Positions 1-35,824 of a stretch of DNA of 35,824 nt are shown piece after piece. The notes beneath the pieces were generated by a model. The model did no database searches and was not told the DNA's origin. It worked only from the letters and a program-made list of their open reading frames with translations. Both the position numbers and the translations under genes were made by a program. Every line of letters begins with the position of its first letter. The stretch's first letter is position 1. This DNA is from Candidatus Omnitrophota bacterium (lineage in GTDB: Bacteria > Omnitrophota > Gorgyraeia > 2-01-FULL-45-10), in the NCBI GenBank assembly GCA_017993955.1, contig JAGOLR010000010.1, forward strand, positions 1 to 35,824. Direction: 5' to 3'.

Positions 1-127
1 AAGGTAATACCCCCACCGCGTCGGCGAGGTTATCTGAAAAGACTTTAACAAATCCTAACGAACGCAGCCTATATAACGCATTCTTGTAATGCGAAAGCCT
101 TATTATACAGCTCTTATTCGTTATCAT
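1..127 (-). CDS. rex: Rex-like redox-sensing repressor, N-terminal part only (cut by window edge)
   Basis: The reading frame starts at an ATG at 125-127 with GGAG about 8 bases upstream and runs off the left edge after 42 codons. The visible residues (CIIRLSHYKNALYRLRSLGF, then a DNLADAVGVLP segment) match the N-terminal winged-helix DNA-binding part of Rex proteins, where an 'ISRL..Y.R.L..L...G' helix precedes 'S..LAE..GV...QVRKDLS'. Rex family members sense the NADH/NAD+ ratio through a C-terminal Rossmann domain, which lies outside the window and cannot be checked. A promoter flanked by two copies of a 16-bp repeat sits directly upstream, as expected for an autoregulated repressor. Family assignment rests on about 40 residues only. 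Confidence 0.7.
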   Translation of the reverse strand, partial: MITNKSCIIRLSHYKNALYRLRSLGFVKVFSDNLADAVGVLP

Positions 128-137
128 TGTATTGCTC

Positions 138-216
138 CTTTTTTCACAATAAAGTGTAACCAATATAACATATTTGCAAAATTTGTCAATTTATTTGTTA
201 CTTTTTTCACAATAAA
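138..216 (-). promoter_or_regulatory. Promoter of the Rex-like gene flanked by two identical 16-bp repeats
   Basis: On the minus strand a TTGACA box (184-189) and a TATATT box (162-167) are separated by 16 bases. The sequence CTTTTTTCACAATAAA occurs twice as a perfect direct repeat, at 138-153 and 201-216, one on each side of this core promoter; the first copy overlaps the ribosome binding site. Read on the minus strand each copy contains TTGTGAA, which is half of the known Rex operator TTGTGA-N6-TCACAA. The right copy also forms TTTCAC-N12-GTGAAA. The layout suggests two operators for autoregulation; that the protein binds here is inference. Confidence 0.6.
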
Positions 217-243
217 TAAAGCGTGAAACTCCGGCACAAAACA

Positions 244-277
244 AATAACCATAGTCAACTTAATGACTATGGTTATT
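244..277 (-). terminator. Hairpin, probable terminator of the MscS-DUF4337 operon
   Basis: A perfect 14-bp stem (244-257 with 264-277, arms AATAACCATAGTCA and its complement) has a 6-base loop and is followed on the minus strand by a T-rich stretch (TGTTTTGTG). It lies downstream of the DUF4337 gene that ends at 436. The bases from 278 to 435 contain nothing I can recognise. Confidence 0.6.
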
Positions 278-435
278 ATGGTAATGTCTTCCCGCTATAC
301 TGCCTAACTATACATTATCGCATCTTATCATACTGACTAATAGGTAGATTCGCAAACAACTATCACCTATCCTGTAATACAAACAGGCATATTTACTTTA
401 AAAAAAGTCGTTCACCAAGCTTGCCCATCCCAAAG

Positions 436-972
436 TTAAAACAGGAGCGGTTTCAAAAATAACCCGTACCCGAGCAGAACAACTGCAACACTGCCAAATA
501 CAAGACCGATAATCCACAGGTATTTTCTTTTAAGTAACGCGCTCACCGAAGAGAGCATAATAGCTATCTGAAAAAAAACGACTGAAGCCGAAAAAAAGTT
601 ACCCTTCCTTGCCAACTTCTTGTTCTGTACCCCGGTATCTTCCGCCTCATTGCGTATCTGGGTCTTTTCCCCATCGTAACGGGAAACCTCCTGCGAAACA
701 ACCGTGATCTTGTCTTCCAGTATCGTCTTCTGCTCGGTATTGGCAGCGCCGACGGTTATGGCCTCGAGCATACTCCTTTGCAATTCAGCCAGATTCTGCT
801 TGATGCTCTTCGCCTGATAATACGCCCACTTACTATTCTCAGCAGCTGTCAGAAGCTGCCCTTTAGCGCCGCATGCCGCGCCTCGTGCGGCGGCGATCGC
901 AGTCATAACCGCCAGGCACGTCGTGGTGATCGCGACTCCCTTCATCCACTTCTCTGCTAATATCTCTGCCAT
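436..972 (-). CDS. DUF4337-family membrane protein
   Basis: A protein of 178 residues with one N-terminal hydrophobic stretch (residues 12-30), a central charged segment likely to be coiled coil (about 60-125), and two C-terminal membrane segments (about 127-147 and 152-175). The 'TAIAAARG' and 'NSKWAYYQAKSIKQNL' motifs are hallmarks of the DUF4337 family, whose function is unknown. It begins 24 bases after the stop codon of the short MscS channel, so the two genes very likely share one transcript; a role at the membrane together with the channel is possible but not shown. Confidence 0.75.
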   Translation of the reverse strand: MAEILAEKWMKGVAITTTCLAVMTAIAAARGAACGAKGQLLTAAENSKWAYYQAKSIKQNLAELQRSMLEAITVGAANTEQKTILEDKITVVSQEVSRYDGEKTQIRNEAEDTGVQNKKLARKGNFFSASVVFFQIAIMLSSVSALLKRKYLWIIGLVFGSVAVVLLGYGLFLKPLLF

Positions 973-996
973 ACACCCTCTTCTTTATTTGTCACA

Positions 997-1503
997 CTAC
1001 TTGGCTTCATGAACCACTATCTTGTCGCTTGTAATCTTTGCATTCGGCAATATGATTTTTTTATTATCAGAGTGCAAAATCGTATTAAATATCTGTATTT
1101 CTTCAACAACACCGGTCGCGCCGCAGGACTCTATTGTATTGCCTGCTTTGAATGGCTCGAACATTACTATCATCACACCCGCCGCGAAGTTCGCCAGGGA
1201 CCCTTGGAGCGCCAGGCCGACGGCGAGACCCGCGGCACCGATCAGCGCAACGAACGAATTGGTCTGCACGCCAACCTTGCTGAGAGCGGCGATGATAACG
1301 AAGATCAGGATCGCATAATAGACCATATTCTTCGCGAAAGACGCGAGGGTCTTCTCGATCTTTGACCTCGCCATGGCGGATTCTATAAGCCTGGCAACCA
1401 GGCGGGCAACCCACTTTCCTACGAGAAAGATTACTATTGCGGATAAAAAACTTATACCATACTGGATCACGTATGGATATATTTTTGCCAGATACTCCTG
1501 CAT
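997..1503 (-). CDS. Minimal MscS-type mechanosensitive channel
   Basis: A 168-residue protein with three membrane helices (about residues 8-35, 58-80 and 83-112). The third carries the Gly/Ala-rich pore helix of MscS (GAAGLAVGLALQGSLANF). It then has an MscS beta domain (FKAGNTIE...GVVEEIQIFNTIL...NKKIILPNAKI) and stops about where the alpha/beta vestibule domain of ordinary MscS would begin. Typical MscS proteins are about 280 residues, so roughly 100 residues are missing. The start at 1503 is preferred because AAAGGGGG precedes it with suitable spacing; an upstream in-frame GTG at 1530 would translate that ribosome binding site. A DUF4337 gene follows in the same operon. Confidence 0.85.
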   Translation of the reverse strand: MQEYLAKIYPYVIQYGISFLSAIVIFLVGKWVARLVARLIESAMARSKIEKTLASFAKNMVYYAILIFVIIAALSKVGVQTNSFVALIGAAGLAVGLALQGSLANFAAGVMIVMFEPFKAGNTIESCGATGVVEEIQIFNTILHSDNKKIILPNAKITSDKIVVHEAK

Positions 1504-1541
1504 ACAACCCCCTTTTTTAAATACATCCACCCTGCATCACG

Positions 1542-1570
1542 ATGATATCGGATAGGGTAATCATTGTCAA
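1542..1570 (-). promoter_or_regulatory. Promoter of the MscS-DUF4337 operon
   Basis: On the minus strand TTGACA (1565-1570) is followed after 17 bases by TATCAT (1542-1547). Transcription would start near 1535 and give a leader of about 30 bases that contains the GGGGG ribosome binding site of the channel gene. Confidence 0.6.
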
Positions 1571-1603
1571 GCGCAAACGAATGACCGAACTCGCCGCGTT
1601 CGC

Positions 1604-1632
1604 TTGCAAAGCGCATGCTTTTTTGCTACCAT
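1604..1632 (+). promoter_or_regulatory. Promoter of the DUF4126 gene, leaderless arrangement
   Basis: TTGCAA (1604-1609) and TACCAT (1627-1632) are separated by 17 bases. Only six bases lie between the -10 box and the ATG at 1639, so the transcript is predicted to begin at or next to the start codon. Confidence 0.5.
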
Positions 1633-1638
1633 TTGACT

Positions 1639-2256
1639 ATGGATGCGCTTAGTTTTATCGGAGTCCTCTTAGGCAGTTCCTGGACCTCGGGTGTCAATCT
1701 CTACATGACCGTTGCCCTGCTCGGTATAGCCGACAAGGCGCACTGGATAACCCTCCCCGGCGACATGAAGGTCCTGTCTAATCCTCTGATCATAGTAGTC
1801 GCGGTAGCGCTGTATGCCGTGGAATTCGTCGCGGATAAGATTCCCTTTGTCGATTCCGTCTGGGATACCGTGCATACCTTTATCCGGCCGATAGGAGGGG
1901 CTGCTCTCGGTTATATGGCGGCCGCGAACGTCAGCCCGGCCATCCAGATCTCCGTCACGCTTATCGCGGGGACGATCGCCATGGATTCGCATCTCACCAA
2001 GGCCACGACGCGCGTCGCGATCAACGCAACAGCCCCCGGGACCAATACCATCGCAAGTGTTTCAGAAGACGCGCTGGTTTTTTGCGTGCTCTATCTGGCC
2101 GTCAAACATCCCGTTATTACCGGGGTCGTCGTTATCGCCCTGATAGCGTTCTCGATCTGGTTCCTCAGCGTCATGTTCAAATTCCTTAAGAGCGTCCTGT
2201 GCTTTATCTTTGCCCCGCGAAATCCCGTTCCACAATCAAGGTCTGTACATTCCTGA
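1639..2256 (+). CDS. DUF4126-family integral membrane protein
   Basis: A hydrophobic protein of 205 residues. The N-terminal 'SGVNLYMTVALLG' and the 'VEFVADKIPFVDSVWDTVHTF' followed by 'RPIGGAALG' are diagnostic for DUF4126, a family of unknown biochemical role. Several membrane segments are visible, including a long C-terminal pair (about residues 150-195). An ATG eight codons earlier is in frame, but neither ATG has a Shine-Dalgarno site; the start at 1639 fits both the family alignment and a promoter whose -10 box ends six bases before it. It is transcribed divergently from the MscS operon. Confidence 0.75.
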   Translation: MDALSFIGVLLGSSWTSGVNLYMTVALLGIADKAHWITLPGDMKVLSNPLIIVVAVALYAVEFVADKIPFVDSVWDTVHTFIRPIGGAALGYMAAANVSPAIQISVTLIAGTIAMDSHLTKATTRVAINATAPGTNTIASVSEDALVFCVLYLAVKHPVITGVVVIALIAFSIWFLSVMFKFLKSVLCFIFAPRNPVPQSRSVHS

Positions 2257-2450
2257 TTATTTTTCCTTTCCGAGCACAATCGAGGTCACAGAGAAACGAA
2301 GCCGTAGTCACCGGAAAACGTGCCCTTTTCGTCCACCATAACTAGTATTAGGCAGGACAAGCTCATCGGACTTTTCTGTATAACACACCATTAACTTGTA
2401 AACTGTCTAGTTTAGTGGGATAGAGTCGAGCATCGCTAACTATCAAATAT

Positions 2451-2505
2451 ATCTGAATAAACTCCGGATATCCCCCGAAATACAACTAAACTAAAAATAT
2501 CCAAA
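2451..2505 (+). pseudogene. Decayed remnant of the recombinase-linked HTH gene 3' end
   Basis: The stretch beginning CTGAATAAACTCC and ending AAATATCC resembles the last 17 codons of the HTH gene at 23983-24399, and resembles a second remnant at 4105-4155 even more. It is the weakest of the three copies and has lost the frame. It marks an old right end of an integrated element. The rest of 2257-2560 shows no gene. Confidence 0.4.
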
Positions 2506-2570
2506 AGCAGTATAGCCACGCAACGACCATACTGCGAAACCCCGCCCGTCCGCCGATGGCGGCCTCCTAG

Positions 2571-2636
2571 CCAGCCAAATTTCTGTCGGCCATAGGCCTT
2601 TCCCTCCTATTCGTCGGCGAAATTTGGCTTCGAGTC
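2571..2636 (+). repeat. Palindromic repeat ending in a tRNA T-loop-like word (copy 1)
   Basis: Arms AGCCAAATTTC (2573-2583) and GAAATTTGGCT (2619-2629) enclose a core TGTCGGCCATAGGCC and a tail ending TTCGAGTC. The core and tail recur at 4581-4644 with different arms. The terminal TTCGAGTC is the T-loop sequence of tRNA, in the plus orientation. Origin unknown. Confidence 0.5.
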
Positions 2637-2656
2637 CCGACAACTCACCCAAAGGA

Positions 2657-2691
2657 AAAGCCCATCCGCAGATTAATTACAGATGGGCTTT
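2657..2691. terminator. Junction hairpin before TGGTGAG (site 1)
   Basis: A 10-bp perfect stem (AAAGCCCATC at 2657-2666, GATGGGCTTT at 2682-2691) is followed five bases later by TGGTGAG at 2697. The same hairpin-then-TGGTGAG layout recurs at 4299-4374, 4659-4704, 14339-14386 and 24543-24618. It could terminate transcription in either direction and mark an element end. Confidence 0.5.
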
Positions 2692-2696
2692 ACAAT

Positions 2697-2874
2697 TGGT
2701 GAGGGGTTGCAAACTATCTACTAAACCCCTATCTTTTTTGCTCTGCTTCGCCAATCAACCCGTATTATACAGGTATGGCTTCGCAGAAGCATTCTGCCTC
2801 CAAAATTTCTGCGAAGCCCTAACTCTGTCAGACTGTTGAAGGGCGAAGCAGAATGGTGAGCCGCGCAGGACTCG
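2697..2874. repeat. 178-bp perfect direct repeat, copy 1
   Basis: Identical by eye over its full length to 4368-4545, with an offset of 1671 bases. It starts with TGGTGAG, contains nested inverted repeats (TCTGCTTCGCC with GGCGAAGCAGA, and inside them GGCTTCGCAGAA with TTCTGCGAAGCC), and ends in 21 bp of the tRNA-Lys 3' end. The two copies bracket the Fic gene. The palindromic 157-bp core, bounded by TGGTGAG on each side, looks like a small non-coding mobile unit. Confidence 0.9.
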
Positions 2875-2879
2875 AACCT
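2854..2879 (-). repeat. tRNA-Lys 3'-end fragment, candidate attachment site (26 bp)
   Basis: These 26 bases equal 24612-24637, the CCA end, discriminator, 3' acceptor strand, T stem and T loop of tRNA-Lys, in the same orientation. No 5' half of a tRNA is present, so this is a fragment. Such duplicated tRNA ends are the usual footprint of tRNA-targeting integrative elements. The bases that follow (TATCTACTAACCTCTATATC) resemble the left parts of the other modules. Confidence 0.8.
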
Positions 2880-2906
2880 ATCTACTAACCTCTATATCTT
2901 AATAAG

Positions 2907-3968
2907 CTAGTCTTCACTGATCTTATAATAGGCGCCACGGCCTTTGCCGATAATCTCTATTATCTTTGCCTCTATAAGCTTGTTTATCTCTTTAAGTATG
3001 GCCTGTCTTGAAACAGAAAACATACCCCTTAACTCTTTATTGGTAATCTTGCCCTTTTCTCTTATCTTTTCAAGGATTCTTATCTGTCTGGTGCTTAATT
3101 CTATCTTCTCGCCCTCTTCGATCTTATAGCCAACACCTATCTTTAATATCGTCTCTTTGACCTTAGCTATAGAATTAAGAACGCCATTCGTAAAATACTC
3201 CAGCCAGCGCGTTATATCGCCCTTATCTTCTTGAACGGCTTTAAGGGCTGCATAGTATGCACTTCTGTCTTCATCGTAATGATCATCGAGCGCAAAGAAC
3301 CGCCTGTGGTCAAACCCGCTCTTATAGAGGATAAGGGCGGCAAGAAGCCTGGCGGTTCTGCCGTTTCCATCTACAAATGGATGGATGCGCGCTATTTCGT
3401 AATGCGCCACACCTGCCAATAATACCGGGTTGATCTTCTTTGCCTCTGTCGAACTCAGCCACTCAAGAAATTCTTCGACAAGGCGCGGGACATCTTTTGT
3501 TTGGGGAGGCATATACTCTACTACCTCCTTAAACCCGGTCCCGTCAAATACTCTCTTGCCAACAAAGACCTGTCTATCCCTGAAATCGCCACTATGCTTT
3601 TTTTCTTTGAGCGTATCCTTGGTGATCAATTTATGGATTTGCAATAATAACGGCGTGTCAATCTTATTCTTTGCGGCATAATTCGGGATTTTGTCCAGCG
3701 CTTTCAGATAGTTGATAACCTCGTTCTTATCTTTATCGGACGCAATGACATCCTTATGCTCTGAGAGGGCCTTAACCTGGTCGAGGGTGAGTCTATTACC
3801 CTCAATACTCGTGGATGAATGCGCATTATGAACACGGGCTTCCTTCTTGAGTTTCATCTCCCATTTTGGGATAAGACGTGAATGCTCAATAAACTCCCGC
3901 CCCTCAACTATCCGGGAGATATTGCTTAAAATCGTGTTTGTAATGGTATATTTTGGTTTAAACGGCAT
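2907..3968 (-). CDS. Fic-domain protein with C-terminal winged helix
   Basis: A 353-residue Fic protein. Fic enzymes usually transfer AMP from ATP to a hydroxyl side chain of target proteins. The active-site loop HPFVDGNGRTAR is complete at about residues 196-207. The autoinhibitory helix motif (S/T)xxxE(G/N) is present N-terminally as SSTSIEGN (about 51-58), so this is a self-inhibited class II Fic protein. Residues 290-350 form a winged helix (TRQIRILEKIREKGKITNKE...SVSRQAILKEINKL), which suggests DNA binding, possibly to its own promoter. No separate antitoxin gene is seen. The ATG at 3968 is chosen over 3974 because the -10 box ends six bases before it. The gene lies between two copies of the 178-bp repeat, as cargo of an integrated module. 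Confidence 0.9.
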   Translation of the reverse strand: MPFKPKYTITNTILSNISRIVEGREFIEHSRLIPKWEMKLKKEARVHNAHSSTSIEGNRLTLDQVKALSEHKDVIASDKDKNEVINYLKALDKIPNYAAKNKIDTPLLLQIHKLITKDTLKEKKHSGDFRDRQVFVGKRVFDGTGFKEVVEYMPPQTKDVPRLVEEFLEWLSSTEAKKINPVLLAGVAHYEIARIHPFVDGNGRTARLLAALILYKSGFDHRRFFALDDHYDEDRSAYYAALKAVQEDKGDITRWLEYFTNGVLNSIAKVKETILKIGVGYKIEEGEKIELSTRQIRILEKIREKGKITNKELRGMFSVSRQAILKEINKLIEAKIIEIIGKGRGAYYKISED

Positions 3969-3974
3969 GGGCAT

Positions 3975-4028
3975 AGTATACCAAATGACAACCTAAATGA
4001 CAACCTAAATGACAACCTAAATGACAAC
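3975..4028 (-). promoter_or_regulatory. fic promoter with tandem 12-bp repeats carrying the -35 box
   Basis: On the minus strand the unit TTGTCATTTAGG is repeated: four TTGTCA boxes at 12-bp spacing cover 3983-4028. They are followed by TATACT (3975-3980). The third TTGTCA lies exactly 17 bases from TATACT and can serve as -35 box. TATACT ends six bases before the ATG at 3968, so the mRNA should be leaderless. The spare TTGTCA copies may be operators, or allow promoter change by loss or gain of units. Confidence 0.65.
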
Positions 4029-4062
4029 TATCCAGCATAGCCATGATTCCTCTTACCAAACA

Positions 4063-4155
4063 ATTCGCTCACATTTAAATTCGATGTTTAGTAACATTTA
4101 TCTGAATAAACCCTCGAATATCCCCAAAAATCTCGCTAAACCACAAATATCCTAA
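4063..4155 (+). pseudogene. Remnant of an HTH gene like the one at 23983-24399 (3' end only)
   Basis: Read in frame up to the TAA at 4153-4155, the last 17 codons give NKPSNIPKNLAKPQIS, against NKPPQIPANSTKLATS at the end of the intact HTH gene: identical length, with matches at N-K-P, I-P, N, K and final S. Upstream similarity fades. This shows that the Fic module once ended in the same gene as the serine-recombinase module, so both derive from related integrative elements. Confidence 0.6.
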
Positions 4156-4210
4156 ACCAGATAGTAAGATAGCCTAATTGGACTAAAAGCGGGCCTATGC
4201 GGGCCTAGAG

Positions 4211-4374
4211 GCGCTAAAATGGCAGGTTCTTGTGACAACTATTCATTCCGAATAATTCGTGGGAAATACTCAAATTCCTCTTTGGGGAATCATAGAAAAA
4301 GCCCTCGTCAGTTACCTCTAACGAGGGCTTCAGTGTTATCTACCTATCTGTTTCCCGGTAGATTAAGTGGTGAG
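4211..4374 (+). repeat. Element right-end trailer, copy A (164 bp)
   Basis: Collinear with 24455-24618 over 164 bp without length change and about 85% identical by eye. Shared landmarks are TAAAATGGC, CGAATAATTCG, GGGAAATACTCAAATTCCTC, a hairpin with 10-bp arms AAGCCCTCGT/ACGAGGGCTT (4299-4330), a second short hairpin ATCTACC/GGTAGAT, and the terminal TGGTGAG. It lies at the same place relative to an HTH gene 3' end in both copies. Confidence 0.8.
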
Positions 4375-4545
4375 GGGTTGCAAACTATCTACTAAACCCC
4401 TATCTTTTTTGCTCTGCTTCGCCAATCAACCCGTATTATACAGGTATGGCTTCGCAGAAGCATTCTGCCTCCAAAATTTCTGCGAAGCCCTAACTCTGTC
4501 AGACTGTTGAAGGGCGAAGCAGAATGGTGAGCCGCGCAGGACTCG
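4368..4545. repeat. 178-bp perfect direct repeat, copy 2
   Basis: Second copy of the unit at 2697-2874. Here it follows the right-end trailer of the Fic module directly and is followed by a GGTTAC...GTAACC hairpin (4545-4577). Short reading frames inside it are by-products of the palindromes and have no family resemblance. Confidence 0.9.
4525..4545 (-). repeat. tRNA-Lys 3'-end fragment, candidate attachment site (21 bp)
   Basis: Matches the last 21 bases of tRNA-Lys (24612-24632 in plus coordinates) in the same orientation. With the tRNA itself it would delimit an island of about 20.1 kb holding both metal operons, the terminase cassette and the recombinase. Confidence 0.75.
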
Positions 4546-4580
4546 GTTACTACGGCCGCATAGCGGCCTGCGTAACCTCA

Positions 4581-4644
4581 CCCTCGCTCGCTGTCGGGCA
4601 TAGCCCTTTTCCTCCCTTCGGTCGGCGCTCGCTCGGTTCGAGTC
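4581..4644 (+). repeat. Palindromic repeat ending in a tRNA T-loop-like word (copy 2)
   Basis: Core TGTCGGGCATAGCCC and tail GGTTCGAGTC align with the repeat at 2571-2636, while the arms differ (CTCGCTCGC here). Both copies lie just upstream of a junction hairpin and TGGTGAG. Confidence 0.5.
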
Positions 4645-4658
4645 TACCGTTATAGCAT

Positions 4659-4709
4659 AAAAATAACCCATCCAAAAATTTGGATGGGTTATTTTTATGG
4701 TGAGCGATG
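4659..4709. terminator. Strong bidirectional hairpin followed by TGGTGAGCGATG (left border of the metal-efflux module)
   Basis: A perfect 16-bp stem (4659-4674 with 4681-4696, arms beginning AAAAATAACCCATCCA) has a 6-base loop and A- and T-runs at its ends, as in a two-way intrinsic terminator. TGGTGAGCGATG follows at 4698-4709 and recurs at 14380-14391. From 4710 to 4997 there is no gene; a stretch near 4718-4740 (ATATCTGTAACGGGTATATC) resembles the left part of the Fic module, and 4800-4835 holds a degenerate T-loop-like TTCGAACCCGTATCTAATAACC. Confidence 0.65.
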
Positions 4710-4997
4710 GCGATATATCTGTAACGGGTATATCTTAATTTTTTTGGCCAATACGCTCATTGATATTATGTCAATAAACGGGCTTTTATGCAACTGTAGA
4801 ATTCGAACCCGTATCTAATAACCGGCAGCCGCTTGTGTGCTTAAAATTTGTCCAATTTGTCCGGGAATTTATTAGATATATTTCCGTAACTCATTTAACT
4901 ACAAACAGATATAAAATGTCCGGCATCGAATAGCGGACATCAAAGAACGGACTCAAGTCGAAGACGCTATCGCTCCAATAGTTATGAATGTAATCTG

Positions 4998-5378
4998 TCA
5001 TTTAACCGAATTTACTACTCCTACAAGGATCTCTTCCACTTTCTTAGCCAGAGCATTCAGCTTATCATCTTCTAAAAGGGCTATGGCTTCGCTTGGCCGC
5101 ATCAGAGCGACTCTTGTTGTTCCGCTGTCATCATAAACCGAGATTTTACAGGGAAGAAGTGCGCCTACTTTAAGGTTTGTATCCAAAGCTTCTTTTGCAA
5201 ACTTTGGGTTACAAACCGAAAGAATCTGATATTCGCTAAATTCTATGCCCTTTGATTTAAAGATCTCTTTGAGATTATAGATATGAAGTACGCCAAAGTT
5301 ATTTTCCTTTAATTTGGCCTGCAATTTATCCACTACTGCCTGAACATTGTCTTTTGTTTCAACGGTATAATCAAGCAT
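4998..5378 (-). CDS. DUF302 family protein
   Basis: A 126-residue soluble protein. The pattern 'LDYTVETKDNVQAVVDKLQAKLKENNFGVLHIYNL' and 'YQILSVCNPKFAKEAL....VGALLPCKISVY' matches the DUF302 fold, a small alpha/beta domain of unknown function that often accompanies metal and thiol-stress genes. One conserved Cys sits in the CNP motif and another in LPCK. A good ribosome binding site (AAGGAGG) precedes the ATG. It is the last gene of the long minus-strand metal operon, 72 bases after the CDF gene. Confidence 0.8.
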   Translation of the reverse strand: MLDYTVETKDNVQAVVDKLQAKLKENNFGVLHIYNLKEIFKSKGIEFSEYQILSVCNPKFAKEALDTNLKVGALLPCKISVYDDSGTTRVALMRPSEAIALLEDDKLNALAKKVEEILVGVVNSVK

Positions 5379-5450
5379 TTGCGCTCCCTCCTTCTTAAAG
5401 AAAACTCACAGGGGAATCTTTAGCAGATCATCAACCATAAGGGCGATACT

Positions 5451-6350
5451 TTATCTTTTACCCTCTTCGTGTATTAATGACACATTTTTGCATGAATCGC
5501 ATTCAAGCTGCAGTGTCACGTGTGTAATGGCATATTTTGTTTTAAGGAGCTGTTCTATTTTATCCTTCAGTAGACAGCTTTCGCTTAATCGTATATCGTC
5601 TGTAGCGTTTATATGTGCCTCAAAGTAGATGTCATCTTCTGTGACGCTCCAAAGATGCGCATGATGGATATCTTTGATACCTTCTATTTGCTCGATATCG
5701 CTCTGGATACTTTTAATGGAAATTCCCTTAGGAACATGCTGCATAAGGATGCGCACTGCCTGCATGACAATTGCATACCCTTCCTTAAGGACGTAGACGC
5801 CGATTAACACCGTAAGCAGCGGGTCAACCCAGTTAATCCCAAAAAGCCAAATAAAAATACCCCCAAGCACTACGGCAACCGAAGAAAGCGTATCTGTAAA
5901 AAGATGCAGATATGCGGTACGGATATTCATATTCCCGTGCGCATCTTTTCTTAAGAGCAATACTGCTATCGCGTTTGCTATCAACCCTATTAATGCAACA
6001 GTTATCATCACGTTTGTATTTACGTTAACCGGATGGGCAAACCGCACAAAAGCTTCTTTAAAAAGAAAGAACGACACAATTACAAGGATAGAGGCATTTA
6101 AGAGCGCCGCAAGAACCTCTGCTCTTTTATAGCCAAAGGTGCGTGTCTCGGTATGCGCGTGTTTTTGCAGCTCAATGGCAATCAGACTTATAATAAGTGC
6201 GAAGACATCAGTGAAGTTATGCAGGGCATCCGAAATAAGCGCAAGGCTTCCTGAGACAATTCCCCCTATTATCTCAACCACTGTAATAAGCGCATTGAGC
6301 AGGATCGAAATAATTAAACGTGAGCTTTTTTTCTTATGCGAATGCGTCAT
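5451..6350 (-). CDS. czcD: CDF-family cation efflux transporter (CzcD/ZitB-like)
   Basis: A 299-residue inner-membrane antiporter with six membrane helices and a cytoplasmic C-terminal domain (from about residue 205). CDF proteins export Zn2+ and similar ions from the cytoplasm against protons. Both transport-site signatures are complete: HxxxD in helix 2 (DALHNFTD) and HxxxD in helix 5 (LHLFTD), the zinc/cadmium type. The C-terminus carries CDSC. I choose the ATG at 6350, 16 bases after the previous gene and behind AGGGCAAG; an in-frame start at 6407 would overlap that gene. It hands cytoplasmic metal to the periplasm, where the CzcCBA pump of the same operon can expel it. Confidence 0.88.
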   Translation of the reverse strand: MTHSHKKKSSRLIISILLNALITVVEIIGGIVSGSLALISDALHNFTDVFALIISLIAIELQKHAHTETRTFGYKRAEVLAALLNASILVIVSFFLFKEAFVRFAHPVNVNTNVMITVALIGLIANAIAVLLLRKDAHGNMNIRTAYLHLFTDTLSSVAVVLGGIFIWLFGINWVDPLLTVLIGVYVLKEGYAIVMQAVRILMQHVPKGISIKSIQSDIEQIEGIKDIHHAHLWSVTEDDIYFEAHINATDDIRLSESCLLKDKIEQLLKTKYAITHVTLQLECDSCKNVSLIHEEGKR

Positions 6351-6366
6351 TCTTGCCCTATATAGA

Positions 6367-7161
6367 TCACTTTGAAAGCTGCAATATTCTATACGAACCT
6401 CTGGCAACCACTGCGAATATCATTAAACCTATTATCAAGTCAGGATAACGAGAGTGAGTAAAATAAACCAGAATACCCGCAATTATTACCCCGATGTTGG
6501 CGAGGACATCATTTGAAGTAAAAATCCAGCTTGCCTTCATGTGGGCTTCCTGACTTTTAGACCGCTGTAAAATTAGCAGGGAAGCGTAATTCCCAATCAA
6601 AGCAAATACCGAAATAAAAATCATCGTTTGGAAAACAGGTGTTTCGCCAAATCCCAAAAACCGTCTGGTTACTTCCAGCAATCCAAAAATCGCTAATGTC
6701 AATTGAAAATAACCGCTGATTTTTGCGATCTTCTTTTTATACATCATCGCTCTTCCTACGGCATATAAAGACAGGCCATATACAATAGCATCCGCCAACA
6801 TATCCAGGCCATCGGCTACTAACCCCATAGATTGAGCGATAAAACCAGTTACTGCCTCAAGCAGAAAAAAGCCGAAGTTAATAGCTAATACCGACTGTAG
6901 CAACTTCTTTTCATGGTCTTCATCGTGGGTTGCTACAGGAACCGATACATCTTCCGTCTTTAGCAGTGTTGAGCCTAACTGAAGGCTTGATAATGTTTGC
7001 GTAACCGTGTCAACATCTCCTTCATGATAGACAGAAACGACCCTGCCCGATAAATCAAATTCAAGTTGCTTAACGCTTCCTAGCGGCTGCAGCTTCAGTC
7101 GGATCATCCGCTCTTCGCTCGGGCAATCCATTTTAATAACCTTAAAAGTACTTTTTCGCAT
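6367..7161 (-). CDS. CDF-like cation transporter with N-terminal HMA-like domain
   Basis: A 264-residue protein with two parts. Residues 1-70 have the fold pattern of a heavy-metal-associated domain but with MDCPSEE in place of MxCxxC, so only one Cys remains. Residues 85-260 are a six-helix CDF core, with DGLDMLAD in helix 2 and SNDVLANIG in helix 5; the His of the usual HxxxD sites is replaced, so its metal preference may differ from the CDF protein encoded next. It lacks the large cytoplasmic C-terminal domain of standard CDF proteins. It is followed after 16 bases by the CzcD-like gene. Similar HMA-CDF proteins are known near czc operons. Confidence 0.8.
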   Translation of the reverse strand: MRKSTFKVIKMDCPSEERMIRLKLQPLGSVKQLEFDLSGRVVSVYHEGDVDTVTQTLSSLQLGSTLLKTEDVSVPVATHDEDHEKKLLQSVLAINFGFFLLEAVTGFIAQSMGLVADGLDMLADAIVYGLSLYAVGRAMMYKKKIAKISGYFQLTLAIFGLLEVTRRFLGFGETPVFQTMIFISVFALIGNYASLLILQRSKSQEAHMKASWIFTSNDVLANIGVIIAGILVYFTHSRYPDLIIGLMIFAVVARGSYRILQLSK

Positions 7162-7212
7162 TTATGTGATTTTTATAAAATTCCTCGCTCACTATACTGT
7201 AAATATCAGCAT

Positions 7213-7686
7213 CTATTTAACGATCAAGCGCGCATGCCTACGGCCACCCCACAATCCGCGATGAGCGCTGCAAAAAGAGTCGAAGACGCCTTTTTTATCC
7301 GGAGTAAACTCGATGCTCTCCGTTTTTCCCGGCTGTACTGCCAAATTAACATTAAACTCCCGTATAGTCAAGCCATGCGCAGCATCTGTGCTCGCAACTA
7401 CTAGGCGCACCTTTTCTCCGCGATTCACTACAATAGTATCGGGCTCAAAAGCATATTGCGACGCTTTGATCTCCACGATCCTTACGCCGCTCTCAACCCT
7501 CCCGGATAATGCCTGCGCCTCGTCCTTGGCTTTTTGTGCCGATGCGGCATCGCGTAACGTTTTCGCTCGGTCTTGTGAACGGTAGCGCCCGCCGCCGCGG
7601 GCTAACATCAGATTATCTGCGTTGGCCTGCGAGATCATAGACACTAACAGAAAAAACGTTGCGCAAAGAATAAAATATTTTTTCAT
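7213..7686 (-). CDS. Exported cupredoxin-domain protein
   Basis: A 157-residue protein with a signal peptide (residues 1-23, MKKYFILCATFFLLVSMIS then ANA). A basic linker precedes a cupredoxin-like beta sandwich (70-157). Possible copper ligands are H104 (AAHGL), C139 and H142 (FCSAH), and H151 near the C-terminus; the usual downstream Met is not evident. The layout resembles periplasmic CoxB-like cupredoxins. It may buffer or carry copper in the periplasm alongside the efflux pump. A GAGGTG ribosome binding site precedes the ATG. Confidence 0.75.
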   Translation of the reverse strand: MKKYFILCATFFLLVSMISQANADNLMLARGGGRYRSQDRAKTLRDAASAQKAKDEAQALSGRVESGVRIVEIKASQYAFEPDTIVVNRGEKVRLVVASTDAAHGLTIREFNVNLAVQPGKTESIEFTPDKKGVFDSFCSAHRGLWGGRRHARLIVK

Positions 7687-7761
7687 TTTACACCTCTTGG
7701 CTTATGGTGAACATATTTTATGCGGCCTCTTTGTGCCGATAGACTTAATTTCTGTTTACCG

Positions 7762-8100
7762 CTAGATCGCTTCCTCTCCTTGTTTCCCGGAAAGAATGCT
7801 TACGGCTTCAACAACGTCGTAAACAAATATCTTCCCATCGCCCCTTCTGCCGGTATGCGCCGCCTTGCGAAGCGTCTCAACGATATTGTCACAAGCGGCA
7901 TCGGAACATATGATCTCTATCTTTGTTTTTGGCGTGAACTCTACGGCATAGTCCGCCGCATGATGCGGGTAACTTTCGTCTTTTTCCCGGCCAAAACCTT
8001 TTGCATCGATTACCGTCATTCCGTGGATATGGATCAAACGCAATGCCTCTTTTGCCTTATGCAACATAAACGGTTGAATATACGCTTCTATCTTTTTCAT
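7762..8100 (-). CDS. P-II-family signalling protein inside a metal-efflux operon
   Basis: A 112-residue protein aligning end to end with GlnB/GlnK. The KGFGRE start of the T-loop, Tyr51 (the uridylylation site of GlnB), KTKIEI, and the C-terminal signature TGRRGDGKIFV with Lys90 are all present. Arg101 and Arg103, which contact ATP phosphates in E. coli GlnB, are replaced by Ser and Leu, and the T-loop reads DESYPHHAADY with two His. P-II homologues linked to metal transporters have been described as a distinct group. Here it lies one base after the membrane-anchored protein and directly follows the CzcCBA genes, so it may tune metal efflux rather than nitrogen metabolism. That role is inference. 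Confidence 0.85.
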   Translation of the reverse strand: MKKIEAYIQPFMLHKAKEALRLIHIHGMTVIDAKGFGREKDESYPHHAADYAVEFTPKTKIEIICSDAACDNIVETLRKAAHTGRRGDGKIFVYDVVEAVSILSGKQGEEAI

Positions 8101-8101
8101 T

Positions 8102-8581
8102 TTACCCCCTCCTTTTTTGCTGTGGGTACGTAAATTCCAAATAATCTATGCGTGTTCCTCTATAAATACTGACAAATGCGGAAAATTGTGTCACGCCGCT
8201 CAGTTTCATCCTGCCTTCAAGACAACCCGGGCCCTTGCTAGTAAAGGACAGCTTCGCATTCCTCAGGTCCAGCTCCTTTTGAGTGCCATCGGGTAAAACC
8301 AGCCGTAAGCGGCCGCTGCCGGCGATAGATTTTTGCTGCATTCCACTGTCATAAATATAAATTTGAAAAACCCATTCCGGGCTGCCAGGGGTAGCCACAA
8401 ACTCAATATAGCTCGGCATTCTCTGATCTATATAGGTCAAAGACCCTCCGTGGGGACCTTTATTGTCCTGCGGGATTATCGAATAACGGCACATAGAAAT
8501 ACCGCCTAAAAGCAACGCTCCGAAAAACAGCACGGCAACAATCACTGTCATTAAAACACCATTGCCTCTCGCCCTTGCCAT
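8102..8581 (-). CDS. Membrane-anchored periplasmic protein of unknown function in the czc operon
   Basis: A 159-residue protein with one N-terminal membrane anchor (about residues 8-30, VLMTVIVAVLFFGALLLGG) and a periplasmic beta-rich domain. I do not recognise the family. Visible features are PSYIEFVATPGSPEWVFQIY, a run of alternating hydrophobic residues, and a final YLEFTYPQQK. The start at 8581 is supported by GGGAGG five bases upstream; an in-frame ATG at 8635 would overlap czcA. It sits between czcA and the P-II gene, so it may be an accessory of the RND pump. Confidence 0.7.
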   Translation of the reverse strand: MARARGNGVLMTVIVAVLFFGALLLGGISMCRYSIIPQDNKGPHGGSLTYIDQRMPSYIEFVATPGSPEWVFQIYIYDSGMQQKSIAGSGRLRLVLPDGTQKELDLRNAKLSFTSKGPGCLEGRMKLSGVTQFSAFVSIYRGTRIDYLEFTYPQQKRRG

Positions 8582-8600
8582 CACCGCCTCCCTTAATATG

Positions 8601-11600
8601 TTAAAATTCGACTTCTTCTTTTTCGAACCAGCCATACAGAACCGGCAATACTATTAAGGTAAGGACCAGTGATGAGACAAGCCCGCCCATCACGACCGCG
8701 GCAAGCGGCTTCTGTATCTCGGCACCCGGGCCGCTTGCGAAGAGCACGGGAACGAGCCCAAGCACTGACGTCAAGCTTGTAAGCAACAGAGGGCGTAGCC
8801 GTATGTCGCATCCTTTAATAACAGCTTCGTGAAGGCTCAAGCCTTCCTTACGCAGCTGGATAAAGTATGACACGAGAACGGTCCCGTTCTCTACTGCTAT
8901 CCCGAAGAGGGTTATGAACCCTACAACCGCGGAAACGCTGAGCGTGATATGAAAGATCAGCACCGTCAGGATGCCACCTACCCACGCGAACGGCAGATTT
9001 AATATGACAAGAAAGGCCGGCCTGAAAGAGCCGAAGGTCGAGAAGAGCAGGATAAATATGATGAATACCACTATCGGGACGACGACCGACAATGTCTTCA
9101 TGGCGCGCTCCTGGTTCTCGAATTGCCCACCCCATGATATGAAATACCCGCTCGGAAGCGACTTTTCAATAGGCGCGATCTTCTTCCTGGCCTCGGCAAC
9201 AAAACTGCCGATATCATTACCGCGCACATTGCACTCGATGACGATCCTGCGCATGCCATTCTCGCGGCTTATCTGGTTCGGTGCCTCGACGAGTTTTATC
9301 TTCGCAAGCTGTCCCAGCGGGATCCTCTGCCCGGCAGGCGTCGGAATAAGGATATTGGCGATCCCCTCTTCGCTATTCCGCCTGTTCTCGGGAAAGCGGA
9401 TACTCAGACTGTAACGCCGGTCCTCTTCATATATGGTGCCGACCGCTTTGCCGCCTATCGCCATCTCGATGATATCATTGACATCGCCGGCATTGATGCC
9501 ATAGCGCGCTATCGAGGCGCGGTCAATATCTATATCGAGCTGCAGAAATCCGGAGACCTGTTCGACCTTCACGTCGCTGGCGCCCTTTATCTTCGAGAGT
9601 ATGTGCTCGGCTTCCTCGGCTTTCTCACCGAGGATATCGAGGTCATAGCCGAATATCTTCACCGCGACGTCGGATTTTATCCCTGAGATGAGCTCGTTGA
9701 CCCTGAGGGCTATCGGCTGTGAGAAATTAAGCTTTAGCCCCGGGATCATGCCCAGCTTTTTATCCATGGCGGCTATAAGCTCCATCTTCGAGCGCGCTTT
9801 CCAGGATTTTTTCGGCTTCAGCATGATGAAGAGGTCGTTCTGCTCGGGCCCCATCGGGTCCTCGGCTATCGCGGCCCTGCCCGTCTTCGTGACTACCGTA
9901 CTCACTTCGGGAAACTCAAGCAAAAGCTTCTCGATCTTCTCACCTATCTTCACCGACGCATCGATCGACACGGTCGGATACTTCACCACATTCAGGGCGA
10001 TCGAACCCTCATCGAGATACGGCAGGAACTCGGTCCCGACGAATCTGAAGAGTGTGATGGAGATAATCAAAACTGCGGTGGAGGCAAAGATCGTCGCTTT
10101 TTTATGCTTTATTGCGGCTGCGAGAGCCGGACGGTAGAATCTCTTGACCCACCTGACGAACGGGCCATCCTCATCCTTAGCGGCGCCTTTGATAAAATAT
10201 GAACTTATGACCGGTATGATCGTCAGTGAAATGAGAAGCGACCCCGCCATGGCGAATATCAGGGTCCAGGCAAGAGGCTTGAACATCTTGCCTTCCACTG
10301 ATTGCAAGGCAAAGAGCGGGACTTTGGTAATAACGGTGATGATTATCGCGAAAAATATTGGCCTTGCGACCTCTTGCACAGCATTAAGACACACCGCGAC
10401 CTTCTCCTTTATCGCCGCGGCCCTATTCTCGGTCAGATGCCTGAATATATTCTCAGCGACGACGATACTCGCGTCCACGATCATACCCATGGCAATGACG
10501 AGGCCGCCGAGGGACATCAGGTTCGCCGATAGGCCCATCCATCTCATCGATATGAAGGTGATAAGCGCCGATAATGGCAATGAAAGGCAGACGACCGCCG
10601 CGGTGCGCAGATCGCCGAGAAGCAGGAAGAGGACGATGATGACGAGGATGCCTCCTTCGAGAAGCGCTTGTGTCACCGTATGGATGCACGCCTCTATCAG
10701 CTCGGTCCTGTCATAGAACGAATTGATGCGGACGCCCTCAGGCAACCGCTCCTGCATCTTTTTGATCTCTGTTTTCAAGCGATCGACGACGGTCTTTGAA
10801 TTGGCATCCTTCAACATGATGACCATGCCGCATACGGTCTCGCCCTTCGCGTCCCTTGTGGAGGCTCCCCAGCGGACCTCATGCCCGATCTGGACCTCGG
10901 CAATATCACGCACATATATCGGTGTTCCGCGCTTCGTCGCGAGAACGATATTCTCGATATCGTAAAGATCCCGGATAAGGCCGGTGCCTCGAACAATGAT
11001 CTGCTCCTGTCCCTGGACGATATAATTTGCCGGAGCCGTCGAATTATTGCGCTTGAGTGCTTCAGACACTTCCGCAAGCGTCAGGTTGTATTTTACCAGC
11101 TGGTCAGGATTGACGATCACCTGATATTGTTTCACAAGTCCGCCGAAGGAGTTGATATCGGTGATACCCGGTATTGTGCGGAGCTGCGGCCGTATGACCC
11201 AGTCCTGGATGCTCCTTAACTCCATTGGGTCTTTATTCTTACTCTCGAGCGTATACTGGTAAATCTCGCCGAGGCCGGTCGAGATCGGCCCCATCTCGGG
11301 CTCAATCCCTTCCGGCAGCTTTTCCTTGGCACGCTGTATCCTCTCGAAGACAACCTGCCTGGCAAAATAGATATCGACATTGTCCTTAAACACAACGACG
11401 ACCAGTGACAGGCCGGCCTTTGACAATGAGCGAACGAACTGGATGCCGGGCAGGCCATTCATTTCGCGCTCGATCGGCGAACTTATAAGACGCTCCACTT
11501 CGCCTGCGGCAAGGCCGGGCGACGGCGTCAGGATCATGACCTGGACGTTCGTCACGTCGGGAAAGGCGTCGAGCGGGATATTCTTCCAGGCTACGATGCC

Positions 11601-11675
11601 GCCGACAATGATAACGAGCGTAAAAAATATGACGAGCATCCTCTGTTTCATTACAAATGACAGGAATCTATCCAT
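8601..11675 (-). CDS. czcA: Heavy-metal RND efflux pump, inner-membrane subunit (CzcA/CusA family)
   Basis: A full-length 1024-residue proton-driven pump with the RND layout: helix 1 at 12-30, periplasmic loop, helices from about 335, second loop, last helices to 1015. The relay region near residue 400 reads AMGMIVDASIVVAEN: Asp and Glu equivalent to CzcA D408 and E415 are present, but the D402 position is Ala, as in CusA. The CusA copper Met after 'ATDP' is not conserved (AEDPMGPEQND here), which speaks for divalent ions rather than Cu/Ag. Exact substrate is open. With CzcB and CzcC it would span the envelope and export ions from periplasm or cytoplasm. It starts 38 bases after czcB. Confidence 0.95.
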   Translation of the reverse strand: MDRFLSFVMKQRMLVIFFTLVIIVGGIVAWKNIPLDAFPDVTNVQVMILTPSPGLAAGEVERLISSPIEREMNGLPGIQFVRSLSKAGLSLVVVVFKDNVDIYFARQVVFERIQRAKEKLPEGIEPEMGPISTGLGEIYQYTLESKNKDPMELRSIQDWVIRPQLRTIPGITDINSFGGLVKQYQVIVNPDQLVKYNLTLAEVSEALKRNNSTAPANYIVQGQEQIIVRGTGLIRDLYDIENIVLATKRGTPIYVRDIAEVQIGHEVRWGASTRDAKGETVCGMVIMLKDANSKTVVDRLKTEIKKMQERLPEGVRINSFYDRTELIEACIHTVTQALLEGGILVIIVLFLLLGDLRTAAVVCLSLPLSALITFISMRWMGLSANLMSLGGLVIAMGMIVDASIVVAENIFRHLTENRAAAIKEKVAVCLNAVQEVARPIFFAIIITVITKVPLFALQSVEGKMFKPLAWTLIFAMAGSLLISLTIIPVISSYFIKGAAKDEDGPFVRWVKRFYRPALAAAIKHKKATIFASTAVLIISITLFRFVGTEFLPYLDEGSIALNVVKYPTVSIDASVKIGEKIEKLLLEFPEVSTVVTKTGRAAIAEDPMGPEQNDLFIMLKPKKSWKARSKMELIAAMDKKLGMIPGLKLNFSQPIALRVNELISGIKSDVAVKIFGYDLDILGEKAEEAEHILSKIKGASDVKVEQVSGFLQLDIDIDRASIARYGINAGDVNDIIEMAIGGKAVGTIYEEDRRYSLSIRFPENRRNSEEGIANILIPTPAGQRIPLGQLAKIKLVEAPNQISRENGMRRIVIECNVRGNDIGSFVAEARKKIAPIEKSLPSGYFISWGGQFENQERAMKTLSVVVPIVVFIIFILLFSTFGSFRPAFLVILNLPFAWVGGILTVLIFHITLSVSAVVGFITLFGIAVENGTVLVSYFIQLRKEGLSLHEAVIKGCDIRLRPLLLTSLTSVLGLVPVLFASGPGAEIQKPLAAVVMGGLVSSLVLTLIVLPVLYGWFEKEEVEF

Positions 11676-11713
11676 ATATTACCTCTTTCATCTAGGTTAT
11701 CCTAAATTTTGCG

Positions 11714-12667
11714 TTATTCAGCGCAGCCGGCACCCATCTTAGACTTCAGGAGCTCGGATTTAAGAAGGAAGCTGTTTTCCGTGACGACCTGATCCCCTTC
11801 CCCCACCCCTGTCGAGAGGGCCACTTGGCCACCCGACCGCTCTTTTACAGTGACTTCGCGGGCTTCGAATTTTTCTTCACCTGTCTTGACAAAGACCATC
11901 TTCTTTCCGTCTGATGAATGCACAGCCTCAAGCGGAACGACCACATATTGTTCAGACGTCGGAACGCTTATCTCTGCCGTAACGAACATTCCCAGCTTGA
12001 GAAGATACTCCGGATTGCTGATAGAGGCGCGCACTTTTATCGTATTGGTATCCCTGTCGACGCGAGGCGATATAAATATTATCTCCCCGTAGAAACATAC
12101 ATCAGGATACGCGACCGAACGGACGCATATTCTCTGCCCCATCTTCACATCCTTTACATCTTTCTCGTGAACATCGAAGGTCGCCTGCAATGCGGAGATA
12201 TCCGCTATGGTGTGGAGCGATGAAACGGTATCAACCTTATCGCCGGTCTTGGCAGAACTGCCTACAACTACGCCGGAGACGGGTGACTTAATCTCAATCG
12301 GAGAAGACGCGTTAGCGAGGGTAACTATGCAAAGAACGTCGTCTTTCTTGACAATAGAGCCTACGGCGGCCCTGCAGTCGGTGACCGTGCCGCTTCCGGG
12401 AGGCGGGACATTGACGGTGTTCTCGGCGTCCTGGGCGATCTGCCCGACAACGGATATCTTCTTCTCGAATGGCGTGAGCCTGGCTTCTGTGGTCTTCACC
12501 GCGATAAGTTCCTGAGAGCCCTTACTTACCGCAACCTCATTATGTTCGCCATGCTCCCCATGCTCAGCATGCTCACCCTTGCACTTATCCTCTTCGGCGC
12601 AAGCGATGTCTCCAAAGCCCAAAAAAAGAACAGCCAGTATTATTATCGGATATTTGACTCGTTTCAT
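11714..12667 (-). CDS. czcB: RND efflux periplasmic adaptor (CzcB family)
   Basis: A 317-residue membrane-fusion protein with a signal sequence (1-24). Next comes a His-rich segment HAEHGEHGEHNE (about 34-45) that can bind metal before delivery. A lipoyl-like/barrel-sandwich part is split around VNVPPPGSGTV and IEIKSPVSGVV, followed by a beta-barrel (ISPRVDRDTNTIKVRASISN) and a membrane-proximal domain. It links CzcA to the outer-membrane channel CzcC. The start codon overlaps the end of czcC by four bases, indicating coupled translation. Confidence 0.92.
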   Translation of the reverse strand: MKRVKYPIIILAVLFLGFGDIACAEEDKCKGEHAEHGEHGEHNEVAVSKGSQELIAVKTTEARLTPFEKKISVVGQIAQDAENTVNVPPPGSGTVTDCRAAVGSIVKKDDVLCIVTLANASSPIEIKSPVSGVVVGSSAKTGDKVDTVSSLHTIADISALQATFDVHEKDVKDVKMGQRICVRSVAYPDVCFYGEIIFISPRVDRDTNTIKVRASISNPEYLLKLGMFVTAEISVPTSEQYVVVPLEAVHSSDGKKMVFVKTGEEKFEAREVTVKERSGGQVALSTGVGEGDQVVTENSFLLKSELLKSKMGAGCAE

Positions 12668-13920
12668 TGTAGATATCCTTCCTTTCGCAGTGACGAATAC
12701 ATGACCTTTTCAAGCTGACTTATGGCAGTGCTCAGGCCAAAGAGGCCTTCGTAATACCGTATCCTCGTCTCGGTCGCCGTCTTCACTTGGTCGAGAAAAT
12801 TTATAAAATCTATCCCTCCCTCGCTGTAGCTGAGATCGGCTATGCGGAGAAGCTCATTCGCCTCTTCAAGCGATTTCTTTAAAAGCTCCAGTTGCTTCTG
12901 GCTCAGCTCGACATCGAGATACGCCTGATAGACATTGAATGCGACCATTCTCTTCGCCGCATCAAGCCTCGTGCTTTGAGCCTCTTTCTGCGCCCTGGCC
13001 TTCTGCACCTGCCCCTGGTTCAGGTCCCACAGAGGTACGGTCGCGCCTATAATGAGGTTGTAATCCTTATCATAGGACTCGTTCACATTCTTGAATCCTA
13101 TATACGGCGATGGCAGCCTGCTCAATTGCTCCTTCGTCAGATTCCTCGCCTCAGAATCGAGACGTATTTTTTCAGCCTTTATATCCGGGCTCATCGATGA
13201 AGCGATACCGGTAGCCTCTGAAAGGCTGATCTTGAGCGCCTCTTCCTTAAGCTCCTCATCGATAGAAAAAACGTAGTCCATCGTTCTCCCTAAAAGGAGA
13301 TTGAGCGCCGCCTTGTCGGCCTTTACCTCTTTCTCCGCGATATTATAAGCATTCTCGCTCCTGAGCAGCTCTATCTTGGAGCGCTGAAGCTCATTCTTCA
13401 ATGCCTTACCCGACTGATAACGCAGCTCTACCTGGCTATAGAACCGCCTGTAGACTTCAAGGTTACCGGTAGCGAGCTCCAACCTCTTCTTGTCGAGGAT
13501 TATCCTGGTATAGGTCTCTCTCACCTCGGCATAAACAGTAGCCCATACCGATTTAAGAGATTCTCCTCGCGCCGACACTTCATTCTTGGCTATCCTGGTC
13601 TTGAGGCCATAGGTTCCCAATGGTTCGAAACCCTGTATGATCTCAAAGCTGCCAAGCCTCACATCGCGCTCTCCTTCTTCATTCTCCCTGAGCCCGGCTA
13701 TTTCAAACTCCGCCTCAGGGTTTGGAAGCGCTCGCGCGGTGATCAGCTCGCCCTTGGATGCGTCTATCATCTTACACGCTTCAAGCACCCTGGGGTTGTT
13801 GGTGCGTGCGATCGAAAGGGCCTTCTCAAGCGTCAAGACCTCTTCTGCCTCAGCAGAAAAGGATACGCCTGATATGAGAACAATAACCGCGAACAGGGCA
13901 ATGCCTGTTTTTTTTACCAT
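12664..13920 (-). CDS. czcC: Outer-membrane efflux channel (CzcC, TolC-like)
   Basis: A 418-residue protein with a signal peptide (1-25) and two OEP repeats typical of TolC-like trimers: long amphipathic helices rich in Glu, Lys and Leu (about 115-215 and 310-400), and the repeated 'R.FYSQVELRYQSGKALKNEL' / 'LLRIADLSYSEGGIDFINFL' motifs. It forms the exit duct of the CzcCBA pump. AAGGAG precedes the ATG. It follows the small Cys-rich gene with a 76-base gap that holds no other gene. Confidence 0.92.
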   Translation of the reverse strand: MVKKTGIALFAVIVLISGVSFSAEAEEVLTLEKALSIARTNNPRVLEACKMIDASKGELITARALPNPEAEFEIAGLRENEEGERDVRLGSFEIIQGFEPLGTYGLKTRIAKNEVSARGESLKSVWATVYAEVRETYTRIILDKKRLELATGNLEVYRRFYSQVELRYQSGKALKNELQRSKIELLRSENAYNIAEKEVKADKAALNLLLGRTMDYVFSIDEELKEEALKISLSEATGIASSMSPDIKAEKIRLDSEARNLTKEQLSRLPSPYIGFKNVNESYDKDYNLIIGATVPLWDLNQGQVQKARAQKEAQSTRLDAAKRMVAFNVYQAYLDVELSQKQLELLKKSLEEANELLRIADLSYSEGGIDFINFLDQVKTATETRIRYYEGLFGLSTAISQLEKVMYSSLRKEGYLQ

Positions 13921-13996
13921 ATGGGAACTCCTTGTTTTATCGACACTACTGGATACACCGATACTGCTTGTGCTGCTTGAAATTAATACGGAGATA

Positions 13997-14275
13997 CTAG
14001 ACGAGTGTTTTTGGCGGATACTTGATACTGCGGACTACGAGCATGCGGTAAAAGGTTTGTGATGAGGCAAAAAATGGTGACACTACAAGAGATGGGGCTG
14101 TTACGAGAACATTATTTTGCGTCAGCATCTTACAGCATGGGGAATTGCAGAAAGCGACACAAGTGCAGTGGTTGGTGTCATGGCACGTTCCGCCGAAAGT
14201 CTCTTCACAAAGCCCTGTAGCGGCAAAGAGAAAAACAGCGACGGTCAGGATCGCTATTAAGCACGTATATCGCAT
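13997..14275 (-). CDS. Small exported Cys/His-rich protein, first gene of the metal-efflux operon
   Basis: A 92-residue protein with a signal peptide (about 1-22, ending TGLC-EE) and a dense cysteine cluster CHDTNHCTCVAFCNSPCC (about 31-48), which looks like a metal-binding site. The C-terminus ends in RSIKYPPKTLV. I know no firm family; similar small proteins precede czc-type operons. No Shine-Dalgarno site is present at either possible ATG (14275 or upstream), but the -10 box ends seven bases before the ATG at 14275, so the transcript is probably leaderless and that start is preferred. It may act as a periplasmic metal scavenger. Its architecture parallels the first gene of the uptake-type operon at 17637-17924. 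Confidence 0.65.
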   Translation of the reverse strand: MRYTCLIAILTVAVFLFAATGLCEETFGGTCHDTNHCTCVAFCNSPCCKMLTQNNVLVTAPSLVVSPFFASSQTFYRMLVVRSIKYPPKTLV

Positions 14276-14282
14276 AGGGGTA

Positions 14283-14311
14283 AGTGTATCATACATATAA
14301 ACCAAAGTCAA
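14283..14311 (-). promoter_or_regulatory. Promoter of the metal-efflux operon
   Basis: On the minus strand TTGACT (14306-14311), a 17-base spacer, and TACACT (14283-14288). Seven bases separate the -10 box from the ATG at 14275. It is the only clear promoter before czcC and would drive all ten genes down to 4998. I see no convincing operator palindrome in it. Confidence 0.6.
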
Positions 14312-14338
14312 GTTGTGCCTTGCTGCGGCGAGCACATG

Positions 14339-14391
14339 AAGGCCTCTCTCGAGGTTAACTCGTAAAAGGCCTTACACAGTGGTGAGCGATG
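14339..14391. repeat. Module junction: hairpin followed by TGGTGAGCGATG
   Basis: AAGGCCT (14339-14345) and AGGCCTT (14367-14373) pair, with an inner CGAG/CTCG stem, followed by TGGTGAGCGATG at 14380-14391. The 12-base word also stands at 4698-4709 after a hairpin, so the two sites enclose exactly the metal-efflux operon with its promoter. From 14392 to 14518 no gene is visible. Confidence 0.5.
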
Positions 14392-14518
14392 ACAGCTACC
14401 TTAGAGGATGCCTATCTATTATTCACGCTATCAATAGGTACAGCGTCACTGTTTTTCTGTCATGAAATAAACCAGAATGATAGCTATTCTTGCATCATTC
14501 CTGAATAGCAGATATCCT

Positions 14519-15337
14519 TTAATTCCGAAGAAATATCTTTATTAAAGAAGACGCGATTAGCATTAATCCGAAAGCGCAGACGATGCTTGCTCCTGTAGGC
14601 AGATCCATACAATAAGATGCTACAAGCCCCAATACGCTTGCCAAAAATCCGATGACCCAGCCCCACATCAACCTTGTCTTTATAGTGTTAGAAAAAAGCA
14701 TCGCGCAGGCAGCTGGTACGATCAGAAACGTGAATATAAGAAGCACTCCCGCTATTCTTACCGAACTCGTAACGACAAGGCCAAGGGAAACATAAAATAG
14801 AAAATCGAATAATTTAATGTTGATCCCTTTTCTGGATGCCGCCTCCGGATTCTGCGAGATCATGAGAAATTTGTTCCTGTAAAGAAAATGAAATATCCCG
14901 ACCGCTGATGAAATAATAAGTACACGCCACGCTTCGTTTGGGGCAATGAGCAGTATATTGCCCACAAGCGCCTGTTTGATATGTTCATCGCCTTCGCCTG
15001 AACGGCTCAAAACAAGTATGAGAAGAGCCGCGGAAACGGCATAGGTAATACCTATAATGGCTTCCTGGGGGATACGCTGTATTCTGAGCCGCGTAAGAGA
15101 GAATATGGCGGCGCCGATGACCGCAAAGCCAAGCGAGATCCAATAAGAACATCCGCTGTCAATGCTCACCCCTATCATCAAAGCGATACTAGCTCCCAAT
15201 GCGGCTATTTGGGCAAGCGCCAGATCTACGAAAATTACTTCGCGCTCTATAACGTGCAGTCCTAAATAGGTGTAGATCCCTGCCAGGATCAAACACGTTA
15301 AAAATGGTAATGTCATTACATGCACAAATCCGGCCAT
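14519..15337 (-). CDS. znuB: Metal ABC transporter permease (ZnuB family)
   Basis: A 272-residue integral membrane protein with 8-9 predicted helices. FAVIGAAIFSLTRLRIQRIPQEAIIGI, the following 'YAVSAALLIL' and 'GVLLIFTFLIVPAACAMLF' are typical of ABC-3 permeases for zinc or manganese import. The start at 15337 follows GGAGG at eight bases; an upstream TTG at 15352 lies inside the ribosome binding region. It lies 27 bases after the ZnuA-like gene. No ATPase gene follows or precedes it, so the importer is incomplete here. Confidence 0.88.
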   Translation of the reverse strand: MAGFVHVMTLPFLTCLILAGIYTYLGLHVIEREVIFVDLALAQIAALGASIALMIGVSIDSGCSYWISLGFAVIGAAIFSLTRLRIQRIPQEAIIGITYAVSAALLILVLSRSGEGDEHIKQALVGNILLIAPNEAWRVLIISSAVGIFHFLYRNKFLMISQNPEAASRKGINIKLFDFLFYVSLGLVVTSSVRIAGVLLIFTFLIVPAACAMLFSNTIKTRLMWGWVIGFLASVLGLVASYCMDLPTGASIVCAFGLMLIASSLIKIFLRN

Positions 15338-15364
15338 AAAACTCGCCTCCAAATTCTTTAGTGT

Positions 15365-16300
15365 CTATTTCAATGCATCGCTTATTTGTTTGAAATTATA
15401 GTCAAAAAAGCTGATCACATTATCTGTCCCGGGGATCTCTCCTACATTCTGGCAGATAGTCACGACTTTCGCGCCCACACGCGCGGCAAGCTTGTCAGCA
15501 GCATCCTTTGGATAGTAAGTCGGCATAACTATTGCTTTTACATTATGCGCTTTTACATACTCTTCGAGAAATTCAAGATGCTTTGGTGTAGGCGGAATTC
15601 CCGGCTTTACCTCTATATACTGATCCGCCTTGAGTCCCGTGAAATCCGCAAAGTATATAATATCCTTATGATACGAGATGACCTCCTGGCCCTTGCAAGG
15701 CTCGCAGAGCTTTTTCCATTCGACAATCTTGTTTTCTAAACGAGAAACAAACGCTTTTTCGTTCTCTTCATAATATGCCGCATTCGCCGGATCGATAGTT
15801 TTTAGTTTTTCAAGAATGTTCCCGGCCATAACCACGACATTCTCCGGGTTCATGGTATAGTGTGGATTGCCGTATAAATGGATATCGCCTTCCGCACGCG
15901 ACAGTTGATGGTCCGGCACGTCCAGAAGCCTCACGCCTCTCGACATGTCAACGTTCTTTTCGCGCCCCCTGAAGAGCTCTGCCTTACCGGCAGCTTCAAG
16001 GAGAGGATCCGACCATGCCTCTAGATCAAGCCCGGCATTGACATAGAGATCTGCTTTCGCCACATTTCGCACATCGCTCGGTTTGGGCTGAATAAAATGG
16101 ACATTAAATTTCGGCTGAGCGACATATTTTACATCCACCTTATCTTTGCCTATCTCTTTAACTATATCCGCATATATCGTCTGGGTAGCAACGATCTTTA
16201 GCGTATCCTCTTTCGCAAGACATGGACCGCTATTGGCAAGACAACTAAAAAGCAACGTAATAATACCGGTTTTTGAGATTAAGCCTATCGATCTGCGCAT
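15365..16300 (-). CDS. znuA: Metal ABC transporter substrate-binding protein (ZnuA family)
   Basis: A 311-residue periplasmic protein with a signal sequence (1-29). Likely metal ligands are His in VHFIQPKPSD (about 74), His in GNPHYTMNP (about 147) and His in SYHKD (about 211), all at usual positions of cluster A-I zinc/manganese binding proteins. The acidic/His-rich loop of E. coli ZnuA is absent. It binds the ion in the periplasm and delivers it to the permease. AAGGAG precedes the ATG, and the outer-membrane barrel gene ends 14 bases upstream. Confidence 0.88.
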   Translation of the reverse strand: MRRSIGLISKTGIITLLFSCLANSGPCLAKEDTLKIVATQTIYADIVKEIGKDKVDVKYVAQPKFNVHFIQPKPSDVRNVAKADLYVNAGLDLEAWSDPLLEAAGKAELFRGREKNVDMSRGVRLLDVPDHQLSRAEGDIHLYGNPHYTMNPENVVVMAGNILEKLKTIDPANAAYYEENEKAFVSRLENKIVEWKKLCEPCKGQEVISYHKDIIYFADFTGLKADQYIEVKPGIPPTPKHLEFLEEYVKAHNVKAIVMPTYYPKDAADKLAARVGAKVVTICQNVGEIPGTDNVISFFDYNFKQISDALK

Positions 16301-16314
16301 CGTTATGCTCCTTG

Positions 16315-17580
16315 TTATTGAAGTTTATGTTTATGTTCGCCTATGGCGAAGGTTCCCTGGAGAAATACCCGGTCATCGATAGCGCCGGTAGTGAGAATGG
16401 TGTGGGAGACTTGAGCCCGTAACCTCGCAAATTCGCTCTGATAAAACGTCAGATATCCGGTATAGCCTACCTCGGCTTTATTTGGATCGTCTCCGTTCGT
16501 CAGCCTGTCAACAGGCTGCACATAATCAAGCCGGAAACCTGCCCCCCATGATTGCGAGAGGCGGAAATCGAAGAGTCCATATCCGCCCCAGAAATCGCTG
16601 CCGGGATTGTACGAAGTGTACGTATTACCCGCATCATCGGTGGCAAAAATAGCCTCTTCACGACGGCTCATAAAGAATGTTTCACCCTGGAGTTTGACTT
16701 CCTGATGTGGGCTGATAATATGGCGAAGCGTTCCATCGAGCCCCAGCACATTCACCTTAAAACTCGCGTTATCATCGTTAGATCCGAGCATATCCGATAC
16801 TCCAAGCTCGAGATTTGTAACATCGGTAATATCGAGGTAGTTCTTAATGTGTCCATAAAGCGTCGGTCGTTTTCTCTCGGGGCCGAATGCCGTACCTCCC
16901 TCCCCATTCCCGCCTTGAAGCACGCCTACGGTTACCTGATGCACTGACGGTAGAGGAAGGTCCAGCATCTTTGTCAAATCGACGCCAGTTTTGAAAAGAC
17001 CTTCTGACCCGAAATAACGCTGTATTACCAGAGGCTCATCTACGGTATCAAGGCTGTCTCTATGCACCGGTATTGTTTTCCCGATCTTCGGCATAAATCT
17101 GCCGATTCTTGCGGTCACGTCAAATGGCAGACCAAAGCGCGTTAAGTATGCCTCCTCAAGATCGACACCTTCATCCTCATTGAAGGCTATGGTTGCATCG
17201 AGCCGGGAATAAGGATCGACGTTGCTGCCGAGCACGAGCTCCAGCTCTCTGACATAAACCTGATTAATAAAGTCCTCGTTGACCTTTGAGCTGTCCAGGG
17301 GCGCAACTATATCAGCAACCGCGCCTATCTCAGGAATAAGTTTGGATGGAACAACTGCAGGTGGCGGCGCAGGTTGCGGAGCAGGGGCTTGATACCGTAT
17401 TTCGTAAGTCTTCTTTAAGTCAGAGATCTCTCTTTGCTGCACGTCTACCGTGGTCTTCAGATCTTTGACCATCTGGGCCAGATCTCTTACCTGGGCTTCC
17501 AGCGCTGCCATGTCCTGCGCAAAGGCTTCTTGTGGCAGTATAAGCACAATAAATAGGATTAAAAATAGAGCAATCCTCAT
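16315..17580 (-). CDS. Outer-membrane beta-barrel (porin-like) with N-terminal coiled coil
   Basis: A 421-residue exported protein. It has a signal peptide (1-21, ending AFA-QD), a coiled coil (about 24-60, heptads of Leu/Val with VDVQQREISDLKKTYE), a Pro-rich linker (APAPQPAPPPAVVP), then a long beta-rich barrel domain with many aromatic-ended strands. The C-terminus ends in HKHKLQ. The layout is that of trimeric porin-like proteins found beside ZnuA-type genes. Its operon place before znuA suggests that it lets zinc or a similar ion cross the outer membrane; this is inferred from context. GGAGG precedes the ATG. Confidence 0.7.
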   Translation of the reverse strand: MRIALFLILFIVLILPQEAFAQDMAALEAQVRDLAQMVKDLKTTVDVQQREISDLKKTYEIRYQAPAPQPAPPPAVVPSKLIPEIGAVADIVAPLDSSKVNEDFINQVYVRELELVLGSNVDPYSRLDATIAFNEDEGVDLEEAYLTRFGLPFDVTARIGRFMPKIGKTIPVHRDSLDTVDEPLVIQRYFGSEGLFKTGVDLTKMLDLPLPSVHQVTVGVLQGGNGEGGTAFGPERKRPTLYGHIKNYLDITDVTNLELGVSDMLGSNDDNASFKVNVLGLDGTLRHIISPHQEVKLQGETFFMSRREEAIFATDDAGNTYTSYNPGSDFWGGYGLFDFRLSQSWGAGFRLDYVQPVDRLTNGDDPNKAEVGYTGYLTFYQSEFARLRAQVSHTILTTGAIDDRVFLQGTFAIGEHKHKLQ

Positions 17581-17636
17581 GACACTTCCTCCAAGTATTT
17601 TTTAATTAAACTGAATCGGGGAACTACTACGAAATA

Positions 17637-17924
17637 CTAGAGAAGGGCCGGAGGCGCTCTTGCTGATACTCTTTGATAGGAACTTGCAGCGCAGGGGAAA
17701 ATTATGTTGAACAGGAAATGCAGAACAAACAACGAAACTATTATTGCGCTAAAATCTGTAATCGTTGCGGAAAACCCTTGAATACTGAATTGGCAAATCG
17801 GGCAGGATTCGGTTTTTGAATGGTCAGAATCTTTACTGTGTGTATGCTCGATGGAGGCAAGGGCTCCCGCTACGCTCAAACATACAAAGGCAGCTATGAC
17901 GAGAATGGATAACACTTTTCTCAT
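17637..17924 (-). CDS. Small exported His/Cys protein (DUF2946-like), first gene of the uptake-type operon
   Basis: A 95-residue protein with a signal or anchor segment (1-22), a His-rich stretch EHTHSKDSDHS, the motif CPICQF (about 40-45), one more membrane-like segment (55-75), and the C-terminal end RAPPALL. Short proteins with this outline, including the RAPP end, occur next to metal transport genes (DUF2946-like). The ATG at 17924 has no Shine-Dalgarno site but lies seven bases after a perfect -10 box; an upstream in-frame start would fall inside the promoter. The gap from its stop to the barrel gene is about 56 bases, so it probably heads that operon. Confidence 0.6.
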   Translation of the reverse strand: MRKVLSILVIAAFVCLSVAGALASIEHTHSKDSDHSKTESCPICQFSIQGFSATITDFSAIIVSLFVLHFLFNIIFPCAASSYQRVSARAPPALL

Positions 17925-17931
17925 AGGTGTC

Positions 17932-17960
17932 ATCATAGCACCGAGGAAAACCACTGTCAA
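17932..17960 (-). promoter_or_regulatory. Consensus promoter of the barrel-znuA-znuB operon
   Basis: On the minus strand TTGACA (17955-17960), a 17-base spacer and TATGAT (17932-17937). Seven bases later comes the ATG at 17924, so the mRNA should be leaderless. Confidence 0.75.
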
Positions 17961-17962
17961 TA

Positions 17963-17995
17963 ATAAGCGCCGCGGCTTACCACCGCGGCGCTTAT
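17963..17995 (-). terminator. Terminator-like hairpin after the large terminase gene
   Basis: A perfect 13-bp GC-rich stem (17963-17975 with 17983-17995, arms ATAAGCGCCGCGG and complement) with a 7-base loop. It lies 17 bases after the terminase stop codon and directly upstream of the -35 box of the next operon. The T-run is weak (TTATTATTG), but the position separates the two operons. Confidence 0.65.
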
Positions 17996-18012
17996 AGTGC
18001 TATATTGCAGGT

Positions 18013-19668
18013 CTAGTAGTCCCTCCTGTGCCAGCCATACCAGCCATATGGAACGAGGCCTTCGGGCGTCGGATAGATCGGAGAGTCTGGCTTGGGGCGA
18101 TCGCCAGGCCCCGCCCCTACCCAGAAGTCGAAATCGTTACCGTCCGACAGCCTCACCGCCATCTCCAGTGCGTCCAGACCGTCATCGTGCCTGCCCTTCG
18201 GAAAATACCGCGCCTCTTCCAGGAGCTGCCGATGCCTCTTACTGAACTGCAGCATACCGCTTAAAATACGCGGTCGTAGTGTCTGAATCCTGGAGATCTT
18301 GTTATCCTTATTGATGATGGCCTCAATATTGGGGTATATGCGCGCCTCTTCCCCCTTCTTTTTGACCATATCGATAAGGACCCTCTGATACTGGTTCGCC
18401 TCGATACCGATCTTTGTAATCTTATACTTGATCTGGTAGGCGAGAATGGCATCTACGATCTCTTCCGGCGGCCTGCGCTTTATATCGGCATCGACGATAT
18501 ACAGCCTGCCCGTCTTTTCATCCTTGGCCACAACAACGATAGCCGAAGGATCAGCCTTTACTGAATCGAGGCCGAGGCTCGGATCGCAGGCGAGATAAAA
18601 CTTCACAGAACCTTCGAGCAACCTCAGAAGGTCTTCGGTAGACCTGCCATCCTGGTCATAATAGACGATGCTGTCTACGTTGAGCAGACAATCAGCGGGA
18701 TTGCGAGGCATATTCTGCATCTCGCTCATGAAGCTGAGCTCATTATCAGCCCACATCGACATGATGTCGTAGAGTTTATACCGCGACGCCCACAGGAGCT
18801 TGGCTTCCTCATCCATGCGAGCCTTGTTCTGCTCATAGTACACCGCAGCTGCTTTTGGGCCGCTTGAGCCCTGGAACTCATTCCTGCCCCGATAAATGGC
18901 GCTCCACACCTCCCACAGGTCCATGTTCTTGGGCCACGTTATGATTGTGGAATAGATGCGTTTCGTCCATGAGGGGTTATCCTCCTTTGAAACGAACTCG
19001 GCCAGCAGGCTGTGAGGATGGTAGAGATTACCGAGAAAGGTATGATTGGTATTCTCTGCACCGACCCTCAAGACCGACTTATCGTACCAGTCCCTTCTCT
19101 TATCGAGTAAATCCAGAGAGAAGGTGTTCTCCGAATCTTCCATGTCATCGGCAATAACATCTGTGGGGCGGGTAGTGCCGAATCGCCTTCCACGGATCTG
19201 CTGGCCTGTGCCGAGTGCCATGATTTTAACACCATTACGCGTGATAATATCGGACTCTCTCCAACGCAGGCACTTGGATATTCCCTTGGATTCGAATACC
19301 TCCGGGAAATCCATCCTAATAAGCTCATTTTCCATCAGCTCTTTCTTAATATTATCGAGCATCTGCGTCGCCTGTGACGCCGTATTGGAGATGATCACAA
19401 TATAGGCGCCGGGTGAGTGGCATATAAGGCGAAGAACATGTATGAGCGTGATGAGCGTCGATTTCCCGAAGAAACGCGGGGCAGCGATCGCTATTTTCTG
19501 CCCGCGCTTAACCATCGCCTCATCCAGGAGGCGATATATCTCCAGATGAGCCTCCGATGGCTCATACTGCATGTGGTGCTTCATATATAACCGCGAGAAG
19601 GCAAGGAGCGATTTCGCGCTCTCGGCTCGCCGCAGCTTTGATAAATCGGTTAAAATATCACGTTTCAT
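18013..19668 (-). CDS. terL: Phage-type large terminase (TerL)
   Basis: A 551-residue protein with the two usual parts. The N-terminal ATPase has a Walker A variant APRFFGKST (63-71) and a Walker B VIADDMED (171-178) with the catalytic acid. The C-terminal RNase-H-like nuclease has D362 (ACDPSLG), E423 (GIEANQYQ) and D495/D499 (HDDGLDALEM). All key residues are present, so the protein looks functional. TerL powers DNA packaging into a procapsid and cuts the concatemer. It overlaps the small terminase gene by four bases. No portal, protease, capsid or tail gene follows: the next genes belong to the metal operon behind a terminator. It may serve a satellite that borrows capsids, or a non-viral role. 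Confidence 0.9.
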   Translation of the reverse strand: MKRDILTDLSKLRRAESAKSLLAFSRLYMKHHMQYEPSEAHLEIYRLLDEAMVKRGQKIAIAAPRFFGKSTLITLIHVLRLICHSPGAYIVIISNTASQATQMLDNIKKELMENELIRMDFPEVFESKGISKCLRWRESDIITRNGVKIMALGTGQQIRGRRFGTTRPTDVIADDMEDSENTFSLDLLDKRRDWYDKSVLRVGAENTNHTFLGNLYHPHSLLAEFVSKEDNPSWTKRIYSTIITWPKNMDLWEVWSAIYRGRNEFQGSSGPKAAAVYYEQNKARMDEEAKLLWASRYKLYDIMSMWADNELSFMSEMQNMPRNPADCLLNVDSIVYYDQDGRSTEDLLRLLEGSVKFYLACDPSLGLDSVKADPSAIVVVAKDEKTGRLYIVDADIKRRPPEEIVDAILAYQIKYKITKIGIEANQYQRVLIDMVKKKGEEARIYPNIEAIINKDNKISRIQTLRPRILSGMLQFSKRHRQLLEEARYFPKGRHDDGLDALEMAVRLSDGNDFDFWVGAGPGDRPKPDSPIYPTPEGLVPYGWYGWHRRDY

Positions 19669-20348
19669 TGAGGATCCTCCTTATTGGTTGTTGATGCATC
19701 ACTTTTCTTGGCAAGTTTCGTCACTTCATGACTGATCTCGGCCTCCTCGATCTTCTGCCGTAAGAGCTTGATCTTCTCTTCGGTCGCCGGATCGATCGTA
19801 CCTGATTCTCTTGATGCCCGTTCGATATCGAGCAACATGTTTTTGGATTCCGCGATGCCCTGTTCTTTATCATCGTCCGTCACATGATGAAAGATATCCT
19901 CTATAATCTCCTGGGGCTTTAAGGGGAGATACCCGAGCGTCTGCATCTTCTCCACCACCTCCTTCAGTACCTTCCATGCCAGAAACTCAGACTGCGCCTT
20001 CTCACTGTGAGAAGCGTCAGGGCTTCTGGCCAGGCGCATCAGATATTTGTGATGCGCCATAGCCTTCTGAAACATATCTCCTACGATCTGCTTTGCAAGC
20101 TCGACGTTTGGAGTAAGGGCATTTCGTGCGCGCAGATCCACGAGATCGCGGCTTACGGTCTTTTCGCTGCGTGCGAGAATTTGGGCTGTCTGTGCCTCGG
20201 TATATCCCTCACCTATTAAAAACTCCACGCAGCGCTGCCTATCCTCCTTCGCGAGCGTCTTCGGATTAACGGTTCCGTCCTTGATCTCCTGAATGATCGA
20301 AAGGATGGATTCCCCCTCTTTGGAATGCAGAGTCTCGTCATTATGCAT
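19665..20348 (-). CDS. Putative small terminase / HTH protein (TerS-like)
   Basis: A 227-residue acidic, mostly helical protein. A helix-turn-helix (YTEAQTAQILARSEKTVSRDL, about 52-72) is followed by a helical middle (85-140) and a charged C-terminal part likely to be coiled coil (165-215). DNA-binding plus helical oligomerisation and the position directly before terL fit a small terminase, which recognises the DNA to be packaged. Sequence similarity to known TerS families is weak, as is usual for this subunit. It overlaps the methylase gene by 8 bases and terL by 4, so the three are translated together. Confidence 0.6.
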   Translation of the reverse strand: MHNDETLHSKEGESILSIIQEIKDGTVNPKTLAKEDRQRCVEFLIGEGYTEAQTAQILARSEKTVSRDLVDLRARNALTPNVELAKQIVGDMFQKAMAHHKYLMRLARSPDASHSEKAQSEFLAWKVLKEVVEKMQTLGYLPLKPQEIIEDIFHHVTDDDKEQGIAESKNMLLDIERASRESGTIDPATEEKIKLLRQKIEEAEISHEVTKLAKKSDASTTNKEDPQ

Positions 20349-21642
20349 GCGCTGCCTCCGTCATATATTTTTCCCGCAGAGCCTGCGGCACCTTAGTAGC
20401 GCCTACGAAATTTATGTAGCGCTGGATGACCGCATCGCAGTATCGTGGATCGATCTCCATACCGTAGCAGCGCCGGCCAAGGCTCTCAGCCGCAATAAGC
20501 GTCGAGCCTGATCCCAGAAAGAGATCGAGTACAATGTCGCCGCGCACTGAGCTATTGCGTATAGCACGCTGGGCCAGCGCGACAGGCTTCTGGGTTGGAT
20601 GAACGTACTCCCGCGACGGATCGCGCTTAACCTCCCAGAGCGTAGACTCGGTAACGGGCCCATACCATTTATGGGCGCCGTTATCCTTGCGCCAGCCGTA
20701 AAGGCAGAACTCGACCTGCTCATGGTAATCTGAATATGACATGCCGAAGTTTGGCTTTGCCCATACAATCACCGATGCCACATGAAACCCAAGCCCTTCC
20801 AGCATCGAATGCATGGAACCGAAGTTCTTGTGTCCGTTCCAGATATACGCCGCGGCGCCGGGCGCCAGAACTCCTGCCATATTAGTAAAAACCTCCTTAA
20901 GCAATGTCTCGTATTCGTCTTGCGGCATATCGTCTGAACGGATCATCTCCCACTGACGAGCTTTCTTCGGATTTTTATTCTGGTTTGGCCGAGCACTACC
21001 TGTATATGCAACGTTATACGGAGGATCGGTGTGCACCAAATGAGCCTTTCCGCCGGCCATGAGGCACCCCAGATCCTCAGTACTCGAGGAATTCCCGCAC
21101 ATAATCCTGTGTTTACCCAGCTCGGTTACGTCGCCTTGTTTAGTGATCGTCTTAACGATAGTCCCAGCAACCGCATCTGCGTTAAAATCATCTTCTCTGC
21201 CTTGCTGATACCTATCCAGGAGCTTGCTTACTTCGGGGAAGTCAAAGCCGATGTCGCCTATATTGAAGGTAGGCGACTTCGTAAACTCACCCAGTAGGAT
21301 GGCGAGCTTACGATCATCCCACATGCCCTGAACTTTATTGAGCACGATATTGAGCGTTTTTTCATCTTCCGGGTCAAGATTAACAACGCTCACATCGACT
21401 TCCTCACATCCATTCTGAATCAGAACCTTCAACCTCTGATGACCACTAACAAGGTTTCCGCTACGTTCGTTCCATACGAGCAACTCAACAAGACCGTATT
21501 TATTGAGACTTCCTTCGATCTGCCTGTACTCCACATCGTCCGGCTTCAGATCCTTTCTCGGATTATAAGGAGCCGGGTTGATCTCCTTCATCTTGATCTT
21601 CCTTTTATTTACAGACGCGTCTATGCGCCCCTTCTTGTCCAT
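20341..21642 (-). CDS. ParB-like domain fused to DNA methyltransferase (beta class)
   Basis: A 433-residue protein. Residues 19-85 form a ParB/Srx-like domain (NPAPYNPRK, SLNKYGLVELLVW, SGHQRLKVL). Residues 165-430 form a methyltransferase with motif IV DPPY at 206-209 preceding motif I DLFLGSGSTLIAAE (about 380-393), the beta order of N6-adenine and N4-cytosine enzymes. This fusion is common in prophages, where it modifies phage DNA or acts in replication and packaging control. The start at 21642 is set by a perfect AGGAGG seven bases upstream; an upstream in-frame ATG at 21705 would translate through the leader hairpin. It is the first gene of the methylase-terS-terL operon. No matching restriction enzyme is visible. 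Confidence 0.88.
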   Translation of the reverse strand: MDKKGRIDASVNKRKIKMKEINPAPYNPRKDLKPDDVEYRQIEGSLNKYGLVELLVWNERSGNLVSGHQRLKVLIQNGCEEVDVSVVNLDPEDEKTLNIVLNKVQGMWDDRKLAILLGEFTKSPTFNIGDIGFDFPEVSKLLDRYQQGREDDFNADAVAGTIVKTITKQGDVTELGKHRIMCGNSSSTEDLGCLMAGGKAHLVHTDPPYNVAYTGSARPNQNKNPKKARQWEMIRSDDMPQDEYETLLKEVFTNMAGVLAPGAAAYIWNGHKNFGSMHSMLEGLGFHVASVIVWAKPNFGMSYSDYHEQVEFCLYGWRKDNGAHKWYGPVTESTLWEVKRDPSREYVHPTQKPVALAQRAIRNSSVRGDIVLDLFLGSGSTLIAAESLGRRCYGMEIDPRYCDAVIQRYINFVGATKVPQALREKYMTEAAHA

Positions 21643-21667
21643 GATCCACCTCCTGTGTTTTGGACAA

Positions 21668-21830
21668 TAAAAAAAGGCAGCCACCTTATAGCAGTGTCTG
21701 GACACTTGCTATAAAGTAGCTGCCTTGAACTAAAATCGAGCCGTCTTCGCTAGCTACACCCGCGAATTGGGTCTTTTCCTACGAATCGCGCGGTTTTGTC
21801 TAATGCTCGCCTGTTACTTCAAAAGAACGA
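21668..21830 (-). promoter_or_regulatory. Structured leader with terminator hairpin upstream of the methylase operon
   Basis: Read on the minus strand, arms AAGGCAGC (21719-21726) and GCTGCCTT (21674-21681) start a nearly continuous stem of about 25 pairs, followed by seven T residues (21669-21675) and, after some 14 bases, the AGGAGG of the methylase. This is an intrinsic terminator placed inside the leader, with no room for a promoter after it. Transcripts arriving from upstream must read through it, which suggests attenuation. The 100 bases before it (21727-21830) contain further pairing segments (CGAGC/GCTCG, CCGCG/CGCGG) and no gene. I recognise no named RNA family. Confidence 0.55.
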
Positions 21831-22112
21831 TTATTCAAACAATCCCTTTTCTATAATACCGTGTTTCTCTAAAAGTCGCATTGCCCACATCTGCGGCTTA
21901 AAACAGCCTTGCTCCCAACGAATTATCTGAAGACGGTTAACCTGCAACTTGGTAGCCAGCTGTTCCTGCGTTAATCTATGTTTCGCTCGGTAAAGTCGTA
22001 ACCTCTGAGCAATGATGTATTTTATTTTAGCTGTATCAGTTGATTTTGCAAGATCCTCATACTTACTGATCGCTTCAACTATCTTCTTGTGGAGCTTATT
22101 CAGATCCTGCAT
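21831..22112 (-). CDS. Xre-family HTH regulator
   Basis: A 93-residue protein. An N-terminal helical stretch (1-35) is followed by a HTH_3 domain (about 36-80) with AQRLRLYRAKHRLTQEQLA and VNRLQIIRWEQG. The outline fits a phage-type repressor or an antitoxin, but no toxin gene lies beside it. The ATG at 22112 has no Shine-Dalgarno site and lies six bases after a -10 box. An 18-bp perfect palindrome sits in its promoter. It stands between the leftward methylase-terminase operon and the rightward DUF2924-recombinase operon, the classical place for a lysis/excision switch regulator; this role is inferred. Confidence 0.8.
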   Translation of the reverse strand: MQDLNKLHKKIVEAISKYEDLAKSTDTAKIKYIIAQRLRLYRAKHRLTQEQLATKLQVNRLQIIRWEQGCFKPQMWAMRLLEKHGIIEKGLFE

Positions 22113-22118
22113 TTTATA

Positions 22119-22147
22119 AATATATCATATGATATATCAAAATGCAA
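22119..22147 (-). promoter_or_regulatory. xre promoter with 18-bp palindromic operator
   Basis: On the minus strand TTGCAT (22142-22147), 17 bases, TATATT (22119-22124), then six bases to the ATG. The perfect palindrome ATATATCATATGATATAT (22120-22137) overlaps the -10 box and spacer, as expected for an autoregulatory operator. Confidence 0.6.
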
Positions 22148-22200
22148 GAAATATTTTATATTTGTTCCTTTCTCCTGGTTAATATATCTGCCGCGATGAC

Positions 22201-22230
22201 TTGCTATATCCGAAAACCTATGGCTATATA
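22201..22230 (+). promoter_or_regulatory. Possible promoter of the DUF2924-recombinase operon
   Basis: TTGCTA (22201-22206) followed after 17-18 bases by CTATAT/TATATA (22224-22230). The match to consensus is moderate. A GGAGG site (22241-22245) for the DUF2924 gene follows. Confidence 0.4.
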
Positions 22231-22253
22231 TGACATGACGGGAGGTGGTTATC

Positions 22254-22700
22254 ATGATTGATACCAAGGTGTTATCCGAAATTCTGGCGCTCAAAAACGC
22301 GCCTCTTGCGGAGCTGCAGGCCAAATACGCGGAGCTTTACGGCGGCAAAAATGCCCCTAACATCAACCGTATAGAGCTCTGGAAGAAGATCGCCTATAAG
22401 CTGCAGGAGCGGGAATATGGCGCCCTATCGGCTGAAGCGGACACCGCGCGGGATAGCTTAATCAACGAATATGACCCGATAAACCAGAGGGCGCTGCGCT
22501 CCGAAACTGCCAGAGCCCGTGATAAGAGGCTCCCTATTCCCGGCACAGTAATCACTAAGACATATAAGGGCAAACAATTACAGGTGAAGGTTCTTGAAAA
22601 AGGCTTCGAATATAACGGAAGAGTATATAGATCGATAGGTGCCGTAGCGAAAGCGATAACAGGCATCCATTGGAGCGGGTATCTATTCTTTAACCTATAG
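22254..22700 (+). CDS. DUF2924 family protein, recombinase partner
   Basis: A 148-residue protein. The N-terminal LKNAPLAELQAKYAELYGG and LWKKIAYKLQEREYGAL, and the C-terminal PGTVITKTYKGKQLQVKVLE, GFEYNGRVYRSIGAVAKAIT and HWSGYLFFNL, match DUF2924 along its length. Proteins of this family are found almost always next to a serine recombinase and may bind DNA or direct the recombination, but the biochemical role is unknown. The start at 22254 follows GGAGG; a GTG at 22245 is in frame but overlaps that site. The recombinase gene starts ten bases after its stop. Confidence 0.88.
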   Translation: MIDTKVLSEILALKNAPLAELQAKYAELYGGKNAPNINRIELWKKIAYKLQEREYGALSAEADTARDSLINEYDPINQRALRSETARARDKRLPIPGTVITKTYKGKQLQVKVLEKGFEYNGRVYRSIGAVAKAITGIHWSGYLFFNL

Positions 22701-22709
22701 GTATTAATT

Positions 22710-24002
22710 ATGAAGCCGAAAATCTACTGCGCCATATACACCCGAAAATCCACAAGCGAAGGGCTCGACACCGACTTCACCTCCCTCGACAACCAGCGCG
22801 AGTCTTCCGAGAGCTACATCCAAAGCCAAAAAAGCGAAGGCTGGATAGCGCTACCCGACCGGTATGACGATGGCGGCTATACCGGCGGTAACACCGAGCG
22901 CCCTGCCCTACAAAGGCTTATTACCGATATCAAAGAAGGTAAGGTCAACTGCGTTGTCGTCTATAAAGTGGATAGGCTGTCGAGATCGCTTCTCGATTTC
23001 GTGCAGATATTGGAGCTATTTGAAAAGAATGGCGTCACGTTTGTGTCGGTCACACAGCATTTCAATACCAATAACTCAATGGGACGTCTTACTCTCAACA
23101 TACTTTTATCTTTCGCGCAGTTCGAGCGCGAGATCATCAGCGAAAGGGTCAAAGATAAGATGGGTGCCGCGCGCAAGAAAGGTAAATGGGTCGGCGGGGC
23201 TCCTATCCTGGGCTATGACATCGACAAAGTAAACCATAAGCTCGTCGTTAATAAGACCGAGGCGGAACTTGTCCGTAAGATGTTCGATATATATCTGGAA
23301 AAGAAGTCATGTCTTAAAACGGCTATGACGCTTAACGATGAAGGATATAAAACGAAAGAGTTTATTTCGAAAACCGGTAATAAGCATGGTGGTTTCCAAT
23401 TCAAGCATACAAACATCCAGCAGATGCTTAAGAATCCTCTCTACGTCGGGAAGGTTCATCACGACGGAGCCTTGTATCCCGGACTACAGGAAGCGATAAT
23501 TTCTGAGGCGATATTCCAAAGGGCTCAAGATCTTTTAAAAAGTAACCGTGTTGAGCGCTTTAGACGCAAAAACGTGCCGTTCCGAGGCCTCCTCAACCAT
23601 ATCTTGCGTTGCAAGGCATGCGACAGCATAATGTTTCATACCTACACAAAGAAGAAACACCGCGGCTACCGTTACTATGTCTGCATGAACGCCCAAAAAC
23701 GCGGTTATCAGAACTGCCCCACACGGTCGGTGAACGCTCAATCAATCGAGGACGCTGTCATAGAGTCGTTAAGAACCAGCGGAAAAGATGATCAGGCGCT
23801 TGATAACGCGCTAATCGTTAACTCGCCTATATGGGAGGCACTCTTCCCGCAGGAAAAGCACCACGCGCTGCGCCTTATGCTTAAAAGCGCTTACTATGAC
23901 GGTAAAAACGAAAAGCTTGGGCTCGCGTTTAATCCAAGCGGGATCGCACTATTAAACAGAATGCAGGAAGGGCTGCCAGACGATGGACACGATAGATCGT
24001 GA
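22710..24002 (+). CDS. Large serine recombinase (integrase of the island)
   Basis: A 430-residue site-specific recombinase. The resolvase domain (1-150) has the catalytic Ser14 in IYTRKSTSEG, Arg in YKVDRLSRSLLDF and the helix QFEREIISERVKDKM. A recombinase domain (165-275, GYDIDKVNHKLVVNKTEAE...NPLYVGKV) and a zinc ribbon (Cys301, Cys304 in LRCKAC, then Cys in YYVC and QNCP) follow. The coiled-coil part is short. Such enzymes integrate and excise elements without host factors. It is encoded 0.6 kb from the tRNA-Lys 3' end, the usual place for an island integrase. It overlaps the next gene by 20 bases. Confidence 0.93.
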   Translation: MKPKIYCAIYTRKSTSEGLDTDFTSLDNQRESSESYIQSQKSEGWIALPDRYDDGGYTGGNTERPALQRLITDIKEGKVNCVVVYKVDRLSRSLLDFVQILELFEKNGVTFVSVTQHFNTNNSMGRLTLNILLSFAQFEREIISERVKDKMGAARKKGKWVGGAPILGYDIDKVNHKLVVNKTEAELVRKMFDIYLEKKSCLKTAMTLNDEGYKTKEFISKTGNKHGGFQFKHTNIQQMLKNPLYVGKVHHDGALYPGLQEAIISEAIFQRAQDLLKSNRVERFRRKNVPFRGLLNHILRCKACDSIMFHTYTKKKHRGYRYYVCMNAQKRGYQNCPTRSVNAQSIEDAVIESLRTSGKDDQALDNALIVNSPIWEALFPQEKHHALRLMLKSAYYDGKNEKLGLAFNPSGIALLNRMQEGLPDDGHDRS

Positions 24003-24399
24003 GTTTGACATAAAGCTCAAAAAAGTGTTTCATGCCCCGGATACGCGGACCGACATGAGGTTCGCGAGACTCCCGCGCATTAGAAGGTATCTTCTTTTAG
24101 CTTTCCAGATCGACCGGTTGATCGAAAACGATCCTGATTTATCGCTATACAAGATAGCGGACTGGCTGGGTTGGTCATATACTCACGTAAAACAGATCGC
24201 CAATCTCATCTATCTCTGCCCGAAGATCCAGAAAGAACTGTTACTCGGTGATACAGATAAGATAAGCCGCTTTAGCGAGTCCTCATTGCGCCCTGTTACG
24301 AAGGAAGTAAACTGGCAAAATCAGCTATCTCTTTGGCAAGACCTGCTAAATAAACCCCCTCAAATACCCGCAAATTCCACTAAACTAGCGACATCCTAA
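23983..24399 (+). CDS. Small HTH protein downstream of the serine recombinase
   Basis: A 138-residue basic protein. The segment RLPRIRRYLLLAFQIDRLIE, then LSLYKIADWLGWSYTHVKQIANLIYLCPKIQKELL, is a helix-turn-helix closely resembling small proteins commonly encoded directly after serine recombinases with DUF2924 upstream. The C-terminal VTKEVNWQNQLSLWQDLL resembles the family's 'W..Q...W' end. It may act as a recombination directionality or regulatory factor; this is not established. It overlaps the recombinase gene by 20 bases, indicating coupled translation. Decayed copies of its 3' end occur at 4063-4155 and 2451-2505. Confidence 0.7.
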   Translation: MDTIDREFDIKLKKVFHAPDTRTDMRFARLPRIRRYLLLAFQIDRLIENDPDLSLYKIADWLGWSYTHVKQIANLIYLCPKIQKELLLGDTDKISRFSESSLRPVTKEVNWQNQLSLWQDLLNKPPQIPANSTKLATS

Positions 24400-24454
24400 A
24401 TTTGATAGTTTGATATACATTTCTGGCCGGAAATCGGCCTATAAAGGCCGGCTA

Positions 24455-24618
24455 GCGTTAAAATGGCGGGCTCTTGCGGTAGCGATCAATTTCGAATAAT
24501 TCGCGGGAAATACTCAAATTCCTCGTCGGGAAATCATAGAAAAAGCCCTCGTCAGTAGAACCTAACGAGGGCTTCAATGTTATCTACCTATCTGTTTCTT
24601 GGTAGATTAAGTGGTGAG
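24455..24618 (+). repeat. Element right-end trailer, copy B (164 bp)
   Basis: Collinear with 4211-4374 (see that entry). It links the HTH gene to the tRNA-Lys 3' end and ends exactly with TGGTGAG, the last bases of the tRNA. Hairpin arms AAGCCCTCGT (24543-24552) and ACGAGGGCTT (24565-24574) may terminate the recombinase operon. The preceding gap 24400-24454 holds only a GGCC-rich inverted repeat. Confidence 0.8.
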
Positions 24619-24687
24619 CCGCGCAGGACTCGAACCTGCCACAACCACATTAAAAGTGTGGTGCTCTGCCTGATGAGCTAGCGGCCC
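24612..24687 (-). tRNA. tRNA-Lys (anticodon TTT)
   Basis: A complete 76-base cloverleaf read on the minus strand: acceptor GGGCCGC/GCGGCTC (one G-U pair), D arm GCTC...GAGC, anticodon arm CCACA-CTTTTAA-TGTGG with anticodon TTT, T arm GCAGG-TTCGAGT-CCTGC, discriminator A and an encoded CCA end. Its 3' end abuts the recombinase module and is duplicated at 2854-2879 and 4525-4545, so it is the likely integration target that stays intact after insertion. Confidence 0.97.
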
Positions 24688-24689
24688 GC

Positions 24690-24776
24690 TTAGTTCCCAG
24701 TTCCTAGTTTTAGTTCCTAGTAAAAAATGGTTTTTCGATTTTACCTGACAACCAAGAACTAATAACTAAGAACTAA
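24690..24776. repeat. Wordy intergenic palindrome between tRNA-Lys and frr
   Basis: The word AGTTCCTAGT is repeated with variations on the left (24691-24720), and its complement-like words (AAGAACTAATAACTAAGAACTAA) stand on the right (24753-24776), giving an imperfect hairpin. It lies at the end of frr and may terminate the rpsB-tsf-pyrH-frr transcript. Confidence 0.45.
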
Positions 24777-25323
24777 TTTCTTTCTCCTTCGCCGCCAAAG
24801 CGGTGTCGATCTCTTTTATGAATTTGTCGGTCAATTTCTGTATATCTTCTTGCGCCTTGAAGCGTTCATCCTCAGTGATGTGTTTGTCCTTCTCCTCTTT
24901 CCGGGTGTGCTCCATAGCGGAATGCCTGCAGGTCCGTATCGATATTCTCCCGTCCTCGGCGATCTTTTTTAAAACTTTGTCCAACTCGGCCCGGCGCTCC
25001 TGCGTCAGAGGCGGCACGGATAATCTGATGACCTTGCCGTCATTGGTAGGGGCAATGCCGATGTCGGATTTAAGTATGGACTTCTCTATATCTGCCAGAG
25101 AATTTTTATCCCATGGCTGTATTACTATAAGTCTTGCATCCGCCGCCGAGATCTGGGCAAGCTGTTTTAACGGCGTTGGAGTGCCGTAATAATCTACGCG
25201 CAGCCCTTCCACAATCGCGGTAGATGCCCGCCCGGTCCTGATAGTGGAAAATTCTCTGACGGTAGCTTCCACCGTCTTCTTCATCTTCATCTCAGTATCG
25301 TGGACGATCTCTTTAGTTGTCAT
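24766..25323 (-). CDS. frr: Ribosome recycling factor
   Basis: A 185-residue protein of the usual length. Typical motifs are STIRTGRAS, DYYGTPTPLKQLA, IQPWDKNSLADIEKSIL, and RRAELDKVLKKIAEDGRISIRTCRHSA. RRF splits post-termination ribosomes together with EF-G in the cytoplasm. The gene follows pyrH by three bases, as in the widespread rpsB-tsf-pyrH-frr cluster. Confidence 0.97.
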   Translation of the reverse strand: MTTKEIVHDTEMKMKKTVEATVREFSTIRTGRASTAIVEGLRVDYYGTPTPLKQLAQISAADARLIVIQPWDKNSLADIEKSILKSDIGIAPTNDGKVIRLSVPPLTQERRAELDKVLKKIAEDGRISIRTCRHSAMEHTRKEEKDKHITEDERFKAQEDIQKLTDKFIKEIDTALAAKEKEISS

Positions 25324-25326
25324 AGT

Positions 25327-26046
25327 CTATCCCTTTACGATTGTACCTATCTTTTCGCCCATAATCACCCTCTTAATATTGCCTTCTTTGGTGAGGTTAA
25401 AAACGATTATCGGCAGTTTATTATCCATGCAAAGGCTTGTGGCCGTGGCATCCATGACCTTAAGACCTTTTTTAAGCACATCCAGGTATTTGAGTGTATC
25501 ATACTTTCTTGCGCGTTTGTTCTTTACGGGATCTGAGGAATATACACCATCCACTTTAGTCCCTTTTATGATCACATCAGCTCCGATCTCTATCGCCCGA
25601 AGCGCCGCGGTGGTATCGGTGGTAAAATAAGGGTTGCCTGTGCCGCCCACGAATATGACTACCCGGCCTTTTTCAAGATGACGTATGGCGCGGCGCCTTA
25701 TAAAAGGTTCGGCGAGCTGCTGCATCTGTATGGCGGTCTGCACTCTGGTAAATACGCCGTGTTTTTCAAGCGCGTCCTGGAGCGCCAGGCCGTTTATGAC
25801 CGTGGCAAGCATACCCATATAGTCGGCGCTTACGCGGTCTATACCTTTTTTAGTGCCGGAGACGCCTCGGAATATATTGCCGCCACCTATCACTATAGCT
25901 ATCTCTACGCCGAGCTTACGTATCTCGCCGAGTTGCTTCGCTATAGACTCCATTACATCGCAATCGATGCCGTAGCCGAGCCGCCCCTGAAGAGCTTCCC
26001 CGCTTAATTTCAATACGACGCGTTTGAATGCTGGTTTAATAGACAT
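25327..26046 (-). CDS. pyrH: UMP kinase
   Basis: A 239-residue bacterial UMP kinase (amino acid kinase fold) that makes UDP from UMP and ATP in pyrimidine synthesis. Motifs include [41 protein letters not shown] and [15 protein letters not shown]. It precedes frr with three bases between them. A long palindrome separates it from tsf. Confidence 0.97.
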
Positions 26047-26059
26047 ATCCGCAGCTTTT

Positions 26060-26136
26060 AGCGGATAGCGTTTAGCGGGTAGCGTTTAGAAAATCAATTT
26101 TTCCTGTACGCTATACGCTCTACGCTAAACGCTATA
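26060..26136. repeat. Wordy intergenic palindrome between tsf and pyrH
   Basis: Left arm built from TAGCGTTTAGCGGGTAGCG, right arm from CGCTATACGCTCTACGCTAA; the two pair around a short AT-rich middle. The stop codon of tsf lies inside the right arm. It may lower read-through or protect mRNA ends inside the operon. Confidence 0.55.
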
Positions 26137-26716
26137 ACTCTTCTCCGACTTGATAACGAACGAACCGCCTCACGATGATATTCTCGCCTATCTTGGCGAT
26201 CATCGAGGTCACTATATCCTTTACCTTCATATTCTGATCTTTTATGAAAGGCTGCTCCAAAAGGCATGCGTCATCGTAAAATTTGGTCAGCTTACCCTGA
26301 ATTATCTTCTCCATCGCAGCGGCAGGCTTACCTTCCAGCTGGGCCTTTATTATCTCAGTCTCTTTCTTAACGGCCTCTTCCGACACATCCTCTTTTCTAA
26401 CATATATAGGGTTAGAAGCCGCCACCTGCATAGCTATATCCTTTACGAAGTTTTTAAAGTCATCGTTCCTGGCCACAAAGTCAGATTCGCAGCTTACTTC
26501 TACAAGGACGCCGATCTTGCCTCCCAGATGTATATAGCTTTCGATACGACCCTCTTTGGCCTGGCGGCCGGCCTTTTTACTGGCAAGCGCTACCCCCTGC
26601 TTTCTCAAAACCTCTATGGCCTTCTCCACATCTCCGTTAGATTCGCGAAGGGCCTTCTGGCAATCGACTACACCTGCGTTTGTCTTTTCTCTTAATCTCT
26701 TTATGGCATCTAGCAT
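26132..26716 (-). CDS. tsf: Translation elongation factor Ts (short form)
   Basis: A 194-residue EF-Ts, the nucleotide exchange factor of EF-Tu. The N-terminal UBA-like domain (1-50, IKRLREKTNAGVVDCQKAL) is followed by the core with EVSCESDFVARNDDFKNFV and a C-terminal helix. The length equals the short form of Thermus rather than the 280-residue form of E. coli, so one core subdomain is missing. Confidence 0.95.
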   Translation of the reverse strand: MLDAIKRLREKTNAGVVDCQKALRESNGDVEKAIEVLRKQGVALASKKAGRQAKEGRIESYIHLGGKIGVLVEVSCESDFVARNDDFKNFVKDIAMQVAASNPIYVRKEDVSEEAVKKETEIIKAQLEGKPAAAMEKIIQGKLTKFYDDACLLEQPFIKDQNMKVKDIVTSMIAKIGENIIVRRFVRYQVGEEL

Positions 26717-26774
26717 GATTTCCGTCCTTATATTTGATTTTTTAAACTTTTAGTGTCAATAGTGCCGAATATTT

Positions 26775-26864
26775 TAAATCCTAAATTCGAAGTACGAATA
26801 TCGAAACAAACTTTAATTTCGAATTTCGAAATTGTTTCGTATTTCAATATTCGGATTTCGGATT
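26775..26864. repeat. Wordy intergenic palindrome between rpsB and tsf
   Basis: The words TTCGAA, TACGAATATCGAA and TTTCGAATTTCGAAATT are arranged so that left (26775-26815) and right (26816-26864) halves pair imperfectly over about 40 bases. It begins 12 bases after the rpsB stop codon in transcription order. The remaining bases to the tsf start show nothing else. Confidence 0.5.
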
Positions 26865-26875
26865 TGACTCAGCTC

Positions 26876-27742
26876 CTACTTTATAGGCTTCTTTAATTTG
26901 CGTTTAATCGGAACGTCTTTGGGAAGGGCTTCGTCTTCTTTAAGCTTAAGGTCGCCTTCTACCAGTTCCTCGACCTCTTCATCTATGACTTTAATGCCTT
27001 CTTTGTCTTCCATAGCTGCCGCCGCATCTTCGCGAGCTTTCACTTCGCCCGCGGCAAATGCCTCCCTACCCGCCAGCACAGCATCTGCGATAAGACTTGT
27101 GACGAGTTTTATGGAACGGATCGCGTCGTCATTACCCGGTATCACATAGTCTATTATGTCCGGGTCTGAGTTGGTATCCACAAGGGCAACCACAGGGACT
27201 CCGAGCTTTCTGGCCTCTTTTACGGCAATATCTTCCTTTTTGGCGTCTATCACAAATACGGCCTTAGGAAGCTTATCCATGCCGCGAATACCTTCCAGGT
27301 TCTTGTTAAGTTTGTACATCTCTTTGTTGAGTTTGGAGGCTTCTTTCTTTGATAACTTAGCCATGGTGCCGTCCTCTTTTATCCTCTCCAGCTCCTCAAG
27401 GCGCTTTATGCTCTTTTTGAGAGTTTGGTAATTGGTAAGCATGCCGCCAAGCCATCGCTGGTTGACAAAGAACATCCCGCTCCGCAATGACTCTTCCTTG
27501 ATTATGTCCTGTGCCTGTTTCTTTGTCCCAACAGCCAGTATGTGGCCTCCTGAACTTGCCATATTCCTTAAGAATGCGCAGGCTTTTGCAATAGCAGACT
27601 GGGTCTTCGACAGATCTATTATGTATATACCGTTCTTATCGCCGAATATATACTTCTTCATCTTGGGATTCCAGCGCTTGGTCTCATGACCAAAATGTAC
27701 TCCTGCCTCTAATAGATTTTTCATTAGCGATGATTCTACCAT
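26876..27742 (-). CDS. rpsB: 30S ribosomal protein S2
   Basis: A 288-residue S2 protein. [37 protein letters not shown] and the '[29 protein letters not shown]' region are diagnostic. An acidic then basic C-terminal extension of about 55 residues ([20 protein letters not shown], then KRKLKKPIK) goes beyond the conserved core. The ATG at 27742 fits the family start, though the AAGGAGG upstream is about 15 bases away, farther than ideal. Confidence 0.97.
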
Positions 27743-27811
27743 AGAGTTACTGATTAGCCTCCTTTTGTGTAATACACTAGTGATTTTAGCGGTTTTCTAG
27801 CCGACTTTTTA

Positions 27812-27839
27812 GAGAAAAAAGTAAAGGTATTGTACCTTT
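27812..27839 (-). terminator. Intrinsic terminator after msbA
   Basis: On the minus strand AAAGGTA and TACCTTT (27823-27839) form a 7-bp stem with a 3-base loop, followed by ACTTTTTTCTC. It separates msbA from rpsB. Confidence 0.6.
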
Positions 27840-27860
27840 TTTGAATATATTTTTCAACTA

Positions 27861-29684
27861 TTATTTTAATATATTATCTTTGAACTGCATATCGTACAAA
27901 CGCTTATATAAACCGCTTCTACGGATAAGTTCTTCATGAGAACCAGACTCTACCACGGAACCTTTTTCAAGTACGTATATGCGGGTAGCGTGTTTTATGG
28001 TGCTTAAACGGTGGGCTATGACAAATACTGTCCTTCCCCTCATCATCCTGTCTATGGCTTCCTGCACAAGGACCTCGGATTCGGTATCCAATTGTGAAGT
28101 AGCCTCATCCAGGATAAGTATAGGAGGGTCTTTGAATACCGCCCTGGCTATAGCAAGCCTCTGCTTCTCGCCTCCGGACATCCTGAATCCACGCTCGCCT
28201 ATTATGGTGTCATATCCTTTGGGCATACGCATAATGAAATCATGAGCGTTCGCTATCTTGGCAGCTTTAGTTATGCCTTCTACGTCCTGGGACCGGGCCC
28301 CGTAAGCTATATTCGAAGCAACGGTATCGTTAAAAAGGATCGTCTCCTGAGTTACTATGCCTATCTGCCCCATAAGAGACTGAAGAGTGCAATCCCTTAC
28401 ATCTACGCCATCTATCTTCACTGAACCTTTAGTAACATCGTAAAAACGGGGTATTAAATTAACCAGAGTAGTCTTGCCTGCGCCGCTAGGTCCCACAAAT
28501 GCCGCTATCTGACCTGCCTTTACCTCTACATTCACATCCTTCAATATCTCTTTCTCGCCGTAATTAAAACACGCCCCCTCCAGAATAATTCCATCCTTTA
28601 TGCGGGGCAATACAACGGCATCCTTCTTCTCCATTACAGAGGGTTTGGTGTCTAATAGCTCGAATATCCTGTCGGCGGCGGCCATGGCTTGCTGATTTAT
28701 GGTATATACGTTCGTAAGACGCTTCATAGGATGCATGATAGAAAGGAGAGCGGCGAGAAATGTCGCAAAGGCGCCGGCCGAAAGCGCGCCGGATATTATC
28801 TCCTTACCGGCGATCCAGAGTATTATAGCTACACAAAACATCCCCGCGAATTCCGTTATAGGGCTTACCACAGACATGCGCTTTATAGACTTCATGGCAA
28901 GACGGTAAAAATTGTAATTCTGATCTTTAAACTTCTTTGCCTCGTAATCTTCCATGGAAAAGGCCTTAACGACACGAATACCCGATATGGTCTCATGCAG
29001 GGTCATGGTAAGTTCGCCCATCTTTTCCTGGGATTGCCGGGAGATGCTTTTGAGGCGCTTTCCTATGCGGACAACCGGGTAAACCACCATGAGAAAGAGG
29101 CAGGCGCTGATGCCTATTAGAGCCCACGATATGGAAAAATATACTTTGATCGTAAACAATATACCGATATATATAACAAGCTGAATCGGAGAATATATCA
29201 GATCTGTAAGTCCCGTAGATATCGAGTCCCTTATTACCACGGCATCGTATGTTATACGCGACATAAGCTTGCCGGTAGCGTTCTTGGCATAAAAATCCAT
29301 AGACAGGGTCAGCAATTTCCTGTAAATAGCGTTCTTTACGTCATTAACGACTCTTTGGGATACATCATTCATCAGATACGTTTGGAAAAAAACGAATATA
29401 TTTTTTAAAAGCCACAATAGCATCACTATCATGGTCATGCTGCTCAAAAGTTGCAGCGGCGGGACGGCATTTACCTTGTCTACTATGCCCTGTATAAAAT
29501 CGGGGACGGCTATGCCTGCCGGCAATACGATCTTTTTACCAGCGATTATCTTATCCACCATCGGTATTATCATGGTAAAAGATATACCGCCAAAGCTGGA
29601 CCCGACCACCATGCATAGCACGGCAAGAGCCAGGACCCAGGCGTGAGGTATAACGAATTTTACAAGCCTGAAATATTTATTCAT
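27861..29684 (-). CDS. msbA: Lipid A export ABC transporter (MsbA-type)
   Basis: A 607-residue half-transporter. Six membrane helices occupy residues 15-325; the ATPase follows with Walker A GPSGAGKTT (about 398-406), signature MSGGEKQRL, Walker B ILILDEATSQLD and the switch His in IAHRLST. MsbA flips lipid A-core across the inner membrane. The nearby lpxB, lpxI, fabZ and lpxC support this over a drug exporter, though sequence alone cannot exclude other lipid or peptide substrates. No Shine-Dalgarno site is evident; a TATATT box seven bases before the ATG may give a leaderless transcript. Confidence 0.88.
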   Translation of the reverse strand: MNKYFRLVKFVIPHAWVLALAVLCMVVGSSFGGISFTMIIPMVDKIIAGKKIVLPAGIAVPDFIQGIVDKVNAVPPLQLLSSMTMIVMLLWLLKNIFVFFQTYLMNDVSQRVVNDVKNAIYRKLLTLSMDFYAKNATGKLMSRITYDAVVIRDSISTGLTDLIYSPIQLVIYIGILFTIKVYFSISWALIGISACLFLMVVYPVVRIGKRLKSISRQSQEKMGELTMTLHETISGIRVVKAFSMEDYEAKKFKDQNYNFYRLAMKSIKRMSVVSPITEFAGMFCVAIILWIAGKEIISGALSAGAFATFLAALLSIMHPMKRLTNVYTINQQAMAAADRIFELLDTKPSVMEKKDAVVLPRIKDGIILEGACFNYGEKEILKDVNVEVKAGQIAAFVGPSGAGKTTLVNLIPRFYDVTKGSVKIDGVDVRDCTLQSLMGQIGIVTQETILFNDTVASNIAYGARSQDVEGITKAAKIANAHDFIMRMPKGYDTIIGERGFRMSGGEKQRLAIARAVFKDPPILILDEATSQLDTESEVLVQEAIDRMMRGRTVFVIAHRLSTIKHATRIYVLEKGSVVESGSHEELIRRSGLYKRLYDMQFKDNILK

Positions 29685-29792
29685 ATGAGGTAATATATGC
29701 TACCATAGCCGGTTACTTTTGTCGAGCGACAGTAACCCGCCCCCCGCTTAACACAGCTCGCTGGTATTTAACGCTAACAAGCATTACATTCT

Positions 29793-29927
29793 CATACCCC
29801 CCAGAAGGACTGGTATTTCCGCGGGACGCAAAATTCCCGCATGGAATTTTGTCTTCGTAAATTCAAATTTTGCGTTGTCAAAATTTGAATTTAAGACCCG
29901 CTACAATACCAGTCCTTCTGGGGTATG
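29793..29927. repeat. Large palindrome (135 bp) between msbA and the oxidoreductase gene
   Basis: Outer arms of 23-25 bases (CATACCCC..CCAGAAGGACTGG and its complement, ending at 29927) enclose a further hairpin AAATTCAAATTTTG/CAAAATTTGAATTT (29859-29892). Sequence between arms also pairs in part. No gene is present. Bases 29700-29792 hold only the region upstream of msbA. Confidence 0.75.
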
Positions 29928-29965
29928 ATTACGCCAAGGCAAGAATTTACCAGCTCCACCTCTCT

Positions 29966-30146
29966 AAGAAATTTTTCAATTCCTGCCTTAGGGGTCCCCC
30001 GACGGGTCAGTATTGACGGAGGTCTTAAAACCCGAATTTTACAAAGAAAATTCGGGTTTTACGAAGCCGGATTTCCACTGGAAAGCCGGCGTCCTCCGGA
30101 GATACTGACCCGGAGAGGGGCCCAAAAGGAAATTGAAAAATTTCTT
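29966..30146. repeat. Large palindrome (181 bp) upstream of the oxidoreductase gene
   Basis: Arms begin AAGAAATTTTTCAATT and end in the complement AATTGAAAAATTTCTT, with further paired blocks GGGTCAGTAT/ATACTGACCC, GGAGG/CCTCC, AAAACCCGAATTTT/AAAATTCGGGTTTT and GCCGG repeats in the middle. The whole could fold into one long rod. It has no coding character. Confidence 0.75.
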
Positions 30147-30175
30147 ATTACATCCCCGTCTTCTAAGGAGGTGTC

Positions 30176-30204
30176 TTGCGGAAAGGCATGGGAAGTGTTA
30201 TAAT
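30176..30204 (+). promoter_or_regulatory. Promoter of the oxidoreductase-lpxB operon
   Basis: TTGCGG (30176-30181), 17 bases, then a perfect TATAAT (30199-30204). The ATG at 30230 has GAGGGA upstream. Confidence 0.6.
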
Positions 30205-30229
30205 CAACTTTAACTTTGAGGGATGATTT

Positions 30230-31159
30230 ATGGCAGGTTCTGAAAAATTGAGGTTTGGCGTAATAGGCACAGGGCGCCTTGGCGAATTCCACACCAAGGT
30301 ATATTCCAGGCTAGACAGCATCAAGCTTGTCGGAGTATGCGATTGTAATATCGAAAGAGCTCTGGAAGTAGGCAAAAAGTACCACACCGCAAGCTTCGCC
30401 GATTACGAAGAGCTTTTCGATAAGGTGGATGCCGTATCGATCGCGGTGCCGACGAGTTTACACTACAATATAGCCAAAGATTTTTTAAGTAACAACATCC
30501 ACGTCCTTATAGAAAAACCTATGACAAAAACTCTCTCCGAAGCCGATGAGCTTATCGAGATAGCCAAAGAAAATAAGCTCATACTTCAAGTCGGACATAT
30601 AGAGCGTTTCAACTCTGCTGTCCTGGCCATAGAGCCGTATCTCCAAAAACCCAAGTTTATAGAGTGCCAAAGGCTCGGCCCTTTCCACAAAAGGGTCAAA
30701 GACGTCGGTGTAGTTTTGGACCTCATGATACACGATATCGATATAGTCCTAGGTCTGATGAAACAGGATGTTGTGAAGATAGAGGCGGTCGGCCTTTCCA
30801 CTGTATCTGATTACGAAGACGTCGCAAATGTCCGGTTAACATTCGAGGACGGGACCATCGCCGATATCACGGCAAGCCGAATCACGAAGGACGTGGTCCG
30901 TAAAATGCGAATATTCCAGGAAGATTCTTACATATCCCTGGATTACGTCAACCAGGATACAGCGATATTCCGTAAGACCGGGGATAGGATAGAAAAAGAG
31001 AAGATACGTGTCGTTAAAAAAGAACCTCTTAAAAAAGAACTTAAATCCTTCATCGATTGCGTCAAAAGCGGCAGGAAACCTGTGGTATCCGGCGTTGAAG
31101 GCCGCAGAGCTCTCCAGGTCGCGCTCGAAATCATAGCAAAGATAAATCCGTCTAAATAG
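30230..31159 (+). CDS. Gfo/Idh/MocA-family NAD(P)-dependent sugar dehydrogenase
   Basis: A 309-residue oxidoreductase. An N-terminal Rossmann fold has FGVIGTGRLGEFH (7-19); the family EKP motif is in IEKPMTKTLSEADELI, followed by QVGHIERFN. The C-terminal alpha/beta domain binds the sugar. Directly before lpxB, it may act on a UDP-sugar of lipid A synthesis; GnnA, which oxidises UDP-GlcNAc to a 3-keto sugar for 3-amino lipid A, belongs to this superfamily. No GnnB-like aminotransferase is in the window, so the substrate is uncertain. Confidence 0.85.
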   Translation: MAGSEKLRFGVIGTGRLGEFHTKVYSRLDSIKLVGVCDCNIERALEVGKKYHTASFADYEELFDKVDAVSIAVPTSLHYNIAKDFLSNNIHVLIEKPMTKTLSEADELIEIAKENKLILQVGHIERFNSAVLAIEPYLQKPKFIECQRLGPFHKRVKDVGVVLDLMIHDIDIVLGLMKQDVVKIEAVGLSTVSDYEDVANVRLTFEDGTIADITASRITKDVVRKMRIFQEDSYISLDYVNQDTAIFRKTGDRIEKEKIRVVKKEPLKKELKSFIDCVKSGRKPVVSGVEGRRALQVALEIIAKINPSK

Positions 31160-31200
31160 CATATAGCGTAAAGCTATCTAAAAAATAAATAGAGATCCTC

Positions 31201-32346
31201 ATGGCCCGAAAAAAGATCCTCATAGTAGCGGGAGAACCGTCCGGTGATCTCCACGCCTCAAATCTTGCAAAAAACCTACTATCGATAGATCCGGATCTCG
31301 TATTTTACGGGCTCGGAGGCGAGCGCTCCAAAAAGGCCGGCGTAGAGGTCATATTCGACATATCCGGCCTGGCCCTAGTCGGCGTGATAGAGGTCGTGAA
31401 GAACATATTTACCGTCGGGAAGGCCTTCCGCGCGGTGTTATCCCGAATAGACCTGGAACGCCCCGATCTTGCGGTACTTGTCGATTACCCGGGATTCAAC
31501 CTGAGACTGGCAAAGGCGCTTAAAAAACGATCTATACCCGTAGTGTATTATATAAGCCCTCAGGTATGGGTCTGGGGGGCAGACCGCATAGGTATAATAA
31601 AAGATTGCGTAAAAAAGATACTGGTATTTTTTAAATTCGAGGAAGACCTTTATAAAAAGCACGGCGTAAACGCGGAGTTCATAGGCCACCCGTTGGTCGA
31701 AAGCGTTCATATGGGACTTTCCCGGAATGAGGCGGCGCGCAAATTCGGATTATCAGCCGGAAAGCGTACTATAGCCTTACTGCCCGGGTCGAGACGCATG
31801 GAGGTTGAAAACCTGCTGCCGATAATGGCAAAAGCCTGCCGTAAGATGTCTGAAGACGGACTCGATGCCCAATACCTGGTGGCAAAACATCCGGAACTGG
31901 ATATCGAGCTTTATCAAAGGGCTCTTGCCAAGACTTCTATAGACGCGCGTATAGTAGACGGTGATACCTATAACATTATAGGGGTATCCGATTTTGCCAT
32001 AGTAGCTTCGGGCACAGCTACGCTTGAAACTGCTATAATAGGTACGCCTCTTGTCGTGATATATAAGACCAACCCTCTCACTGCCATGATAGCAAGGCTG
32101 GTAGCTAATGTAAAAATCCTGGGCCTTGTAAATATATTGGCCGGTCGCGAGATTGCCCCGGAATTCCTGCAAGAAAACGCCACTCCCGAAAAGATAGCCG
32201 CAGGCGTAAAAGAACTGCTATCTGACGACATAAAGCTTGCCAGGATGAGAGAAGAACTGGCCCGCGTAAAAGATTCACTTGGCGGACCCGGGGCAAGTGC
32301 GCGGGGAGCCAGTGCTGTATATGAAGTCCTGAAGAACCCAAAATAA
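31201..32346 (+). CDS. lpxB: Lipid-A-disaccharide synthase
   Basis: A 381-residue glycosyltransferase that joins UDP-2,3-diacylglucosamine and lipid X to the lipid A disaccharide at the inner membrane. Motifs: VAGEPSGDLHASNL at the N-terminus, FYGLGGERSKKAGVE, DYPGFNLRLAKALKK, YYISPQVWVWG, FIGHPLVE, LLPGSRRMEVENLLP and VASGTATLETAIIGTPLVVIY. It starts 41 bases after the oxidoreductase gene and likely shares its transcript. Confidence 0.96.
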   Translation: MARKKILIVAGEPSGDLHASNLAKNLLSIDPDLVFYGLGGERSKKAGVEVIFDISGLALVGVIEVVKNIFTVGKAFRAVLSRIDLERPDLAVLVDYPGFNLRLAKALKKRSIPVVYYISPQVWVWGADRIGIIKDCVKKILVFFKFEEDLYKKHGVNAEFIGHPLVESVHMGLSRNEAARKFGLSAGKRTIALLPGSRRMEVENLLPIMAKACRKMSEDGLDAQYLVAKHPELDIELYQRALAKTSIDARIVDGDTYNIIGVSDFAIVASGTATLETAIIGTPLVVIYKTNPLTAMIARLVANVKILGLVNILAGREIAPEFLQENATPEKIAAGVKELLSDDIKLARMREELARVKDSLGGPGASARGASAVYEVLKNPK

Positions 32347-32365
32347 CCCCAAAACCATCCCCCTT

Positions 32366-32420
32366 TTGACAATTATTACCTTATATGATACACTAAATCC
32401 ATTGCCTAATTTTTAGGCAA
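32366..32420 (+). promoter_or_regulatory. glnA promoter with palindrome at the transcription start
   Basis: TTGACA (32366-32371), 17 bases, TACACT (32389-32394), with the expected start near 32401. A perfect palindrome TTGCCTAA-TTT-TTAGGCAA occupies 32402-32420, just at the start point, the position of a repressor operator. It could instead fold as an RNA hairpin at the mRNA 5' end. Confidence 0.6.
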
Positions 32421-32455
32421 ATATTGTGCATAAATATCACACAAAGGAGATCCTG

Positions 32456-33796
32456 ATGGCAAAGGCCAAAAGAGGAAATAATAAAGAGAATATACTTAGG
32501 ATAGTGAACAACAACAAGATAAATACGATACAACTATGGTTTGTCGACATTTTAGGTATACTTAAAAGCATATCGATCACCAGAAGAGATCTTGAGGAGG
32601 CATTGTTACACGGGAAGGGTTTTGATGGATCTTCAGTCACGGGTTTCGCCGAAGCCCAGGAATCCGATATAATCGCCATGCCTGATGATTCGACTTTCCA
32701 GATACTGCCGTGGGAGGGTACTTCCGCCCCGGTCGCCAGACTTTTTTGCGACATCCTGAACCCGGACCGCACACCGTACCTCGGCGATTCCCGTTATGCC
32801 CTGAAAAGAAATTTGGAACGGGCAGAAAAACTGGGGCTTACATATTTTGTCGGGCCTGAGCTTGAATATTTTTATTTTAAATCAGACAAGAGCGCGGAGA
32901 TCCTGGATGAGGGCACATATTTCGAGCTCATACCTAATGACCTGGCCGACGTCCTGCGCAATAAGACCGTAGATATACTTGAAGAGATGGGCATACCTAT
33001 GGAAGCCAGCCACCATGAGGTCGCGCCTTCACAGCACGAGATAGACCTTAAATACAACAAGGCGCTGATAATGGCGGATAATATAATAACCGCAAGGTAC
33101 TGCATCAAAGAGGTCGCTAAATCAAACGGCGTATACGCGACATTTATGCCTAAACCCATATTCGGAGTGAACGGAAGCGGTATGCACGTGCATCAGTCCT
33201 TATTCCGTGGAACAAAGAACGCCTTTTTTGATTCAAACGATAAGAACCACTTGTCGAATACCGCAAAGCAATTTATAGCCGGTCAGCTGAAGCACGCTCG
33301 TGAGATATGCGCGCTGACAGCCCAATGGGTAAATTCATATAAGAGATTAGTCGCCGGATATGAAGCCCCGGTCTATGCATCCTGGGCGCAGAGGAACAGG
33401 ACCGCCCTTATCAGGGTCCCTCTATACAGGCCAGGGAACGAGAAAGCCACGCGGGCGGAATTAAGATGCCCGGATCCATCCTGTAACCCGTATCTTGCCT
33501 TCGCGGTCATGCTGGCGGCCGGGTTGGAAGGGATAGAAAAGAAATACAAATGCCCCGACGCTGTAGAGCCGAACATCTATAAGATGGAAATGTCCGAAAG
33601 GGAGTCCAGGGGACTCGTGGCCCTGCCAGGTAATCTCTTCCAGGCCACTTCTGAGGCAGAAAAGAGCGCCCTGGTCAAAGAGGCGCTTGGGGAACATATA
33701 TATACGCGTTTCCTGATAAATAAAAAGAAGGAATGGGAAGATTACCGCATCAGGATAACAAGCCACGAGATCAAGAAATATCTTCCGATATTGTAA
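32456..33796 (+). CDS. glnA: Glutamine synthetase, type I (alpha-like)
   Basis: A 446-residue enzyme that makes glutamine from glutamate, ammonia and ATP. Motifs: GFDGSSVTGFAEAQESD, DPDRTPY-like 'LNPDRTPYLGDSRY', GPELEYFYF, SHHEVAPSQHEIDLKY, GSGMHVHQSL and RNRTALIRVPLYRPG. The region around NIYKMEMSERESRG does not match the adenylylation site of the beta subtype (NLYDLP), so regulation by GlnE is unlikely. The start at 32456 is set by AAGGAG seven bases upstream; an ATA/ATG-like start 30 bases earlier has no such site. It interrupts the lipid A genes. Confidence 0.96.
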   Translation: MAKAKRGNNKENILRIVNNNKINTIQLWFVDILGILKSISITRRDLEEALLHGKGFDGSSVTGFAEAQESDIIAMPDDSTFQILPWEGTSAPVARLFCDILNPDRTPYLGDSRYALKRNLERAEKLGLTYFVGPELEYFYFKSDKSAEILDEGTYFELIPNDLADVLRNKTVDILEEMGIPMEASHHEVAPSQHEIDLKYNKALIMADNIITARYCIKEVAKSNGVYATFMPKPIFGVNGSGMHVHQSLFRGTKNAFFDSNDKNHLSNTAKQFIAGQLKHAREICALTAQWVNSYKRLVAGYEAPVYASWAQRNRTALIRVPLYRPGNEKATRAELRCPDPSCNPYLAFAVMLAAGLEGIEKKYKCPDAVEPNIYKMEMSERESRGLVALPGNLFQATSEAEKSALVKEALGEHIYTRFLINKKKEWEDYRIRITSHEIKKYLPIL

Positions 33797-33883
33797 GTGA
33801 AAAGCGCAAAGAGAAAAGTGAAAAGATAAAAAGTTTCTACAAAACCTTCTTTACACTTTTCTCTTTAAACTTTTCACTTTTTA
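33795..33883. terminator. Inverted repeat between convergent glnA and lpxI
   Basis: Words AAGTGAAAAG and GAGAAAAGTGAAAAG on the left pair with CACTTTTCTC and CTTTTCACTTTTT on the right. It lies between two converging genes and has T-runs at both ends, so it can terminate both; it has the same repeated-word style as the palindromes in the rpsB cluster. Confidence 0.6.
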
Positions 33884-34684
33884 CATGATTGTTATCGCAA
33901 TATCGTTCTGATCTGCCAGGGCGACGACTTCTTCCCTGTCTGTAAGGAAGGTTTTGTTACCTTCGAGTCCGAGAGCTGTAGCGCGTGATTCGGCCATAAG
34001 CCGTATGGTATCCGGTCCGACGGCTGGGACATCAAATCTCATATCCTGGTCCGGACGCGCGACCTTCACCACGACGAAACCTCCGCCCGCAAGGCTTCCC
34101 GCGCGCTTTATCATGTCGTTTGTACCCTCCACAGCCTCCGCAGCTATTATCGTCTTATCCTTCACCGCAACGGCCTGACCTATATCGTATCCCGCCATTA
34201 CTTTCGCAATATCCGTGCCGTATTTTATATCGGCCCATTCCTTATCGCTCGGCTGGCGTTTTGTGAGTGCCCCGGCCTTTGGAACAAGGTCTTCGAGATA
34301 AGGCGTAGGGTCTATTATCTTTATACCCACCTTACTCAAGATACCCTCCACTCCTTTTAAGATGGCATAGTCCTGCTTGCTGCCCATCCCGGACAATATC
34401 TTTTTCGCATCTTCATCAAGATCGTCGTTACCGGTAAATGTCACGGCCTTCTTGATCTTGCCGAGAAGCACTATCTGCCGTATGCCTTCCATCATCACCA
34501 GAAGCATGGCCTTTTTCAAATTGCCCCATTCGACCCAGTGCATCTTGTCAACATGGTTTGCCAGCTCTTCATCGGTAACGCCTTTAAGCCCTAAGGCGAT
34601 GACGGTATCGCCCTTCGCTTTGGCGTTGCGCGCGAAAGTCACGGGTATTTTACCCCATCCTGCGACGAGACCTATCTTTGGCAT
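33881..34684 (-). CDS. lpxI: UDP-2,3-diacylglucosamine pyrophosphatase LpxI (DUF1009)
   Basis: A 267-residue LpxI, which cleaves UDP-2,3-diacylglucosamine to lipid X and UMP; it replaces LpxH of E. coli. Motifs: IGLVAGWGKIPVTFARNAK, GNLKKAMLLVMMEGIRQIVL with GKIKK, 'DYAILKGVEGILSKVGIKIIDPT', GQAVAVKDKTIIAAEAVEGT and RFDVPAVGPDTI. It begins seven bases after fabZ. In many lipid A clusters lpxA lies between fabZ and lpxI; here it is absent. Confidence 0.95.
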   Translation of the reverse strand: MPKIGLVAGWGKIPVTFARNAKAKGDTVIALGLKGVTDEELANHVDKMHWVEWGNLKKAMLLVMMEGIRQIVLLGKIKKAVTFTGNDDLDEDAKKILSGMGSKQDYAILKGVEGILSKVGIKIIDPTPYLEDLVPKAGALTKRQPSDKEWADIKYGTDIAKVMAGYDIGQAVAVKDKTIIAAEAVEGTNDMIKRAGSLAGGGFVVVKVARPDQDMRFDVPAVGPDTIRLMAESRATALGLEGNKTFLTDREEVVALADQNDIAITIM

Positions 34685-34691
34685 AAAGTCC

Positions 34692-35162
34692 TTATTTCTG
34701 CTCGGACGGCGTTACAAATGCGAACATGAGATCCGCCTCCGTAACGACTTCGTCGTTAACTTTGGCGACAGCGTGAGCCTGCATTATATCGCGCTTGGCT
34801 TTCATGAGGACTGATTCTATTCTTAGCGTATCCCCGGGCACTACAGGCTTGCGGAATTTCGCATTATTTATAGTCAGAAAGTACGCGAGTTTTCCCAGAT
34901 TACCCGGTATATTCAGCGCTCCCACTCCGGCAACCTGCGCCATAGCTTCCAGTATGAGGACCCCGGGCATTATAGGATGGCCCGGAAAATGGCCCTGGAA
35001 AAACGGTTCGTTTATCGTGACATTCTTTATACCTACGATATTCTTCTCTCCCACCTCTATTATCCTGTCCACTAGAAGAAACGGATACCGATGCGGAAGT
35101 ATCTTCATTATCGTATTTATGTCAACGGTCTTACCTTTCAGATCCAGCGTTTCAGTTCCCAT
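34692..35162 (-). CDS. fabZ: 3-hydroxyacyl-[acyl-carrier-protein] dehydratase
   Basis: A 156-residue hotdog-fold dehydratase of fatty acid synthesis. Motifs: [16 protein letters not shown], the active-site helix [20 protein letters not shown] with the catalytic His and Glu, and [11 protein letters not shown]. It acts on the same hydroxyacyl-ACP pool that feeds lipid A, which explains its place between lpxC and lpxI. Confidence 0.96.
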
Positions 35163-35182
35163 AAGTCAGCCACCCTCCATGA

Positions 35183-35824
35183 TTAGCATTTAGCGTCTAT
35201 TAACTTCTTAACCAGTTCCATATTCAACGCATGGCCGCTCTTTGCGGCAATTATATGAGCCGATATGGGCATGCCTGTTACATACATATCCCCTATCAAG
35301 TCCATGACTTTATGCCTGACAGGTTCGTTTTGAAATCTTAATTTATTTTTCACCGGGCCATTTTCGTTCATCACAAGGGTATTGTCATAATTGGCGCCTT
35401 TCCCCAGGCCCATTTTGACAAGGGCCATCGCCTCTTCTTCCATACAGAAGGTCCTGGCGGGGGCCAGCTCCTTTTCAAACGAACTCTCGTTGACGACTAC
35501 ATCGATATACTGGGTACCTATGCCTGACGACCGGTAGTCAAGCGTATAAGATATCCTTAGAACTTCCGAAGGAAAGGCCGCCAATAAGGCGCCGTTCTTT
35601 CCCTCACATAATATCGGATCGACAACGCGGATCACTTTTTGCGGGTAGTCTTGTTCGACTATACCTGCCTTCTTTAAAGCGTCGAAATATCCCCAAGCGC
35701 TGCCATCCAGTCCGGGAAGTTCAAGACCGTCTATTTCGATAACGATATTGGTTACAGCCAGCGCAGAAAGAGCCGAGAGCATATGTTCCACCGTCTGTAC
35801 CTGTAATTCCGCATTCCCTATAGT
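35183..35824 (-). CDS. lpxC: UDP-3-O-acyl-N-acetylglucosamine deacetylase (5' part beyond window edge)
   Basis: The frame is open to the right edge, so the N-terminal part is missing; 213 residues are visible. The zinc-binding His lies in VQTVEHMLSAL at the visible start; further active-site motifs are LDGSAWGYF, FCMEEEAMALVKMGLGKGA, RHKVMDLIGD and SGHALNMELVKKL. LpxC catalyses the first committed step of lipid A synthesis. Twenty bases separate its stop from fabZ. The GTG at 35789-35791 is an internal Val codon, not a start. Confidence 0.95.
   Translation of the reverse strand, partial: TIGNAELQVQTVEHMLSALSALAVTNIVIEIDGLELPGLDGSAWGYFDALKKAGIVEQDYPQKVIRVVDPILCEGKNGALLAAFPSEVLRISYTLDYRSSGIGTQYIDVVVNESSFEKELAPARTFCMEEEAMALVKMGLGKGANYDNTLVMNENGPVKNKLRFQNEPVRHKVMDLIGDMYVTGMPISAHIIAAKSGHALNMELVKKLIDAKC

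Follow-up and report, generated by a model that had tools for sequence, protein, structure and literature searches.

PICIs are arranged in the order integrase, AlpA/Stl regulator, Pri-Rep replication genes and TerS or Rpp, and in gene transfer agents virion genes of the cell serve to package host DNA at random. P4 and the SaPIs rely on the large terminase of a helper, some SaPIs adding a TerS, and the cf-PICIs and the Streptomyces satellites Mulch and Flayer encode both terminase subunits together with portal and capsid genes (PMC10690885). Known satellites either borrow the TerL of a helper or supply terminase and head together. Retention of the complete motor alone by a widespread lineage would be the intermediate that is missing between these two strategies. 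The recombinases of tycheposons are of the tyrosine type (PMC10872708), the PICMIs are small marine elements (PMC10803314), and in phage WO of Wolbachia a DUF2924 gene adjoins a large serine recombinase (PMC11376236). A review states that terminase genes can mark phage-mobilised elements and names no class with the gene set described below (PMC11389934). In literature that covered VEIMEs and tycheposons only in part, we found no published account of a satellite that has the full terminase but lacks head genes, nor a description of terminase-only islands with serine recombinases.

The window analysed here, 35,824 bases long, is a whole contig of a draft genome (1.84 Mb, 123 contigs, 93.8% complete). 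An operon in it encodes a ParB-like/methylase protein, a TerS-like HTH protein and a terminase large subunit (TerL), together referred to as the trio, and is embedded in the following features:

2697-4374, no strand: tandem non-autonomous mini-element E2, 1.7 kb, with a Fic gene only; both ends common to E1
4368-24618, no strand: integrative element E1, about 20.2 kb, with the 7-bp core TGGTGAG (tRNA-Lys 3' end) at 4368 and 24612
4525-4545, plus strand: exact 21-bp repeat of 24612-24632, which places a copy of the tRNA-Lys 3' end within the left end of E1
4998-17960, minus strand: cargo, by Pfam DUF302, two CDF cation-efflux proteins, a cupredoxin, an RND efflux pump with HlyD and OEP, an ABC-3 plus ZnuA metal ABC system, a protein without a Pfam hit and a DUF2946-like protein
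17961-17995, minus strand: strong terminator-like hairpin 3' of TerL with a weak T-run (RNA fold z -4.86)
18013-19668, minus strand: TerL, ATPase plus RNase-H-like nuclease (PHROG_38, Terminase_6C, PDB fold matches)
19665-20348, minus strand: TerS-like HTH and coiled-coil protein, 227 aa (position, size, HTH, conservation in 28 of 30 loci)
20341-21642, minus strand: ParB-like N-terminal domain fused to an N6/N4 DNA methylase (PF01555, PHROG_498, PHROG_620)
21831-22112, minus strand: XRE-type HTH regulator (HTH_3/HTH_31), with homologues in the same place in L022, L032, L081 and L082
22245-22700, plus strand: DUF2924 protein, partner of the serine recombinase (PF11149, E 1.6e-35)
22710-24399, plus strand: large serine recombinase, split (Resolvase, Recombinase, Zn_ribbon)
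24612-24687, minus strand: tRNA-Lys(TTT), the attachment gene (ARAGORN)

The three genes of the trio (18013-21642, minus strand) overlap by 8 and 4 bases, in agreement with the preliminary description, which had reported a complete operon with overlaps of a few bases. The methylase starts with the ATG at 21642, its open reading frame extending to a GTG at 21705, and matches PHROG_498 (E 1.8e-122) plus the ParB-like PHROG_620. TerL (551 aa) was identified by the terminase large subunit family PHROG_38 (E 4.8e-88) and by Pfam Terminase_6C above its cut-off, and its predicted fold resembles full-length two-domain terminases in the PDB (T4 gp17, HK97, Sf6 and D6E). R65/K69/S70 of Walker A, D174/D175 of Walker B as well as D362, E423 and D495/D496/D499 are all present, and in an alignment of 31 related TerLs the Walker and nuclease residues are kept save for gaps and single substitutions. 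The ATPase motifs, the acidic residues of an RNase-H-like nuclease and the two-domain fold identify the protein as a terminase large subunit, and the view that it is intact, first taken from the Walker motifs, D362, E423 and D495/D499, holds. For the protein encoded at 19665-20348 the name TerS-like is based on position, size, an HTH and a location upstream of TerL; these attributes stand, whereas known small terminases gave no significant match by Pfam, PHROG or the PDB fold comparison. One real phage contig, L170, has a homologue in its packaging region (terminase-portal-capsid); the portal and capsid of this contig were identified by reading and not by family search. Of the terminator placed at the end of the operon, the hairpin was recovered, but its T-run is weak and it is absent from the terminator scan listing.

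The trio lies in an element that is inserted at the tRNA-Lys gene. The two left arms, 178 bp each (2697-2874 and 4368-4545), do not differ at any position and include 21-26 bp copied from the tRNA 3' end, the 26-bp copy being located at 2854, and the right arms (4102-4374 and 24346-24618) share 77% identity over 274 columns and both terminate in TGGTGAG. This arrangement is the signature of tandem integrations at a single tRNA, and E1 (4368-24618) plus E2 (2697-4374) is the simplest parsing of the repeat array. A palindromic repeat that occurs dispersed through this genome makes up part of the left arm, so the left edge of E1 may lie anywhere between 4368 and 4525. A 151-bp left segment within the att array was rejected as an element end, as it is partly a palindromic repeat present at many genome sites. 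Since E2 shares both ends with E1, it could be mobilised by the same recombinase.

The whole gene content of E1 could be assigned, comprising metal-transport/efflux genes, the trio, the HTH regulator, DUF2924 and the recombinase, with no virion genes. DUF2924 and the recombinase are oriented divergently from the trio. In the window the recombinase is distributed over two overlapping frames (22710-24002, 430 aa, and 23983-24399, 138 aa) with the break within a linker; in relatives it is a single ORF of about 530-550 aa, and the window copy may be immobile. Neither conjugation nor secretion genes were recognised in the element, and none of the annotated ORFs of E1 encodes a primase or replication protein. 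The split recombinase, the extent of the island (about 4368-24618), the tRNA-Lys att sites, the metal cargo and E2, as well as the defence cargo of relatives, are observations beyond the preliminary description.

The frr-tRNA-Lys neighbourhood is conserved in nearly all family relatives in which frr was found, and the region past tRNA-Lys differs in almost every relative, which fits an integration hot spot; owing to this variation an empty tRNA-Lys site is not definable. The far end of the element could be placed in only three genomes, namely that of the window, G258, where the same tRNA-Lys core recurs and 29.4 kb between the cores enclose the trio, and G233, where about 14.5 kb separate the copies of an end-arm repeat at tRNA-His. 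No exact distal att repeat was found in G106, G240 or G108, the last of which gave one weak 55-bp match.

A TerL profile search detected the terminase in 32 of 384 genomes of the phylum, and the trio recurs beside DUF2924 and serine recombinase genes in genomes other than that of the window. Among the 30 loci tabulated the TerS-like gene adjoins TerL in 28, the trio is complete in 25, and DUF2924 plus a serine recombinase occur in 13, usually at the end opposite TerL with the cargo in between. In eight of these 13 loci a tRNA gene (Lys, Asp, Gln or His) is located at most 1.6 kb from the recombinase, a proximity with a chance of about 7e-9 by a rough binomial estimate. Three similar elements are present in IMG/VR (L173, L176 and L181), all with DUF2924 and a serine recombinase, and a Goldbacteria genome contains the trio and DUF2924 genes. 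The cargo of the relatives is mainly anti-phage (type I, II and III restriction-modification, MADS, PbeA, SIR2, Schlafen/AlbA and patatin/MBL/E2); it varies between loci, and the trio is the constant part of the islands. Small ORFs that follow TerL in several elements were considered as excisionases and rejected, the alignment showing them to be XRE-type HTH regulators.

Pfam and PHROG agree that the 35,824-base window contains no portal, protease, capsid or tail gene, as had been stated from the first reading. The same families are missing among the matches listed in PHROG scans of 134 ORFs, mostly downstream of TerL, the first listing giving the best 25 of 81 families. When the portal, protease and capsid of Mushu, JBD26 and L170, together with genes adjoining TerL in dozens of viral contigs, were compared with the element loci, only the ParB-like gene matched. 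Pfam Phage_portal and Phage_capsid, which were used since searches with Portal_Mu (PF06074) were blank even in controls, are absent from all 25 host genomes, each being detected in 4 of 14 control genomes. In the L173/L176/L181 group even a contig of 47.8 kb has no portal or capsid match, and neither gene was recognised in close or in distant relatives. In annotated phages (Mushu, Javan630 and NatCom_3357) the portal follows close behind TerL, and recurrent neighbour genes come after most of the nearest phage TerLs of IMG/VR, the one in the annotated Mushu being the portal.

The TerLs of the elements are a lineage that is phylogenetically separate from phage TerLs, as judged from a tree of 107 sequences in which the element and phage labels need 3 changes versus 25 for shuffled labels; L173, L176 and L181 fall among the element TerLs. 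The closest phage TerLs by sequence (34%) are Mu-like, from Faecalibacterium phage Mushu and the Pseudomonas D3112-like JBD26. Between genera (G209 and G362) dN/dS amounts to 0.09 for TerL and 0.11 for TerS, so that both are under strong purifying selection and TerL is not relaxed. The module has also moved horizontally: the TerL-TerS block of G209 and G362 shares 89% DNA identity, compared with about 70% for chromosomal DNA of these genera, for which G307 served in the measurement, and the methylase next to the block shares only 51% amino-acid identity, which points to recent transfer and module exchange.

The genes around phage terminases offer an analogy for the trio. In Streptococcus phage Javan630 and phage NatCom_3357 a ParB-methylase is located 1.4-1.6 kb upstream of TerL-portal, and Mushu has a ParB-like gene interposed between TerL and portal; the trio is similar to the genes with which a phage packaging region begins. 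The operon is best explained as the packaging module of an island family that inserts beside tRNA genes by means of DUF2924 and a large serine recombinase. We favour, with some reserve, the reading that these islands are integrative satellites whose own terminase packages island DNA into the heads of helper phages, and that they probably travel in shells borrowed from real viruses. The recombinase would excise the island at the core in the tRNA 3' end, and upon infection by a helper phage the island would be copied. The ParB-methylase would then mark or recognise the packaging site of the island, the TerS-like protein would load the island TerL, and TerL would dock on helper portals and fill helper heads with island DNA. 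The resulting particle would bring the island, cargo included, into another cell, where reintegration would take place.

The idea of a satellite that packages itself, put forward in the preliminary description, is thus retained as the best reading, since the search for virion genes in relatives, the recurrence of the trio and the selection on TerL all came out in its favour, with helper dependence, docking on a foreign portal and encapsidation as the steps that we infer. Neither a helper phage nor virion DNA, a packaging site or a gene for capsid size came to light; with no portal or capsid of the HK97 type in the host genomes, there is no resident helper, and the helper has to be a phage from outside. 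That the terminase of a satellite should fit a foreign portal is an unusual requirement, which counts against a satellite, as do the TerS-like protein that matches no known small terminase by fold or family, the split recombinase of the window copy, and element ends that could be placed in only three genomes. If the satellite reading is correct, it would account for the movement of defence islands and metal-resistance genes among uncultured bacteria without recognised prophages, and island movement in such bacteria becomes testable in virion metagenomes.

Alternatively, the packaging motor may have been taken over for a job other than packaging, as a terminase-derived restriction system or as an island DNA-processing motor, and been kept for long in capsid-less elements. 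We regard this as possible but on balance unlikely; a terminase employed in this way would be novel. Its first form, a defence system that is one more defence module of the islands, is less probable when taken by itself. Here the methylase would mark self DNA, the HTH protein would recognise the site, and TerL would translocate and cut unmarked DNA, similar to type I/III restriction. A methylase, a DNA-binding protein and an ATPase-nuclease in a single overlapping operon, which nearly always includes the methylase, would suit such a system, as would islands rich in restriction-modification and other defence genes in hosts without recognised portals. However, no PADLOC model matches TerL, the trio is constant and the defence cargo variable, and real phages already have a ParB-methylase near TerL-portal-capsid, so that the trio looks like an inherited packaging module.

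Still more doubtful, in our view, is a role of the terminase in other element biology, for example in cutting replicated concatemers, in active excision, or in feeding DNA to a transfer system or particle that was not recognised. Retention of TerL with its nuclease residues in elements that have neither virion genes nor a resident helper is consistent with such a role, but there is no known precedent, and the lack of recognised conjugation or secretion genes in the element argues against it.

We consider it very unlikely that the islands are extremely diverged phages with unrecognised, perhaps distant or split, head and tail genes. The phylum is poorly sampled, many ORFs are without a match, and the best 25 of 81 PHROG families leave room for others; yet metal genes, trio, HTH regulator and recombinase explain the window element wholly, and the genes flanking TerL are not common between loci, unlike a morphogenesis block, even though TerL was found easily and portal and capsid genes normally adjoin it. 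A decaying prophage with a terminase left by chance, to which the split recombinase of the window and degenerate fragments such as L036 might point, is highly improbable and was rejected for the family, as the preliminary description had anticipated, because the virion-less arrangement recurs in many families, dN/dS is about 0.1, and the TerLs form a lineage of their own.

Compared with known systems, the self-packaging satellite that we favour shares with phage satellites in general an integrative element with an integrase and att sites (here the serine recombinase and the tRNA-Lys att arrays) and the absence of a full virion gene set. Like PICIs and SaPIs, the islands are integrated, carry cargo, lack virion genes and have a putative packaging specificity protein of their own (TerS in some PICIs and SaPIs); in contrast, those elements use a helper TerL (PMC10690885), whereas the islands encode TerL and a ParB-methylase and integrate via a large serine recombinase with DUF2924. 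E1 accordingly departs from the PICI order, with no annotated Pri-Rep replication gene, a serine recombinase with DUF2924, and its own TerL. Both terminase subunits are also encoded by the cf-PICIs and by Mulch and Flayer, the second subunit being TerS-like here, but these satellites add portal and capsid (PMC10690885), none of which was recognised in the islands; E1 has no recognised capsid, portal or protease of its own and the host genomes have no Phage_portal or Phage_capsid. P4, PLE, PICMI, VEIME and tycheposons are likewise satellites or integrative islands associated with tRNA genes, and their cargo varies too (PMC11389934, PMC10872708). P4, however, uses a helper terminase (PMC10690885) where the islands have their own TerL, and tycheposons share the tRNA site but have a tyrosine recombinase in place of the large serine type. 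A gene transfer agent does not fit genomes without an HK97-type capsid or portal. Phage WO has the same pair of DUF2924 and large serine recombinase, but is a full phage with virion genes. Finally, Mushu and JBD26 have the nearest TerLs, with a ParB-like gene adjoining TerL in Mushu; they are true phages in which portal, protease and capsid follow TerL, and the TerLs of the islands form a clade separate from theirs.

The window's own genome holds a second copy of the trio of ParB-methylase, TerS-like HTH protein and large terminase (TerL) on contig C22 (locus L022), where the serine recombinase is intact and TerL is 39% identical to that of the window. An MBL-fold hydrolase gene (beta-lactamase/RMMBL type) lies immediately past TerL in six genomes from different families, accompanied by small partner genes in several of the six loci, and may be a gene of the terminase-carrying elements themselves. 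Several elements carry small XRE-type HTH genes on the 3' side of TerL and convergent to it; no such gene occupies this position in the window.

Features of the window and of contig pieces (L)
L030:7233-9982, L033:364-2123, L091:1583-2884, L094:794-2086, L099:2809-4125, L090:4790-6082: MBL-fold hydrolase gene
L024:18932-19147, L026:19660-19899, L083:702-917, and others: XRE-type HTH gene
Window 2697-4374: 1.7-kb Fic-gene unit
Window 4413-4523, and about 20 other genome sites: palindromic dispersed repeat, REP/MITE-like, roughly 110-150 bp
L144:441-1910, L143:749-1417: different serine recombinase (about 25% identical)

The Fic unit, which shares both ends with the large tRNA-Lys element, is likely a non-autonomous passenger moved by the recombinase of that element. 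One copy of the palindromic repeat sits within the array of attachment sites. The relative G258 has a 1.4-kb analogue of the Fic unit at tRNA-Lys (L093, about 10366-11750).

The different serine recombinase adjoins tRNA-His in two genomes (G108 and G312): this tRNA gene is a hot spot common to competing elements.
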